Assembly: GCF_000143085.1 (NCBI RefSeq)
Contig: NC_014315.1
Coordinates: forward strand, 1,363,001 to 1,427,000
Source of the DNA: Nitrosococcus watsonii C-113
Lineage (GTDB): Bacteria; Pseudomonadota; Gammaproteobacteria; Nitrosococcales; Nitrosococcaceae
DNA: 64,000 nt
Direction of reading: 5' to 3'
The position numbers and the translations under genes are program-made. The notes under the pieces were generated by a model. The model was not told where the DNA came from. It saw only the letters and a program-made list of their open reading frames with translations, and did not search any database. How positions within the stretch are numbered: the stretch's first letter is position 1; the number at the start of each line of letters is the position of its first letter. This document shows, in pieces, positions 1 through 64,000 of this stretch.

Positions 1-1236
1 GGAGAAATGAGGGGCAACCCAAAATCCTCGAATTCTCCGCCGTCCCCTTCCGAGGAGGATGGGGGCGGTAATCGGCAAGAAGAAGATCATAGTCTCCGAA
101 GACAAGCCCAGCGGAGCAGACAGGATCAATGCGAGCGGGATGACCCGCTGTTGCTGAACCGTTTTGAAAAGCTCATCAGCTGGGCTGAGATGGTGAATGT
201 GAATCGGGCGGTGGAAGATGAGGAGGAAGAGGCCGCCAAAGAGATTGCCGACACCATGGAGGAATTAACCCTGAGTCCCCATCAGAAAAGGGCGGCCACT
301 AAGCTTAAGTTTGATCTTGATCTGGCACCCGAGGATGTCGATCCTACTGCCTTGCTTGCCGAACTCACCTATCCAGAGTGGGATTACCGCCGTCAGGGTT
401 ATCATGATCGCCATTGCCGGGTTGTTGCCCAGATGGCTGCAGAGGAGGGAGAGATGTGGGCACCCGATCTTCAAGCCAGACGTCGGCTTCGCCGAATCCG
501 GCGCCAGTTCGAAGCGCTGCGTCCCAGGCGCGAGCTCTTGCGCCGCCAGCTTGATGGCGCCGAGCCCGATATGGATGCCGTGGTGCGGTCCCATTGTGAT
601 TTAATAGCCAGCGGCCATGGTTCTGAGCGGGTGTATCTCATGGCTCGCCAGCAGGCCCGGGATTTAGCCGTGGCTATTCTGGTGGATGTTTCCCTGTCTA
701 CTGATAGTTGGATTGATAACCGCCGGATATTGGAAGTGGAAAAAGAAGCTTTGACTGCACTGGCCGCTGGCCTGGCCACCTGCGGGGATGCTTTTGGGAT
801 TTATACATTTACTTCGCGCAAACGGCATTTTGTCCGCGTGGCTACGGTGAAGGATTTCACGGCGCCCTTCAACAGCCAGGTTTTGCGGCGTATTGCGGCC
901 CTGCGCCCTGGTTATTACACCCGCATGGGTGCGGCGCTGCGCCATGTTCAGCGGCAATTGTCCCCGCGCCCCGAGCGCCACCGTCTTTTGCTTTTGTTGA
1001 GTGACGGAAAACCCAATGACTTGGACCGTTATGAAGGCCGTTACGGAATCGAAGACACCCGGCGGGCAATTTTAGAAGCCCGCCGGGCGGGGCTATCGGT
1101 GTTTGGGATTACTATCGACCGCAAGGCCCAGGATTATTTTCCTTATTTATTTGGCCAGGGAGATTATGCCATCGTGGGCCAGCTTGATCGTCTTACCCAG
1201 GTCTTGCCTATGCTTTATCAGCGGTTGGTAAGCTAG
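1..1236 (+). CDS. norD: NorD-type VWA-domain protein, 5' end probably outside window
   Basis: Encodes a von Willebrand factor A domain protein of the NorD/CbbO type. This family works with a MoxR-type AAA+ partner (NorQ) to activate or insert metals into nitric oxide reductase. The MIDAS motif DVSLS is at residues 227-231 counted from the ATG at 7. It is preceded by a charged, acidic linker and an Arg-rich helical segment, and the C-terminal half (about 220-400) looks like a complete VWA fold (LLLLSDGKPND). NorD proteins are usually about 600 residues; only 409 follow the ATG at 7, and the frame stays open to base 1. The true start is therefore probably upstream, although GGAG just before the ATG could serve as an RBS. 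Assignment to NorD rather than CbbO rests on overall appearance; norCBQ would lie outside the window. Confidence 0.75.
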   Translation, partial: GEMRGNPKSSNSPPSPSEEDGGGNRQEEDHSLRRQAQRSRQDQCERDDPLLLNRFEKLISWAEMVNVNRAVEDEEEEAAKEIADTMEELTLSPHQKRAATKLKFDLDLAPEDVDPTALLAELTYPEWDYRRQGYHDRHCRVVAQMAAEEGEMWAPDLQARRRLRRIRRQFEALRPRRELLRRQLDGAEPDMDAVVRSHCDLIASGHGSERVYLMARQQARDLAVAILVDVSLSTDSWIDNRRILEVEKEALTALAAGLATCGDAFGIYTFTSRKRHFVRVATVKDFTAPFNSQVLRRIAALRPGYYTRMGAALRHVQRQLSPRPERHRLLLLLSDGKPNDLDRYEGRYGIEDTRRAILEARRAGLSVFGITIDRKAQDYFPYLFGQGDYAIVGQLDRLTQVLPMLYQRLVS

Positions 1237-1342
1237 TTCACAAATACTATAGAGGGCGCGGAGGTTGCTGCCCTCATAATTAAGGAGAACATCTTACACT
1301 TCTTACAAGCGAATTAAAAACTTTAATAAAGTTAGCTGCCAT

Positions 1343-1657
1343 TCATTTTCGTAACAGTAATCCCACTAAAAAGGCGATACCTATAACAGCAATACTCGCG
1401 CTTGCCACCGGATGTTTTTTGATTTCCCTCTGGGTCGCTATAGTTGCCTGCTGGCCACTTTCACGGGCAGATACGTATGCTTTATTCAGTTTTGCTAGTA
1501 TTTCATCTAGCCTTTCTTCGGCCTTGTCTTGGGTTGTCCGGGCGACGCTTTGGCCGTGGCTTTTAACTTCTGAGATTACCCCTCCTATTTCTTTACGGAG
1601 TTGACCTAGTTCTTTCTTTAGGCCGTCAATTTCTTTTTGCAAGGTAGTATCCGTCAT
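1343..1657 (-). CDS. DUF883/ElaB-YqjD family membrane-anchored protein
   Basis: 104-residue protein with an N-terminal heptad-like coiled coil (about 5-85) and one C-terminal hydrophobic helix ending GLLLRK. This is the hallmark arrangement of the DUF883 (ElaB/YqjD/YgaM) family, tail-anchored inner-membrane proteins that in E. coli bind ribosomes and are induced in stationary phase. The length matches the family. It is convergent with norD and stands alone. The role here is inferred from family membership only. Confidence 0.8.
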   Translation of the reverse strand: MTDTTLQKEIDGLKKELGQLRKEIGGVISEVKSHGQSVARTTQDKAEERLDEILAKLNKAYVSARESGQQATIATQREIKKHPVASASIAVIGIAFLVGLLLRK

Positions 1658-2383
1658 TTGAAAAAACCTCTTAGCTATTTGAAATAATTAATATTTTAAC
1701 GATAAAATAAGCAGCACTTAGGATAAAGATTATAGGATGCTTTTTCTTCTCTATGATCTTTTATCATATTAGACTTGCTACATTACCCTATCAAATATAG
1801 ATATATATGCTCGTACCATTAAAATAGCACAGTAATAAAAGACTACCATTTTTTTGTTGCTGTATAAGTGATAAAGGTGGTTAATTTTTATGCTACTTGT
1901 TTGCTATTGTATAGGCACAAAATTACCCCTATTACTCTTAGTTATAGAAATGTCTGCAAGACGGTGTGCGTGAGGTTAGTGGTTATGAAATTTTTACACA
2001 ATCAAGATGTAAAAATTGCACTAATGATAAGGACATTTAAATTAAGCATCACCAACTTGCGCCTCTTTATTCGTTTTTAACTGTGCCACTGCTAGTTACG
2101 GTGTCGAAATTAGGTCAGGTATCTTTTGAAACAATACCGTCTATGGTATGAGACAAACTGTTAAATATGCTTTTTACCCACTATTATTTAGTGGATGGCA
2201 GATACAAGAGAAAAATTATAAATACTATTGTGGCGTTCGGCGGTGAAGGGAAGTTGTCGAGTATTTCAGGACGTAGACATAAATACTATTTCGAAGTTGC
2301 TTTGATCATCATGCCTACTACCTCATCCGATAAAAGAGGTTTTTTTAATTTCATATTTAGAGTTGGTTCTTAAAGGAAGTACC
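1658..2383. other. AT-rich gene-poor stretch
   Basis: About 0.7 kb of AT-rich sequence between a DUF883 gene and a TVP38-like gene. Two short open frames occur (1868-2080 and 2167-2373), but neither has a ribosome binding site, a recognisable domain or convincing codon use. A weak terminator-like hairpin lies near its right end. I see no RNA gene in it. Confidence 0.5.
2320..2346 (+). terminator. weak terminator-like hairpin
   Basis: ACCTC (2320-2324) pairs with GAGGT (2336-2340) around an 11-base loop and is followed directly by six or seven T residues. The stem is only five base pairs, so this is a tentative intrinsic terminator with no obvious gene upstream. Confidence 0.25.
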
Positions 2384-3109
2384 GTGAATAGTTTATTTCA
2401 AAAAACTAGTAACATCAGCCATAAAAGACCATTCATTACCCTCTCTGTGGGGGTTATATTTATTTTAATAGGCTTATATTTTTTCTGGCCTTCTTTTCAG
2501 GATTCAATTAATCGCGCCTTTACTATTTTATTTAGCGGTGATCGGGAAAAACTACATAACTTTGTAGAACAATTTGGAATCTGGGGACCTATTGTTATCA
2601 TTTTATCCATGGTAGCCCAAATGTTTTTGGTAGTTATCCCGTCGGTAGTTCTTTTTGTCGTTTCGATCCTTGCTTATGGCTCTTTTTGGGGTGGGGTTGT
2701 GGCTTTACTTGCAGTTCTGGTGGCTTCTACCGTGGGTTATCTTGTCGGCCGTTGGTTGGGTCCTATTACAGTGGATAAACTAATTGGATTGAAAACCCGT
2801 CACCAGATAGAAGAATATGTAGAAAGGTACGGTTTTTGGACAGTCATTGTTATTCGATTTTCTCCTTTTCTATCGAATGATGCCATCAGTTTTGTGGGCG
2901 GGTTGTTACGGATGAATTACTGGCGATTTATGGCTGCAACCTTTATTGGTATTTTGCCGCTTATTGTTCTCCTTGCCTATTTAGGGGAAACAAACGAGCG
3001 GTTACGGATAGGAATGTTTTGGATTTCAATAATAAGCTTGATCATTTTTATAGCCTACATCCTTTACGATCACCGTAGAAGAGATGATGGTTCCGCTCAG
3101 GTAAAGTAA
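2384..3109 (+). CDS. TVP38/TMEM64 (DedA-superfamily) membrane protein
   Basis: 241-residue polytopic inner-membrane protein of the TVP38/TMEM64 (SNARE-associated, VTT-domain) family. Visible features are an N-terminal membrane helix (about 15-35), a hydrophobic core with the glycine-rich segment STVGYLVGRWLG, and the conserved FSPFLSNDAISFVGG stretch where family members carry RF.P..P....Y..G. Prokaryotic members are linked to lipid scrambling or envelope homeostasis, but the substrate here is unknown. I place the start at GTG 2384 because AAAGGAAG lies just upstream at 2372-2379; an in-frame TTG at 2363 has no such site. Confidence 0.8.
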   Translation: MNSLFQKTSNISHKRPFITLSVGVIFILIGLYFFWPSFQDSINRAFTILFSGDREKLHNFVEQFGIWGPIVIILSMVAQMFLVVIPSVVLFVVSILAYGSFWGGVVALLAVLVASTVGYLVGRWLGPITVDKLIGLKTRHQIEEYVERYGFWTVIVIRFSPFLSNDAISFVGGLLRMNYWRFMAATFIGILPLIVLLAYLGETNERLRIGMFWISIISLIIFIAYILYDHRRRDDGSAQVK

Positions 3110-3240
3110 TAGGGTTCGGTATAATCCGGTAATTTAGGTTCCATTCTCTTTCTCCTCAATCGGTTTATTTTAACCAATCAGGAGGTTGTCCACTTTTTTG
3201 GGATGCCTCATTTTGCAACAGCGCACCATTAGGACTGTTT

Positions 3241-5799
3241 TTACTGGGACTTGCTTCGAGACAATGAATAGGCGATCACTGCATCTCCTAGCTTGGTGCC
3301 GACATAGCCGTGTCCGCCGGCTACGACAACGAGATATTGCCGGCCGTCGTGCCCCATGTAGGTGGCCGGTGTGGATTGGCCACCCGCTGGCAGCCGCGAC
3401 CTCCACAATTCCTCGCCAGACGCCAGATCGTAGCCACGTACGTAGTAGTCTACCGTGCCGGACAGGAAGGCGAGGCCGCCGCCTGTCACGATGGGGCCAC
3501 CGATGCCGGGTACACCCGCCTCGAATGGTAAAGGGATCGGCGCCACATCACGAACGGTACCATTAACGTGCTGGTATACGGTTTCGCCTGTCGTCAGATC
3601 CACGCCTGCAATATAGCCCCAGGGCGGCGACTGACAAGGCAGGCCCAACGGCGACATAAACGGTCGCAGTACGGCAGCATACGGCGTGCCGAAGTTCTCG
3701 TTACCCATTGGATAGCCGGGAGCGGAAACGATCTCGTCCAGTGTGTTGGGGCGTGGGATGAGCCGCGAGATAAAGCCGAGGTAGACAGGCATACCGAACA
3801 TGATCTGGCGGACGGGATCGACGGCAACAGCGCCCCAGTTGAAAATTCCGAAGCTGCCGGGATGAGTGAGAGTACCTTCCAAGCTCGGCGGCGTGTACCG
3901 ACCCTCGTAGCGGAGTTGGGCGAGACTGATGCGGCACATCATTTGGTCGACGGGCGATAGTCCCCACATGTCCGCGCCGGTGACATCGTCAGGGGCAAAA
4001 GAGATTGTCGAGACAGGCTGCGTTGGTGCGGGCTGTTCCCCTTCCACAGCATTTTGTGAGACGGCAATTTCTTCAGTTGGCAAAATTGCCTCTCCGGTGC
4101 GTCGATCCAGCACGAAGATCTCTCCTTGCTTAGTTGGCTGAACAAGCGCGGGTACCACCTGACCGCTGATGGTGAGATCGATCAGGCTCGGCTGGGCCGG
4201 CACGTCGTAGTCCCATATGTCGTGGTGAACAGTCTGGAATGACCATCTTACCTCACCGGTAGAGGCGTTCACGGCTACGACCGACGCCGAGAAGCGTTCT
4301 TGCTCGGGCGTTCTGTCGCCGCCATACTGGTCTGGCGAGCCGCTCCCCATTGGCAAATACACCAGGTTGAGCTCGGGATCATAGCTGGCAAGGCTCCAGT
4401 TGTTCGGCACGTTCTGGGTATAGGTCTCGCCGACCGTGATCGGCTCGGTGGACTCCGGGTTGCCGGGATCGAAGTTCCAGACAAGGCGCCCGGTACGGAT
4501 GTCAAACGCTCGCACCACCCCCGACGGAAGCGCGTTCGACAGATTGTCGTTGACGCTGCCGCCAACGACCACGACCTCGTTGGTGACAAGAGGTGGAGAC
4601 GTGCTGTAATAGGTAGTTGGCGACACATTCGGTTGTCCGATCCACAGATTCACGGTGCCATCCTCGCCGCCGAAGCCGGGACAGATTATTCCTGTTTCAG
4701 CGCTCACTGCGATCAGGCGGGCATCACGCGTCGGTAAAAAAATACGGCGCAGGCAGTCTAAGCGAATCGGCTCTGCATTGGTCGGCGCGTCGTCCACGAT
4801 GACGGGGTTTGGTGCTCCGGCTTGAGCGGTACCGGCCACCACGTTCTGCGCCGCGCCGGATGCATCGATCGTTACGCCCGCCATACTCGCTTCCACAAGG
4901 GAAAGCGCCTGCTTCTTATCAGGCGGCGGTTCCCCAGAGACCTCCCATCCCAAGCTGGTCGCGTCATGATAGGAGAGTCCGCGGCAGGTCGCGTAGGTCG
5001 ACAGTTTGTCTGTCAGACCGACGAGATTTGGACTGAATCGCCAGCGTTCTTTGCCAGTCACCGGATCGAGCGCAATGATCTCGCTCTGCGGGGTACACAA
5101 ATACATTGTATCGTTCACGATGAGCGGTGTGCTTTCCAAAGCCGTACCGGGAAGATCTACGTGGATATCGCCTGCGTGATATTCCCAGGCGACTTCCAGT
5201 TCGCTTACATTTTCAGGGGTGATCTGAGCGAGCGGCGAGTAACGCTGCCCCGCGATCGTTCCACCATAGGCCGACCAATCACCGCGCGGCACTTCCGCCG
5301 TATCCTGGTCCATGCGTGTCTGAGCAAATTCGCCCGGTAGATCCTTCGACTGGGTTGCCATAGCGAGACCGACTACTATTACTGAGAGCATGATCGCACC
5401 AACCAGACCAACCCCCTCAATCCCGTACCCGCGAAAGCCGGGACTACCATGCGGCAAACTGCGGACCACGGCAGGTAGCAACAGTAGCAGGCCGAGCAAT
5501 ATGATGATACCGACGCGCGGCGCCAAACCCCACCAATAGAGACCCACTTCCCAGACGCCCCACCCAATCGCAAATGTGATCGCTACGGCATAAATTGCCA
5601 GCCCGCTCTTACGCCGCGCCAAGAGGAGAAGCGCTGAAAGCGCGAGCAGCACACCCAGTACCAAATAGGCCCAGCTGCCACCGAGTAATCCTAGCCTGAC
5701 GCCGCCGAAAACGAGCGCGCCTCCGAACAGCAAGATTAGCGAAGCAAGAATGATGTGTATCATGGATATTACCTTACCAAATTTTGACTCTCTCCACAT
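3241..5799 (-). CDS. gcd: membrane-bound PQQ-dependent dehydrogenase (glucose/quinate type)
   Basis: 852-residue quinoprotein of the membrane-bound glucose/quinate/shikimate dehydrogenase family. These proteins oxidise a sugar or polyol in the periplasm with PQQ and pass electrons to ubiquinone. The N-terminal about 150 residues form the expected bundle of five membrane helices. A periplasmic eight-bladed propeller follows, starting near QRYSPLAQITPENV, with the family signature HHDIWDYDVPAQPSL and C-terminal W-motif blades (GYDLASGEELW). The length fits the family (about 800). The start is ATG 5799, preceded by GGAG at seven bases; a TTG at 5805 is also in frame. The substrate cannot be told from sequence. 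No pqq biosynthesis genes are in the window. The gene is convergent with the TVP38-like gene. Confidence 0.85.
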   Translation of the reverse strand: MWRESKFGKVISMIHIILASLILLFGGALVFGGVRLGLLGGSWAYLVLGVLLALSALLLLARRKSGLAIYAVAITFAIGWGVWEVGLYWWGLAPRVGIIILLGLLLLLPAVVRSLPHGSPGFRGYGIEGVGLVGAIMLSVIVVGLAMATQSKDLPGEFAQTRMDQDTAEVPRGDWSAYGGTIAGQRYSPLAQITPENVSELEVAWEYHAGDIHVDLPGTALESTPLIVNDTMYLCTPQSEIIALDPVTGKERWRFSPNLVGLTDKLSTYATCRGLSYHDATSLGWEVSGEPPPDKKQALSLVEASMAGVTIDASGAAQNVVAGTAQAGAPNPVIVDDAPTNAEPIRLDCLRRIFLPTRDARLIAVSAETGIICPGFGGEDGTVNLWIGQPNVSPTTYYSTSPPLVTNEVVVVGGSVNDNLSNALPSGVVRAFDIRTGRLVWNFDPGNPESTEPITVGETYTQNVPNNWSLASYDPELNLVYLPMGSGSPDQYGGDRTPEQERFSASVVAVNASTGEVRWSFQTVHHDIWDYDVPAQPSLIDLTISGQVVPALVQPTKQGEIFVLDRRTGEAILPTEEIAVSQNAVEGEQPAPTQPVSTISFAPDDVTGADMWGLSPVDQMMCRISLAQLRYEGRYTPPSLEGTLTHPGSFGIFNWGAVAVDPVRQIMFGMPVYLGFISRLIPRPNTLDEIVSAPGYPMGNENFGTPYAAVLRPFMSPLGLPCQSPPWGYIAGVDLTTGETVYQHVNGTVRDVAPIPLPFEAGVPGIGGPIVTGGGLAFLSGTVDYYVRGYDLASGEELWRSRLPAGGQSTPATYMGHDGRQYLVVVAGGHGYVGTKLGDAVIAYSLSRSKSQ

Positions 5800-5966
5800 C
5801 TTCAATCTCCGTCTCCATACGGGAATTATTTCGTAACTCGGTGTCCGGAGAAATCAAAGCGGTACTTAAGGAGTGATCGAGGAAAAAATGCGATCAATGA
5901 GATTCTGGGTAACAAGTGATCGGGTAGATCTGAAGGCTCTAAGTAGCGTAGTTACGAGCTATTAGC

Positions 5967-6164
5967 TCAGAGTGCTATGCAGCTGATTTGGACAGCAGCG
6001 AGGAATGAAAATGTATTTTTGGCGTACCTGGTGGCAATACCGCGCCAACGAATAAAACGCCGGTGGGTATTGCTCCAACCGCCTAACTCCGGTGGCAGAT
6101 CTCTCCAGGACGTGCCCGTGTCGATAATCTCCCAGTAAACAAACTCCTTTGGTTCGTACCGCAA
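5967..6164 (-). pseudogene. IS5-family transposase remnant (N-terminal domain only)
   Basis: The 65-residue frame contains TGTSWRDLPPELGGW followed by RRFIRWRGIA. This matches the conserved N-terminal DUF4096 segment of IS5/IS427-type transposases (G..WRDLP..FG.W..V..RF.RW). The frame then runs into unrelated sequence and stops. The catalytic DDE region and terminal inverted repeats are not visible, so this is a decayed fragment and not an active element. Confidence 0.65.
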
Positions 6165-6566
6165 TTTGACGTAGGCACCTCAGTCTCGTTTCAGTCGTTT
6201 TATTTCCGATAAGGCTAAAGGGAACTGGCTAATCGAGGTGTATGTCCACCGGTTTCTAAGGTTGAGCCTTGTTCGCAGGCGGTTGTAGATCCTTAGGGGA
6301 GAGCTTTGATTTCCGTGCCTATCATGCATATGAAGATAACTTCGGATATGAGTCACTCCCTATTACAACGGAGTCATTCTATTTCCACAAAGCCATCTCC
6401 CGTAGTAGCCAGACACCCTGCGGAAATCGTCCATAAACATGGCCGTGAAGCCTATAGAAAACTGTAAAGCAAGGTGCTTACTGAAATCTGGAGATGGGGT
6501 GCATCGAAACTCCGAGTAGCTCAACTTTGCCCATACTACGGCTTATCGCGCACTAAAAAGTGATAA

Positions 6567-6587
6567 CGCCCGTTTAGTCTGCGGGCG
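6567..6587. other. GC-rich hairpin
   Basis: CGCCCG (6567-6572) and CGGGCG (6582-6587) form a six-base-pair stem with a nine-base loop. No T-tract follows on either strand, so a terminator role is uncertain. Confidence 0.25.
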
Positions 6588-6732
6588 GCAGCTTGTGGTC
6601 GATAATGTGACTTAAGTCCGTTCTTGCCAAGCGAAACTCTCTTATCTCCCGAATTAATGTCGTTATAGACGATGCGCAGCTTGGAAGCCATTGCTCTGGA
6701 TCGGCTGGCTTCACTGATTACAAGGGAGCATT

Positions 6733-9078
6733 ATGAGAAAAGTATTGATTGCGCTCACTACAGCGGCGATATTTGCGTTGCCCGTGATGGCCGAAGTTAC
6801 GTTCATGGAACTTAAAGACCTATCGCCCCTAGAGAGCAGAATTATAGCGAATGAAGGAAGTCTAGATAGTATCGATCAAGATCTATCTGATCATGAGGAT
6901 CATATTAGTACGCTGGAAACAGATAATCACTCCAGGCAAACGGTAACCATTGACGGGTTTGTCTACGCACGGGTAAAACGAACTGAAACACCCATCACTA
7001 TCAAGGGTGAGACGTGGTACTCCACCTCTACCGCTGACCGTCTGATAGATGTCACCCGGCAGGGCACCGATAGCTCACGGGGTAGTCGAATTACCGCGCC
7101 AGGTGAGCTGGTCTGGCTAAAAGGCAGTGGTGAGGAAGTTATCCTGCACCACTGCGAGGATTCTAAGATAGGTGAGCCGACGTGTTTAGTGGTGGACCCA
7201 CGGGTGAGCTATGATGGCAAGCACGTTGCTTATACCCTCATTGAGGGCACGATGCGGCAACACCAGGACTCCCCTGTCAATAAAGTCATAAGCCCTCAAC
7301 AGGCATCCCTTCATTTCGTGGATTTAACGGACCTATCACACACCGCCTGGCCTGCCGTCAAGGGTGTGTTTGATATGCAGCCCCAATGGTTGCCCGATGG
7401 CGATATTTTATTCGTTTCCAACCGGGACCATATCAAAGCCGGGGCTATTGATGGGTTCAGCCCCGATGGAGAGGTCTCGCAACTGTGGCGGGCGCACATC
7501 GACGGTAGTGGTGCCCATAATATCTCACCGGATATTCTGGGTGATGCGCTGCATCCGATTATCCACCCCACGGGCAAGGTGCTTTTTTCCAGTTGGAAAC
7601 GCGATTTGGAAACTACCCAGAACTCGACCTTAGATAACAAATGGTATATCGCCGAAACTCGTCAAGACGGCTCCGAGCATAACGCTATTTGGGGTGCTCA
7701 TGCCCGTTTTTTGCCTAACCCCGACAATATCACCCTGACCGCTCTACATTTTTTCGGTGTTCGCAGTAATGGCGATATGTGCACGACTATGTACTATCGC
7801 CAGAACACGCTTGGCTCTGGTAACGTGCAGTGCTTTAAGTATCCTACACCGAACCATCCCGAGGGCAAATTCCCCTTCAAGGCAAAGGAGGGTAGGTACC
7901 TTGGTCTGTGGGGTATGTCAGGCGATCATCAATCTATTCCCGGCGGAATCGGCAAGACGCGCGACCCGATGGGGCTGCCTGATGGCGGGCTGGTGTTTGC
8001 CGCGGATAGACAGGGTGTTTGCGGCTTCTATCATAGTTATAGACGCGTTCCTAAAGATAACATTGGATGCGATTTTGGGATTTATACGCAAAGCACTATC
8101 CCGGAACAGGACGCTGATAGTCGTGTTTTAATTGTTAACAGCCCGCACTGGCATGAGATACAGCCACAGCCTGTCATGCCCTATCAAGCTATCTACGGTA
8201 TTGAGAAACCGCCCGTGCTGAAGATGGCGGAAAGCACTCAGGATGGCAAGTGTATCCTGCGTTCCGCTAGCAACCGGATGCAGGTTGACAATGAATGGGG
8301 TTACTTCGGACCCGACAATAGTAACCCATGCCAAAAACAAGGTTGCTCAATGACCGGGGTTGACAAGCCATCCCTTATGACCAGTATTAAATTCTGGCGG
8401 CCCATTATGTTTGATAAGCGCGTGCTGCATCGGGATTTTGACGCCTTCTCAACGCACAGGCTCGAGGTGCTTGGCACCGTGCCCATGCAGCCGGACGGTA
8501 GCTTTACCGCCGAGGTGCCTTGCGATACGCCGTTCTTTATGGCGGGTGCTGATAGCGAAGGCCGATCGCTTGCTAGAGATAAAATGGCCATGTCGTTGAG
8601 ACCCGGAGAAATTCGCACCTGTTCGGGGTGTCATAATCATGACGACGATGATCCCCCTCGGTTCGAAGACTCCGATGCGGCCAATGCTACACCGACGCCA
8701 GTCTCTGCTAGCGGGACGTTACTAGAGTGGACGGCTGACATTTGGCCGATTATTCAGCAGTGCGACGCTAATTATCCTGAAATTAACCTTGCCGCTATGA
8801 CCGAAAAGCAGGCGTTTGACCGCTTTACCAAGGATAGCAGGGGTAGGGCTAAAGCGCCATGGCGAAGCAAGTGGATTAACTGGCTGTTCGCCCGCGAGAG
8901 CCTGATGTATTGGCGCGCCGCAGGCTGGCGCACAGATGGACGCGGGGATGCTACCCGCTCGGATGATATTGATTACGGAACCAGCGCACCTATCTGGCAA
9001 TGTTTAACAGATAAACAGCTTCAAATACTCGCGGACTGGATAGAAAGTGGAGCTTACCGTAAAAACGCAAAGTGGTAA
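6733..9078 (+). CDS. HzsA-related exported haem protein
   Basis: 781-residue exported protein resembling the hydrazine synthase alpha-subunit (HzsA) family. It has a Sec signal peptide (about 1-20, cut near VMA), then a short helical stretch (25-65). A beta-propeller-like region with PDG-type repeats follows (WLPDGDILFVSNRD, HPTGKVLFSSWKRD). The C-terminal part carries a single c-type haem motif CSGCH at residues 630-634, preceded by RPGEIRT as in HzsA-like proteins. A second cytochrome-like segment beginning DIWPIIQQC has CDANY (677-681) where a CxxCH would be expected, so a second haem is probably not attached there. True hydrazine synthase needs partner subunits that are absent here, so hydrazine synthesis is not implied. 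RBS AAGGGAG lies just upstream; the gene is apparently monocistronic. Confidence 0.7.
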   Translation: MRKVLIALTTAAIFALPVMAEVTFMELKDLSPLESRIIANEGSLDSIDQDLSDHEDHISTLETDNHSRQTVTIDGFVYARVKRTETPITIKGETWYSTSTADRLIDVTRQGTDSSRGSRITAPGELVWLKGSGEEVILHHCEDSKIGEPTCLVVDPRVSYDGKHVAYTLIEGTMRQHQDSPVNKVISPQQASLHFVDLTDLSHTAWPAVKGVFDMQPQWLPDGDILFVSNRDHIKAGAIDGFSPDGEVSQLWRAHIDGSGAHNISPDILGDALHPIIHPTGKVLFSSWKRDLETTQNSTLDNKWYIAETRQDGSEHNAIWGAHARFLPNPDNITLTALHFFGVRSNGDMCTTMYYRQNTLGSGNVQCFKYPTPNHPEGKFPFKAKEGRYLGLWGMSGDHQSIPGGIGKTRDPMGLPDGGLVFAADRQGVCGFYHSYRRVPKDNIGCDFGIYTQSTIPEQDADSRVLIVNSPHWHEIQPQPVMPYQAIYGIEKPPVLKMAESTQDGKCILRSASNRMQVDNEWGYFGPDNSNPCQKQGCSMTGVDKPSLMTSIKFWRPIMFDKRVLHRDFDAFSTHRLEVLGTVPMQPDGSFTAEVPCDTPFFMAGADSEGRSLARDKMAMSLRPGEIRTCSGCHNHDDDDPPRFEDSDAANATPTPVSASGTLLEWTADIWPIIQQCDANYPEINLAAMTEKQAFDRFTKDSRGRAKAPWRSKWINWLFARESLMYWRAAGWRTDGRGDATRSDDIDYGTSAPIWQCLTDKQLQILADWIESGAYRKNAKW

Positions 9079-9392
9079 AGTTTACCTTTATTAGGACTGA
9101 TCCAAGGCTAGGGATAGCCATTTTTTAAAGAGAAGTCCATGGCAGCGAATATAAAAAGCGCACTCACCAGCGATTCATCCATTAAAAGGAATTGCTGCTT
9201 ATACTCCAGCAATGTAGCGCCGCAAGCAGTTGGAGTAATGAAGATGCTGTTCAATCATTAATTTGCCAGGGTCTCCAGGGCATTTTTTACTGTAGCGTCT
9301 GATTCCCAAAGTGCTCACGCTCGCGAGGCAGCTTTGGTAATATCCAAGCCTGCGGAAGATCATTGGCAACCTGAAATGAAAGTACGCGGGAA
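9079..9392. other. intergenic region, possible decayed ORF
   Basis: 314 bases between the HzsA-related gene and the 3' end of mgtE. A plus-strand frame starts at ATG 9139, has one stop near 9259 and then stays open into the 3' end of mgtE on the opposite strand. No domain is recognisable. I treat it as non-coding. Confidence 0.35.
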
Positions 9393-10763
9393 TTACAGGA
9401 GAAAAAAAGTAGCTAGACCGAGAAAAGTAAAAAATCCAAGAGCGTCCGTGGTTGCCATGAGTACCACACCGCCAGCAAGGGCAGGGTCAATACCTAGTTT
9501 GTGCAGCGCAAAGGGTATTATGGCCCCGGCCATGGCTCCGTTCAGCAGATTAATGGCCAAGGCCAAAGCAAATACCAAGCCCAAACTGCTATCCTGATGC
9601 CAAATTATCATGGCAGTAGCTACCGTGGAAGCAAATAATAGGGCATTGATTGCAATCACCCCCAGTTCTTTTCCCAGTACCCTGCGTATATTACCAGGCC
9701 CTACTTGATCTAGAGCAATGCCTCGAATGACTAGGGTCAAGGTTTGGGTGCCGGCAATACCACCCATACTGGCAACAATGGGCATCAATACGGCCAGTAT
9801 CACGAGTTGTTCAATGGAGCCTTCAAATTGCTCAATGACCCAGGCAGCAAGGAAGGCATTGATCAAATTGATGCCTAGCCAGATTGCCCGTCGTTTAGCG
9901 CTTGTGACGATAGGCGCGAAGATATCGCTTTCCTCTTCCAGCCCCGCAGTGCTCATTAGGGCGCGGTCGGCTTCTTCACGGATCACATCCACCACGTCAT
10001 CTACGGTAATGCGGCCGATTAATTTGTTATCCTCATCAACCACGGGGGCGGAGAGCAGATCATAATCCTCAAATAACCGCGCCACTTTTTTCGCCGGCGT
10101 TAGAGCGGGAATGGGATTGGACTCGGTGTGCATGACCTCAGAGACGGCGCAATTTTCTTCCAGAGAAACTAAGTCACTGAGGGAGAGCATACCTATATAG
10201 CGGGAAGCGCGGTCAACCACAATGATGGCATCCATGTGCTCAGGAAGTGCTCCCTGCTGGTGCCGAATTCTGCGCAAATAGCGCAGCACCGTATCCAGGG
10301 TGGCATCGTCCCGAACCGCTACCGCATCCACGTCCATCAGACCACCAGCGGTGTTATCGGGATAGTGGCGTACGGCCTCAAAGCGTTGCCGCCGCTTTTC
10401 ATCCATGGCCTGCAGAACAGCCGCCCGGACTTTTTCCGGTAAGCGTTCATAGAGATCAGCCAAATCGTCTATATCGAGTCCAGAGACCGTTTTAATGAGA
10501 TCCTCTGGGAGCGATTCCGCAATGAGTCCATCCTGGACCTCTTCATATAATTCGATGAGTACCGCGCCTTTAATCTGGGGGGTCAGCAGCTGCCAAATCT
10601 GAAGCCGCCTCTCCCAGGGAAAGGCTTCCAGGATGTTAGCGATGGTGGGCGGATCGCTGGTCGCTAGGCGAGTCGTTGCCCGAGTCAGGTAGCCAGCGTT
10701 TAAAAGCTCTTCTAATTCAGTGGCGAATTGGCGGTTATCTTTTTTGTTATCTTGATGTGCCAC
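9393..10763 (-). CDS. mgtE: MgtE magnesium transporter
   Basis: 456-residue MgtE-type Mg2+ channel. Domains in order are an N-terminal superhelical Mg-sensing domain (about 1-135), two CBS domains (about 140-260; AVSEVMHTESN, KLIGRITVDDVVDVI) and a five-helix membrane pore (about 285-456) containing the conserved MPIVASMGGIAGTQT segment. Mg2+ binding between the CBS and N domains is the known gating mechanism. The length is normal for the family. It lies 87 bases downstream of the inositol-phosphatase-like gene on the same strand, so it may be read through from the metR side or have its own promoter. No M-box riboswitch was recognised upstream. Confidence 0.93.
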   Translation of the reverse strand: MAHQDNKKDNRQFATELEELLNAGYLTRATTRLATSDPPTIANILEAFPWERRLQIWQLLTPQIKGAVLIELYEEVQDGLIAESLPEDLIKTVSGLDIDDLADLYERLPEKVRAAVLQAMDEKRRQRFEAVRHYPDNTAGGLMDVDAVAVRDDATLDTVLRYLRRIRHQQGALPEHMDAIIVVDRASRYIGMLSLSDLVSLEENCAVSEVMHTESNPIPALTPAKKVARLFEDYDLLSAPVVDEDNKLIGRITVDDVVDVIREEADRALMSTAGLEEESDIFAPIVTSAKRRAIWLGINLINAFLAAWVIEQFEGSIEQLVILAVLMPIVASMGGIAGTQTLTLVIRGIALDQVGPGNIRRVLGKELGVIAINALLFASTVATAMIIWHQDSSLGLVFALALAINLLNGAMAGAIIPFALHKLGIDPALAGGVVLMATTDALGFFTFLGLATFFLL

Positions 10764-10850
10764 GGGAGTTTTGCTTTGAGAAGGGAATACCTCTTTCCTT
10801 CCGGATTATCCCTGCCTGAAGTCATTTTTCCTGGAGGGAAGGAGAAGTTA

Positions 10851-11657
10851 TTAAGCACCCATTTTGGAATCAATGCCTAACCAGGCGATCCACTCATTAA
10901 ACAAATTCTCTTCCAAGGCTGCGGCTACTGAGCGTGGTTCTAGGGTAGCGCGAAAGACGGGCTCCCCCGCTAAACTTAAGGCATGGCCGCCTGCTTCGCT
11001 CAGTATCAAACTGCCCGCGGCGTAATCCCAGAGCTTTTGCCTGCCGTGGAGGTACACATGGCCATGGCCGGCAGCAATCCAGCACCAGTCCAGGGCGACT
11101 GATCCCAGGCTTCGTTGAGAACTATAGGGGGGGTCCGTGGCCAAACGGGCAGCTAGCGCCGGGGGGAGACGTTTAAAGTCAACTAAGCCAATACCCTCCT
11201 GCAAGGAATAGTCAGGACGGCGTTGTCCTAAAAGGTTGCCGTTGAGCCATGCCCCTTGGCCTTTTTGCGCGCTGAAGCAGTCACCGCGTAGAGGATCATA
11301 GACCAGTCCTAGCACTACTTCCTGTTTTAAAATCAGGGCCAGGGAGACGCTAAAGCAAGGAATGCCAGCAGCAAAATTACGGGTGCCATCAAGGGGATCG
11401 AGGCACCATACTCCTTTATCGGTGTTTGTGAGCAGGCGGGTTTGTATTGTCTCATCCATTTCCTCGCTGAGAAATTCAAATGCCGGCCAGCGATCAACTA
11501 AAAGATTACCTATTTGGTTCTGCATGGCCAAATCCGCCTCGGTCAATAGGCTTCCATCGGCTTTTTGCCGACTACCTATTTCAGCGAATCGGGGTAGCAA
11601 TTGTTCTTGGGCGGTGTCGGTGACGATTTTACTAAGTTGTTTTAGATCAGGGAGCAT
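10851..11657 (-). CDS. inositol-monophosphatase family phosphatase (CysQ/SuhB-like)
   Basis: 268-residue Mg2+-dependent, Li+-sensitive-type phosphatase. The metal site signature WCLDPLDGTRNF is present, together with the upstream LSEEMDE acidic motif and the C-terminal WDYAAGSLILSEAGG motif (motif B). The family includes inositol-1-phosphatase, fructose-1,6-bisphosphatase type IV and CysQ (3'-phosphoadenosine-5'-phosphate phosphatase). The substrate is not decided by the motifs. Its start lies 16 bases after the end of metR on the same strand, suggesting co-transcription. This fits a CysQ-like role near sulfur/methionine control, but that is inference. Confidence 0.85.
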   Translation of the reverse strand: MLPDLKQLSKIVTDTAQEQLLPRFAEIGSRQKADGSLLTEADLAMQNQIGNLLVDRWPAFEFLSEEMDETIQTRLLTNTDKGVWCLDPLDGTRNFAAGIPCFSVSLALILKQEVVLGLVYDPLRGDCFSAQKGQGAWLNGNLLGQRRPDYSLQEGIGLVDFKRLPPALAARLATDPPYSSQRSLGSVALDWCWIAAGHGHVYLHGRQKLWDYAAGSLILSEAGGHALSLAGEPVFRATLEPRSVAAALEENLFNEWIAWLGIDSKMGA

Positions 11658-11673
11658 ATATTCCTATCCGTTA

Positions 11674-12624
11674 TTAAAATAGCGCGTGATTAGTAGGGTA
11701 ATCCGCTGAGGCAGGCAGAATTCCAGAGAGGTTTTGAAAGCAGGTCTCCCGTGCTAATTGGATAAAATCCTGCATGAAGAAGCGCTCTTTTTCCTCCGCT
11801 CGTACCGCCGCGAAGAGAGTCGCCCATAGTCCCTCTTTGCCTAGAGGGAGGGCTTTTACCGCACCTTGCTTTATTTCCTCGACAATGGCCCAGTTAGGGA
11901 GCGCGGCCACCCCTCGATTATTGGCGACCAGTTGCAGGATCATGAGGGTAAGTTCCGCGGTTCGCTGGCCTGCGGGTTCGATGCCAGCCGGATCTAGAAA
12001 ATGAGTGTAAAGGCTCAGCCGATCCCGGCCCACGGGGTAGGTAATCAAAACCTCCTTTTTAAGATCGGCTGGTTCTACCCAAACCTTGGTGCTTAGGTAG
12101 TGACGGGGGGGAATCACCAGCATACCTTGAAACCGGAATAGGGGTTCATAGCTAATATTGGGTAAATCAAGGGGATCGGATGTCACCACTAGATCGATGT
12201 CGCCCCGTTCTAGGGCTGGTAGGGGCTCGAAATTAAAGCCAAGAGAAAGATCCATTTCTATCTCCGGCCAGCGGTTACGAAAGATATCCATGGAGGGCAG
12301 TAGCCATTGGAAGCAGCTATGGCATTCCACGGCGATATGGAGCCGTCCGGCACGTCCATCCGCCATGGAGGCCAGTTCCCGTTCTGCCGCTTCCACTTGA
12401 GGCAAGATGGCGGTTGCCAATTCTAGCAGGCGTTGACCCGCAGACGTTAGCCGCAGGGGGTGGCTTTTTCTGGTAAACAGGGGGCATTCAAAGTGCTCTT
12501 CTAAGGCTTTTAGCTGGTGGGAGACCGCCGACTGGGTTAAATGCAGGCGCTCGGCAGCTTGACTGACGCTACCTGTTTCTCGGAGACTGAGTAAAGTTCG
12601 GAGATGTCGAAGCTCGATAAACAT
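11674..12624 (-). CDS. metR: LysR-type regulator, MetR-like
   Basis: 316-residue LysR-family transcription factor. The N-terminal winged helix-turn-helix (about 1-65) includes GSVSQAAERLHLTQSAVSHQ. The effector domain begins RLHIAVECHSCFQWLLP, a segment characteristic of MetR, which senses homocysteine and controls metE/metF-type genes in enteric bacteria. The length is typical. It is divergent from fetAB across a 226-base gap holding an inverted repeat. Expression of the downstream phosphatase may be linked to it because only 16 bases separate them. No methionine gene is adjacent. Confidence 0.85.
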   Translation of the reverse strand: MFIELRHLRTLLSLRETGSVSQAAERLHLTQSAVSHQLKALEEHFECPLFTRKSHPLRLTSAGQRLLELATAILPQVEAAERELASMADGRAGRLHIAVECHSCFQWLLPSMDIFRNRWPEIEMDLSLGFNFEPLPALERGDIDLVVTSDPLDLPNISYEPLFRFQGMLVIPPRHYLSTKVWVEPADLKKEVLITYPVGRDRLSLYTHFLDPAGIEPAGQRTAELTLMILQLVANNRGVAALPNWAIVEEIKQGAVKALPLGKEGLWATLFAAVRAEEKERFFMQDFIQLARETCFQNLSGILPASADYPTNHALF

Positions 12625-12759
12625 AGCTAAAGTATGACCTACTTTACCGTGCCAGGGAACTATCCTTGTGGACTGTGGAGAAGACAGCGTTTGCGTAGTA
12701 TTCCATTGTAATTGGTTTTGATAAAAGAATAAATTACGGGCCTTTTGGCGATAGCTTAA

Positions 12760-12778
12760 ACTTACGAGAAGCGTAAGT
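12760..12778. promoter_or_regulatory. inverted repeat between metR and fetAB
   Basis: ACTTACG (12760-12766), five-base spacer AGAAG, CGTAAGT (12772-12778): a perfect 7+7 inverted repeat in the divergent metR/fetA intergenic region. Its position about 45-75 bases before the fetA start suggests an operator or an mRNA leader hairpin. It does not match the LysR T-N11-A pattern convincingly, so the bound factor is unknown. Confidence 0.35.
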
Positions 12779-12850
12779 GTGTCTGTGGGTACTCGGCCTG
12801 ATTCTGGATGAGGTGCTAATCTACTGTTAATCGTTCATCATTTACGGCGG

Positions 12851-13420
12851 ATGGGACTATCTTCTGTTTCCTTTAGTTTGGCAGATGGAGAGTGCATGGC
12901 CGTGCAGGGCCCCTCTGGTGCCGGCAAGAGTTTGCTACTGCGCGCCCTTGCCGATCTGGATCCCCGTGAGGGCGAAGTCAGCCTGGATGGTAAATCCTGG
13001 GACTCTATTCCCGCGCCCCAGTGGCGGCGGCAGGTGGTTTATTTACCTTCCGAACCAGGTTGGTGGAGTGACTATGTGATTGACCACTTTCCCAACTGGA
13101 AAGCCGTAAATTCATGGTTAGAGGCCCTAAGCTTACCCGCGGTGGTTAAAGACCGAACCGTAGAGCGTTTATCTACCGGTGAGCGCCAGCGTCTTGCCTT
13201 AGTCCGGGCGCTGGCATTGGAGCCGCGGGTATTGCTGCTGGATGAACCCACCTCCGGATTGGACAATAAAACCACTTGTGCGGTTGAGCAAGTTCTTAGG
13301 GAATGCCTGACAATGGGCACGAGTATCCTTTGGGTAACCCATGATCCAGCCCAGGCCCGTCGGGTCGCCCAGCGTTGCCTTTTTTTAGAAAATGGCCATG
13401 TTCGCGAGGAGTGGCTTTGA
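12851..13420 (+). CDS. fetA: ABC transporter ATP-binding protein, FetA-like
   Basis: ATPase subunit of the FetAB (YbbL/YbbM) exporter, which in E. coli improves iron homeostasis under peroxide stress. Walker A GPSGAGKS, signature LSTGERQRL, Walker B VLLLDEPT and the H-loop WVTHD are all present. From the ATG the protein is 189 residues and begins inside the first beta strand (GLSSVSFSL). The codons upstream (ATC GTT CAT CAT TTA CGG CGG) extend it with a strand that family members have, so translation may really begin at a non-ATG codon such as CTG 12824, preceded by GAGG. The stop overlaps the fetB start by two bases, indicating a two-gene operon. Confidence 0.8.
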   Translation: MGLSSVSFSLADGECMAVQGPSGAGKSLLLRALADLDPREGEVSLDGKSWDSIPAPQWRRQVVYLPSEPGWWSDYVIDHFPNWKAVNSWLEALSLPAVVKDRTVERLSTGERQRLALVRALALEPRVLLLDEPTSGLDNKTTCAVEQVLRECLTMGTSILWVTHDPAQARRVAQRCLFLENGHVREEWL

Positions 13421-14214
13421 ATTATATCTCTCTCGGGGTTTTCGATCTGGCCATTGCCTCGGTATTGGTGATTCTCAATGGTACTTTGTCCTTTTGTCTG
13501 AATCTTAGGTTAGAACGGCAACTGCTGATTGCCACCTTTCGCATGATCGTGCAGTTAGCGCTTGTAGGGTTGGTGCTCAAGACTCTTTTTGCCCTATCTT
13601 CGCCAGGGTGGACCGGTCTTGCCGCCTTGGCTATGATTTTGTTCGCCGGGCGGGAAATCATGGCCCGTCAGGAACGCAGGATGAGCGGGTTTTGGTCCTA
13701 TGGTCTGGGGACGGGATGTATGCTGCTGGCGGCCAGCTTGGTCACCGTTTTTGCCTTGACCACGCAAATCCGGCCCGACCCTTGGTATGATCCCCGCTAT
13801 ACCCTGCCTCTGCTAGGCATGATTTTGGGTAATACCATGACCGGAATCAGCTTGGGACTCCATAGCCTTTTGACCGGCTTGGTGCGGGATCGCAATGCTG
13901 TTGAAGCCCAACTGACCTTGGGTGCCACGCGCTGGCAGGCGACTCTTCCCGTGGTGCAGATTGCCCTGCGCAGCGCTTTGATGCCCATTATCAATACCAT
14001 GGCTGCTACGGGCCTGGTGTCTTTACCAGGAATGATGACCGGTCAGATTTTGGCCGGCGCCGAGCCCATGGAAGCGGTGAAATATCAAATGCTGATTATG
14101 TTTTTGATTGCCGGCGGTACGGCGTTCGGATCAGTGAGCGCCGTGCTGGGGGCTGTTTACTGGTCGACGGATGCCAGACACCGGCTGAGGCTAGAGCGGC
14201 TTAAAAATCCTTGA
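13417..14214 (+). CDS. fetB: ABC transporter permease, FetB-like
   Basis: 265-residue permease of the FetB/YbbM (UPF0014) family, with about seven membrane helices, the conserved IQIRPDPWYDPRY-type loop (QIRPDPWYDPRY) and the coupling helix region EAQLTLGATRWQA. I start it at TTG 13417 because GAGGAG sits at 13406-13411 with ideal spacing and the protein then begins MNYISLGV. Upstream in-frame codons (from 13375) lie inside fetA. It partners the preceding ATPase. A GC hairpin follows 12 bases after the stop. Confidence 0.85.
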   Translation: MNYISLGVFDLAIASVLVILNGTLSFCLNLRLERQLLIATFRMIVQLALVGLVLKTLFALSSPGWTGLAALAMILFAGREIMARQERRMSGFWSYGLGTGCMLLAASLVTVFALTTQIRPDPWYDPRYTLPLLGMILGNTMTGISLGLHSLLTGLVRDRNAVEAQLTLGATRWQATLPVVQIALRSALMPIINTMAATGLVSLPGMMTGQILAGAEPMEAVKYQMLIMFLIAGGTAFGSVSAVLGAVYWSTDARHRLRLERLKNP

Positions 14215-14225
14215 TACCTTGGTTT

Positions 14226-14242
14226 GCCCGCTAATAGCGGGC
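14226..14242. terminator. hairpin between convergent fetB and nuclease genes
   Basis: GCCCGC (14226-14231), loop TAATA, GCGGGC (14237-14242). It lies 12 bases after fetB and overlaps the stop codon of the opposing nuclease gene. It could serve as a shared terminator, but no T-tract follows. Confidence 0.35.
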
Positions 14243-15109
14243 GGGTAGCTGGGCAACCTCGTTCAGCCGCCAGGGGTCCGGTTTAATGGAGGATTCCAAT
14301 TGTTCTTCCCGTGTGTCCTCTAGCTCGTGGAAAAAATCAAAGCCGGTTCTCTTTTCCACTTCATCGACGCTGACCAGGAATTTATCCAGAGGCTCTTTGC
14401 CTCGCACTTGCTGGGGGACAATAAAGGCAAGCATTTTCTCATCCGGGAGGGCAAAATAGATTTTGTAAAAAGCATCGGGTATTTCCACCCAGTAGGAGGA
14501 TGTCAGCCGCTCGATATCAGGATCGAAAATTGGACCGGTGAATACCCAAATCGTCTCGAACTGTTGGGTGAAATGATCGATTTCTACTTCTTCCAGGCGC
14601 TGCCACAATTTCTGATTTAAATTGGATTTTTGCGGGGTGATATTGGTCATGAGAAAAGTATCCAGTTGAGCCGGTTTTCCATAAAGGCGGCTAATTGCGT
14701 AATTAGGCGCCATGTGTCCTCGGTCGTAGCCGCTGTGGCGGTAATCATCGTGGGTGATATGGGTCAGATTGCGCCAGTCGGCACTGAATCGCTGGGGGCG
14801 TTGATAGTGAGTGTCATCCTGAATGGATGTGATCTTGTAACTGACCCATAGGGGGTTACCTCGCAGGTCCGAATAACCCACCATGAAGCCATCATTGCGG
14901 AAAATGCGGGTCCAGGTATCGGACTCTTTCCAGTTTTCGGCTTTAGGCATACCCATATATACCATTCCGGGGCGGGCAATATACACTTCATAGCCATACC
15001 AGACTCCGCTTGCCAGCACCAGCAGCAGTAAAACAAGGGGGCGCTGGCGCCCCAATTGCCAAACGGTAAGAAAGATCCGAAAAGGGTTTATTTTTTTTTG
15101 CTTTGCCAT
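14231..15109 (-). CDS. membrane-anchored DNA/RNA non-specific endonuclease (DRGH type)
   Basis: 292-residue nuclease of the NucA/Serratia nuclease beta-beta-alpha-metal family. The catalytic motif DRGHMAPN is at residues 129-136 (general base His132), and the metal-binding Asn is in NITPQKSNLNQ. One N-terminal membrane helix (about 23-41) should anchor the enzyme facing the periplasm; a cleaved signal peptide is less likely because the helix is preceded by a basic 20-residue tail. Such enzymes degrade DNA and RNA for nutrition, defence or as toxins. No immunity-like gene (NuiA) is adjacent. The 21-base gap to the upstream glycosyltransferase gene suggests one transcript. Confidence 0.85.
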   Translation of the reverse strand: MAKQKKINPFRIFLTVWQLGRQRPLVLLLLVLASGVWYGYEVYIARPGMVYMGMPKAENWKESDTWTRIFRNDGFMVGYSDLRGNPLWVSYKITSIQDDTHYQRPQRFSADWRNLTHITHDDYRHSGYDRGHMAPNYAISRLYGKPAQLDTFLMTNITPQKSNLNQKLWQRLEEVEIDHFTQQFETIWVFTGPIFDPDIERLTSSYWVEIPDAFYKIYFALPDEKMLAFIVPQQVRGKEPLDKFLVSVDEVEKRTGFDFFHELEDTREEQLESSIKPDPWRLNEVAQLPARY

Positions 15110-15130
15110 GGAGTGCCTATAAATTCACGG

Positions 15131-16207
15131 TTAAAGGGAGAGAATAAAACGGGCTATTTGTTCAGAGCCATTGGGGCTATAGCGCTTCCGGGAAGGTAAA
15201 TTGAGATAATAAGGTAATTGGGAAATCCAATCGCCCCTGTTAAATTGGGTTTCATTCATCCCGAAACCGTCCATCTCTTGTTTCGCAAATTTATCGAGTA
15301 TCTCTGATTCCCGGAAATGGGTTCGGATGATATAGCCAAAGGGGATGCCCGCCCAGTAGGTTTCGGCCAGGGTACTATAGCCTAGCTTTCCCAATACCAG
15401 ATCCGAGGCTTGGATTAAATCCGGATGGAAAAATTCGGAATGGTGGGGTAAAAGAACCATATTTTCATGACGTTGTAGACTCTCACCCACCCCGGGAAAG
15501 ATAAAAAACATGGTTTGCTGGGCAGCTATTTGCGCTAGGAATGGGTAGTGCCATGGAGGAATGCCCCCCATGCTAATTAAAATAACTGGAGCATTCTGGG
15601 GCAGGCCGAGCTTGCTTCGAACTTGCTGCCTAGGAAGCCTTGCTTTCCGGGAAACGGGTGGGGTGCTTAAATCAACCGGTGCGGGATGGCAGGCTGGTTG
15701 GGTTTGGATATGATAATCCGCTGTTTCAAATAGACCCTTAAAAAAATCAATATATTTGCCTATTTCTGGATGCTGGCTAAGGTAACTTTGGTAAATCCAA
15801 TCCCAGGTGAAGTTTTCGACGAGTACCGCCGGTATTTCTGCTTCCTTGGCCACTGCGATTCCCAAAGGCGAGATATCGCATAGCATAAGCTCGCATTGCT
15901 TTTTTTGGATTTGCCTGGCAAGGCTAGTCACTTGAGAGGGGTTAAAAGGAAGGAAGCAGTCAAGAGCATGTAGTGTGTGCTTTAAATCTTCATGTAAGGG
16001 TGATTTCTGAATAATTCCAATATCGGTTAGTAAGGCGTGGTAATTAAAATTTCCTTGTAGGGAGTCTTGGAAAAACCAAGGAGGAACCTGAGTATAAATC
16101 TCGTATTGTATTTTAGGAAGATTCCTACGTACCGCCTCCATGACTGCGCAGGCCCGCGCGGCATGGCCAAAGCCATGGGAAGTAATGAAGTAAGCAATAG
16201 TTTTCAC
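15131..16207 (-). CDS. MurG-like glycosyltransferase family protein
   Basis: 358-residue GT-B-fold protein. The N-terminal glycine-rich loop SHGFGHAARA, the central LVENFTWDWIYQ and the C-terminal LVLGKLGYSTLAETYWAGIPF acceptor/donor segment resemble the UDP-glycosyltransferase-like domain found in MurG relatives and at the N-terminus of L-arabinokinases. The donor and acceptor are unknown. It lies just upstream of the membrane nuclease on the same strand and is divergent from lemA. Confidence 0.7.
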   Translation of the reverse strand: MKTIAYFITSHGFGHAARACAVMEAVRRNLPKIQYEIYTQVPPWFFQDSLQGNFNYHALLTDIGIIQKSPLHEDLKHTLHALDCFLPFNPSQVTSLARQIQKKQCELMLCDISPLGIAVAKEAEIPAVLVENFTWDWIYQSYLSQHPEIGKYIDFFKGLFETADYHIQTQPACHPAPVDLSTPPVSRKARLPRQQVRSKLGLPQNAPVILISMGGIPPWHYPFLAQIAAQQTMFFIFPGVGESLQRHENMVLLPHHSEFFHPDLIQASDLVLGKLGYSTLAETYWAGIPFGYIIRTHFRESEILDKFAKQEMDGFGMNETQFNRGDWISQLPYYLNLPSRKRYSPNGSEQIARFILSL

Positions 16208-16391
16208 GCAGGGGTTCTATCTTAGAATAAACATATCAACAAATTAACCGATAGTGTAAAGGTGTAAGTCATCATTCGGTAGGGGGCTTATATATTAGTG
16301 GGTTGATTAACACTCACTTTAAAGGTTAGTGAAGGGATTCGTAAGGGTATTTTAGAATTATTATTAGTTTTCTACTCATGGAGGTCTTTAG

Positions 16392-16988
16392 ATGGGAATG
16401 ACGGGTATTATTACCTTAGGGATAATCGTAGCAATGATTTTATATGTCATTGTAATTTACAATCGGTTAGTAGCCTTTAAAAACCGCTATAAAAATGCGT
16501 TTGCACAAATCGAGGTTCAGTTAAAACGCCGCTATGATTTAATCCCTAATCTAGTGGAAACAGCTAAAGGATATTTGCAACACGAGCGAAAAACCCTGGA
16601 GGCAGTCATCGCTGCTAGAAACCAGGCGATGACAGGTTTGCGGCAAGCTGCTTCTGATCCTGGCAATGGGGATGCTATTAATCGGTTATCCAATGCGGAG
16701 CAAACGCTTACTGGTGCGCTTGGTAAGCTTAATATTGTTGTGGAAGATTATCCCGATCTTAAAGCCAACCAGAATATGATGCAGCTCAGCGAAGAGCTGA
16801 CGAGTACAGAAAACAGAGTTGCCTTCGCCAGACAATCGTTTAACGATGCCGTCATGCATTACAATACTTATAAGCAATCATTTCCGCAGAACATGCTTGC
16901 TGGTATGTTTGGCCATGGTCCGGATTCGGCATTATTACAGTTTGAAGATAGCCAAGCTATTCAAGCCGCTCCAAGCATTTCATTTTAA
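16392..16988 (+). CDS. lemA: LemA family protein
   Basis: 198-residue LemA protein with an N-terminal membrane helix (about 5-25) followed by the conserved helical region NRYKNAFAQIEVQLKRRYDL and NLVETAKGYLQHE. The start ATG is seven bases after GGAGG. Function is uncertain for the family. It is frequently paired with a membrane-bound M48 metallopeptidase, exactly as here (30-base gap), suggesting a membrane protein quality-control unit. Confidence 0.92.
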   Translation: MGMTGIITLGIIVAMILYVIVIYNRLVAFKNRYKNAFAQIEVQLKRRYDLIPNLVETAKGYLQHERKTLEAVIAARNQAMTGLRQAASDPGNGDAINRLSNAEQTLTGALGKLNIVVEDYPDLKANQNMMQLSEELTSTENRVAFARQSFNDAVMHYNTYKQSFPQNMLAGMFGHGPDSALLQFEDSQAIQAAPSISF

Positions 16989-17018
16989 TAAAAGCCTTTC
17001 CATTGCAATTGGTGTCCC

Positions 17019-19034
17019 ATGGATTTTTTTCAAGCGCAAAATGATGCCCGTCGGAATACAAATCGCTTTGTCCTGCTCTTTATCGTTGCGGTTATTGTAT
17101 TGGTTCTGTTGACCAATTTGCTTGTGATGGCATTTATGGGGGCATTTTCCGCCTATTTTGGTAATGATCTGGTGACTGGCCGTTATGTTGATAGCATGCT
17201 AGTAAGCAACGGCAATTCCGTGGATATCCTTTCATGGGCTTTTTGGGAAGCCATGCTGCGCGCATTCGATTGGCAAATGTTTTTTGGCATTGGTTTTATA
17301 GTCACGGCTATTGTGGCTGTGGCGAGTTTTTATAAGATGATGGTGCTTTCCTCTGGCGGCAAAGTGGTTGCGGAAATGTTAGGCGGACGTTTGCTTCGCC
17401 CCAATACCGAGCTACCGTCATCGGAGCATAAAGTACTTAATATCGTTGAGGAAATGGCAATCGCCTCGGGTACACCCGTGCCCCTTGTGTATGTTCTACC
17501 AGAAGCGGGGATTAATGCTTTTGCTGCTGGTTTTACGCCAGGTGATGCAGTGATTGGGATAACCGAAGGCAGCATACGGCATTTAAACCGCGATCAGTTA
17601 CAGGGGGTAATAGCCCATGAATTTAGTCATATTCTTAACGGCGATATACGCCTCAATATTCGATTGATGGGTTTGCTCCATGGCATATTAATCATTAGTA
17701 TCATCGGTTCTTATTTATTACGTTGCAGAAGTTTCTCTCGGGGGAGGCGGAGCGATAACACAGTGGCCACCGTTTTTTTGGGACTTGGGTTGGTGGCGAT
17801 TGGTTCCGTTGGATCTTTTTTTGGCAGCCTTATTAAAGCCTCGGTAAGCCGTCAAAGGGAATACCTTGCGGATGCTTCCGCCGTGCAATTTACCCGTAAT
17901 CCGGATGGTATAGCCGATGCTTTAAAAAAAATTGGAGGTTTTGCCGAAGGTTCAATGTTAGAAAGCCCTTCGGCAGCGGAGGTAAGTCATGCCTTTTTTG
18001 CTAATGGCATTCGTTCAATGCTAGCTTCCTTTTTGGCAACCCATCCTCCTTTAGACGATCGGATTCGCCGCATTCAGCCCCACTGGAATGGGAAATTCTT
18101 GGAAGCTGGTCGTCAAGCCGATGAAAGGATGTCCGCGGAAACCCTAGAACCCATAGCAAATCGAAGTTTTCCTTTTCAGGGTGCGGTTTCTCCAGTAGTG
18201 GCAGATATTGCTTTTGCCATGAATCACGTTGGCCGTCCCCAGCAGCAACATTTGGAGTATGCTCGTAGCCTTATCGAACAAATCCCCGATACGCTTATTG
18301 AAGCAGTGCGGGAACCTTATGGCGCTAGAGCTTTAATTCATGCCTTAGTAATAAATAAGGATTCCGAAGTTCGTAAATCGCAGCTAGAGCATTTAAAAAA
18401 GCAAGGAGATCAAGGCGTTTATGAGTTAACGGCTCGATTGTTAGCCCCCGTTGATGCTTTGGGGAATCAATTTCGTTTACCCTTGATAGAACTCAGCGTT
18501 GCCTCAATGCGCCAGCTGTCGCTATCACAATATCAATTATTTAAGAAAAACCTTTCTGTATTGATTGAGGCAGATAATAAAATTAGTGTTTTTCAGTGGG
18601 CTTTACAAAAAATTGTCTTCCATAATTTAGATTCTGTGTTTAACAAACATCCAGCATTTTCCACTATTGGGAAATACTCCGATCTATCTCAATTAGAAAA
18701 TGAAATTGGGATTTTATTGTCTTTATTGGTTCATGCCGAGCATGATAATTACAAAGATGCGGAAAAGGCTTTTAGGGCAGGGAAAAAGAAATTGGCAAAT
18801 ATTCATATAAACTTATTACAAAGTTCAGTTATTAATTTAAATGAACTTGATACCGCCATTGATCGCTTGGCCTTGCTAAAGCCATTGCTGAAACCCCGTG
18901 TTTTGAAAGCATGTGTTGCTTCTATTACGGTAAACAACCATGTTTCTGTTATAGAGGCTGAATTGTTACGCGCCTTCTCCGCAGCAATAGATTGCCCCAT
19001 GCCGTTGTTACTCAATACTCTAAATAAGAGATAA
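17019..19034 (+). CDS. M48 family membrane metalloprotease (HtpX-like) with long C-terminal extension
   Basis: 671-residue zinc protease. Two N-terminal membrane helices (about 15-40 and 85-110) precede the zinc site HEFSH at residues 200-204; the third ligand lies in the REYLADASA motif. Two further hydrophobic helices flank the active site, as in HtpX. HtpX itself is about 290 residues; here roughly 300 extra helical residues follow (about 360-671) with no recognised domain. It is co-transcribed with lemA. The likely role is cleavage of membrane or periplasm-facing substrates. Confidence 0.88.
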   Translation: MDFFQAQNDARRNTNRFVLLFIVAVIVLVLLTNLLVMAFMGAFSAYFGNDLVTGRYVDSMLVSNGNSVDILSWAFWEAMLRAFDWQMFFGIGFIVTAIVAVASFYKMMVLSSGGKVVAEMLGGRLLRPNTELPSSEHKVLNIVEEMAIASGTPVPLVYVLPEAGINAFAAGFTPGDAVIGITEGSIRHLNRDQLQGVIAHEFSHILNGDIRLNIRLMGLLHGILIISIIGSYLLRCRSFSRGRRSDNTVATVFLGLGLVAIGSVGSFFGSLIKASVSRQREYLADASAVQFTRNPDGIADALKKIGGFAEGSMLESPSAAEVSHAFFANGIRSMLASFLATHPPLDDRIRRIQPHWNGKFLEAGRQADERMSAETLEPIANRSFPFQGAVSPVVADIAFAMNHVGRPQQQHLEYARSLIEQIPDTLIEAVREPYGARALIHALVINKDSEVRKSQLEHLKKQGDQGVYELTARLLAPVDALGNQFRLPLIELSVASMRQLSLSQYQLFKKNLSVLIEADNKISVFQWALQKIVFHNLDSVFNKHPAFSTIGKYSDLSQLENEIGILLSLLVHAEHDNYKDAEKAFRAGKKKLANIHINLLQSSVINLNELDTAIDRLALLKPLLKPRVLKACVASITVNNHVSVIEAELLRAFSAAIDCPMPLLLNTLNKR

Positions 19035-19278
19035 AGCTGACTAGGTATATTGTTACCGCATTCGCTTTTAACGCTGATACGTATCAAGTGATGTTCTTGG
19101 TGGTATTTTGGACATCCCAGTCTCGCACATTGCCGGGAGCCTTGGTAAGTACTTTAAGGCATCGCGGCAATAGCCTGTCCCAAGAAAGGCAAAGCCATTA
19201 GGAGAGAGGTGATGAGATCGCTTGTCTATATGGTTTATATTTTTGATTTTTTTTATGCTTCACCCACTTTTCCTTTTC

Positions 19279-19800
19279 TTATGCCTGCATCGTTTGAAAT
19301 GCTTCTTGATATTGTTTAAAGTCCTGTTCAGAGAAACAGACAAAGTAAATTTGCTTAATTGTGGTATCTTGGCCAAGAAATGTCTTCACTTCCTGAAGGG
19401 CGATCCGACAAGCCTGCTTAAGGGGAAAACCATAAGCGCCTGTGCTAATAGAAGGAAAGGCGAGGGTTGAAATCCCTTTTGCTAGCGCAATCGCTAGGCT
19501 ATTTCGGTAACATTGAGCTAGAAGTTGATCCTCGTTCCGCTGACCTCCCTTCCAGATAGGGCCGACCGTGTGAATGATGTATCTTGCTGGAAGCTGGTAT
19601 CCCCTGGTGAGTTTAGCTTCTCCCGTCTTGCAGCCGCCCAGGCTCCGGCATTCCTCCTTAAGTTCTGGCCCAGCAGCCCGGTGAATGGCCCCATCCACGC
19701 CTCCTCCCCCTAAAAGAGTTTGATTAGCGGCGTTGATAATGGCATCCACCTCCATTTTCGTAATGCCCCCTTGCATGATCGTGATACGTGGATCGTTCAT
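19279..19800 (-). CDS. macrodomain ADP-ribose hydrolase
   Basis: 173-residue stand-alone macrodomain of the YmdB/MacroD type. The ADP-ribose pocket motifs VDAIINAANQTLLGGGGVDG, IIHTVGPIW and FPSISTGAYGFP are intact. The family removes acetyl or ADP-ribose from O-acetyl-ADP-ribose or mono-ADP-ribosylated targets. RBS AGGAGA precedes the ATG. No ADP-ribosyltransferase is adjacent. Confidence 0.93.
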   Translation of the reverse strand: MNDPRITIMQGGITKMEVDAIINAANQTLLGGGGVDGAIHRAAGPELKEECRSLGGCKTGEAKLTRGYQLPARYIIHTVGPIWKGGQRNEDQLLAQCYRNSLAIALAKGISTLAFPSISTGAYGFPLKQACRIALQEVKTFLGQDTTIKQIYFVCFSEQDFKQYQEAFQTMQA

Positions 19801-20186
19801 TTTAGCTCTCCTTCTGAGTCTAAGTTTTTTGACGCCTTAATTGCTGAGAATAGCGAAGTAGCCGCGAGAGGCAAGCTGATTCACTCTGCCAAGGGGAGCG
19901 GGAATAGGCTAGATTTATGTTGAAAAATGAGAATAGAGATTGGACGGCTTCACTCAATGTGGCACGATTGCAACGCTGGCAAGGCCGAGCGACAATAGAA
20001 TGGAGGACACCCGCCAATGTTTCGCTGCTAGGCTGGGGAATATAATTTGCAGACTGGGGAAACTTTTGGCGCAGACGGCAAGGAAAGCAGGCCTAGCGAG
20101 GGGGCTTTTCTAGATCTTAAAGGATATGGGTCAATAGATCTTGGAAAAATCAAGCTCTTAAATATATATGTTAAAGAAGGTAATTA
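19801..20186. other. intergenic region
   Basis: 386 bases between the divergent macrodomain and unknown membrane-protein genes. Both promoters should lie here. Short open frames show no similarity or RBS, and I see no RNA gene. Confidence 0.4.
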
Positions 20187-20711
20187 ATGGACAGAAAGAA
20201 AAAGCGTATCAGCAGTGCCGACCTCGGCAAGATAATGAGGATGTGGCTGCTAATTATCCCGATAATAGTCGCTATTATTGGTTCGGCAACGTTTACCAGT
20301 ATGTGGTTAGCCTCGCGGTCGGACTCCTCGACTACGATATATGGCCAAATTACTGATATAGATAATGAGCTACTTAACGATATTGGAAGAGATTTTCGTA
20401 GCACTTATCTCCAATTTCTTAAAGCTAAAATAAATCCAGGTTCCGATTCGGAAAGGGTGGAGCAACTGGATGAAAGACTGACTGAACTGATGTTTCAAGA
20501 GAGGAAAATTATCCAGAAATATGACCCTTTCTATACTTCCGATCGGCCTTCGACTATGGAAATTCTTTTTGAGATAATAGCGGAAGTTCCCTATCCTATT
20601 GTTTTTACTATTGCTATAGTGGTAGGTATATTTTTATTTGTAATTACCAGGTATCTTGCGCTTTTTATCATAATGAGGCGATACTCGCCTAGTTACGTTA
20701 AGGAAGTATAA
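20187..20711 (+). CDS. unknown two-helix membrane protein
   Basis: 174 residues. After a basic N-terminus (MDRKKKR) come a membrane helix (about 20-42), a soluble mostly helical segment with acidic character (about 50-125), and a second membrane helix (about 130-155) with a short basic tail. The start follows AAGAAGG at six bases. No family recognised. It stands alone, 59 bases before the RND adaptor gene in the same direction, so a link to the pump is possible but unsupported. Confidence 0.65.
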   Translation: MDRKKKRISSADLGKIMRMWLLIIPIIVAIIGSATFTSMWLASRSDSSTTIYGQITDIDNELLNDIGRDFRSTYLQFLKAKINPGSDSERVEQLDERLTELMFQERKIIQKYDPFYTSDRPSTMEILFEIIAEVPYPIVFTIAIVVGIFLFVITRYLALFIIMRRYSPSYVKEV

Positions 20712-20770
20712 GGAGGATGCCTTGAGAAAAAGCGCTAGCGGCTAGCTAGCTAATATAGAAAAAGACCCTA

Positions 20771-21994
20771 ATGATTAAATCTTTTTCCTGTGTTGGGGTC
20801 GCTGCCGCCCTTCTTCTTGGTTTAAATGGTTGCAATGATCCCAATCCCCAACTTTCGGAACCGCCGCCACCAGAAGTCACGGTTGCCCATCCCATTCAAC
20901 GGGAGATCGTTGAATGGGATCATTATACAGGGCGTACCGAAGCGGCAAAGACCGTAGAAATCCGCGCTCGGGTCAGTGGTTATCTTGATAAGATTGCTTT
21001 TGAGCCAGGCAAGATTGTTGAGAAAGGGGATTTGCTATTCGTCATTGATCAACGTCCTTACCAGGCAGTGCTGGCCCAGGCCCGGGCAGGCTTGAAGCGG
21101 GCCCAGGCCCAGCTTACTTTGGCGGTAACGGAACTTGAGCGCGCCGAACAGTTGGTGGGGAGAAAACTGATTGCCCGTGAGGAATACGACCAACGACTTG
21201 CCGAGCGACAGGTTGCCCAGGCAGAGGTTATGGAAATGCAGGCTGCCGTTGAATCCGCTCGCCTTGATCTTAACTTTACCGAGATCAGAGCACCCATAGG
21301 AGGGCGTATTAGCCGGCAGCTAGTGGATGGGGGCAACTTGATTATTGGGGGAGGCGAGGGTAATGCTACTTTACTTGCCATCTTGGTTTCCATCGATCCC
21401 ATTTATGTTTATATCGATGCTGATGAGCGGGCGGTGCTTAAATATAGGCGCTTGCACCAAGAAGGCAGCCGGGTGAGCGCACGCTATGCGCGGATTCCAG
21501 CTCAAATGGGCCTTGCCACGGACAAGGATTTTCCTTTTCATGGGATTATCGATTATGTGGCGCCCCGGGCGAACCCTTCTACCGGCACTGTACGGGCCCG
21601 GATTGTCATCCCTAATCCGGATGATCAATTAAGTGGCGGTTTTTTCGCTCGGGTGCGAATACCTGGGAGTGGCCGCTATCGGGCCACGTTGATTACAGAT
21701 CGGGCGGTTAGCCAGGATCAGGGGCAAAAATTCGTTTATGTGGTGAATGATGAGAATAAGGTTGCCTACCGCCGGGTTGAGCTAGGTCCTATCGTAGGCG
21801 GTTTGCGCATCGTCCGTGCTGGTCTGGAGCCGGAGGAGAGGATCATTATCAAGGGTGTCCAACGGGCCCGGGAAGGTATCGAAGTTATCCCTCAGCTGGC
21901 GCCCATGATAGCCCCCTCGGAGGCATCTACCCAAACCGGCGCTAAGCCAGTTATTTTTGAGACTGGCCAAGAATCTTCTCCCGGCCAAGGTTAA
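20771..21994 (+). CDS. RND efflux periplasmic adaptor (MexA/AcrA-like lipoprotein)
   Basis: 407-residue membrane fusion protein. The signal peptide ends in lipobox LNGC (Cys21), so it is a lipoprotein. The lipoyl/barrel-sandwich half-motifs (VEIRARVSGYLDKI; LNFTEIRAPIGGRIS) flank an alpha-hairpin (about 95-165), followed by a beta-barrel and membrane-proximal domain (FVYVVNDENKVAYRRVELG). It belongs to the HAE1-type tripartite pumps. The RND gene starts ten bases after its stop. Confidence 0.92.
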   Translation: MIKSFSCVGVAAALLLGLNGCNDPNPQLSEPPPPEVTVAHPIQREIVEWDHYTGRTEAAKTVEIRARVSGYLDKIAFEPGKIVEKGDLLFVIDQRPYQAVLAQARAGLKRAQAQLTLAVTELERAEQLVGRKLIAREEYDQRLAERQVAQAEVMEMQAAVESARLDLNFTEIRAPIGGRISRQLVDGGNLIIGGGEGNATLLAILVSIDPIYVYIDADERAVLKYRRLHQEGSRVSARYARIPAQMGLATDKDFPFHGIIDYVAPRANPSTGTVRARIVIPNPDDQLSGGFFARVRIPGSGRYRATLITDRAVSQDQGQKFVYVVNDENKVAYRRVELGPIVGGLRIVRAGLEPEERIIIKGVQRAREGIEVIPQLAPMIAPSEASTQTGAKPVIFETGQESSPGQG

Positions 21995-22004
21995 GGGTAC
22001 ACCC

Positions 22005-25000
22005 ATGAATTTTGCTCGTTTTTTCACGGATCACCCTGTATTCGCATCGGTGCTGTCAATTCTGATTATTATTATTGGCGGTCTTGCTATCCTGGCTCTT
22101 CCCATTGAACGTCATCCCCAGATTGCTCCGCCGACAGTCGTCGTAAGCACCACTTATCCTGGCGCCAGTGGGGAGACGGTGGCTAAAACCGTTGCCACTC
22201 CCCTTGAGCAGGAGATCAACGGCGTTGAGGATATGCTGTATATGTCCTCTCAGGCAACCAACGATGGGGCGCTTCGGCTCACCATTACCTTTAAATTGGG
22301 CACCGATCTGGATAAGGCCCAAGTGCTGGTGCAAAACCGGGTGGCGTTAGCAGAGCCTCGGCTGCCGGAAGAGGTCCGCCGGATGGGGATCTCAGTACGT
22401 AAGAGTTCCCCCGATTTGAGTTTGGTCGTCAACATTATTTCACCGGATCAACGCTATGATCAAATTTACCTCAGTAATTATGCCCTCATCCATGTTCGCG
22501 AGGCCCTGGCGCGGTTACCTGGGGTAGGAGATATCGCCCTGTTTGGAGGTCGTGATTATAGTATGCGTGTCTGGCTCGATCCGGAAAGTCTTGCTTCCCG
22601 CGAGTTGACGGCGATGGATGTAGTGCGCGCCATTCGGGAACAGAATGTGCAGGTTGCTGCGGGTACTTTAGGTGAGCCTCCCATTCCTGGTAGTACTGAT
22701 CTGCAACTAACCGTTAATACCATGGGGCGGCTTACCGAGGCCAAGCAGTTTGGCGAGATCATTGTTAAAACCGGCACTGAGGGGCAAGTGACGTATGTTC
22801 GTGATATCGCGCGTATTGAACTAGGCGCCGCAGACTATACCTCTAATCTTTATCTTGGCAGCCAGCCTACCGTTGGAATCATTATTTTTCAGCGGCCCGG
22901 CAGCAATGCCCTAGAGACCAAGCAGGCGGTGATGGAAACCATGGAACGGTTAGCCAAGGATTTCCCTCCTGGAATCGCCTACCGTGTGGTCTATGACACC
23001 ACTACTTTCATTGAGGAATCAGTGAAATCGGTGGTCAAAGTGTTGTTTGAAGCGGTGCTCATTGTGCTGGTGGTGGTGCTGGTGTTTCTGCAAAATTGGC
23101 GTGCGACCTTAATTCCCATGCTGGCGGTCCCCGTCTCTCTGATTGGCACCTTTGCGGTATTGGCGGCCCTGGGGTTCTCCCTTAATACCCTGACGCTAGC
23201 GGCCATGGTGCTGGCTATCGGTATTGTTGTCGATGATGCCATTGTGGTGGTGGAGAATGTGGAACGTAACCTGGAGGCGGGCCTGCCGCGCCGGGAAGCC
23301 ACGCTTAAGGCCATGGGGGAAGTATCGGGGGCGATCATTGCCATGGCTTTGGTGCTGAGTGCGGTGTTTATTCCCACGGCCTTTATATCGGGAATTACCG
23401 GTCAATTTTATCAGCAGTTTGCACTGACCATTGCCGCCGCTACTATTATTTCGGCGCTTAATTCTCTGACTTTGAGCCCAGCCCTAAGCGCTATTTTTTT
23501 GAAATCCCCGGATGAAAAGAAGGATATCTTGCAGCGTTGGCTCGATCGTCTTTTTGGCTGGTTTTTTAAGGGATTTAATGGGACTTTTAGTTGGTTTCGG
23601 ACCCAATATACGCTACTTATCCGCCGTTTCGTGTGGATGAGTGTGTTGATGTTAGGAATCTATGGTGGATTGCTAGGGCTCACCTATCTGGGATTTACGC
23701 AAGTGCCGACCGGTTTTATTCCCCAGGAGGATCAGGGCTATTTGATTGTCTTCGCCCAACTTCCGGATGCGGCTTCCCTGGAACGTACCGACGCGGTGCT
23801 TCGGCGGGCCAATGAAATTATTCTCGATACGCAGGGTATATTGAGTACCAATGCGGTAGCGGGGTGGTCAGTGATCATGCGCGGGAATCAGCCTAATGTG
23901 GGCACTATTTTCGTCATTCTAGATCCTTTCTCGGAGCGCACAGAGGAAAACTTGGGCGCTAACGCTATTGCCGAAACGCTCCAGCAGCGGCTCGGCGGAA
24001 TCCAGGAAGCCTTTATCGGGGTCTTTCCTCCTCCCTCGGTGCGGGGTATCGGCAACCTCGGCGGATTTAAGATGGAGATCCAGGATCAAGGAGGACGTGG
24101 GTTGCATGCTCTGCAAGATGCGGTGGAACAGATGATTATCACTGGCAACCAAACCCCTGAGTTGAGCGGACTATTTACCACCTTCCGGGCCAATGTTCCC
24201 CAGATTTATTTGGATATTGACCGTATCCAAGCGCGTTCTATGGGGGTGCCCCTTGATAATGTTTTCAATACCCTGCAAGTTTATCTGGGCTCGCTCTACA
24301 TTAATGATTTTAATCTTTTTGGCCGTACTTTTCGGGTTATCGCTCAAGCGGATGGAGCTTTTCGCGACCAGCCTGAAGATATCTATTTGCTGAAAACCCG
24401 TAACGTGAGTGGTGAGATGGTGCCCCTTGGTGCCTTAGTGGATATACAAGAAACCACGGGTCCCGATAAAGTTAATCGTTACAATTTATTTCCTGCCGCG
24501 GAGGTAAATGGCGATGCGATGCCTGGAATTAGTTCAGGACAAGCTATTGCTTTAATGGAAGCCATTGCCGAGCGTGAACTGCCCCGGGGATTTGGCTTTG
24601 AATGGACGGAGCTGACTTATCAGCAAATCCTGGCGGGCAATACCGCCGTTTATATCTTTCCGCTCTGCGTATTATTTGTCTTTCTCGTGCTTGCTGCTCA
24701 ATATGAAAGCTGGTCGTTGCCGCTAGCGGTTATTCTGATTGTGCCCATGTGTTTACTGTCTGCCATTATAGGTGTCTGGCTTATGGGTATGGATAATAAT
24801 ATTTTTACCCAAATTGGTTTTATCGTGCTTATCGGGCTGGCGAGTAAAAATGCGATTCTAATTGTTGAATTTGCCAAGCAATTACAGGATAAACAGGCTT
24901 TGAGTCGGTATGAGGCCGCGATAGAGTCCTCCAGACTGCGTTTGCGTCCCATTCTCATGACCTCTTTTGCTTTTGTCTTTGGGGTACTGCCCCTTGTGAT

Positions 25001-25223
25001 TGCCGAAGGGGCAGGGGCGGAAAGCCGGGAACTCCTTGGGGTGGCCGTTTTAAGTGGTATGCTTGGGGTCACTTTTTTTGGCCTTGTGTTCACACCCATT
25101 TTTTATGTCGTGGTTCGTAAATTTGTAGAGCAGCGCCAAATGAGAGCTGAAGCGCCTGAGGCAACTCATAAAGAAAAAGAAGGGAATGGAGATAGCGAGG
25201 AGGCGGTGGCTCCTAATAATTAA
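22005..25223 (+). CDS. HAE1-type RND efflux permease
   Basis: 1072-residue RND pump of the MexF/AcrB group. It has 12 membrane helices in the usual 1+5+1+5 pattern with two large periplasmic loops. The proton-relay aspartate pair is in GIVVDDAIVVVENVERN. ATG 22005 is chosen because AAGGG lies seven bases upstream and the protein then starts MNFARFFTDHPVFASV, the standard family N-terminus; an earlier in-frame start at 21957 lies inside the adaptor gene. No outer-membrane channel gene follows, so a TolC-like protein from elsewhere is needed. Substrate unknown. Confidence 0.93.
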   Translation: MNFARFFTDHPVFASVLSILIIIIGGLAILALPIERHPQIAPPTVVVSTTYPGASGETVAKTVATPLEQEINGVEDMLYMSSQATNDGALRLTITFKLGTDLDKAQVLVQNRVALAEPRLPEEVRRMGISVRKSSPDLSLVVNIISPDQRYDQIYLSNYALIHVREALARLPGVGDIALFGGRDYSMRVWLDPESLASRELTAMDVVRAIREQNVQVAAGTLGEPPIPGSTDLQLTVNTMGRLTEAKQFGEIIVKTGTEGQVTYVRDIARIELGAADYTSNLYLGSQPTVGIIIFQRPGSNALETKQAVMETMERLAKDFPPGIAYRVVYDTTTFIEESVKSVVKVLFEAVLIVLVVVLVFLQNWRATLIPMLAVPVSLIGTFAVLAALGFSLNTLTLAAMVLAIGIVVDDAIVVVENVERNLEAGLPRREATLKAMGEVSGAIIAMALVLSAVFIPTAFISGITGQFYQQFALTIAAATIISALNSLTLSPALSAIFLKSPDEKKDILQRWLDRLFGWFFKGFNGTFSWFRTQYTLLIRRFVWMSVLMLGIYGGLLGLTYLGFTQVPTGFIPQEDQGYLIVFAQLPDAASLERTDAVLRRANEIILDTQGILSTNAVAGWSVIMRGNQPNVGTIFVILDPFSERTEENLGANAIAETLQQRLGGIQEAFIGVFPPPSVRGIGNLGGFKMEIQDQGGRGLHALQDAVEQMIITGNQTPELSGLFTTFRANVPQIYLDIDRIQARSMGVPLDNVFNTLQVYLGSLYINDFNLFGRTFRVIAQADGAFRDQPEDIYLLKTRNVSGEMVPLGALVDIQETTGPDKVNRYNLFPAAEVNGDAMPGISSGQAIALMEAIAERELPRGFGFEWTELTYQQILAGNTAVYIFPLCVLFVFLVLAAQYESWSLPLAVILIVPMCLLSAIIGVWLMGMDNNIFTQIGFIVLIGLASKNAILIVEFAKQLQDKQALSRYEAAIESSRLRLRPILMTSFAFVFGVLPLVIAEGAGAESRELLGVAVLSGMLGVTFFGLVFTPIFYVVVRKFVEQRQMRAEAPEATHKEKEGNGDSEEAVAPNN

Positions 25224-25283
25224 GAACGATCAAAGGGATTATTTGTGTTTAAGTCTCCACTGTGTCAGCTAGAATAAATTGTT

Positions 25284-27308
25284 ATGACCTTGACTCTTCC
25301 CCCCGCTATCCGTTTTGGCCGGGAGATCTGTGGCGATCTCGCGCAGGGAGAGCGGCGTGAGTGGTGGCTTACCAATGGGCTTGGCGGTTACGCTGCCGGC
25401 ACGGTGGCGGGAACCCTGACGCGGCGCTACCATGGTTTGTTGATTGCCCCGCTGAAACCGCCTCTGGGCCGTTTTCTAGTATTTGCCAAAGCTGAGGCAA
25501 GTTTACTTTACCAGGACCAGGTAATCCCTCTATTTACCAATCGTTGGGGGAGCGGCGCGGTTGATCCGAGGGGCCATGTCCATTTGGAGTCCTTTGAACT
25601 GCAAGGCCGAATGCCGGTTTGGCGTTTTACGGTAGGTGATTTAGGCGTAGACATGCGCCTCTGGCTGGAACCAGGCGCCCATACCACTTATCTGGCCTAT
25701 CGGTTGGTTAATCCGCCGTCTTCCTCCACCAGTTCCGTTCGGCTTCGCCTCAAGCTGCTGGTGAACGCTCGGGATCATCACGGTACCACCTCGCCTGGGG
25801 TGTTGAGTCCAGTGATTAGAGAGGAGGTAGATCGGCTACGGGTGATTCATCCTCACTGGTTCAGTTTGTATTTTCGTGCCCAAGGCGGTTTCATCACCCG
25901 GGAGCTGTCTTGGATTGAAGATTTTGATCTCCCCTTGGAGCGGGAACGGGGCTTGCCGGATCGTGATCGCCATCTTTGTGTGGGGCGGGCTGAACTGAAT
26001 CTGTTCTGGAAAGGTTGGGTAGGCGTGGTGGCCAGCCTCCAACCAGAGACTTCTTCCCTGGAAGAAGCCATGGAGCGTTTTCAAGCCCATGACCTTAAAG
26101 TGTTAAGCCGGGCCAGTACCAACATTAAGGAAAAGTTTAAAGCGCCTTCCTGGATTCGGCGGTTAGTGTTGGCGGCGGATAGTTTTCTCTTTGCCCGTCC
26201 CCTCCCGGACCATCCAAACGGGGAATCAGTGATTGCCGGTTATCCCTGGTTTGGCGATTGGGGCCGGGATACCATGATCGCCTTGCCGGGACTAACTCTG
26301 GTGACGGGCGGCTTTGAGAGCGCCCGCCGGATTTTAGAGACGTTTGCCGGGTTTATTGACCAGGGTCTACTGCCAAACTGGTTTCCAGGCGAAGGTGAGA
26401 CACCGGAATATAATAGTGCCGATGGTGCGCTTTGGTTTATTGAAGCCTGGCGGGCTTATGTGGCGGCCACGGATGACCGAATGGCGCTCAAGCGCTGGTT
26501 TGGGGTGCTAGAAGCAATTATACGGCAATACCAACAAGGGACTCGGCATGGCATTGGCATGGACCCGGCGGATGGGCTGATTGCTATCAGGGCACCGGGG
26601 TTGCAGCTTACCTGGATGGACGCCAAGGTGGGTGAATGGGTGGTCACGCCGCGCCAGGGCAAGCCGGTGGAAATCAATGCCCTGTGGTTCAATGCTTTGT
26701 GGGCCATGGCTTCCCTGGCGGAAGCGCTGGGTCAGTCCAGTTTGCCCTACCGAGATTTGGCCATGAAAGTTCGACAAGGCTTCCAGCGTTTTATAAAGCC
26801 GGAAGGGGAGGGTTTATGGGATGTTATTGATGGCCCCGAAGGAGCGGATGGGGCCGTCCGGCCTAATCAGATTTTAGCGGTGAGCTTGCCCCATAGCCCT
26901 CTTGACGCCACCGTCCAGGCCGGGATAGTCCGCCAGTGTGGACGGGAGCTGCTATGTTCCTACGGACTGCGTTCCCTCTCGCCCGCCCATCCAGCTTATC
27001 AACCCCACTACCAGGGGGATGTTTGGGCCCGGGATGGGGCCTATCATCAGGGGACGGTGTGGGCCTGGCTGTTGGGTCATTACGCCTTGGCCCATTACCG
27101 AGTCCAGGGGGATGCAGCAGCAGCCCAGAATCTACTAACGCCTATCGGGGATCACCTTCTGGATGTCGGTCTTGGCACGGTGAGTGAAATTTTCGATGGC
27201 GCACCTCCTCATCGGCCTCGGGGAGCCCCTGCCCAAGCCTGGTCGGTAGCCTGTGTACTCCAAACCTGGTGGCAGCTTGAACAGGCTAAAGATAAATCAC
27301 TAACGTAA
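25284..27308 (+). CDS. amylo-alpha-1,6-glucosidase (archaeal-type glycogen debranching enzyme)
   Basis: 674-residue protein with an N-terminal GDE-N beta domain (TNGLGGYAAGTVAGTLTRRY) and a C-terminal (alpha/alpha)6 catalytic domain carrying the signature WFGDWGRDTMIALPGL. Known members hydrolyse alpha-1,6 branches of glycogen (GH133). Cytoplasmic, no signal peptide. It is followed after 13 bases by a GH63-like hydrolase, indicating an alpha-glucan or glucoside catabolic pair. No strong RBS precedes the ATG. Confidence 0.88.
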   Translation: MTLTLPPAIRFGREICGDLAQGERREWWLTNGLGGYAAGTVAGTLTRRYHGLLIAPLKPPLGRFLVFAKAEASLLYQDQVIPLFTNRWGSGAVDPRGHVHLESFELQGRMPVWRFTVGDLGVDMRLWLEPGAHTTYLAYRLVNPPSSSTSSVRLRLKLLVNARDHHGTTSPGVLSPVIREEVDRLRVIHPHWFSLYFRAQGGFITRELSWIEDFDLPLERERGLPDRDRHLCVGRAELNLFWKGWVGVVASLQPETSSLEEAMERFQAHDLKVLSRASTNIKEKFKAPSWIRRLVLAADSFLFARPLPDHPNGESVIAGYPWFGDWGRDTMIALPGLTLVTGGFESARRILETFAGFIDQGLLPNWFPGEGETPEYNSADGALWFIEAWRAYVAATDDRMALKRWFGVLEAIIRQYQQGTRHGIGMDPADGLIAIRAPGLQLTWMDAKVGEWVVTPRQGKPVEINALWFNALWAMASLAEALGQSSLPYRDLAMKVRQGFQRFIKPEGEGLWDVIDGPEGADGAVRPNQILAVSLPHSPLDATVQAGIVRQCGRELLCSYGLRSLSPAHPAYQPHYQGDVWARDGAYHQGTVWAWLLGHYALAHYRVQGDAAAAQNLLTPIGDHLLDVGLGTVSEIFDGAPPHRPRGAPAQAWSVACVLQTWWQLEQAKDKSLT

Positions 27309-27321
27309 TGGGAGCGCCTTC

Positions 27322-30018
27322 ATGGCTGAGGAAAAAATAATAGCCAGCGCCGAACAGCAACGTCTCGCCGCTCAGCGCCAGGGCCAGGAGAATTGGTCCC
27401 TATGGGGCCCTTATTTATCCGAGCGAGCCTGGGGCACCGTGCGGGAGGATTATAGTCCGGGGGGTACCGCCTGGGAGTATTTTGACCACGATCAAGCCCG
27501 CTCCAGAGCTTATCGCTGGAGCGAAGACGGCATGGGCGGTATCTGCGATGAACAACAGCGGTTGTGTTTGGCCCTGGCTCTGTGGAATGGCCGTGATCCT
27601 ATCCTCAAGGAACGGGCCTTTGGTCTGACCGGCAATCAGGGGAACCATGGGGAGGATGTGAAGGAATATTATTTTTACTTGGATGGAACCCCGAGCCATA
27701 GTTGGCTGCATTATCTTTATAAATATCCCCAGGTTGAGTACCCTTACGCCCGAATTGTGGCGGAAAATGCTCGGCGAAGCCGGGAGCAGCCTACGTTAAA
27801 TCTGCTGGATATGGGCGTTTTTGATAATAGCCGTTACTGGGATGTGGCGGTCCAATATGCCAAGGTGACGCCGACGCAGATCCAGATGCGGATCATGGTC
27901 CACAATCGCGGTCCAGAGGAAGCCACCCTCCACCTCTTGCCCACGCTATGGTTCCGGAATACCTGGTCCTGGGGTGGAGAAGGGGAAAAACCCCACTTGC
28001 GGGGGATCTCGGCTCCGGCGGGCGCGGAGTGGGCGGTGCGAGCCGTTCATTCCACTTTGGGAAGTTATTTTCTCTATGGGCGGCAAGCTGCCCAGGGCCT
28101 CTACACGGAAAATGAAAGCCATGCCCAGCGTTTATGGGGTCAGCCCAATCCCTCGCCCTGGGTGAAGGATGCTTTTCACCGCTATGTGATCCAGGGGGAG
28201 GAAGCGGCGGTTAACGGAGCCGAGGAGGGGACGAAATTTGCCGCCTGGCATCAAGTGACAGTGGCGGGCGGGGGGCAAGCAAGCATGGAACTCATGCTCT
28301 CGTCCCAGCCCCTGGAAACTCCTTTTGCTGGGTTTTCTGAAAGGTTAACCCAACGGCAAGCCGAGGCGGATGATTTTTTTCGACAGTTACTGGCGGAGGG
28401 AACTGACGAGGACCAGCAGATTTTGCGCCAAGCCCTGGCGGGGATGATTTGGAACAAGCAATTTTTTCATTACGATGTAGCCCGCTGGCTGGACGGGGAC
28501 CAATTCCCGCCCCCGGCAAGCCGAAGGAAGGGACGTAACCGACGATGGCGGAATTTCAAGGCGGCTGCTGTGCTCTCAGTCCCCGATAGCTGGGAATTCC
28601 CCTGGTTTGCCGCTTGGGACCTTACCTTTCACTGCGGCGTACTGGCCTTGATGGATGTGGACTTCGCTAAACAGCAGATGGAGCTGCTATTGCGGGAAGA
28701 TTATTTACACCCTAATGGGCAGATTCCCGCCTATGAGTGGGCCTTTGGCGATGTGAATCCGCCCGTTCATGCCGCCGGTGCCCTCAAGGTTTTTCGGGCC
28801 GAGCGGGTCCAGCGGGGCCAAGGTGATTTGGGCTTCCTGCAGCGGGTGCTACACAAACTCCTGCTGTACTATGCTTGGTGGCTCAACCGTAAGGATAGTG
28901 AAGGAAATGGCTTGTTTGAGGGCGGTTTTTTGGGACTGGACAATATTTCAGTGTATGACCGCTCCCAGCCTCTGCCGACCGGCTACCGGCTGAAGCAGGC
29001 GGATGCCACGGGTTGGATGGCCATGTTTGCCTTGAATCTCACGGTCATGGCTTTGGAAATCACCACCGAAGATCCGGATTACGAAGATATCGCCATTCAA
29101 TGTTATGTTCAGTTTCTCTCGATTGCCAATGTGATCGGCGGCCATAGTGCCCATGGCCCCTCCCTATGGGATCCCAAGGATAACTTTTTCAAAGACCTTA
29201 TCCTGGAGCCAAACGGCCAGTACCGGCGCATTGATGTGTTTTCCTGGGTGGGACTGATTCCCCTTTTTGCCTGCGAAATCATTGATTCCCGGCTGCTTGC
29301 CAAGGCACCCCGCTTTCAGGCTTTGCTAGAGAAATATCCAGGGGGATTTTTTGATGGTCATACGATTTGTGCTTGCCCTACGCGAGTTAATGATCGGGGT
29401 GAGCATCTTTTATCCCTGGTGGATCACATCATGTTACCCGCCCTATTGCAGCGACTATTGAGCGAGGAGGAATTCCTGTCTCCTTATGGTATCCGCAGCG
29501 TAAGCCGGCTCCATGCCACCCAGCACGATCTGGGGATGTTGCCAGGGATTGGCGAGGCGCTTATTAAATATGAGCCTGGCGAGTCGCGATCACCGTTATT
29601 TGGCGGCAACTCCAACTGGCGGGGGCCGGTATGGATGCCCACCAATTATTACTTGCTCCAGGCCCTAGAGAAATTTCATCGTTATCTAGGGGATAATTTT
29701 AAAGTCCCTGCGCCATGCCTCGGGGGCCAGGAATTGACCCTGCAAGAGATTTCTCGCTTGCTGGCCGATCGCTTGGCGAATATCTTTCGCCGCTCGCCCC
29801 AGGGTGACCGGCCCCTCTTTCCGGCGGATAGTCCCTTCCAAAATGATCCCCACTGGCAGGATTTGCTGCTATTTTGCGAATATTTCCATGGCGAAACCGG
29901 GCAAGGTTTAGGGGCGGCCCATCAGACTGGCTGGAGCGGATTAGCCGCTAATTTAATCCTGCGCCATTACCGCAAGGACATTCCCTTGTTCTGGCGTAAA
30001 AAAGAAATGGAGCATTGA
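27322..30018 (+). CDS. GH63/MGH1-like glycoside hydrolase
   Basis: 898-residue protein of the large GH63-like (mannosyl-oligosaccharide glucosidase clan, yeast YMR196W-like) family. N-terminal motif GPYLSERAWGTVREDYS, central WNKQFFHYDVARWLDGD and C-terminal GNSNWRGPVWMP are recognisable. Family members are (alpha/alpha)6 alpha-glucosidases. The actual substrate, for example glycogen-derived oligosaccharides or a compatible-solute glucoside, is not determined. No signal peptide. It sits 13 bases after the debranching enzyme gene, so the two are very likely one operon. Confidence 0.82.
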   Translation: MAEEKIIASAEQQRLAAQRQGQENWSLWGPYLSERAWGTVREDYSPGGTAWEYFDHDQARSRAYRWSEDGMGGICDEQQRLCLALALWNGRDPILKERAFGLTGNQGNHGEDVKEYYFYLDGTPSHSWLHYLYKYPQVEYPYARIVAENARRSREQPTLNLLDMGVFDNSRYWDVAVQYAKVTPTQIQMRIMVHNRGPEEATLHLLPTLWFRNTWSWGGEGEKPHLRGISAPAGAEWAVRAVHSTLGSYFLYGRQAAQGLYTENESHAQRLWGQPNPSPWVKDAFHRYVIQGEEAAVNGAEEGTKFAAWHQVTVAGGGQASMELMLSSQPLETPFAGFSERLTQRQAEADDFFRQLLAEGTDEDQQILRQALAGMIWNKQFFHYDVARWLDGDQFPPPASRRKGRNRRWRNFKAAAVLSVPDSWEFPWFAAWDLTFHCGVLALMDVDFAKQQMELLLREDYLHPNGQIPAYEWAFGDVNPPVHAAGALKVFRAERVQRGQGDLGFLQRVLHKLLLYYAWWLNRKDSEGNGLFEGGFLGLDNISVYDRSQPLPTGYRLKQADATGWMAMFALNLTVMALEITTEDPDYEDIAIQCYVQFLSIANVIGGHSAHGPSLWDPKDNFFKDLILEPNGQYRRIDVFSWVGLIPLFACEIIDSRLLAKAPRFQALLEKYPGGFFDGHTICACPTRVNDRGEHLLSLVDHIMLPALLQRLLSEEEFLSPYGIRSVSRLHATQHDLGMLPGIGEALIKYEPGESRSPLFGGNSNWRGPVWMPTNYYLLQALEKFHRYLGDNFKVPAPCLGGQELTLQEISRLLADRLANIFRRSPQGDRPLFPADSPFQNDPHWQDLLLFCEYFHGETGQGLGAAHQTGWSGLAANLILRHYRKDIPLFWRKKEMEH

Positions 30019-30229
30019 GAAACGCTAAGGAGAAATGTCCCAGTATGGTGGAAAATGGTATGGGGAGAATTCGTATGCTGCGGTGTGCGCAAGCCAGAAA
30101 AATAGTACGAATAAACGGTTCTTGCGACCCGGAAAATACGGTTCCGGTAATCTCTATACCTTGTTTGGAGTATCATGCCTGCGATATGATGCCGCCCTAT
30201 GGGATCCCCCCTTGTTTAGGAGAAGACAA

Positions 30230-30697
30230 ATGAAATCAATTAAGCTGATCATCTTATTAGCCTGTTTTGGAAGCTTCGCTCTCTACGGGAATGCTTATGC
30301 CATAGATGGAAAATCCTACAATGGCAGTTATTGCACTCATTACTATGGCGCTCAGGCGGGAGATTTCAGTTATCAAGTAGATGGAATCAAAAATAATGCC
30401 AACGCTGGACGGTATATTTCCTGCCCTGTCCTGGTGGATCAGGTTGGCAATATTGAGGGTACTGATAAGGCAGTATTGTATTACACGGGGACAGGTATGG
30501 TTAGTTGTGTGCTCTATAGTCAGAATGCTGATGGTTCGACGCGCCAGTCTAGAACAGGTAGCCGTACTAATAGCGGTTGGCTCTCCATCCCGAATATCAC
30601 CAGTGATGATTATTGGGGTAGCTATTCGATGTACTGCTACCTTCCCCCCCAAGGTGTCTTGAATACTATCTGGATAGGTGAAAAGAATACTCAATAA
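30230..30697 (+). CDS. small secreted protein with four cysteines, unknown
   Basis: 155 residues beginning with a clear Sec signal peptide (about 1-24, ending NAYA). The mature part has four Cys, each in a Tyr/Ser-Cys context (SYCTHY, YISCPV, MVSCVLY, SMYCYLP), consistent with two disulfides, and is rich in Gly, Tyr and Ser like a beta-sandwich. AGGAG precedes ATG 30230 by eight bases; the open frame extends upstream to 30035 but without a better start. I do not recognise a named family. A perfect hairpin follows the gene. Confidence 0.7.
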   Translation: MKSIKLIILLACFGSFALYGNAYAIDGKSYNGSYCTHYYGAQAGDFSYQVDGIKNNANAGRYISCPVLVDQVGNIEGTDKAVLYYTGTGMVSCVLYSQNADGSTRQSRTGSRTNSGWLSIPNITSDDYWGSYSMYCYLPPQGVLNTIWIGEKNTQ

Positions 30698-30711
30698 TAA
30701 CTAGCCAAAGT

Positions 30712-30733
30712 TGCCCCAAAATCTATTGGGGCA
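30712..30733 (+). terminator. strong hairpin after the secreted-protein gene
   Basis: TGCCCCAA (30712-30719), loop AATCTA, TTGGGGCA (30726-30733): a perfect eight-base-pair stem 15 bases after the stop codon. A T-tract is lacking, so it may act as an mRNA-stabilising structure or a non-canonical terminator. Confidence 0.45.
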
Positions 30734-30798
30734 GGCAGGCAAGTATTAGGTGGTACATTTCCCATTATTAAGAGAGAGTTGAGATAGAGAAGAGCATC

Positions 30799-31587
30799 AT
30801 GAAGGCATCCCGCTTCCTGACCATTGCTATTGCTGGCGGACTTGCTACATTATCCATAATTGTTTATATCACTTTATTTAGTACTCCAGCCGATGTAACT
30901 TCGCTTCCGGGCAAAATAATGTTAACGGAGGAGAGTGTAAACAATGATTACGGCGGTGGGACTGCCCTCATGGCTTTGAAAAAAGATGTGGCTCGACTCA
31001 ACGCGGAATTAGCCGCTTTAAAGCAAACCAGCATTGATTCGAGCCGTTTGCAGCAAGAAATAGTGAAGCTAAAGGAAGAAGTTGTGGTTTTGCGGGGAGG
31101 AGTTGAAAGCCTTCCTGGTAAAGGTGAATACGGTAGTAATGCAGAGAATGAGGTGGATTCCCCCGCTTCGGCGCAGCTTACTGAGCAAGATATGGTCGCG
31201 GCTGCTGAGGAAGAGGATTATAAATACCGCAAGCGCATGGAAATGATGGAACGTGTTTTTTTATCAGAGAATATTGATCCTCAATGGTCAACTAAGACGA
31301 GCGGCCTGATTACCCAGTATTTAGAGAATGAAAACCAGGTAAAAGCTAACTTAGAGGATGTGGATTGTCGCGCAACTTTATGTCGCGTTGCTGTCAATCA
31401 TCAGGATGCTACCGTCGCTGAGGAATTTCAACTTCAGTTTCCCATGCAAATGGCTGAGGCGCTGCCTCAGATCAATTATCTCTATGAACAGCAAGCGGAT
31501 GGGAGTGTCCGCATGGTGATGTACTTAGCCCGAGATGGTTATGATTTACCCCAAGTAAAACATCTCGATCAAGAAAGAGTTCAATGA
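30799..31587 (+). CDS. membrane-anchored coiled-coil protein with C-terminal Cys-pair domain
   Basis: 262 residues: N-terminal membrane helix (about 9-28), linker, coiled coil (about 50-105), Ser/Glu-rich linker, helical region (about 130-180) and a C-terminal domain with the motif DVDCRATLCRV (Cys190 and Cys195). A C-x4-C pair of this sort recurs in uncharacterised proteobacterial envelope proteins and probably forms a disulfide in the periplasm. No function is known. It stands alone between hairpin-terminated neighbours. Confidence 0.65.
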   Translation: MKASRFLTIAIAGGLATLSIIVYITLFSTPADVTSLPGKIMLTEESVNNDYGGGTALMALKKDVARLNAELAALKQTSIDSSRLQQEIVKLKEEVVVLRGGVESLPGKGEYGSNAENEVDSPASAQLTEQDMVAAAEEEDYKYRKRMEMMERVFLSENIDPQWSTKTSGLITQYLENENQVKANLEDVDCRATLCRVAVNHQDATVAEEFQLQFPMQMAEALPQINYLYEQQADGSVRMVMYLARDGYDLPQVKHLDQERVQ

Positions 31588-31789
31588 CGGAAAGTTATTT
31601 CTAATAACACTTTCATAGTTATTCCGCTTATGCAGAGCGGTGGTGGGGATGGGTATTATAAGCTTGATAGACTTGAAGAAATCTTGAAAATCTGCCTCTC
31701 CTCATTAAAGCCAGCTTGGCATTTACTCCCCTTCTATTTCTATTGAGCCTATCTAAAGGGCACTGTGTAATTTATCTATAGTATTTGTA

Positions 31790-31840
31790 TTGACATGCCT
31801 ATTAATATGATAGAAAATCTAAAGAATAATCATTAGCAAT
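31790..31840 (+). promoter_or_regulatory. promoter with Fur-like box before the siderophore receptor
   Basis: A TTGACA hexamer at 31790-31795 is followed by AT-rich DNA. At 31821-31840 lies AAAGAATAATCATTAGCAAT; within it, AATAATCATTAGC agrees at 11 of 13 positions with the right two-thirds of the Fur consensus (GATAATCATTATC), the first hexamer being poor. Iron repression of the receptor operon is expected biologically. The -10 element is not clear. Confidence 0.45.
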
Positions 31841-31874
31841 TAAATCATTACTTTCTATATTTTTTAAAAGCAAG

Positions 31875-33965
31875 ATGCCCAAATCATTTCATTCCAATAA
31901 TAAGCGGCGTGTTTTACCCATCGTTAATTTTTTGCTTATGGGGGGGATTCTTCCAGGCAGTGCATTGGCACAGGACACTCCAGAGGAAAGCGTAGGACTG
32001 GAGCAGATGGTGGTTACGGCGACCCGTACTGAAACCCCCATTTCCCAACTGACTCGTTCAATAACGGTGGTGACCAACCAGGAGATCCAGCAACAAGCGG
32101 GCCTAGCCCGAAATTTGGGCGATGTCCTAGCGAAAACCGTGCCGGGCCTTGGTCCTAGCTCAGAGGCACTGTCCTCTTTTAGTCAGACATTGCGGGGCCG
32201 TGATTTCCTGGTGTTGATTGATGGTATTCCCCAGTCTACCCCCTTGCGATCATCCAGCCGGGATCTCAACACCATTGACGTGGACGCGATAGAACGCATC
32301 GAAGTGATACGGGGAGGGACCGCAGCCTATGGCTTTGGCGCGGCTGGGGGGCTTATCAATATCATTACCAAGAAGCCCGCTAAAGAGGCTCTGGCGGGCT
32401 ATTCTCAAGCTAGCGTCCGCGTTTCAACCGAGCACCTGGATGATTCCGCCGCTTGGCAAACCACCCAGCGCGTTTCCGGCACCAAGGATAATATTGATTA
32501 CTTGGCTTCCGGAACCTTTATTCAGCGCAATGGCTACTTCGATGCTGATGGTGATCGCATTCCTCCCGATCCCCTCGGCAACCAGGGTGGACTAGCGGAT
32601 ACTAATGAATACAATATATTAGGTAAATTCGGCTTCAATTTCGATCAAGATCGCCAGCGTTTGCAGTTTCTTGTTAACCATTTCAATATCAAGCAAGACA
32701 CGGATTTTACCTTCGCCTTCGGCGATCCGAATCAGGGTATTAAAACACCCGCTGTGCCAGGCAGTTTCAACGCTGCTGATCCCGGTACTACCAATACCCT
32801 TGCTAGCATGCACTACATTAACCGTGACTTGCTGGGTAGCCACGTTAAGCTCAATGCTTACTATGGGGATTTGACTGCGCGTTTTTCCAAATTTCCTGGT
32901 TTTGCCCAGACTGAAATTCAGTCACAAAAATATGGCACCCGCTTGACCATTGATACGCCCCTGGCTGTGCGGGATTATGATTTTAGCCTCATTTGGGGGA
33001 TCGACTTTCTGCGGGATGAGACCGTGCAGGCGGGCATAGATGGTCCCACGGTGGTTCCGAATATGCAGGAAAATGCTCTCGCGGGCTTTCTGGAATTGGA
33101 ATTGCCGTTGAGCGACCTTGGCCTGCTGCGAGGGGGTTTTCGATATGAACATATTTCAGTGGATATTGACGATATAGTCAATCGGGGTGGCACGCTTGTG
33201 CGGGGTGATACCCTAAATTACGGCAAACCCCTTTTCAATGCCAGCGCCGTATTTTATCTGACTGATGAAATTGAGGCATTTGGGAGTTTTTCCCAGAGCT
33301 TTTCGGTGGCGGATATTGGTCGCGCTATCCGGGATGCGAACTCATCCATTACTAGCGCTGGCCAACTTGAATCCAATGCACAGAAGGTCAACAGTTACGA
33401 AATCGGCTTGCGGGGCGGCAGAGGCCCGCTACAAGCTTCCGCTGCCGGTTTCTACAGCACCTCCAATAACGGGACGACTTTTAACCGGGATCTGAGTATC
33501 GTGAAACAGCCTGAGCGCATCTGGGGCGCTGAGGGCACTCTGGCTTACCGCTTCAACTCCCAGTGGAATACCGGTGGCACTGTTACCTGGGTAGCCGGTG
33601 AAGTGGATCTCAATGATGATGACGACTATGAAGAAGATTTACCCAACACGCGCGTTCCACCGGTGAAATTGACTGGTTTCCTGGAATATAGCCCCTGGTC
33701 CTGGTGGGATAACCGAATGCAGGTGCTGTATGTGGGTGATCGAAGCCCGGATTCGACTCAATTCGGCGGCGGTGAGGTGGATGACTACACCATCGTTGAT
33801 TTGATCAGCCGCTTTAAAGTGGGGCCAGGTTATTTGGGCGTGGCGGTGAAAAACTTGCTCAATAACGATTATTTCCCCCTTGTTAGTCAAGCTGGCCGTT
33901 TACCCTATGCTTTCTCTACAGGTCCAGGCCGCACCGTCCGCATCAGCTATGCGCTGAATTGGTAG
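31875..33965 (+). CDS. iutA: TonB-dependent siderophore receptor, IutA/ferric-aerobactin type
   Basis: 696-residue outer-membrane receptor: signal peptide (about 1-32), TonB-box-like segment EQMVVTATRTETP, plug domain with LRGRDFLVLIDGIP and IERIEVIRGGTAAYGFGAAGGLINIITKKP (shown here only as a landmark), then a 22-strand barrel ending in YALNW with a terminal aromatic residue. Plug and late barrel segments (DLSIVKQPERIWGAEG) resemble ferric-aerobactin receptors IutA/RhtA, agreeing with the aerobactin-type genes downstream. It probably heads an iron-regulated set with the PepSY protein 24 bases later. Confidence 0.85.
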   Translation: MPKSFHSNNKRRVLPIVNFLLMGGILPGSALAQDTPEESVGLEQMVVTATRTETPISQLTRSITVVTNQEIQQQAGLARNLGDVLAKTVPGLGPSSEALSSFSQTLRGRDFLVLIDGIPQSTPLRSSSRDLNTIDVDAIERIEVIRGGTAAYGFGAAGGLINIITKKPAKEALAGYSQASVRVSTEHLDDSAAWQTTQRVSGTKDNIDYLASGTFIQRNGYFDADGDRIPPDPLGNQGGLADTNEYNILGKFGFNFDQDRQRLQFLVNHFNIKQDTDFTFAFGDPNQGIKTPAVPGSFNAADPGTTNTLASMHYINRDLLGSHVKLNAYYGDLTARFSKFPGFAQTEIQSQKYGTRLTIDTPLAVRDYDFSLIWGIDFLRDETVQAGIDGPTVVPNMQENALAGFLELELPLSDLGLLRGGFRYEHISVDIDDIVNRGGTLVRGDTLNYGKPLFNASAVFYLTDEIEAFGSFSQSFSVADIGRAIRDANSSITSAGQLESNAQKVNSYEIGLRGGRGPLQASAAGFYSTSNNGTTFNRDLSIVKQPERIWGAEGTLAYRFNSQWNTGGTVTWVAGEVDLNDDDDYEEDLPNTRVPPVKLTGFLEYSPWSWWDNRMQVLYVGDRSPDSTQFGGGEVDDYTIVDLISRFKVGPGYLGVAVKNLLNNDYFPLVSQAGRLPYAFSTGPGRTVRISYALNW

Positions 33966-33989
33966 AAAAACACACGTTTATTTACGGAC

Positions 33990-35102
33990 ATGTCTCGTTT
34001 GCTGCAGAAAACGCATCTCTGGATTGGGTTGATGGCTGGAGCATTATTTTGTATTTCCGGACTCTCCGGCAGCGTGCTGGTATTCGATGATGAACTCGAT
34101 GCTTATTTTAATTCGGAACTTTGGCAAGTCGAACCCCAACCTGGCCCCATTCGGCTGAATGAAGCAACCACTAAGATTCGGTCTGCGTTTCCAAGTTCTG
34201 TTTTGCTGTATGTACGTTTGCCCCGCGAGCCCAATCACAGCATCGAATACTGGGTAAAGGACGAGGCGCTGCAGCGGGTTTATATTGATCCTTGGCGTTT
34301 GGATATTCTCGGCGTTCGAGGAGAGCATGCCGGGCTGCTGGGATTTCTACATGATCTGCATGTGCATTTATTAGCAGGAGCACAAGGTCTACTCGCTAAT
34401 GGCATACTGGGCCTGATCCTGCTGTTGATGGTTGTAACCGGGCTGTGGCTTGCCTGGCCTGGCTGGCGGCGGTTATTGAAGACCTTGCGCCTACCTCGCA
34501 CGGAGGCGCGGGTAGTCCGCTGGTTTGCGCTCCATCGTTCGGTGGGTCTAATTTCATTATTGCTACTTTTTAGCAGCGCTCTAACGGGCGCGGCCATGGT
34601 TTTTCATGAACAGGCCAATGCCGCACTGATTGCTCTGTTGGGTGGTCCGGGTTTGCCGGAGCCGCCGCACATTGAATCTTCCCCTTTGCAGTCCCTATCG
34701 AAATCGCCAGCCGAGCTACTTAACATAGCGGAAGCGGCCATGGGGGATGAAAGGGCTACCTGGCTCCAGTTTCCGGTACAGCCGTCAGTCCCTTTTATTG
34801 TCAGGCTAAGGCATCCAGATAATCCGCACCCGAATGGTACCAGCTACGTGGCCTTGGATGCCGCCACTGGTGAAGTACTCATGGCCCACGATGAGGCACG
34901 CGGTGGTCCTGGCCAGCAGCTAGCAGATCTCAAGTATCCTCTGCATATTGGGACTGCTCTGGGCTTGCCGGGCCGTTTAGTCGTGTTGGTGGCAGGCATG
35001 GTGCCGACATTGCTGTTTGTTACCGGGGTCTATACCTGGTGGCGGAAGGGGCGGAGGCGTCGGGCCCGGTTAGACAAGTTACCCTCGCCATCAAGCTTTT
35101 AA
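33990..35102 (+). CDS. PepSY-domain membrane protein, probable siderophore-iron reductase
   Basis: 370-residue inner-membrane protein with four membrane helices (about 10-33, 135-158, 185-208, 325-348) and PepSY domains between them. His residues in FLHDLHVHL and ALHRSVG sit at helix ends and resemble the haem-coordinating pattern of FoxB/FsrB-type reductases that release iron from ferric siderophores in the periplasm. Placement directly after an IutA-like receptor supports this. The reductase activity is inferred from family and context. Confidence 0.82.
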   Translation: MSRLLQKTHLWIGLMAGALFCISGLSGSVLVFDDELDAYFNSELWQVEPQPGPIRLNEATTKIRSAFPSSVLLYVRLPREPNHSIEYWVKDEALQRVYIDPWRLDILGVRGEHAGLLGFLHDLHVHLLAGAQGLLANGILGLILLLMVVTGLWLAWPGWRRLLKTLRLPRTEARVVRWFALHRSVGLISLLLLFSSALTGAAMVFHEQANAALIALLGGPGLPEPPHIESSPLQSLSKSPAELLNIAEAAMGDERATWLQFPVQPSVPFIVRLRHPDNPHPNGTSYVALDAATGEVLMAHDEARGGPGQQLADLKYPLHIGTALGLPGRLVVLVAGMVPTLLFVTGVYTWWRKGRRRRARLDKLPSPSSF

Positions 35103-35129
35103 ACTGCTTGCTTCCATAGACTATTTCTA

Positions 35130-36905
35130 ATGGCCCAGCAAAAAGAACCTTCGGATCTGAGAAGGGCGTTTGAGGTTTGTAAGGGCTCTTTTTTTTCGGT
35201 GGGCTTTTTCAGCCTATTCATTAACCTGCTCATGCTGGTGCCGCCCCTTTACATGCTGCAGGTCTATGACCGCGTCATTATTACCCGCAGCGAAGAGACT
35301 TTGCTAGTACTGACTCTGGTGGTGATCTTCCTGTTTTCTATTCTGGGTGGACTGGAGTTAGTGCGTTCACGAATTCTCATTCGTATGGGTAATCGTCTCG
35401 ATACCTTAATCAGCGGGCGCCTCTATCGTGCCATGTTCCAGCGTAGCGTATTGAGCCAGGGGCGGCAGACGGCGCAACCACTTAGCGATTTGACCCAGCT
35501 CCGCCAGTTTCTGAGCGGCAATGGGCTGTTCGCCTTTTTCGATGCTCCCTGGGCGCCTATCTACCTGGGAATACTTTACCTTTTCCATCCTTGGCTGGGA
35601 TACTTTGCTACTGGCGCGGCTGTTATTTTGTTGTCCTTGGCCATCATCAACGAAAAGGCCACCAAGGCGTTGTTGGCCTCGGCCAATAGGGACCATATCA
35701 AGGCCCAGGAGCTAGCCAGCAGTAATCTGCGGAATGCAGAGGTGCTCCATGCCATGGGTATGTTGCCGGGTCTTATGGGGCGCTGGGCTGGCAAGCATCA
35801 TACCTTTTTGGCCCAGCAGTCCCAAGCCAGTGATCGGGCTGGCACACTGACTAATCTCTCCAAGATACTGCGGCTGCTGTTTCAGTCGCTGATTCTCGGC
35901 TTGGGCGCCTGGCTGGTGCTTCAAGGTAGCCTAACCCCCGGGATGATGATTGCCGGTTCGATCCTCATGGGCCGCGCCTTGGCGCCCATTGATCAGATGA
36001 TGGCCAGTTGGCGGAGCTTTGCTAACTGGCGCGGCGCTTATCAACGTCTCCATGATCTTTTTGAGCAGACGCCAAAAGAATCCCGTCCCATGTCGTTGCC
36101 AGCGCCCCAGGGGGAGATCGCATTGGAAAATGTAACAGCTGCGCCGCCTGGTGTTCCCATGGCGACTCTCCGTAGCCTTAATTTTACAGTGGCCAAGGGG
36201 GAGCATATCGGCATCATTGGACCTAGTGCCTCTGGCAAGTCGACCTTGGCCCGGGTACTGCTGGGAATCTGGCCAGCGCAGGTTGGCAAGGTGCGTCTCG
36301 ATGGGGCTGACATTGCCCAGTGGAGCCGGGATGAAGTGGGCCCTTTTATCGGCTACTTGCCCCAGGATATCGAGCTATTCGACGGCACTATCAGTGAGAA
36401 TATTGCCCGTTTCGGTGATATTGACTCGAGCAAGGTGGTGGCCGCGGCTAAAAAGGCTGGCATACATACCATGATCCTTAAATTGCCTAATGGCTATGAT
36501 ACCTATATCAGTGCTTCTGGCGGGGCGCTTTCCGGGGGGCAGCGTCAGCGCGTGGGTTTGGCGCGAGCGCTTTATGGCGATCCTGTTCTGGTCGTTCTTG
36601 ATGAACCCAACTCAAACCTTGATGATACTGGCGAGCGCGCCCTAGGGCAGGCGCTCATGCAGCTTAAGGCCGAAGGGGTTACGTTATTTGTGATCAGCCA
36701 TCGTCAAAGTATCCTTAGACAGGCGGATAAGCTGCTCATGCTCAGGGAGGGACAGCTCAGTATGTTGGGTCCTCGTGATCGGGTGCTAGCCCAGCTTGCC
36801 AAGACTAATCTGGCGAAGGGTGGAAAGCCGGCGGTCAGCCGTCTAGCAGCCATCCAGGGCAGGGGCATAAGTAGTATGGATTCGCCGCCTCGGGAACAAG
36901 ATTAA
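35130..36905 (+). CDS. type I secretion ABC transporter (PrtD/HasD-like)
   Basis: 591-residue exporter half-transporter: about six membrane helices (20-320) followed by an ATPase domain with Walker A GPSASGKST, signature LSGGQRQRVGLARAL and Walker B VLVVLDEP. It lacks the N-terminal C39-like domain of HlyB-type exporters and matches the shorter PrtD/HasD group that exports RTX proteins and hemophores. The HlyD-family adaptor gene begins at the base after its stop codon, and an RTX protein gene follows. Confidence 0.9.
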   Translation: MAQQKEPSDLRRAFEVCKGSFFSVGFFSLFINLLMLVPPLYMLQVYDRVIITRSEETLLVLTLVVIFLFSILGGLELVRSRILIRMGNRLDTLISGRLYRAMFQRSVLSQGRQTAQPLSDLTQLRQFLSGNGLFAFFDAPWAPIYLGILYLFHPWLGYFATGAAVILLSLAIINEKATKALLASANRDHIKAQELASSNLRNAEVLHAMGMLPGLMGRWAGKHHTFLAQQSQASDRAGTLTNLSKILRLLFQSLILGLGAWLVLQGSLTPGMMIAGSILMGRALAPIDQMMASWRSFANWRGAYQRLHDLFEQTPKESRPMSLPAPQGEIALENVTAAPPGVPMATLRSLNFTVAKGEHIGIIGPSASGKSTLARVLLGIWPAQVGKVRLDGADIAQWSRDEVGPFIGYLPQDIELFDGTISENIARFGDIDSSKVVAAAKKAGIHTMILKLPNGYDTYISASGGALSGGQRQRVGLARALYGDPVLVVLDEPNSNLDDTGERALGQALMQLKAEGVTLFVISHRQSILRQADKLLMLREGQLSMLGPRDRVLAQLAKTNLAKGGKPAVSRLAAIQGRGISSMDSPPREQD

Positions 36906-38273
36906 ATGAAAAATATTCCCTTACACAGGTTTGATACCGGCCCGTCCCGGCAAAAGGTCATGACCCCATCCGTATCAGACCAGCTGCTTCCTACCTCTGA
37001 TAAATATTACCGACGGCTGGGGATGGTCATTCTGCTATTCGCCTTTGGCGGTTTTGGAGGCTGGGCTCTTACCGCCGATCTTGCTGTTGCCGTCGTTGCT
37101 ACAGGAGCGGTTTCCGTGGAATCGTTTAAAAAAACCATTCAGCATCTTGAAGGGGGAATCGTCGAAGAGATATGGGTTCAGGATGGCGATCAGGTGGAAG
37201 CTGGAAATACCTTGCTGGTCCTCGATAAAACCCGGGTGCTATCCCAACTGCAAATAGCGCGCATGCAGTACTTGACCAGTGGAGTTGCCAGGGTGCGTTT
37301 GCTGGCCGAGCAGCGGGGGGCTCGTTCCATCGAGTTTTCCGAAGCCTTGCGCAATAGTCGTTTTCCCCGTGTTAAAGAAGTGTTAGCTGTTCAGAAGGCC
37401 CTATTTCAGGCCCGCCGCGAAGCACTTGCAGAAACCCTCCATGGGTTTGACGAGCAGATTTCGCAGATGAAAGAGCAGATTGACGGTCTGCAATCCATGA
37501 TTAAGGTAAGCCAATCCATGGCAGCCTCACTGAGGGTAGAAGCCAAGGACTTACGCCGTTTGTTCAAGGAGGGCTTTGTAAGTAACCAGCGGCTACGCGA
37601 GCTGGAGCGGAAAATTCTGGGGATTCAGGGGGAAATTGCCCAGTATCGCTCGGAGATCGTGCGCCTGCAGTCCCGGATCAGTGAAAACCAGACTCAGAAG
37701 CGGCTTGAGCAGCAAGAATTTCAGAAAGAGGTTGGCGAGCAACTGCGCCAGGCTCAGGCTAGCATTGCCGATGCCGAAGAGCGCATGACCGCACTTGAGG
37801 AACAAATCAAACGCACGACCATCACCGCCCCTGTTACTGGCACGGTGGTTGGGATGGCGGTACATACGCTTGGCGCCGTGATTCGCCCTGGCGAGCCGGT
37901 TTTGTCTATTGTGCCTTCGGGAGGTGATTTCGTGGTCGAAGCGCGTATTCCTGATCGAGATATTGATAATATCTATACCGGGCAGTATGCGGAGATTCGT
38001 TTCAGTGCTTTCAACCAACGGTTGACCGATGTCATTGAAGGTAAGGTCGTGCATATCAGCGCCGACGCCTTCGAGGATGAAATCACCGGCGAACGTTACT
38101 ACAAGGCGCGTATTAAGGTGACGGCGACAGGTGAGAAGAACATGAACCGCAATATACAACTGCTCGCCGGCATGCCGGCTGAGGTCATGATCAGGACGGG
38201 TGAACGAACCTTTGCCAGTTATGTGGCCAAACCTATTGCCGATATGCTAGCACGGGCCATGCGGGAGGAATAA
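36906..38273 (+). CDS. HlyD-family type I secretion adaptor (PrtE/HasE-like)
   Basis: 455-residue membrane fusion protein: one membrane helix (about 38-60), lipoyl half-motif QHLEGGIVEEIWVQDGDQV, a long coiled coil (about 105-300), second lipoyl half ITAPVTGTVVGMAVHTLGAV and a C-terminal beta domain (RTGERTFASYVAKP). It couples the ABC exporter to a TolC-like channel, which is not encoded nearby. It starts immediately after the ABC gene stop, so translational coupling is likely. Confidence 0.92.
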   Translation: MKNIPLHRFDTGPSRQKVMTPSVSDQLLPTSDKYYRRLGMVILLFAFGGFGGWALTADLAVAVVATGAVSVESFKKTIQHLEGGIVEEIWVQDGDQVEAGNTLLVLDKTRVLSQLQIARMQYLTSGVARVRLLAEQRGARSIEFSEALRNSRFPRVKEVLAVQKALFQARREALAETLHGFDEQISQMKEQIDGLQSMIKVSQSMAASLRVEAKDLRRLFKEGFVSNQRLRELERKILGIQGEIAQYRSEIVRLQSRISENQTQKRLEQQEFQKEVGEQLRQAQASIADAEERMTALEEQIKRTTITAPVTGTVVGMAVHTLGAVIRPGEPVLSIVPSGGDFVVEARIPDRDIDNIYTGQYAEIRFSAFNQRLTDVIEGKVVHISADAFEDEITGERYYKARIKVTATGEKNMNRNIQLLAGMPAEVMIRTGERTFASYVAKPIADMLARAMREE

Positions 38274-38487
38274 TAGTGTGGCGGTGGCGGTGGCGGGGCA
38301 GGCGTGTATAATTAAATAAAAATTTTTAATACAAATGCTAATTACTATTGTTAATATTATTATTGCTGCGAGAAAATAAATAATTTTAAAGCGATCTGGT
38401 GGTGGCATGTCGTTCCAATCTTCGCGGCATTACTCCCTATGGCATGTCCCCCGGAAAGCATTATTTTAAAAAACTAGGAGTTAACAA

Positions 38488-39315
38488 ATGGCTGATTTTT
38501 TGCACGAAGGTAGCGGTTTAGTTTTCGGCACCGAGGAAAATGATGTGATACGGACTTCTGGACCCTCAGTGGTATTTGCCGGTGCTGGCGACGATGGTGT
38601 TAGGATGGGTTATTCCAATGATATTGCCTATCTGGGAGAAGGCGATGATGTGGCCTATGTGGAAGCAGGCAATGATCTGGTCTTCGGCGAAGCCGGTGAT
38701 GATCTTATTTATGGGGGCAGCGGCAATGATTGGCTTGATGGGGGCGAAGGTGATGATTTTCTATGGGGTGGCGAAGGCAGCGATCAACTCTTTGGCAAGG
38801 AAGGAGACGATGCCATTTACGGCGTGACCGGGACGAATGCGCTCTATGGCTCTAATGGTAATGATCTGATTATGGGGGGCGATCAATCGGATGTCATTTT
38901 TGCTGGCGAGGATGATGATGTCGTGCTGGGCGGAGACGGTGGCGACTGGATTTCCGGTGGCTCGGGTCATAACCAAATTTATGGTCAGGGGGGGGACGAT
39001 ATTATCTATGGTAACTACTCCGGCGATCCCGAGAACTCCAACGAGATCTTCTATACTGGCAATGATGGCACTGATACGGTGAATAGATTCAACGCGGAAA
39101 CCGATCAGTTCATCATTTCCGCTAATATCAACGGTACAGACATTCAGAGCGCTGACGACTTTTCATCCCGGGTAAGTGACTATACTGATGAATCAGGTGA
39201 TGAGTCCGTAGCCGGATCTATGATTGATTTGGGAGCTGATAACGGCATTCAACTGGTTGGAATTGAAGCGAGTGAAGTTACCGCTAATCTTCCCGATTAT
39301 TTCACTGTTGCCTAA
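38488..39315 (+). CDS. RTX-repeat (haemolysin-type calcium-binding) secreted protein
   Basis: 275-residue protein made almost wholly of glycine/aspartate-rich RTX nonapeptides (GGxGxDxxx) from about 30 to 185, for example GGSGNDWLDGGEGDDFLWGG. The cap DTVNRFNAETDQFIIS follows and then an acidic C-terminal tail ending ASEVTANLPDYFTVA, typical of an uncleaved type I secretion signal. No N-terminal signal peptide and no catalytic domain are visible. RBS AGGAG precedes the ATG. It is the probable substrate of the two preceding secretion genes. Because it sits between a siderophore receptor and siderophore synthesis genes, a role in iron capture is possible, but an S-layer-like or adhesive function is equally compatible. 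Confidence 0.85.
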   Translation: MADFLHEGSGLVFGTEENDVIRTSGPSVVFAGAGDDGVRMGYSNDIAYLGEGDDVAYVEAGNDLVFGEAGDDLIYGGSGNDWLDGGEGDDFLWGGEGSDQLFGKEGDDAIYGVTGTNALYGSNGNDLIMGGDQSDVIFAGEDDDVVLGGDGGDWISGGSGHNQIYGQGGDDIIYGNYSGDPENSNEIFYTGNDGTDTVNRFNAETDQFIISANINGTDIQSADDFSSRVSDYTDESGDESVAGSMIDLGADNGIQLVGIEASEVTANLPDYFTVA

Positions 39316-39329
39316 ATCTAGTGGTATAT

Positions 39330-39356
39330 GCTTGGCGCGGATTTTTCGCGCCAAGC
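39330..39356 (+). terminator. strong hairpin after the RTX gene
   Basis: GCTTGGCGCG (39330-39339) and CGCGCCAAGC (39347-39356) form a perfect ten-base-pair stem with loop GATTTTT, 14 bases after the stop. There is no long T-tract downstream, but the structure is a good candidate terminator for the secretion operon. Confidence 0.6.
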
Positions 39357-39491
39357 CCTCTCTAGTTTAAGTTAGCTTCTATCCTCTCTCCACCCTAAGC
39401 TCCGACGCGTCCCTACGCTGTTTTACTTCGCCCGTTTGTTATAGGCAGGGAGTCGGAGTCGTAGTGTATTCAAGCACTCTTTAAGTTGAAT

Positions 39492-40670
39492 TCAGGCGCC
39501 GGTGGCCAATGCTTGTCGCAGTTTGGCTCCGGCTGGAATAGCCATAAGCGCAAGGACCGCTGCAGTGACAAGGGGCAGATGGGTAGCAATTTCAAACAGG
39601 GGACCTGCTGCCGTGACGCCAAGCAAATGCCCAAGGATGCGGGCGGTGTAGAGATCGGCGCCTGCCTGTGCTTGAGTGTGCAGGCTGCGGTTAGCGGCAG
39701 CGCCAGCAGCTGAAGCGGGCAGTATCAGCGCAAGGGAAATGGCCATTAACGCCAGGCCGGCAGGTAGGGCCGGCGGATAAGCGGCGGCAAGGGCCGTACC
39801 CAGTGCCATGCCTACGGGTGCCCATATTAGCAGAGAATAGGGATTAAGGCGGTAATGGAGGCTAACGAGTTGGGTAATCACCATGCAAGCGGCTATACCT
39901 GCAAGAAGCAGGGCTGTATACACCGGTGCGTGGCTAAGGACGATATTCCATTCAGTAGATAGGTAGGGGCCAATGATAAATTCCGCAAGCCCCAGACTCA
40001 TGTGGATGAGCACTACTGGCAGCGCAATAGCTGCTTCTGGCCATCGATTTACCGGCACGGTGAATGCCATATCCTCTTGGGAGACAACTTCATGGGGCAA
40101 CAGCAGTCGGGCGATAAGCGGCAGAATTACCAGCAGGACGAGTATTCCCTCCGGCCAATGCATAGCTAGTACCGCCGCCGTTAAGGGAATGAGTACCCGG
40201 CCAGCATTCGCGGTAGCACTCATGCGTGTCAGTGCTCCATGGCGAGCATGTTCAGGGTATTCACTCGCTAGCCAGGCATGGGTTGTGGGGAACACGCCTG
40301 AAGCAGTAAGCCCGTAGGTTAACCGGGCAGCGAATAATATCCCTGCTAACGTTATCGTCCCGATCAATCCTAGCGCACCAGCGAATAAGGCAACGACAAA
40401 AATCATCTGGCTAATTGCCGCAGCGAGTAAGAGCCGGCCCAACAATCGGCGACGTTGCCCTCGTATCACCCGCCGTGGCCAAACATAGCCACCTACCAAG
40501 AATCCGAGGGCCGCGAGCCCTAATATGGGGCTTAGCTGCCCAATGTTGAGCTCAGTAAGCGCGAGGATAATCGGCAACGCAATTACCAGCAGGCTTTGTG
40601 TAGCTCCGGTACAAGCAACAGGTAAGGCAAGGGCGATAGGCGAAACAGGCGGGGTAAGGTGTTGACTCAT
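39492..40670 (-). CDS. MFS transporter, probable siderophore exporter
   Basis: 392-residue major facilitator with about 12 membrane helices; the loop between helices 2 and 3 has the basic motif RRVIRGQRRRLLGR. It is divergent from the siderophore synthesis genes across a 157-base gap, and MFS proteins commonly export NIS siderophores, so a siderophore export role is inferred. It is GC-richer than the adjacent synthetase genes, like the rest of the chromosome. General drug export remains possible. Confidence 0.75.
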   Translation of the reverse strand: MSQHLTPPVSPIALALPVACTGATQSLLVIALPIILALTELNIGQLSPILGLAALGFLVGGYVWPRRVIRGQRRRLLGRLLLAAAISQMIFVVALFAGALGLIGTITLAGILFAARLTYGLTASGVFPTTHAWLASEYPEHARHGALTRMSATANAGRVLIPLTAAVLAMHWPEGILVLLVILPLIARLLLPHEVVSQEDMAFTVPVNRWPEAAIALPVVLIHMSLGLAEFIIGPYLSTEWNIVLSHAPVYTALLLAGIAACMVITQLVSLHYRLNPYSLLIWAPVGMALGTALAAAYPPALPAGLALMAISLALILPASAAGAAANRSLHTQAQAGADLYTARILGHLLGVTAAGPLFEIATHLPLVTAAVLALMAIPAGAKLRQALATGA

Positions 40671-40733
40671 AGGGGTGCGTTCAGATTTAGGCTAAAGAAT
40701 GTAGGAATTTATTAAAAGATAATGTAAGCTATT

Positions 40734-40748
40734 CGTATTAGCAATACG
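40734..40748. promoter_or_regulatory. palindrome in the MFS/siderophore divergent promoter
   Basis: CGTATT (40734-40739), AGC, AATACG (40743-40748) forms a perfect six-base inverted repeat. Just upstream lies AGATAATGTAAGCTATTC, which matches the Fur consensus only weakly. The site lies midway between the divergent MFS and iuc genes and could be a shared operator. Confidence 0.35.
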
Positions 40749-40827
40749 TAAATGCTGGTCTTTATGCTTTAACAGTAGTCTGGTGAGAATGAAGCGTAAG
40801 GAGACAGGTTAAATCGCTTAGGAATGG

Positions 40828-43344
40828 ATGAATAACAAAAAGTCCGAATTAAATACACTTGCGGAAAAACACTCCGTTACAGCCCTTATCAATTCTTTTT
40901 TGAGGGAGTGTGATGATTTTGAAATAAAAAATAGCAAGATTATATTTAGAAATGGTGATAAAACCTTGAATATAGCCCTTGAGAAGTATTCAAGGGTAGG
41001 AAATCATGCTTATTTAAATGACTTTTATGAGATTCTAGGAAACAAAAGAACCCCCCTGAGTTTTAAATATTTTGTGCAAGAGTTCCTCAGATGGATAAAT
41101 AAGCATGATGAAATACCAGGACTTTATCAAAGAATTCTGGAGAGCAATGATAATATTGCTCAAATACTCCATTATAGGGAACAAGACTATAGAAAACTTT
41201 TCAAGAAAAAATTCTTGTCCTTTATTGAAGCAGAGCAGGCGTTATTGCTTGGGCATAACTTTCATCCATGCCCAAAAAGTAAAGAGCAGTTTAGCCAGGA
41301 AGATCACCGCTTATATGCGCCAGAATTTAGAGGAAGTTTTCATTTGAAATGGGCGTTCTTGAATAAAGAACATCTTCTTCAAAAGAATTCAGCGTATTTT
41401 AATGATCTACATTGGTATGTAGATCTTTTTAAAGAAGATCATAAAACAGTTATCAAGGACGGATATATACCGTTCCCTTTTCATCCTTGGCAGTTTAAAT
41501 CACTAACTAACCATAAGGAGATTAAAGATTTAATAAAAGATAAGAATTTAATTCCCATTGAAAAGAAAGGATATTTAAAATGGAAGGCGACAAGTTCACT
41601 AAGAACTATTTACTGTGAAAATAGCTCTTATATGCTTAAATTTTCCCTGTCGCTGAGAATCACTAATTCCGTTAGACATTTGCAAGAAGCCGAGATCGTT
41701 AGAGGGCTTCAAGTTCATGATGTAATGAATTCCAGTAATGGGAAGGATTTTCTTAATATAAATAAAAATTTTCATATCTTATGCGAACCCTCCTTTCTTG
41801 CTATCAAAGGGAAATTCAATAACCTTCTTATAGAAACAATTGTACTCATACGAGACAATCCTTTTAGAGGAAAAATGTTGTATGAGGCCATTGTTTTATC
41901 GACGATAACGCAGGTTGATCCTTATCTAGAAAAAGGGTTTTTTTCATCACGTAAAATTGATGCTATAAAATGGTTTAATCTTTATCTTAAATATGTACTT
42001 GATCCTTTTATAATGGCTCAAGCTAACCATGGCATTCTTTTTGGCGCGCACCAACAAAATATTATTATCCAGCTAGACGCTAATAGCTATCCTGTGGGAG
42101 TTATCTTTAGAGACTGCCAGGGAACAGGGTATACCAAGCTTGGTTATGAAAGGATGAAACAGGAAGTTCCTTTGCTAGATCTGGAAAATGGAAATATCCT
42201 AGATAAAGATATGTCCCATATACTTCTTGGGTATTATCTCATTATCAACTCGACATTCAGTTTAATAAATGCGCTCGCGATACAAAGAGCATGTAATGAA
42301 GAAGATCTTCTTCATATTCTTGCTGAGTATTTACAAGGCAAAAAAAATAGTAATCTTATCGATCAATCATTTCTTAATTATCTTCTTAATTCAAATTTAA
42401 TAGGGCAAAAAGGAAATTTTTTTTGTTGCCTAAAGAATATTAACGAGAATACCGAGAAGAATCCTTTAGATATTTATAACTTTATTAAAAATCCCTTGTA
42501 TTCCAAATTTAGGAGAACCGTGATAGATAAAAAAAAATTAAAAATTAACGATATCCTGCTAGATAAAGGAGAGGAAGAATTTTTAAAAAACAAATTTAGA
42601 CCTAATATTAAAGAGGTAGAGATAGAACTGGTAGATAAAAAAGTAATCATCAGTAGGAATGAGTTTTTCCAAATTTCTCCTTATTGGTTGATGAATTCTG
42701 AAAGAGAACTTTATCCCGTGGTCTGGGCAGAAACTAATGGAGTTTCTCATCCAATAAGACATAACCCAGAAAGGGGAACGTTACTCTACAAAAGATTTGT
42801 ATACGAAATAGATAAAACTATTTCTTTTCGGGTTATCGATCCAAAAAAGGATATTAATACATTTGCTAGATGGCATAATCAGTCTCGTATTTCGGAATTT
42901 TGGGAATTAAAAGATACAAGGGAAAACCATCTTCAGTATATAGAAAAAAATTTAAATGACCCCCATATCATTCCCACTATATTAGATATTGATGATGAAC
43001 CTATCGGTTATTTTGAGCTTTATTGGGTTAAAGAAGATCGTCTAGGGGCCTATTATGAAAGCGTTGATTTTGACAGGGGATTTCACTTCCTGGTTGGAGA
43101 GAAAAAATTTCTGGGATTAAAAAATACGGGCGCTATGCTAAAAAGTGTTATCCATTACCTTTTTCTTGATGAACCCAGAACTTTAAAGATCATGGCTGAG
43201 CCGCGATCTGATAATAAAAAGGTATTGAAATACGTTGATTTTCTTCCTTTTTGGAAGAGAATTAAAGAATTTGATTTTCCCCATAAAAGGGCTGTCCTCC
43301 TGGAGTGTACTCGGGAGAGGTTCTTTACAGGCAGCTATTTATGA
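40828..43344 (+). CDS. IucA/IucC-type NIS synthetase fused to IucB-like acetyltransferase
   Basis: 838-residue two-domain protein. Residues about 1-580 are a NIS siderophore synthetase with HPWQ (219-222) and the ATP-site segments FGAHQQN and FRDCQGTGY. Residues about 600-838 are a GNAT-like acyltransferase of the IucB/RhbD/AlcB group (WHNQSRISEFWE; GYFELYWVKEDRLG; PRSDNKKVL). In aerobactin synthesis, IucB acetylates N6-hydroxylysine and IucA joins the product to citrate; here both activities would be in one chain. The gene is very AT-rich, unlike upstream neighbours. Its stop overlaps the next start (ATGA). AGGA precedes ATG 40828 closely. Confidence 0.88.
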   Translation: MNNKKSELNTLAEKHSVTALINSFLRECDDFEIKNSKIIFRNGDKTLNIALEKYSRVGNHAYLNDFYEILGNKRTPLSFKYFVQEFLRWINKHDEIPGLYQRILESNDNIAQILHYREQDYRKLFKKKFLSFIEAEQALLLGHNFHPCPKSKEQFSQEDHRLYAPEFRGSFHLKWAFLNKEHLLQKNSAYFNDLHWYVDLFKEDHKTVIKDGYIPFPFHPWQFKSLTNHKEIKDLIKDKNLIPIEKKGYLKWKATSSLRTIYCENSSYMLKFSLSLRITNSVRHLQEAEIVRGLQVHDVMNSSNGKDFLNINKNFHILCEPSFLAIKGKFNNLLIETIVLIRDNPFRGKMLYEAIVLSTITQVDPYLEKGFFSSRKIDAIKWFNLYLKYVLDPFIMAQANHGILFGAHQQNIIIQLDANSYPVGVIFRDCQGTGYTKLGYERMKQEVPLLDLENGNILDKDMSHILLGYYLIINSTFSLINALAIQRACNEEDLLHILAEYLQGKKNSNLIDQSFLNYLLNSNLIGQKGNFFCCLKNINENTEKNPLDIYNFIKNPLYSKFRRTVIDKKKLKINDILLDKGEEEFLKNKFRPNIKEVEIELVDKKVIISRNEFFQISPYWLMNSERELYPVVWAETNGVSHPIRHNPERGTLLYKRFVYEIDKTISFRVIDPKKDINTFARWHNQSRISEFWELKDTRENHLQYIEKNLNDPHIIPTILDIDDEPIGYFELYWVKEDRLGAYYESVDFDRGFHFLVGEKKFLGLKNTGAMLKSVIHYLFLDEPRTLKIMAEPRSDNKKVLKYVDFLPFWKRIKEFDFPHKRAVLLECTRERFFTGSYL

Positions 43345-45077
43345 GCTGGGAAACAGCCAACAGGAATCTTATTACCAAAGCGATAAGTGAGCTTTACTTT
43401 GAGGAGATCATTTCTCAAAAAGTACGGGAAATAGAGAAAGGATTATATACATTAAAGATAGAGGAAAATTTATCTTATATTTTTGAAGCTCATAAAAGTA
43501 TCTGGTGCCATCTTATTATAGATGAGAGCTCATTAAAGAGAACTGATGGTTTAGAGCTTGATGCTGCAAGATTTTTTAAGGAAATACAGCCGCTTACAAA
43601 AATGAATGCTATTACCTTAGCTAATTTCCTGGAAGAAATGCTGCATACGCTTTATAGCGATCAAGTTATTTTAAAAAAGAGAATTTCTTCCCGGAAGTTA
43701 TCTCAACTTAATTACTTAGAGATCGAAAGTTATCTGGATGGGCATCCAAAAATTATTTTAAATAAAGGAAGGTTAGGCTGGTCCCCGGATGATCTTTCTG
43801 CGTTTTCACCAGAGAATGACAGGAAAATCCAGTTTTATCGGGTAGCTATTAAAAAGGATTTGATTACGGTAAGTCACCAAAAGGAAAAAAATTTTAGCGA
43901 GATTATTTATGCTGATCTTGAAAAAGAGGAAATTAATTTATTAAAAGAAAAACTAGCCAATAAACAATGTGATGTTAAAGCTTATTATATTATTCCCATA
44001 CACCCGTGGCAGTGGGAAAATAAAATAAAAATATTTTTTCAGAAGGATATCAGCAAAAAAAATATAGTTTTTTTAGCTAGTGCCGGCGACAGCTATAAGC
44101 CCCATATTTCCCTGCGTACATTTTCCAACTACAGTAATTCATATCTTTATGATATTAAATTACCTATCTCAATTTTAAATACTTCTTGTGTACGAGGAAT
44201 ACCTGCTCATTATGTTGCGGTTGCCTCGGAAATATCGACAGGAATGGAAGCTATTATTAGGCAGGATAATCTCTTATTCAATTCTAATATGGATTGCTTA
44301 AAGGATATTGGGGCTTTTAGTTATATTGAGCCTTCCTATAAGGATATCGTGGGCGCCCCTTATCAATATAAAGAATTTCTTGGGGCAGTATGGAGAGAAT
44401 CGAGTGTAACCAAGCTTAAAGAAAAGGAGCAATGCCTAATGACAGGAGCGCTCTCTTATTTAGATGAGAGGAAAAAATCCTTGATTGGCTGCTTAATAGA
44501 AAGTTCTTCCCTGACCATGGAGGAGTGGCTAGAAGCATATTTTAAAAGCGTTGTTATCCCTATTTATCATCTTCAGTCTCAATATGGAATTGGTTTGGTT
44601 GCCCATGGTCAAAATACCCTACTAAAGCTAAATAACAATATTCCTTCAGGTTTGATTATTAAGGATTTTCATGGTGACTTACGTTTAAATAAAAATTTTC
44701 CAAGGGAAACAGGAAAATTTTTCCCTGATAAAATCATTAAAAAATTAGATATTTTACCTTCTGATCATATTATCTATGATCTTATCACGGGGCATTTTAT
44801 TTCAGTCCTTAGATTTATTTCACAGGCGCTTTTCCTATCTCATGGCTATAAAGAAAAAAAATTCTATAATTTATTAGGCATGATAGTCCATGACTATGAA
44901 AAAAAATATCCAACAAGGTCAAAAACTCCAAGCCTGTTAACGCCCAATTATCATCGTGTCCTTTTAAATAAAGTTCGTTTTATCATTGGCTATCAGGATA
45001 CGGCCCAAAGACCTAAGCCCCAGCTTGGAAATCCCCTGCTAAATCCGCTGATAGAAAAAGATTATTTTCATGTGTAA
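43341..45077 (+). CDS. iucC: IucA/IucC-type NIS siderophore synthetase (second)
   Basis: 578-residue NIS synthetase with HPWQ (221-224), an AHGQN segment and IIKDFHGDLRL near the C-terminus, matching the IucC-like half of aerobactin pathways, which adds the second hydroxamate to the citrate monoamide. The start is ATG 43341, giving a four-base ATGA overlap with the fusion gene; an earlier in-frame codon (43305) lies inside that gene. The stop overlaps the next gene by eight bases. Strongly AT-rich. Whether it acts first or second is inferred from family resemblance. Confidence 0.87.
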   Translation: MSWETANRNLITKAISELYFEEIISQKVREIEKGLYTLKIEENLSYIFEAHKSIWCHLIIDESSLKRTDGLELDAARFFKEIQPLTKMNAITLANFLEEMLHTLYSDQVILKKRISSRKLSQLNYLEIESYLDGHPKIILNKGRLGWSPDDLSAFSPENDRKIQFYRVAIKKDLITVSHQKEKNFSEIIYADLEKEEINLLKEKLANKQCDVKAYYIIPIHPWQWENKIKIFFQKDISKKNIVFLASAGDSYKPHISLRTFSNYSNSYLYDIKLPISILNTSCVRGIPAHYVAVASEISTGMEAIIRQDNLLFNSNMDCLKDIGAFSYIEPSYKDIVGAPYQYKEFLGAVWRESSVTKLKEKEQCLMTGALSYLDERKKSLIGCLIESSSLTMEEWLEAYFKSVVIPIYHLQSQYGIGLVAHGQNTLLKLNNNIPSGLIIKDFHGDLRLNKNFPRETGKFFPDKIIKKLDILPSDHIIYDLITGHFISVLRFISQALFLSHGYKEKKFYNLLGMIVHDYEKKYPTRSKTPSLLTPNYHRVLLNKVRFIIGYQDTAQRPKPQLGNPLLNPLIEKDYFHV

Positions 45078-46353
45078 TGTATTTGATTTAGTCGGTATTG
45101 GGATTGGCCCGTTTAATTTAAGCCTGGCGGCTATCTCAGAAAAGAATAAAGAATTAAAGACTCATTTTTTTGAACAAAAACCGTTATTTCTATGGCACTC
45201 TGAAATCATCTTTCCAGACTCTGATATGCAAACGGCTTTTTTAAAGGATCTAGTCACAGGGGTTGATCCCACGAGTCCCTATTCTTTTTTAAACTATCTT
45301 GTAATGAATGGATTTTTTCATTCATTTATGAATACCAAAAGGCACGTCATTACTAGAAAAGAATTTGAACTTTATTGTCAGTGGGTTACCCGGCAAATGC
45401 CTAGGAAATTATCTTTTAATTCAAAAATAAGAAATCTCTACTATGATGGTGAAAACTTTATTATTGAAAGCCATAAAGAAAAAATTAAAAGTAAAAATAT
45501 CTGCATCGGAACAGGAATTAGCCCTAAAATTCCTTCGTTTACCGCGCCCTATATGAGTGATACCTTCTTCCATGCGAAATCAGAATCAATAAAAAATTTG
45601 AATATTAGTGGCAAGCGAATTGTTATTATCGGCGGCGGACAAACCGGTGTTGAAGTTTTTAGAAATGCTCTTAAAAAAAAGTGGGGCAATGCAAAATCTC
45701 TAACGCTTATTTCTAGCCGGGCAAACCTGGAACCTTTAGATGAATCGCCTTTTACTAATGAGTATTTTAGCCCCCATTACGTAGAAAATTTTTTTTCCAT
45801 AAATTCTCAACTCAAAAGAAATATTGTAGATTACCAAAAATTATCTAGCGATGGTAATACCCCCGCCTACTTGCAAAGTCTCTATAATGATCTTTATTTT
45901 ATTCAAAATGTAGAGCAATCACCGGTTGATTTTAAAATACTTCCTTATCGAAGGCTTCAGAGTGTAGAGAACAATGGAAAAGGTTATAAATTAACTATTT
46001 CCAATAATTTTTCTCAGAAAGAAGAATCCATAGGAGCTGATATTGTTATTTTGTGTACCGGGTTTGAGAACAGAATTCCAGGTTTTATTGAGCCTATAAA
46101 ACATCTTATTGAATTTAATGAAAATAAATGTTTTAAGGTCAACAAAGATTTTTCAATACGATGGAAAGGGTATGACAAAAATAAAATTTTTGCCCAAAAT
46201 TTTAGTAGGTATGGACACGGAATTTTTGAACCCCAAACCAGTTTGATGTCCTGGAGATCGGCGGTAATTACTAATGCTGTTTCTAAAAAGGAAGTTTATC
46301 GGATAAAAAATATTGCGCCTAATTTTTTAAGTTATGAAAGTGTTACCAAATAG
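45070..46353 (+). CDS. iucD: lysine/ornithine N-monooxygenase, IucD-like
   Basis: 427-residue flavoprotein hydroxylase with FAD motif GIGIGPFNLSLAA (10-22), NADPH motif IVIIGGGQTGVEVFRN and C-terminal ILCTGF. Length and motifs fit IucD/RhbE/AlcA-type N6-lysine (or diamine) hydroxylases, the first step in hydroxamate siderophore synthesis. No diamine-forming decarboxylase is present, which favours lysine and an aerobactin-like product. It overlaps the previous gene by eight bases. It is AT-rich like the other two, and a hairpin follows 56 bases after its stop. Confidence 0.88.
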   Translation: MCNVFDLVGIGIGPFNLSLAAISEKNKELKTHFFEQKPLFLWHSEIIFPDSDMQTAFLKDLVTGVDPTSPYSFLNYLVMNGFFHSFMNTKRHVITRKEFELYCQWVTRQMPRKLSFNSKIRNLYYDGENFIIESHKEKIKSKNICIGTGISPKIPSFTAPYMSDTFFHAKSESIKNLNISGKRIVIIGGGQTGVEVFRNALKKKWGNAKSLTLISSRANLEPLDESPFTNEYFSPHYVENFFSINSQLKRNIVDYQKLSSDGNTPAYLQSLYNDLYFIQNVEQSPVDFKILPYRRLQSVENNGKGYKLTISNNFSQKEESIGADIVILCTGFENRIPGFIEPIKHLIEFNENKCFKVNKDFSIRWKGYDKNKIFAQNFSRYGHGIFEPQTSLMSWRSAVITNAVSKKEVYRIKNIAPNFLSYESVTK

Positions 46354-46408
46354 CGCGTAGAGCATCGGTTACTCGGGCGGTGATATAAACGTGAGCCGCG
46401 AAGCGACT

Positions 46409-46433
46409 TTACAAGGTGGTAGCAACCTTGTAA
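46409..46433 (+). terminator. terminator hairpin of the siderophore operon
   Basis: TTACAAGGT (46409-46417), loop GGTAGCA, ACCTTGTAA (46425-46433): a perfect nine-base-pair stem followed by the T-rich GTTGTATTTTATG. It lies 56 bases after the iucD-like stop. Confidence 0.5.
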
Positions 46434-46489
46434 GTTGTATTTTATGACACAATGAGCCTACCAAGGTCTCTACCCTACACCCAAAGACT

Positions 46490-47398
46490 ATGCCTGCTAT
46501 TCTAGGTGACAAACTGGTTGTTGCTATTTCTTCACGGGCCTTATTCGATCTGGACGAAAGCCATCGTGTATTTGAGGAACAAGGCACTGATTCCTATTGT
46601 AAATACCAGATTGAACAGGAAGATGTCATCTTGGAGCCAGGAGTGGCTTTTCCGCTAGTGTGTAAGCTGCTGGCTCTCAACCAGAGTCGCCCGAACCCGC
46701 CACGGGTGGAAGTGATACTGCTATCGAGAAACAATGCCGATACGGGTCTGCGTGTATTTAATTCCATTCAACATCATGAACTTGCGGTAACCCGGGCAGC
46801 CTTTACCTCCGGGGAAAGCCCCTATCGGTATGTTTCCGCATTTGGCGCCCATTTGTTCCTCTCCGCCGATCCGGAGGATGTTAAAAAGGCGCTGGAAGCG
46901 GGCGTAGCAGCGGCCACTATCGTGCGCTCAAAAGCGAGTCTCAATACTCACTCGTCTCAGCTACGGATTGCCTTTGATGGGGATGCGGTCCTATTTTCCG
47001 ATGATGCGGAGCGGGTTTTCAAGGAGCAGGGCTTGGCGGCCTTTCAAACGAGTGAGCAAACGTCGGCCCGGCAGCCTCTTCCGGGGGGACCCTTTCGCAA
47101 TTTCCTGGCAGTGCTACAGCGGATTCAAAGGGAATATCCACCGGAGGAATCACCCCTCCGGACCGCCCTCGTGACGGCTCGGGGAGCACCGGCCCATGAG
47201 CGGGTGATCCGCACCCTTCGGGCTTGGGATATTCGCATTGACGAGGCTTTATTCCTGGGCGGGTTGGATAAAGGAGACTTCTTGAAAGCTTTTGGTGCTG
47301 ATATTTTCTTTGATGATCAACAGGACCACTGTGAATCAGCCAGCCGTCATGTCACCACGGGCCATGTACCTCATGGAGTTTCCAATCAGGGCCGATAA
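46490..47398 (+). CDS. cytosolic 5'-nucleotidase family protein
   Basis: 302-residue protein of the 5'-nucleotidase family related to eukaryotic cN-I (PF06189 type). Visible family segments are LVVAISSRALFDLDESH near the start, VEVILLSRNNADTGLRVFN, the central RIAFDGDAVLFSDDAERVF with the HAD-type acidic DGD, and C-terminal FLGGLDKGDFLKAFGADIFFDDQ (landmarks only). It should dephosphorylate nucleoside monophosphates in the cytoplasm. Base composition returns to the chromosomal norm. It stands alone between the siderophore and restriction loci. Confidence 0.85.
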   Translation: MPAILGDKLVVAISSRALFDLDESHRVFEEQGTDSYCKYQIEQEDVILEPGVAFPLVCKLLALNQSRPNPPRVEVILLSRNNADTGLRVFNSIQHHELAVTRAAFTSGESPYRYVSAFGAHLFLSADPEDVKKALEAGVAAATIVRSKASLNTHSSQLRIAFDGDAVLFSDDAERVFKEQGLAAFQTSEQTSARQPLPGGPFRNFLAVLQRIQREYPPEESPLRTALVTARGAPAHERVIRTLRAWDIRIDEALFLGGLDKGDFLKAFGADIFFDDQQDHCESASRHVTTGHVPHGVSNQGR

Positions 47399-47421
47399 AT
47401 AGGCCAACATCATCTCCTTTG

Positions 47422-47447
47422 GGCGCGGATAAAAGCGGCGCCTTCTT
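47422..47447 (+). terminator. probable terminator after the nucleotidase gene
   Basis: GGCGC (47422-47426) pairs with GCGCC (47438-47442), followed by TTCTT. It lies 23 bases after the nucleotidase stop and close to the left edge of the restriction-modification locus. Confidence 0.4.
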
Positions 47448-47470
47448 TATCTCTTGTTAAAACGTCATTT

Positions 47471-49183
47471 ATGAACAACCCGGAACAGCAATTCCTCAAG
47501 GCGCTGGACGACAAACTCTGGAAAGCCGCCGACAAGCTCCGCGCCAACCTGGACGCCGCCAATTACAAGCATGTGGTGCTGGGCCTCATCTTCCTCAAGT
47601 ACGTCTCCGATGCCTTCGAGGAACGTCAGGAAGCCTTGCTGGAGCGGTTCAAGGATGAGAACGACGACATCTATTACTTGCCCCGGGAAGATTTCGACAG
47701 TGACGAGGACTACCAACAAGCCCTGCAGGAAGAGCTGGAAATACTGGATTACTACCGCGAGGCCAACGTCTTCTGGGTGCCCAAAGCTGCCCGCTGGAGC
47801 ACCCTGAAGGAAAAGGCCGTACTGCCCGTGGGCACCGTATTGTGGCAGGACGATACGGGTCACGATGTGAAGCTGCGCTCTGTCTCCTGGCTGATGGACA
47901 ACGCCTTGGAAGCCATCGAGAAGAGCAACGCCAAGCTCAAGGGCATTCTCAACCGCATCAGCCAGTACCAGTTGGAGAACGACAAGCTACTGGGCCTGAT
48001 CAACACCTTCTCCGACACCTCCTTCACCAAGCCCATGTTCGACGGCGAGCAGCTGGACCTCCACAGCAAGGACATCCTCGGCCATGTGTACGAATACTTT
48101 CTGGGCCAGTTCGCCCTGGCTGAAGGCAAGCAGGGTGGTCAGTATTACACCCCCAAAAGTATCGTCACCCTGATTGTGGCAATGCTCGAACCTTACTCCG
48201 GCCGGGTGTACGACCCGGCCATGGGCTCTGGCGGTTTCTTTGTCTCCAGCGACAAGTTCATCGAGGAACACGCCAAGGAGCACCACTACGACCCCAGCGA
48301 GCAGAAAAAACACATCTCCGTCTACGGCCAGGAATCCAACCCCACTACCTGGCGCCTGGCCGCCATGAACATGGCCATTCGCGGCATCGACTTCAACTTC
48401 GGCAAGAAAAACGCCGACACTTTTCTGGACGACCAGCACCCGGATCTGCGGGCCGATTTCGTCATGGCCAACCCGCCCTTTAACATGAAGGATTGGTGGA
48501 GCGAATCCCTGGCGGACGATGCCCGCTGGCAATACGGCACCCCGCCCAAGGGCAACGCCAACTTTGCCTGGATGCAGCACATGATTCACCATCTGGCGCC
48601 CACCGGCAGCATGGCCCTGTTGCTGGCCAACGGCTCCATGAGTTCCCACACCAACAACGAAGGCGGAATCCGCCAGCGCCTGGTGGAAGAAGACCTGGTG
48701 GAATGTATGGCCGCCTTGCCCGGCCAGTTGTTCACCAACACCCAAATCCCGGCCTGCATCTGGTTTTTGACCCGGGACAAAGCCAACGGCCTGGTGCGCA
48801 ATGAGAAGAAGCGCGACCGCCGGGAAGAATTTCTGTTCATTGACGCCCGTAACCTGGGCTTCATGCGGGATCGAGTGTTGCGGGACTTCACCGTTGATGA
48901 CATCGCCAAAATCGCCGACACCTTCCATGCCTGGCAGCGCGGCGAACATTACGAGGATGTCGCCGGCTTCTGCAAATCCGCCAGCCTGGACGAGATCAAG
49001 AAACATGATTTTGTGCTGACACCGGGGCGCTACGTAGGTGCCCGAGAGCAGGAAGACGATGGCGAGCCCTTTGCCGAGAAGATGGCGCGATTGACCGGGC
49101 AGCTACAGGAGCAGTTTGTCGAGAGTGAGCGGCTGGAGGCTGAAATCAAGCGGAATCTTGGGAGGTTGGGGTATGATCTCTGA
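47471..49183 (+). CDS. hsdM: type I restriction-modification methyltransferase subunit HsdM
   Basis: 570-residue N6-adenine methyltransferase: N-terminal HsdM_N domain (about 8-150; LRANLDAANYKHVVLGLIFLKY-like opening), AdoMet-binding motif VYDPAMGSGGFF and catalytic NPPF at 334-337. It methylates adenine in the sequence specified by HsdS and forms M2S or R2M2S complexes. The gene is GC-rich compared with its neighbours. No clear Shine-Dalgarno precedes ATG 47471. It overlaps hsdS by 11 bases. Confidence 0.95.
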   Translation: MNNPEQQFLKALDDKLWKAADKLRANLDAANYKHVVLGLIFLKYVSDAFEERQEALLERFKDENDDIYYLPREDFDSDEDYQQALQEELEILDYYREANVFWVPKAARWSTLKEKAVLPVGTVLWQDDTGHDVKLRSVSWLMDNALEAIEKSNAKLKGILNRISQYQLENDKLLGLINTFSDTSFTKPMFDGEQLDLHSKDILGHVYEYFLGQFALAEGKQGGQYYTPKSIVTLIVAMLEPYSGRVYDPAMGSGGFFVSSDKFIEEHAKEHHYDPSEQKKHISVYGQESNPTTWRLAAMNMAIRGIDFNFGKKNADTFLDDQHPDLRADFVMANPPFNMKDWWSESLADDARWQYGTPPKGNANFAWMQHMIHHLAPTGSMALLLANGSMSSHTNNEGGIRQRLVEEDLVECMAALPGQLFTNTQIPACIWFLTRDKANGLVRNEKKRDRREEFLFIDARNLGFMRDRVLRDFTVDDIAKIADTFHAWQRGEHYEDVAGFCKSASLDEIKKHDFVLTPGRYVGAREQEDDGEPFAEKMARLTGQLQEQFVESERLEAEIKRNLGRLGYDL

Positions 49184-50666
49184 TTTTCGCACGACAGTTT
49201 ATGGACAAGTGTCCAGCAAGCTCCAAGAAAAAAAACTTTCCGAACTTTGCGTGGGAAAAAGTGGCATACAAACTGGCCCATTCGGAAGTCAGCTCCACAA
49301 ATATGACTACGTTGAACAAGGTACACCGATCATCACTGTTGAGCACTTGGGTGACAACAGGATCGAGCATCTGAACACGCCTTATGTTTCTGATGCCGAC
49401 AGGCATAGGCTGAGCAAATATCAAATCAAAGAAGGTGATATCGTTTTCTCAAGAGTTGGCTCTGTTGACAGACGCGCCTTAGTTCGCAAACAAGAGGACG
49501 GGTGGCTTTTTTCGGGAAGATGTTTGCGGGTACGTGTAGAAAATGAACTGATCGACCCTGCCTATTTGTCATACTTCTTTGGCCTTGAAACCTTTAAGTC
49601 CTATATCCGAAGTATTGCCGTCGGCGCAACAATGCCTTCAATCAACACCAAGATATTGAGCGATCTCCCAATTTACTACTGTTCTGACTTAGAAGAGCAG
49701 AAAGAGATTGCCAAGCTTTTGTTGACACTCGACGACAAAATCCAATTGAACCACCAAATCAACCAAACCCTCGAACAAATGGCCCAGGCCATCTTCAAAA
49801 GCTGGTTTGTGGATTTCGAGCCGGTCAAAGCCAAAATCGCCGCACTGAAAGCTGGCGGCAGCGAGGAAGACGCCCTGCTCGCCGCCATGCAAGCCATTTC
49901 CGGCAAATCCTCGGAACAACTCACCCGCCTTCAGGCCGAGCAGCCCGAGCAATACGCCGAGCTCCGCGCCACCGCCGAGCCGTTTCCATCGGCTATGCAG
50001 GAAAGTGAGTTGGGGGAGATTCCGGAGGGGTGGGGCGTTGGAGCGCTTCAAGATCTCTGCTTGAAAGTTGAAAGCGGAGGCACCCCAAAACGCAATATTC
50101 CAGAGTACTGGGGCGGCGAGATTAAATGGCTGGCCTCTGGAGAAGTTCGAGATGTAATTGCTTTCGGTACAAAAGAAAAAATTACAAAAAGTGGACTAGA
50201 GAATAGTTCAGCAAAACTCTGGCCTAAGTACAGCACCGTGGTAGCAATGTATGGGGCAACCGCAGGGCAAGTCTGTCTCTTGGCCGACACAATGACCACG
50301 AATCAAGCATGTTGCGGCTTAATTCCAAAAGAGAACAACAAAGCATTCCTGTTCATTACCGCGAGAAACTCTGTTTCCTCATTAGCAGATAAAGCATCAG
50401 GCTCCGCGCAACAAAACCTAAATAAAGGCTTAGTATCAAGGCACGCCTCCTTGCTGCCACCAGAGAATGTTCTGTTAGCGTACGAATCTATTACGTTTCC
50501 GCTTATCCATGCTTGGATTCAAAACACACATGAATGCGTACAGCTAACCGAATTACGCGATAGTCTTCTCCCCAAACTCCTCTCCGGCGAACTTTCGATA
50601 TCGGATGCTGAATGCAGGGTATCCGAAATGGATGTCAGTGCTTGCACAGAGGACAGCCTGCTTTGA
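49173..50666 (+). CDS. hsdS: type I restriction-modification specificity subunit HsdS
   Basis: 497-residue specificity protein with two target recognition domains (about 15-180 and 285-455), each followed by a conserved helical spacer (LNHQINQTLEQMAQAIFKSWF near 195-215; a second at the C-terminus with LRDSLLPKLLSGEL). The recognition domains are AT-richer than the conserved parts, as often seen in swapped TRDs. The start is ATG 49173, seven bases after GGAGG and inside the end of hsdM. The DNA target cannot be predicted by eye. Confidence 0.93.
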   Translation: MISDFRTTVYGQVSSKLQEKKLSELCVGKSGIQTGPFGSQLHKYDYVEQGTPIITVEHLGDNRIEHLNTPYVSDADRHRLSKYQIKEGDIVFSRVGSVDRRALVRKQEDGWLFSGRCLRVRVENELIDPAYLSYFFGLETFKSYIRSIAVGATMPSINTKILSDLPIYYCSDLEEQKEIAKLLLTLDDKIQLNHQINQTLEQMAQAIFKSWFVDFEPVKAKIAALKAGGSEEDALLAAMQAISGKSSEQLTRLQAEQPEQYAELRATAEPFPSAMQESELGEIPEGWGVGALQDLCLKVESGGTPKRNIPEYWGGEIKWLASGEVRDVIAFGTKEKITKSGLENSSAKLWPKYSTVVAMYGATAGQVCLLADTMTTNQACCGLIPKENNKAFLFITARNSVSSLADKASGSAQQNLNKGLVSRHASLLPPENVLLAYESITFPLIHAWIQNTHECVQLTELRDSLLPKLLSGELSISDAECRVSEMDVSACTEDSLL

Positions 50667-50757
50667 CTGGCCCCTGAGCCGCTAACATAAATCGGCTCAC
50701 AAGAAAACTGGATAAGGTAATCCACACAAGCACATTCAAGGAGGAAAGAAATAACTT

Positions 50758-51756
50758 ATGGCGCATCAACAAATACAGATTTTCACCTCAAACGATGGCA
50801 AGGCCCAGCTGGAAGTGGCGCTGGAGCAGGGAACGGTGTGGCTCAGCCTGGACCAGATGACCGGGCTATTTGATCGGGATAAATCGGTTATTTCCCGCCA
50901 TATTCGCAATGTCTTCAAAGAGGGCGAGTTGGAGCGGGAGTCAGTTGTTGCAAAAAATGCAACAACTGCCGCCGACGGCAAAACCTACGAGGTCGACTAT
51001 TACAATCTCGATGTCATCATCTCCGTCGGCTATCGCGTCAAGTCTCAGCGTGGCGTCCAGTTCCGCCAATGGGCCACCCAGGTTCTCAAGGATCACCTGG
51101 TACAGGGCTATACCCTTAACCAGCGTCGCCTGACTGAGCGGGGTATCGAGTTCGAGCAAGCCGTTGACCTGCTCAGCCGCACGCTCACCCACCAGGGACT
51201 GGTGTCTAATGAAGGCGAAGCCGTTACCCGGGTGATCAGCGAGTATGCCCGCTCCTGGAGCCTGTTACAGGGCTACGATGAGCAGCAGTTGGCCGAGGTT
51301 GGCATCAAGCAACCGGACATGCAGCCGTTAGAACTGGACGAAGCGCTCAAAGCCATTGGCGAGCTCAAACAGACCCTGATGGCCAAGGGCGAGGCCACGG
51401 AGCTGTTTGGTCAGTTGCGGAGTAACGGCCTGGCTTCCGCCCTGGCCACCATTGAGCAGGGTTTCGGGGGTGAGCTGTTTTATCCGAACATCGCCGCCCG
51501 TGCCGCTCATCTCCTCTATTTCGTCATCAAGAATCACCCCTTGGCTGACGGCAACAAACGCTGCGGCTCGTTTCTGTTTTTGTGGTACCTGCGCCGTAAC
51601 GCCGCGTTGCTGGCACGGTCGGTGGAACAACTGATTAATGACAACACCCTGGTGGCCTTGGCCCTGCTGGTGGCGGAAAGCCTGCCGGATCAGAAAACCC
51701 TGATGATCCGGCTGATTGAGCATTTCATTCTGCTGCGCGAGTCTGCCCAGGGATAG
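50758..51756 (+). CDS. RhuM-Fic fusion protein within the RM operon
   Basis: 332-residue two-domain protein. The N-terminal about 120 residues match the RhuM/virulence-protein domain (VWLSLDQMTGLFDRDKSVIS; SVGYRVKSQRGVQFRQWA). The C-terminal half is a Fic domain with HPLADGNKR at 260-268, keeping the catalytic His and the phosphate-binding GNKR. Fic enzymes usually transfer AMP to proteins. It lies between hsdS (91 bases) and hsdR (nine bases), a placement seen in other type I loci. A regulatory or abortive-infection role is plausible but unproven. AGGAGG occurs 14 to 19 bases before the ATG. Confidence 0.9.
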   Translation: MAHQQIQIFTSNDGKAQLEVALEQGTVWLSLDQMTGLFDRDKSVISRHIRNVFKEGELERESVVAKNATTAADGKTYEVDYYNLDVIISVGYRVKSQRGVQFRQWATQVLKDHLVQGYTLNQRRLTERGIEFEQAVDLLSRTLTHQGLVSNEGEAVTRVISEYARSWSLLQGYDEQQLAEVGIKQPDMQPLELDEALKAIGELKQTLMAKGEATELFGQLRSNGLASALATIEQGFGGELFYPNIAARAAHLLYFVIKNHPLADGNKRCGSFLFLWYLRRNAALLARSVEQLINDNTLVALALLVAESLPDQKTLMIRLIEHFILLRESAQG

Positions 51757-51765
51757 GAAGGATGT

Positions 51766-54700
51766 ATGACCGAAGAGCAACTGGAACAACAATGCTTGCA
51801 ATGGTTCGCCGAAGGCGGCTGGGAGATCGCCCATGGACCGGATCTGGCGCCGGATGGCGAGGCCCCGGAACGGGCCGATTACCGGCAGGTGTTGTTGCTG
51901 GCGGATCTTGAGGCGGCCATAAAGCGCATCAATCCTCACCTGTCCCAGAGCGCCGTTGAGCAGGCTATCGCCGTGGTGCGCAAGCCGGAAAGCCTGGATG
52001 TGGTGATCAGCAATCGGGTCTTCCACCGCCTGCTGCTGAATGGCGTACCCGTTGAGTACAAGCACGACGACAAGCTGGTTCACGACCGGGCATTGCTGGT
52101 GGATTTCAGAGATCTCACCGCCAACCGCTTCCGGGCCATTAATCAGTTCACCCTCGCAGGCTCCCGGCAACTGCGCCGGCCGGATGTGATCTGCTTTATC
52201 AACGGCTTACCTCTGGCCGTGCTGGAGCTGAAAAGCCCCGGCGCCGAGAACGCGAACATCTGGGATGCCTACCACCAGATCCAGACCTACAAGGACGAAA
52301 TCCCCGACCTATTCGCCTATAACGAGGCAGCCATCATCAGTGACGGCTATGGGGCCCGGGTAGGCTCTCTCACCGCCAGCCAGGAGCGCTACATGCCCTG
52401 GCGCACAATCAAGCACGAGGACGACAAGCCCCTGCTGGAGTGGCAGTTAGAAACCATGGTGCGGGGCTTTTTCGACCGGGAACTGTTCCTGGATTACCTT
52501 CGCTACTTCGTGATCTTCGAGGCCGACTCGGACAAGCTGATTAAGAAGATTGCCGGCTACCATCAGTTCCATGGGGTGCGCGAAGCGGTAAAGGCCACGG
52601 TGATTGCCGCCCAAGCGCCGGAGCAAGGTTACTGGGCCAAAGAAAAACGCGCTACCTACGGCGATGAGGTGCAGCCAGGGAGCAAAAAGGCCGGGGTAGT
52701 GTGGCATACCCAGGGCTCTGGTAAGAGCCTTTCCATGTGCTGTTACGCCGGCAAGTTGCTGCAACAGCCCGGGATGAACAACCCCACCCTGATGGTGGTG
52801 ACCGATCGCAACGATCTGGACGGCCAACTGTTCGCCACCTTTAGCGCCGCCCGGGAATTGCTTAAACAGGAGCCGGTACAAGCCGATGACCGGGATACCC
52901 TGCGGCGGTTGCTGTCGGAACGGGAATCCGGCGGGATCATCTTCACCACGGTGCAGAAGTTCGCCCTGCTGAATGATGAGACCGGCCACCCGGTGCTGAA
53001 TGACCGCCACAACATCGTGGTGATCTCCGATGAAGCCCACCGCAGCCAGTATGGCCTGAAAGCTACCCTCAAGCGAGACGGCAGCTACACGTTCGGTTAT
53101 GCCCGCCACCTGCGCGATGCCCTGCCCAATGCCTCGTTCATTGGCTTCACCGGCACCCCCATTGAGCGCGAAGACAGGGACACCCGCGCCGTGTTCGGTG
53201 ATTACGTCTCCATCTACGACATCCAGGATGCCGTGGACGATGGCGCGACGGTACCCATCTTCTATGAATCCCGCTTGGCCAAGCTGGACCTCAACCGGGA
53301 CCTGATCGGGGAACTGTCCGAGCAGGTAGAGGAAATGGTTGAAGACGATGAAGACGTGGGCAGCCGCGAGAAAACCAAGGGCGAGTGGAGCCGCCTGGAG
53401 AAACTGGTAGGTGCTGGCCCGCGTCTGAAGCAGGTGGCGGAAGACCTGGTCAGCCACTTTGAAACCCGCTCCCGTACCCTCAGCGGTAAAGCCATGATTG
53501 TGGCTATGAGCCGGGAGATTTGCGTGCATCTGTATAACGAGATAGTCGCCCTGCGCCCGGCATGGCACGACGATGATCCGGAGAAAGGCGCCATCAAGGT
53601 TGTGATGACTGGCTCCGCCTCGGATCGGGCCTTGCTGCAACCCCATATCTATAACAAGCAGACCAAAAAGCGGTTCGAGAAGCGCTTCAAGGACAGCAAC
53701 GATTCGCTCAAGCTGGTGATCGTGCGGGATATGTGGCTGACCGGGTTCGACGCGCCTTGTTGCCACACCATGTACGTGGACAAGCCCATGAAGGGCCATA
53801 ATTTGATGCAGGCCATTGCCCGGGTCAACCGGGTGTTCAAGGACAAGCCCGGTGGGCTGGTGGTGGACTACATCGGCATTGCCAACGAACTCAAGCAGGC
53901 CCTGAAAACCTACACTGATGCCAAGGGCAAGGGTTCCCCCACTCACAGCGCGGAAGAAGCCTACGCCATTTTGCTGGAGAAGCTGGCCATCATCCACGGC
54001 CTGTTCGCACCTGGCCCGCAAGGCCAGGGCTTCAACTACAACGGTTTCGAAACCGGGCCCCACAAGTTGCTGGTGCCTACCGCCAACTATGTGCTCAGTC
54101 TGGAAGATGGCAAGAAGCGTTTCTTGGATACCGTGCTGGCCATGAACAAAGCGTTCTCCCTCTGCGCTACCCTGGACGAAGCCCAGGCCCTGCAGAAGGA
54201 GGTGGCGTTTTGGTCGCAGGTGAAAATCGCCATCACCAAGTTCACCAGCGTGGACAAAAAGCTCACCGAGGAAGACAAGAACACTGCCTTGAAGCAGATT
54301 CTGGACAACGCCCTGGTGGCCGAAGGCGTGACCGATGTGTTTGCCCTGTGCGGCCTGGACAGGCCCAACATCGGCCTACTCTCGGACGAATTCCTGGAAG
54401 ACGTGCGGCAAATGCCCTATAAGAATTTCGCCGTGGAGCTGCTGGAAAAACTGCTCAAGGACAACATCAAGGCTAGAACCCGCAGCAACGTGGTGCAGGA
54501 GAAGAAATACGCCGACCGCCTGCAAGCAACCCTGCGCCAGTACAACAACCGGGGCATTGAGACGGCACAGGTGATGGAAGAGCTGATTGCCATGGCCAAG
54601 CAATTCCAGGCGGAACTGGAGCGCGACGAAGCCCTGGGCCTGAACCTGGATGAAGTAGCCTTCTACGATGCCCTGGCCAATAATGAAAGTGCGGTGCGAG

Positions 54701-54924
54701 AGTTGGGTGATGAGACGCTGAAGAAAATCGCCGTGGAAATCACCGACAAGCTGCGCAAATCCACTACCGTCGACTGGCAGGTGCGGGAAAGCGTGCGGGC
54801 CAAGCTGCGGATTTTGGTGCGCCGAACGTTACAACGGTACCAATATCCGCCGGACAAGGCTCCGGAGGCGGTCGAACTTATTTTGCAGCAGGCCGAGGTA
54901 CTATCGGATGAGTGGACAAAATAA
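51766..54924 (+). CDS. hsdR: type I restriction subunit HsdR
   Basis: 1052-residue endonuclease/translocase: N-terminal PD-(D/E)xK nuclease domain with [10 protein letters not shown] (Glu154, Lys156), SF2 motor with Walker A TQGSGKS (Lys320), DEAHRSQYG (Asp422) and TGTPIERED, second RecA lobe with [15 protein letters not shown], and helical C-terminal domain. It cleaves unmethylated DNA after ATP-driven translocation with HsdM and HsdS. Complete and apparently intact. It ends ten bases before the first trace of a GMC-oxidoreductase pseudogene. Confidence 0.95.
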
Positions 54925-54934
54925 TTCGCTTGAA

Positions 54935-55324
54935 TCAGTGCTGGTAGGCAGCGGCTTCGGGGGCTATCTACTCCCAATCTATTAGGCGGTGATATTTCTC
55001 ACTGGAGTAGTGTGATTTTATGCCTAGCCCTAGATCAGGGTAAGGGTACGCTTACCTTTAACCGGTGTGGCTATGTACAGGTGAATTGGCCTTACTGGCG
55101 GAATAGCTTTCTTTGTACCGGGCTATTTTGAGGCGGGCCGACTGGCGGATGGTCTTGCGGAGGGAGTTATCAACGCCCAACCAGCGAAATTCGGACAGGT
55201 TTTCGGCTAGCAAGGATTATACGTGGCTGATGGTTCTATTGTGCCTACCGCCGTTGGCGCTAACCCCGTTGCGATACTGTCTGCGCTAGCAGGGCGGGTG
55301 GCGGAAGGAATAACGGGTATGTAG
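54935..55324 (+). pseudogene. collapsed GMC-family oxidoreductase pseudogene
   Basis: Three fragments in order resemble a GMC/cholesterol-oxidase-like flavoenzyme. An FAD-loop opening SVLVGSGFGG is at 54935-54964. A later segment DQGKGTLTFNRCGYVQVNWP is at 55033-55092 in another frame. The C-terminal signature GLYVADGSIVPTAVGANP, then ILSALAGRVAEGI, is at 55214-55324, with an in-frame TAG at 55208 just before it. A functional enzyme needs about 500 residues, so most of the centre is deleted and there is at least one frameshift and one stop. It sits between hsdR and the metallophosphoesterase/cytochrome cluster. Confidence 0.75.
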
Positions 55325-55442
55325 CCTGATTCTAGTCTATAAAATATGTATCACGCCTTTTTTCCTCTGGGTAAAGGGAATATGGCCAGAATAGGAGTGT
55401 TAAGGACAACTCTTTGCTCATCATAAAGGCGGGGAGGTGTTT

Positions 55443-57935
55443 ATGTTCCAAGGGCAAAAGTTAGCGCGATCAAAATCGGCCCGAACATTTAAAGGGCCTG
55501 TGGCTTGGCTTTTTGGACGTCAGTTGATTGCGGGTCTCAAATGGATTGGGATGTACGCTTTCTTTGGGGACAAACTTGACTCCCGTGACTGGATGCGTCC
55601 TGACGTTATCACTCGCCATGGAGAGGCGCCGGAAGAGGAAGCTTTTTGGTTCGATTACCTGGCTGACTCCGGTGATGGACAATGCGCTACTTATAATATC
55701 GCTTATTTATGCCAGCATGATCTTTGGCTTCCAAACGAAAATCCTTCCCCCGATATCGCTCAAGAAAGCAAAACAGTTTCCTTAATCGGTGACGCGGGCA
55801 ATGTCTTCAAGCTGCCGCGGGGCGAGTTCCTGTTTGTGGGGGGGGATACCTCTTATCATATTGCTGATTACGCAACCCTTGCGGACAGATTTCAGCAGCC
55901 TTTTAACTGGGCCTATGAAGATATCTTTGGACCCGAGACGCGTCCTGAAACGCGGCGGCCGATTTATGGCATACCCGGTAATCATGATTATTATGATGCC
56001 CTGGATGGATTTAATCGCCAATTTCTCAAGCCCTTTAATCAGGAACACGAACAAGATACCGAAGGCGCCGGGCCACAGCTGAGTCTCAAGGGATTTGAGC
56101 GCCTCCAGGAGGCCAGCTATGTAGCATTAAAATTGCCCTATGGCTGGTGGTTTTGGGGGTTGGATACGCAAGCCGGGAAAATTGATCGACGGCAAGCCGC
56201 CTTTTTCTTGTCTCTTTGTAATCCCGAGGTTTCCGAGGCGACCGCGGAGAATAAGGCGGCACGGAAAGCACCTGATAAATTAATTGTGGCCACGCCGGAA
56301 CCCACCACCCAATTTGGGCGGTGGGCAAGGGAAGAAGAAGCCATTGTTGAGACTTTTAAAAAGCTGGAGCTAGCGCCTAGTTTCCTGAAATCCAATGCGG
56401 GCAATTTACCGCCCAGCCAATGCCGACTCGATATCTCGGGAGACATTCATCATTATGCTCGCTACTGGGGTAAGGGTGCTGTCGATAAATCGGATCATAC
56501 CCGCACTAACTATGCCTCGGTAGTTGCTGGCGGTGGTGGTGCCTTTCTCCATCCGTCCCACACCGATGTGGAAGAGGTGGCGGAGAATCAGCTCTATCCT
56601 CCCCGGACGGTATCCCATCGGCTGATGACCCGACGTCTCTTAATGCCCTGGAATATTTTCCAAGGGGGTTATATTTGGCTCGCTGGTGGACTGATGGCGC
56701 TGATAATCTACTTTGCGGCGGTCATCCCCGAGAGCAGTTGGTCGATTTTTAAACTGATGCCTAATGGGCTAAGACCCTTGCAAAATGATGGCGATTCCTT
56801 ACTTAGTCGTATTCAAGGAGCGCTGGCTATTGAGTGGGGAAATTCGACGAGCGAGTATTATTGGGATTTGATCTATGCTCTGTTATTACTCATTTTGTTA
56901 AGCATTAGCGCGCTTCGAACGAAGCGCTTTTTCGAAGCGGCTATGGACAGGGATCGGAAAGCCTGGGCTTGGGCTCATTATCGGTTTATTGGCTTCCATT
57001 TGGCGCTTTTTGCGCCTATGGGGGTTTTTATGTATGGGTGGAATCCCAGTGGCCATCCCCACTCCTTTCTAGCCAGTGTATTAGTGCTGCTGTTTTTGCT
57101 GGCTTCCCTGGTTAGCCTCGTGATTAGCCGCCGCTACGATAACCTGTTGTTCGAACGCGCTAAGTCCCACCAGATAATCAAAGGGGATTACACGCCCTTG
57201 TGGATTTTAATGCTATTTGCGGCGGTAAGTGCCTGCCATGGCTTGTGGCATTATGGCCGATATCCGGTGGCGGTGGTTTTCGCCGATATCCTGACGATTT
57301 TAACGTTACTGCTTACCCTGGGGGGCCTCATTTTCTTCGCCGTTGTTGCGGGGGGGAGTCTGCATGAACGGGCTGGAAAATTATGGTTTGCCGCGTTGGG
57401 GTGTTGGCATGCCGTGCTGCAAATTAGCGTTCCTGTATTGTTGGTTATCTATAGTTCCTGGATCACTATTTTCATAGTAGTTAGCAGCGTCATCCTGGCA
57501 ACGCTATTGACTGCCTGGATGATGACCCGGGATTCCCTGATGAATGAAAACCGTCTCCAGCAGGAAAAGCTGGGCCGCCAGTTACTGATTATTTGGTTGC
57601 TGGTAGGCGTCTCTGCCATGCTCATTGCGAGCTGGGGAGGGGAGGCTGTGGAAGTGACGTGGAGTCGTCTTGCCGCTGCGTTTCTTGTGGGAGGAATATT
57701 GAGCTGCGTCTGGTTTGGCTGGTATTTAGTGGTGGCGCTGGCTTTTAATGGTCATAATAATGAAGCGGGGGGAGGCGCCCGCACCCAAACCTATCGTCAT
57801 TTTATCCGCTTTAAACTAACCCCGAAGAAACTTACGGGATATGTCATTGGCATTGATCAGCCTGTTGAATCTTTTCCAAAGGATAAAGAGATGCCTAAGT
57901 TTCGGCTGGTTGATGTATTTACCATAGGGCTTTAG
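55443..57935 (+). CDS. metallophosphoesterase fused to polytopic membrane domain
   Basis: 830 residues. The N-terminal about 400 form a calcineurin-like phosphoesterase: LIGDAGNVF and GGDTSYHIADY (metal motifs), GNHDYYDA (179-186), and DISGDIHHYARY as the final His-containing motif. From about 400 onward there are roughly nine to ten membrane helices and a basic C-terminal tail. The catalytic domain has no signal peptide, and its position relative to the membrane is uncertain. ATG 55443 is chosen because GGGGAGG ends five bases upstream. The substrate is unknown. It is the first intact gene of a same-strand group with cytochromes and an OYE-like flavoprotein. Confidence 0.82.
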   Translation: MFQGQKLARSKSARTFKGPVAWLFGRQLIAGLKWIGMYAFFGDKLDSRDWMRPDVITRHGEAPEEEAFWFDYLADSGDGQCATYNIAYLCQHDLWLPNENPSPDIAQESKTVSLIGDAGNVFKLPRGEFLFVGGDTSYHIADYATLADRFQQPFNWAYEDIFGPETRPETRRPIYGIPGNHDYYDALDGFNRQFLKPFNQEHEQDTEGAGPQLSLKGFERLQEASYVALKLPYGWWFWGLDTQAGKIDRRQAAFFLSLCNPEVSEATAENKAARKAPDKLIVATPEPTTQFGRWAREEEAIVETFKKLELAPSFLKSNAGNLPPSQCRLDISGDIHHYARYWGKGAVDKSDHTRTNYASVVAGGGGAFLHPSHTDVEEVAENQLYPPRTVSHRLMTRRLLMPWNIFQGGYIWLAGGLMALIIYFAAVIPESSWSIFKLMPNGLRPLQNDGDSLLSRIQGALAIEWGNSTSEYYWDLIYALLLLILLSISALRTKRFFEAAMDRDRKAWAWAHYRFIGFHLALFAPMGVFMYGWNPSGHPHSFLASVLVLLFLLASLVSLVISRRYDNLLFERAKSHQIIKGDYTPLWILMLFAAVSACHGLWHYGRYPVAVVFADILTILTLLLTLGGLIFFAVVAGGSLHERAGKLWFAALGCWHAVLQISVPVLLVIYSSWITIFIVVSSVILATLLTAWMMTRDSLMNENRLQQEKLGRQLLIIWLLVGVSAMLIASWGGEAVEVTWSRLAAAFLVGGILSCVWFGWYLVVALAFNGHNNEAGGGARTQTYRHFIRFKLTPKKLTGYVIGIDQPVESFPKDKEMPKFRLVDVFTIGL

Positions 57936-57966
57936 CGTTGCCTGGATATGCCCAAGGAGAATCGCC

Positions 57967-58107
57967 ATGTATATGATAAGTTCTCGAGAAAATTTCTGGA
58001 GCAGCGAAAGGCTTTCCAATAAAGATCACATTAAGGATGCGATGTGGTATTGGATAATCCGGACCCAAAGGCCCCGCAGTTATCATGACTCACTCTCCCA
58101 ATGTTAG
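57967..58107 (+). CDS. small hypothetical ORF (46 residues)
   Basis: Starts at ATG 57967, six bases after AAGGAGA, and 31 bases behind the phosphoesterase stop. The product begins MYMISSRENFWSSER and contains AMWYWIIRTQRP; it ends at TAG 58107. No family recognised. The good RBS and position argue for translation, but it could be chance. It overlaps the next small ORF by 23 bases in a different frame. Confidence 0.3.
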   Translation: MYMISSRENFWSSERLSNKDHIKDAMWYWIIRTQRPRSYHDSLSQC

Positions 58108-58231
58108 GGTGATTAACTGCAAGCGGATTATTGATTCCCATGGGGGATATAAATATTCGGAACCGATCTATAAATTTATTGCCAAGGAGCTTAAGTCTAG
58201 TCAAGCGCCTCAATATTTTATTCTGGAATAG
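58085..58231 (+). CDS. small hypothetical ORF (48 residues)
   Basis: The frame from ATG 58085 to TAG 58231 gives a protein with ordinary-looking composition (VRVINCKRIIDSHGG, then EPIYKFIAKELKSSQ). There is no convincing RBS, but overlap with the preceding ORF would allow coupling. Unrecognised. It may be a real small protein or the tail of a decayed gene. Confidence 0.3.
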   Translation: MTHSPNVRVINCKRIIDSHGGYKYSEPIYKFIAKELKSSQAPQYFILE

Positions 58232-58674
58232 AAGTAGTCGTTTGCTGGGGCTTAATTTATTGTCTCAGCCATTAAACCCTACGCTTGTGAATCATGGCCA
58301 GCGTGTATTGTATTTTTATTTTTTAGGAACTTAGCTTGCGGTAAATTCGTCTCTAGCCGACGTGTTTTATAATTCCTTACAGTAATATTATTTTCCTTCC
58401 TTTTTTCTCTATCTGAAATGAGCTTACGCAGCATGATCAAAAAGGTATTTCTACCTATTTGATCTGCTTTTATCGTCGTTAACAATGAGTAATAATAGAG
58501 ATCAAACTGCTTTCATTTCGGTTGAGAATATGTATTTAAATTGCCCTTAATAAATCACGCAAAGATTGTTAAAAATTTTACATAAGGAGGTATATCCCTA
58601 ACCCTATAATTGATTATTAGAAACAACTTCCGTTCTTAACTGAAGGGACACTTCAGCCAAGTGGAGACGAATCA

Positions 58675-60846
58675 ATGAAAAAGATAAATACGGTGTTGCT
58701 TTGTCCTATTGCGATCCTTGCCGTGATGGTCAGCGGCTGTGATAGCCAGCCCGAACCGGGAGAATCAGCATCCCAAGAGTCTTCCTACCCTGAACCTTTT
58801 GAATATCGTTTTGCCGGCTACGATAAGGAATGCGCAGGCATTCCAGGCTATCTAGATCCTTATCACTATGGTTACGATCTCACCGCGGAAGAAAAGCGGG
58901 GCGCTTGCACCTGGTATTTGTGGGCGGGTGGTGATCCCATGGGAGAAAATCCCTCCCAATCTAATGCAGGAGGAAATCCTCATTTCTGGCGCGAGGCTGA
59001 AGCCCGTACCTGGAAGATTGCCAAGGTCAGCGGACTTCAGGTTAATCTTAATTTCCTGGCTTTTCTAGACTCGCGCGTACGGGACGAGCGTTTCGAGAAA
59101 TTTGGAGTTATCAATGACCCCGGTTGTCAAAAAGCAAGCAAGCCTGATGCCTACGGTTTATGGCTTGATGAATGCCAGGACCCCTACTCTAGTGGCGTGA
59201 TGGGGCTGCGGGTATTCCCTAATCAGAACTTTGATCCTGAAAAATGGGATGTCCAAAAATATTTAGAGGAAGACGCCACCATCGAACCGCCTTATTTGAC
59301 GGGATTGACGTGTGGTATTTGCCATATTGCTTTTAATCCGGTTAATCCGCCCAAAGATCCCGAGCATCCTGAATGGGAAAATTTTGCCGGAGCGTTCGGT
59401 AATCAGTATATCAAGGAAGGGGCGCTATTTGGGCAAGGACTAAAGAAGGAGGACTTTCTCTACTGGGTTTATGCCAAACAGCCCGCGGGCACTTCCGATA
59501 CTTCCCGCATCAGCATGGATTTTATTGATAACCCCAATGCCATCAATTCTATTTTTTATATCACCTCGGCCCGGCCTACTTATGAAGAGGTCATGAATGA
59601 TGGCACTACCCGAAAGGTGCCTCATATCCTTAAGGATGGCGCCGATTCCATTGGTGCAGGCGGCGCGGCGCTGCGGGTCTACGTTAATATTGGCACGTGC
59701 GGCGACTACCGGATGAGTATCGACGATACTTTCCTTGGTATTAAGCCCCAACATCCGTTTGATCTTGCCAAAGCAGAAGCCGAGTGTGAGGACTGGCGTC
59801 TGACTGCCGCGCGGATGGATGATGCCGCCGCCTTTTTGAATTCTCCTCCTCCCTTTAAGCTTCAGGACGCCCCAGGTGGTGAGCAATACCTAACTAAAGA
59901 TGAGGAGCAACTAAGCTTAGGTAAAAAAGTATTTGCCCAATATTGTGCCCGTTGCCATTCCAGCAAATTGCCGGAAGGCTATAGCCATGAAGGCATGGAA
60001 AAACATGCCGATGCGGCTAAGGATGACTGGGTGAAACTGGTCATGAGCGATGATTTTCTGGAAAGAAATTTCCTCTCGGATGATCGGCGCTATCCACTTT
60101 ACTCGGATGATCCCAGTATTGCCATTGGCACCAATGCCGCCAGGGCGGTGGCTTCCAATGCAACCGAGGGTCATGTCTGGCAGAACTTCTCCTCCAAGAC
60201 CTATAAAGAATTGCCATCGGTGGGCAAGGTTGCGCTCTACAATCCCTTTAACGCCGATAAGCCTATTCAATATGAATTTCCGGCGGGTGGCCGCGGCTAT
60301 TACCGAACTCCCTCCTTGATCAGCGTGTGGGCAACCGCACCCTTCTTACACAACAATATGTTGGGAATCTACAATCATGATCCTTCCGTTAAAGGGCGAG
60401 TGGAGGCATTCATGGATGCGGCCGAGAAATTGCTTTGGCCGGAGAAACGTTTGGGGCCGGATTCTATTAAAGTGACCCCGATGGATACCTATCTGCGGTT
60501 CCGTTCCCTCGAGGTACGGGTTCCGGCGGGCACCCCCATCAAACTCCTGGCTAATATCAGTTTGGATAAAGTGGCTGATAAAAAAGAACTGCTCAAGGAT
60601 TTGAAGGAGTCGTTAAAAGATCCCACCCACCTCGTTAAACTGGTGAAGGCGTTGAAGGGTCAGGAGCAGTTTGATGATGAGTTGAAAAAGCTGGTTCCCA
60701 AATTATTGCGCTATAACCAGATCCCCGATTTTGTCGAGGATAAAGGGCACAATACCCACATCTGCCGCGATCCCTCCGATGAAAAGATAACCTGTCTTTC
60801 GGATGAGGAGAAGCGGGCGCTGATTGAATATCTGAAGTTTTTATAG
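58675..60846 (+). CDS. di-haem c-type cytochrome lipoprotein
   Basis: 723-residue exported protein. The signal peptide ends at lipobox VSGC (Cys22), so it is membrane-tethered by lipid. Two c-haem motifs are seen: CGICH at 213-217 and CARCH at 424-428, the second introducing a typical cytochrome c fold (SLGKKVFAQYCARCHSS). The C-terminal region repeats PSLISVWATAPFLHNN, a pattern of large di-haem cytochromes, and ends with a short helical KELLKDLKESLKD segment. It probably passes electrons in the periplasm. A second di-haem cytochrome of related layout follows three genes later. Confidence 0.85.
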   Translation: MKKINTVLLCPIAILAVMVSGCDSQPEPGESASQESSYPEPFEYRFAGYDKECAGIPGYLDPYHYGYDLTAEEKRGACTWYLWAGGDPMGENPSQSNAGGNPHFWREAEARTWKIAKVSGLQVNLNFLAFLDSRVRDERFEKFGVINDPGCQKASKPDAYGLWLDECQDPYSSGVMGLRVFPNQNFDPEKWDVQKYLEEDATIEPPYLTGLTCGICHIAFNPVNPPKDPEHPEWENFAGAFGNQYIKEGALFGQGLKKEDFLYWVYAKQPAGTSDTSRISMDFIDNPNAINSIFYITSARPTYEEVMNDGTTRKVPHILKDGADSIGAGGAALRVYVNIGTCGDYRMSIDDTFLGIKPQHPFDLAKAEAECEDWRLTAARMDDAAAFLNSPPPFKLQDAPGGEQYLTKDEEQLSLGKKVFAQYCARCHSSKLPEGYSHEGMEKHADAAKDDWVKLVMSDDFLERNFLSDDRRYPLYSDDPSIAIGTNAARAVASNATEGHVWQNFSSKTYKELPSVGKVALYNPFNADKPIQYEFPAGGRGYYRTPSLISVWATAPFLHNNMLGIYNHDPSVKGRVEAFMDAAEKLLWPEKRLGPDSIKVTPMDTYLRFRSLEVRVPAGTPIKLLANISLDKVADKKELLKDLKESLKDPTHLVKLVKALKGQEQFDDELKKLVPKLLRYNQIPDFVEDKGHNTHICRDPSDEKITCLSDEEKRALIEYLKFL

Positions 60847-60858
60847 GAGGTTCGGTCC

Positions 60859-62184
60859 GTGGAAAACGACATCATTTTTCAACCTCTCGCGTTTAAAAAC
60901 TTAACGGTTAAAAACCGGATCTTCCGTTCCAGTATTTCCGGCCGCTGGGACAACTACAATGGTTCGGGAACCCAAGCCCGCATTAACTGGGAAGAGAAGT
61001 TTGCCCGAGGCGGCGTAGGCGCCATCATCTCTTCTTTTGCGCCGGTGCATATCCGGGGCCGCATCATGCCTAATTACGCCATGATTGATGACGATGACAA
61101 GATTCCCTTTTGGCGTAAGGTAGGGGAGAAAGTTCATGAATATGACTGCAAGTTTATTGTGCAGTTGAGTCATTCGGGACGCCAGCGGGATGTCCCGGGG
61201 GTTGAGAATTTAATGAATAAGGGACTGTCCTCAACCAGCAAGATGGATACGTTTCATGGCCTGCTCTGTCAGGCCATGACCCTGGGAGAGATTAAGCAGA
61301 CTATCCAGCACTTTGCCGATAGCGCGCGCCGGGCCCGGGAAGCGGGCCTGGATGGAGTGGAATTACACGCTTCCCATGGTTATCTCTTCACGCAGTTTCT
61401 TAGTTCCGCCATTAACGACCGCAAGGATGAATATGGGGGTTCGCTGGAGAACCGGGCCCGCTTCTTGCTGGAGGTGATTCATGCCATTCGCAAGGAAGTC
61501 GGCGATGATTACCATCTTCAGGTCAAAATTAATATTGTGGATGAGAACAACGCTCTTTATCCCTGGGAGAAATGGGGTAACAAGCCGGAGGAGTATGTCC
61601 AGATTTGCCAATGGGTAGAGCAGGCAGGTGCTGATGGCTTGCATGTTTCGGCGGGTAGCCTCTTCCCTCATCCTTTGGTTCCGCCAGGTGGTTTCCCCCT
61701 GGATGAAACGAATTGGTGGTATGGGAGCATGGCTTCGAGTGGTGTGCGCGGTTACCTAAATTATACGGTCTTTCATTTTAAGGCATTGAGGCCACTTTTT
61801 CTTTGGCTCTGGAATCGCACCAAGAAGAAATATCCCATCGAGGGAGTCAGCGCGGAGCTTTGTAAGCAGGTTAAAGAAAGGGTCGGTATTCCGGTGCTTA
61901 ATACCGGCGGTTATCAGGCGGGTAAATTGATCCGGAAAGTGATTTCCGAGGGGTACTGTGATGGGGTGGCCATTGCCCGTCCACTAATTGCTAATAATGA
62001 TTTGCCCAAGGTCTTGCAAACGGGCAGGGACTTGCCCGAAAAACCTTGCTCATTTTGCAATCGGTGCCTTCTCAATGCGCCCGCCAATCCCCTAGGTTGT
62101 TACGATGTGCGCCGCTATGACAACCATCATGACGCCATGATTGAGGAGGTCATGACTGTTTATGATCCGCCTCCTTTTCATTAG
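60859..62184 (+). CDS. Old Yellow Enzyme-type flavoprotein with Fe-S motif, lacking the FAD/NADH domain
   Basis: 441 residues, NADH:flavin oxidoreductase/OYE (alpha/beta)8 barrel: FKNLTVKNRIFRSS opening, QLSHSGRQ, GVELHASHGYLFTQFLSSAINDR-type FMN/active-site stretch (landmark), and C-terminal GVAIARPLIAN. It is followed by CSFCNRC with a fourth Cys 12 residues on (NPLGCYD), the [4Fe-4S] pattern of the 2,4-dienoyl-CoA reductase/BaiCD/trimethylamine dehydrogenase subgroup. Those enzymes normally continue with an FAD/NAD(P)H domain of about 250 residues, which is absent. GTG start 60859 follows AGGAGG. It is 12 bases after the cytochrome stop, so co-transcribed. Confidence 0.85.
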   Translation: MENDIIFQPLAFKNLTVKNRIFRSSISGRWDNYNGSGTQARINWEEKFARGGVGAIISSFAPVHIRGRIMPNYAMIDDDDKIPFWRKVGEKVHEYDCKFIVQLSHSGRQRDVPGVENLMNKGLSSTSKMDTFHGLLCQAMTLGEIKQTIQHFADSARRAREAGLDGVELHASHGYLFTQFLSSAINDRKDEYGGSLENRARFLLEVIHAIRKEVGDDYHLQVKINIVDENNALYPWEKWGNKPEEYVQICQWVEQAGADGLHVSAGSLFPHPLVPPGGFPLDETNWWYGSMASSGVRGYLNYTVFHFKALRPLFLWLWNRTKKKYPIEGVSAELCKQVKERVGIPVLNTGGYQAGKLIRKVISEGYCDGVAIARPLIANNDLPKVLQTGRDLPEKPCSFCNRCLLNAPANPLGCYDVRRYDNHHDAMIEEVMTVYDPPPFH

Positions 62185-62226
62185 TGCCAATGCGCTTTCA
62201 TTTTAACTTTGGAAAAGGGGTTACCC

Positions 62227-62394
62227 ATGAATAACGCTGAAACCAAAACGGTCCAAACCGTCGCCAAGGATCAAACGATTGAGGATAGGGTGCGGGTGAG
62301 TCCCGTCGATCGCTATGAGCTAAAGGCTCGGAAGCGATGGGGGATTGTTGCTCTGATTATTATCCTTTTTTGGCTACTGATCGCGCTATTTTGA
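62227..62394 (+). CDS. 55-residue single-helix membrane protein
   Basis: Starts at ATG 62227 after AAAAGGGG. The N-terminal about 35 residues are charged and soluble (RVSPVDRYELKARKRWG), then one C-terminal membrane helix (IVALIIILFWLLIALF). It is located between the OYE-like and the second cytochrome genes, with 24 bases to the latter. It is possibly a small subunit or tether of the redox complex. No family recognised. Confidence 0.7.
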   Translation: MNNAETKTVQTVAKDQTIEDRVRVSPVDRYELKARKRWGIVALIIILFWLLIALF

Positions 62395-62418
62395 TTATTT
62401 TATGGAGCATGGATTGAC

Positions 62419-63939
62419 ATGGCCACGCAGCAGAAGCAATCAGTGAATAAGGCAAAAAATCCTAGAAATCCACGGCGTATGTTTAGCCTCTTGATAATCG
62501 GTATTGTGGTTGTCGCTGCTGGTTATCTTATTGCCCGTTTTGTTCCTGAAAGGCCAGTGGACTATGAGGCTATCGAAGATCATTTCAAATACGGCTCCAT
62601 TGGCAGCGAGCCTGTCAATGGATTGCCTTATTGGATTTGGAAAGTGCTTCCAGAGATGTTTCCCGAGAAGCTCCCTGGCAAGGGCGGGTATGCTTCCTTC
62701 GGATTCATTTACGAACAAGGGCGGGATTTGCCTATTGGTGTGTCGCAACGCCGGGTGACAGGTATTGAGCGCGTGTGGTTAAACTGCGCGGTTTGTCATA
62801 CGAGCACCTTGCGGGAAACGAAAGGCGCTGAGCCCCAGGTTATTCTGGGGATGCCCGCCAATGACTTTAGACTGTATTTATTCATCCAATTCTTAAGAGA
62901 AGTTGCGTTGGATAATCGTCTTACTTCGGAAAATGTCATGGCGAAGATTGAGGAAATGGGTGGTAATCTCGATCCCATCGAGAAAGTGGCCTATCGCTAT
63001 TTCGTTGTGGATCGAGTGCGCGCCGCGCTCTTCGAATTGCGCCAGCAGCTCAACTTTCTTGATCGCCAGCATCCCTGGGGTCCTGGCCGGGTGGATACTT
63101 TTAACCCCTATAAAGCCATTCAGTTTAATTTTCCCATGGATACATTACCCGCCGAGGAGTTAATCGGTCCAGCCGATTATCCTTCCATTTGGGATCAGCG
63201 GCCACGGGAAGGAATGTACCTCCACTGGGACGGCAATAACCCCTCCGTTCAGGAACGCAATAAGAGCGCCGCTTTGGGAGCGGGGGTGACGCCAGTCACC
63301 ATCGATCTGGAGCGGATTGGGCGTATTGAAGACTGGCTGTGGGATTTTAAACCCCTGGCTTATCCGAAGGAAATTACCTCGGCGAAAGCGGCGGAAGGCA
63401 AACAACTCTATGGGCAGTATTGCGCCCAATGCCATGGCATGCAGGAAGGGGATCAGTACCTATTTGATACCGGGCGGTTTTCGCGGTTGGGAAAGGTAGA
63501 ACCTATCACCGCTATTGGCACCGATCCGGGTCGGCTCAACTCCTATACCGAGCTATTATCCGTTAATCAAAATACCCTTTATGTGGGTTATCCCTGGCGT
63601 TTTAAACATTTTCGCAAAACCCATGGCTACGCCAACATGCCCCTGGATGGTCTTTGGCTGCGGGCGCCCTATTTGCATAACGGCTCGGTGCCGACGCTGC
63701 GGGATCTGCTGGAGCCGGCGGAGAACCGGCCAAAGGTATTCTATCGGGGTTATAACGTCTATGACTGGGAGAAGGTAGGCTTCATCTCGGATGTTGCCGA
63801 AGAAGATGGTCATGAATTTTTTAAATTCGATACCCAGGTAAGGGGGAATTCCAATGCCGGCCATGAAGGCGAGGCTTATGGCACCTCTCTGAGCGGAGCG
63901 CAAAAGGATGCGATGGTTGAGTATATGAAGACTTTTTAG
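62419..63939 (+). CDS. membrane-anchored di-haem c-type cytochrome
   Basis: 506 residues with one N-terminal membrane helix (about 21-42, uncleaved) and a periplasmic part with two haem motifs, CAVCH at 123-127 and CAQCH at 335-339. The C-terminal segment DGLWLRAPYLHNGSVPTL is the conserved PYLHNGS motif of di-haem cytochromes, with a distal-ligand-like region. It is related in layout to the 723-residue cytochrome at the start of this cluster. The likely role is quinone- or enzyme-linked electron transfer in the periplasm; the donor is unknown. Confidence 0.85.
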   Translation: MATQQKQSVNKAKNPRNPRRMFSLLIIGIVVVAAGYLIARFVPERPVDYEAIEDHFKYGSIGSEPVNGLPYWIWKVLPEMFPEKLPGKGGYASFGFIYEQGRDLPIGVSQRRVTGIERVWLNCAVCHTSTLRETKGAEPQVILGMPANDFRLYLFIQFLREVALDNRLTSENVMAKIEEMGGNLDPIEKVAYRYFVVDRVRAALFELRQQLNFLDRQHPWGPGRVDTFNPYKAIQFNFPMDTLPAEELIGPADYPSIWDQRPREGMYLHWDGNNPSVQERNKSAALGAGVTPVTIDLERIGRIEDWLWDFKPLAYPKEITSAKAAEGKQLYGQYCAQCHGMQEGDQYLFDTGRFSRLGKVEPITAIGTDPGRLNSYTELLSVNQNTLYVGYPWRFKHFRKTHGYANMPLDGLWLRAPYLHNGSVPTLRDLLEPAENRPKVFYRGYNVYDWEKVGFISDVAEEDGHEFFKFDTQVRGNSNAGHEGEAYGTSLSGAQKDAMVEYMKTF

Positions 63940-63976
63940 AAAGACGATGAGCAGATCAGCAGAAGGAATATAAAAA

Positions 63977-64000
63977 ATGAGTCGTTATGGGATTTGGCAC
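63977..64000 (+). CDS. start of a further gene, cut by the window end
   Basis: ATG 63977 lies 37 bases after the cytochrome stop and nine bases after GAAGGA; eight codons (MSRYGIWH) are visible. Same strand and close spacing suggest it belongs to the cytochrome/OYE cluster. Nothing can be said about its product. Confidence 0.45.

Follow-up and report, generated by a model that had tools for sequence, protein, structure and literature searches.

Does an aerobic ammonia oxidizer that carries a lone relative of the alpha subunit of hydrazine synthase (HzsA) use it on a nitrogen intermediate? HzsA was long regarded as unique to anammox. The window analyzed here, a 64,000-nucleotide stretch of the Nitrosococcus watsonii C-113 genome, contains an intact reading frame for a 781-residue protein (P0001), which the original prediction described as a stand-alone, HzsA-like haem protein that might handle NO, hydroxylamine, or another nitrogen intermediate if its host oxidizes ammonia. 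The host part of this prediction is sound: a profile search finds one copy of ammonia monooxygenase (AMO) in the genome, and a 39-kb contig of the same assembly matches plasmids of Nitrosococcus oceani (96%) and N. halophilus (85%).

Family membership and fold

The Pfam HZS_alpha model (PF18582) matches the protein at 46.1 bits (E 7e-12), above its curated cut-off of 26.6 bits. The sole PDB sequence match is 5c2v_A, HzsA of Kuenenia (E 9e-4), and a profile search sharpens this match to E 3e-9. An AlphaFold model built from 44 homologs (mean pLDDT 75, pTM 0.79) was used for Foldseek; an earlier one, based on six sequences, scored poorly (pLDDT 48) and was left out. The top-ranking structures are chains A and D of 5c2v, matched over the full length (E 7.9e-21, TM 0.56/0.57), followed by TolB-type propellers (6e-9). 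The alignment with 5c2v covers 868 columns at 14% identity with an rmsd of 7.4 Å, which suggests that domain placement differs or is uncertain in the model. Homology to HzsA and an HzsA-related fold are confirmed, and membership in an unrelated propeller family, the outcome that would have spoken against the prediction, is ruled out by the Pfam match, the PDB sequence match, and the fold.

Like HzsA, the protein combines a propeller, a middle haem domain, and a C-terminal cytochrome-like domain, and both contain the CSGCH motif of haem alpha-I (Table 1). Unlike HzsA, it lacks haem alpha-II, which is bis-His in the anammox protein, as well as a beta/gamma partner. The gene does stand alone as predicted: beta/gamma partner genes were not found among its neighbors, and the only CCP_MauG match in a profile search of the genome lies ~140 kb away.

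Table 1. Positions in the window of the HzsA-like gene, its signals, and the parts of its product
Feature	Position	Strand	Basis
P0001, HzsA-like protein with one haem site, predicted to be secreted, 781 aa	6733..9078	+	ORF, Pfam, PDB sequence match, Foldseek
Probable ribosome-binding site AAGGGAG, 4 nt before ATG	6722..6728	+	read in sequence
Predicted Sec-type signal peptide, aa 1-20, MRKVLIALTTAAIFALPVMA	6733..6792	+	read in sequence
Predicted helix/coiled coil, about aa 34-68, unaligned with the two-haem paralogs	6832..6936	+	alignment, model
Beta-rich propeller part, about aa 75-555	6955..8397	+	model, Foldseek (TolB-type propellers after HzsA)
HZS_alpha middle domain match, aa 575-635	8455..8637	+	Pfam
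Haem alpha-I site CSGCHNH, aa 630-636	8620..8640	+	alignment
C-terminal cytochrome-like domain, haem site lost, about aa 660-781	8710..9075	+	alignment, model
Lost second CxxCH, now CDANY, aa 677-681; Cys677 kept	8761..8775	+	alignment
Ala752 at the position of a conserved His, aligned with HzsA His772	8986..8988	+	alignment; PMC12758564 for His772
Cys757, unique to the three one-haem orthologs; may pair with Cys677 in a disulfide	9001..9003	+	alignment
Terminator-like hairpin with T tail, 28 nt past the stop codon	9106..9119	+	sequence search
IS5-type transposase remnant, upstream of the gene	5967..6164	-	motif; family named by eye

Haem sites

The CSGCH motif had been read as C-terminal; residues 630–634 of 781 instead place it in the middle (haem alpha-I) domain. 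Cys630, Cys633, and His634 are invariant in the 44 aligned homologs, and His636 is invariant in the 20 close ones. The C-terminal cytochrome domain contains no CxxCH at all. The second CxxCH is likewise absent from the copies in two congener genomes (G002, which we take to be N. oceani, and G001, presumably N. halophilus) and is kept in 40 of the 41 other rows, the sole exception being one gapped row. At the position of HzsA His772, the three one-haem proteins have Ala, Ala, or Pro, and nearly all others have His. The first cysteine of the lost motif, Cys677, is retained in the one-haem proteins. This combination looks like a coordinated loss: the second haem would have been lost as a unit on the one-haem branch, with the CxxCH and distal His gone and a cysteine gained that may close the empty pocket through a Cys677–Cys757 disulfide.

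In HzsA the iron ligand of haem alpha-I is Tyr591, four residues past the CxxCH histidine (PMC12607021). Its equivalent is Asp638 in the window protein, Asp or Asn in the orthologs, and Thr in the paralogs, and the tyrosine is also missing from the other non-anammox homologs checked. Of the HzsA zinc site (Cys303 and the CxxCH histidine), His634 is present; the propeller is not alignable residue by residue to HzsA, and Cys303 is not conserved across all anammox bacteria (PMC12758564). In genuine hydrazine synthase, haem alpha-I remains ferric and no role has been assigned to haem alpha-II (PMC12607021); chemistry at alpha-I could therefore persist without the second haem.

HZS-alpha homologs outside anammox that lack Tyr591, some of them also without haem alpha-II, were described in 2025 among >600 structural hits (PMC12758564), and a 2023 study suggests a wider HZS-like family with other substrates (PMC10732223). 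The novelty of the present protein is therefore modest. It resembles clades I–IV of the 2025 study in its non-anammox origin, in the missing Tyr591, and in the absence of haem alpha-II seen in some members. However, clades II and III have lost their last ~100 residues, whereas the window protein keeps the domain and only its haem site is gone; moreover, the clade genes adjoin beta/gamma-like genes and this one is alone. Among the matches listed, we found no literature treatment of the Nitrosococcus one-haem protein. What is new here is a one-haem variant that keeps the C-terminal domain, a two-haem sister in the same genome, and an exopolysaccharide context. A one-haem relative and a two-haem sister in one cell form a simple pair for probing the separate roles of the HzsA haem sites.

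Two-haem paralogs and genomic history

The two orthologs of the protein are 68% and 52% identical to it. A second, two-haem Nitrosococcus protein (L003:7531-10287, L036:6633-9323, L037:6219-8786) is ~40% identical to it over its length and shares the CxGCHxH site, but retains the second CxxCH and the distal His. In an IQ-TREE phylogeny the three one-haem proteins are sister to these paralogs (bootstrap 100/100), with a warning that long branches meet near the join of the two groups. Four extra cysteines (507, 533, 538, and 597), shared only by the three one-haem proteins and the three paralogs, agree with the tree. In all three species the two-haem paralog is found in an exosortase-A exopolysaccharide (EPS) cluster encoding XrtA, a TIGR03108 amidotransferase, and glycosyltransferases; for the window's own genome these assignments come from family models, and for the other two species from reading by eye. 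The window protein and this EPS-linked protein would share an ancestor.

In contrast to its paralog, the window gene is not inside an XrtA EPS cluster. Its neighbors are a PQQ glucose dehydrogenase gene on the opposite strand and MgtE-like and CysQ-like genes (the latter two named by eye), among others; given these neighbors, it is probably transcribed as a single gene. The search that found the downstream hairpin gave 6 terminator-like sites, where chance predicts 3.3. The gene has no adjoining HAO, NOR, or cytochrome partner, and no Rfam families were found in the window.

The one-haem copies occupy three unrelated genomic places, and DNA similarity between them is confined to the coding sequence. 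At the N. oceani equivalent of the window site, a glucose dehydrogenase fragment is joined directly to MgtE. The one-haem gene has moved between genomic sites. The motif of the IS5-type remnant upstream is also present in transposase ORFs adjoining the Nitrosomonas-like relatives, and both the remnants and these ORFs fit mobility.

Between N. watsonii and N. oceani, the one-haem copies show saturated synonymous divergence (pS 0.77) and far less non-synonymous divergence (pN 0.21), and the gene is therefore under purifying selection and not a chance ORF. A degraded pseudogene is ruled out by this selection and by the intact frame. The two-haem paralogs are unsaturated (pS 0.47) and 85% identical between species, versus 68% for the one-haem copies. 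Based on this difference, the one-haem copies split earlier than the species, as either ancient duplicates or products of lateral transfer.

Two observations concern the flanks of these genes. The window encodes a full-length PQQ glucose dehydrogenase (3241-5805), of which N. oceani retains only a fragment (window 3691-3948) beside its MgtE gene. In N. halophilus (L035:8129-10290), the 5' end of the one-haem ortholog and its upstream region occur in perfect tandem repeats of 817 bp, which leave two truncated ORFs of 175 residues.

Function and wider distribution

Relatives in EPS clusters include the Nitrosococcus paralog and proteins of Thalassotalea (with TIGR03098, 03099, and 03100), a Methylococcaceae MAG, and genome G200, the context in the last two being judged by eye. 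In one close, Nitrosomonas-like relative, the C terminus bears Ig-like or OmpL47-type surface domains. The EPS-cluster relatives and the surface domains moderately support an envelope role. Against a surface role, the window copy lies outside any EPS cluster, and no such cluster surrounds the Nitrosomonas and Nitrospirales relatives. Weighing these observations, we give about an even chance to the protein being a secreted, one-haem envelope haem centre that descends from an EPS-linked family and does not form N–N bonds. It would be exported, to the periplasm or the surface, its middle domain would bind a single c-type haem covalently, and it would most likely serve as an enzyme or ligand-binding haem centre at the envelope, working on or next to surface polymers. 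The remaining haem may be catalytic.

A non-enzymatic alternative is a surface binding protein built on the propeller, such as an adhesin, a lectin-like protein, or a ligand receptor, in which the haem is structural or sensory. The TolB-type binding propellers matched by its propeller part, the surface domains of the close relative, and the dispensable second haem are all consistent with this idea, and apart from the conserved haem motif, the sequence would look the same if the protein had a structural or binding role without catalysis. The invariance of that motif in all 44 homologs, and of His636 as well in the close clade, nevertheless points to a functional haem site, and we regard a pure binding protein as rather unlikely.

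The distribution of the family bears on the proposed nitrogen role. HZS_alpha proteins are present in 57 of 369 sampled Gammaproteobacteria. When these 57 genomes and three further Nitrosococcus genomes were tested for AMO, 55 of the 60 lacked it; AMO is present only in four Nitrosococcus and one Nitrosomonas-like genome, and the fourth Nitrosococcus has AMO but no HZS_alpha relative. Within the Nitrosomonas family, a relative occurs in 8 of 125 genomes. Close relatives in named records come from Nitrosomonas marina, Thalassotalea, a Methylococcaceae MAG, and two Nitrospirales MAGs. The distribution of the relatives is patchy and untied to ammonia oxidation, and a general nitrification gene is unsupported. 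For nitrifiers and metagenomes alike, matching HZS_alpha is no evidence for anammox.

A nitrogen function, raised as a possibility in the original prediction, is unsupported and unlikely. In its broader form, the haem would handle NO, hydroxylamine, or hydrazine, for example in detoxification or scavenging during ammonia oxidation. The host has AMO, the fold is that of HzsA, where hydroxylamine and ammonium are proposed to condense at haem alpha-I (PMC12607021), and some Nitrosomonas and Nitrospirales MAGs encode close relatives. Nonetheless, the family is patchy among nitrifiers and common in genomes without AMO, the catalytic tyrosine is absent, the nearest paralog sits in an exopolysaccharide cluster, no HAO, NOR, or cytochrome gene is adjacent as a partner, and close relatives exist in Thalassotalea, which is not known to nitrify, all of which render this alternative improbable. 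We consider it a long shot that the protein is a stand-alone, one-haem HzsA-type enzyme processing a nitrogen intermediate in an aerobic ammonia oxidizer; if true, such an enzyme would show that haem alpha-I can do its chemistry in the absence of the other parts of hydrazine synthase. Finally, domain order and fold match HzsA, as would be expected if the protein were a hydrazine synthase acting alone or a decayed relic of the anammox enzyme. However, the NCBIfam hydrazine_alpha equivalog (NF052339) scores only 27.7 bits against a cut-off of 800, the ligand tyrosine is missing as in the non-anammox homologs here and in PMC12758564, no beta/gamma partner is nearby, and the intact frame is under purifying selection. 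On the score, the missing tyrosine, and the absent partner, we reject hydrazine synthase proper, and the probability of either form of this origin is close to nil.

We also identified HzsA-like proteins in other settings. In 16 of 20 sampled 20-kb contexts from Gammaproteobacteria (among L076-L089, L091, L094, and L095), the HZS_alpha gene belongs to a single conserved operon that also encodes an SH3/outer-membrane barrel protein, a second barrel, DUF3570, and usually a TlpA-like thioredoxin. Nine of these contexts add PSCyt2-like, two-CxxCH LamG, and Tat-signal genes, and ApbE is present in at least one. Because DUF3570 is flavinylated by ApbE (PMC8238504), this operon looks like an uncharacterised extracellular redox system that uses an HzsA-like protein. 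These proteins share with the window protein the Pfam domain, secretion, and a propeller plus haem, but are only ~20% identical to it, and their conserved redox/outer-membrane operon is missing at the window gene. The Nitrosomonas-like genome G383 encodes four HzsA-like proteins (L090:7473-12605; L160, L161, L162), at least one of them fused to Ig-like surface domains and some located near phage or IS5-type genes.

Elsewhere in the window, two two-CxxCH proteins flank an old-yellow-enzyme-like oxidoreductase (58675-60846, 60859-62184, 62419-63939); the second is a RoxA-like di-haem cytochrome above the Pfam cut-off, and the first matches weakly. A likely siderophore region (31875-46353) encodes a TonB receptor, a PepSY-like protein, an exporter, biosynthesis enzymes, and a lysine/ornithine N-hydroxylase; a secretion set (35130-38273) and an RTX-repeat protein (38488-39315) break it up. 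The genes at 47471-54924, named by eye, are probably a type I restriction-modification set in which a virulence-RhuM-like gene separates S from R.
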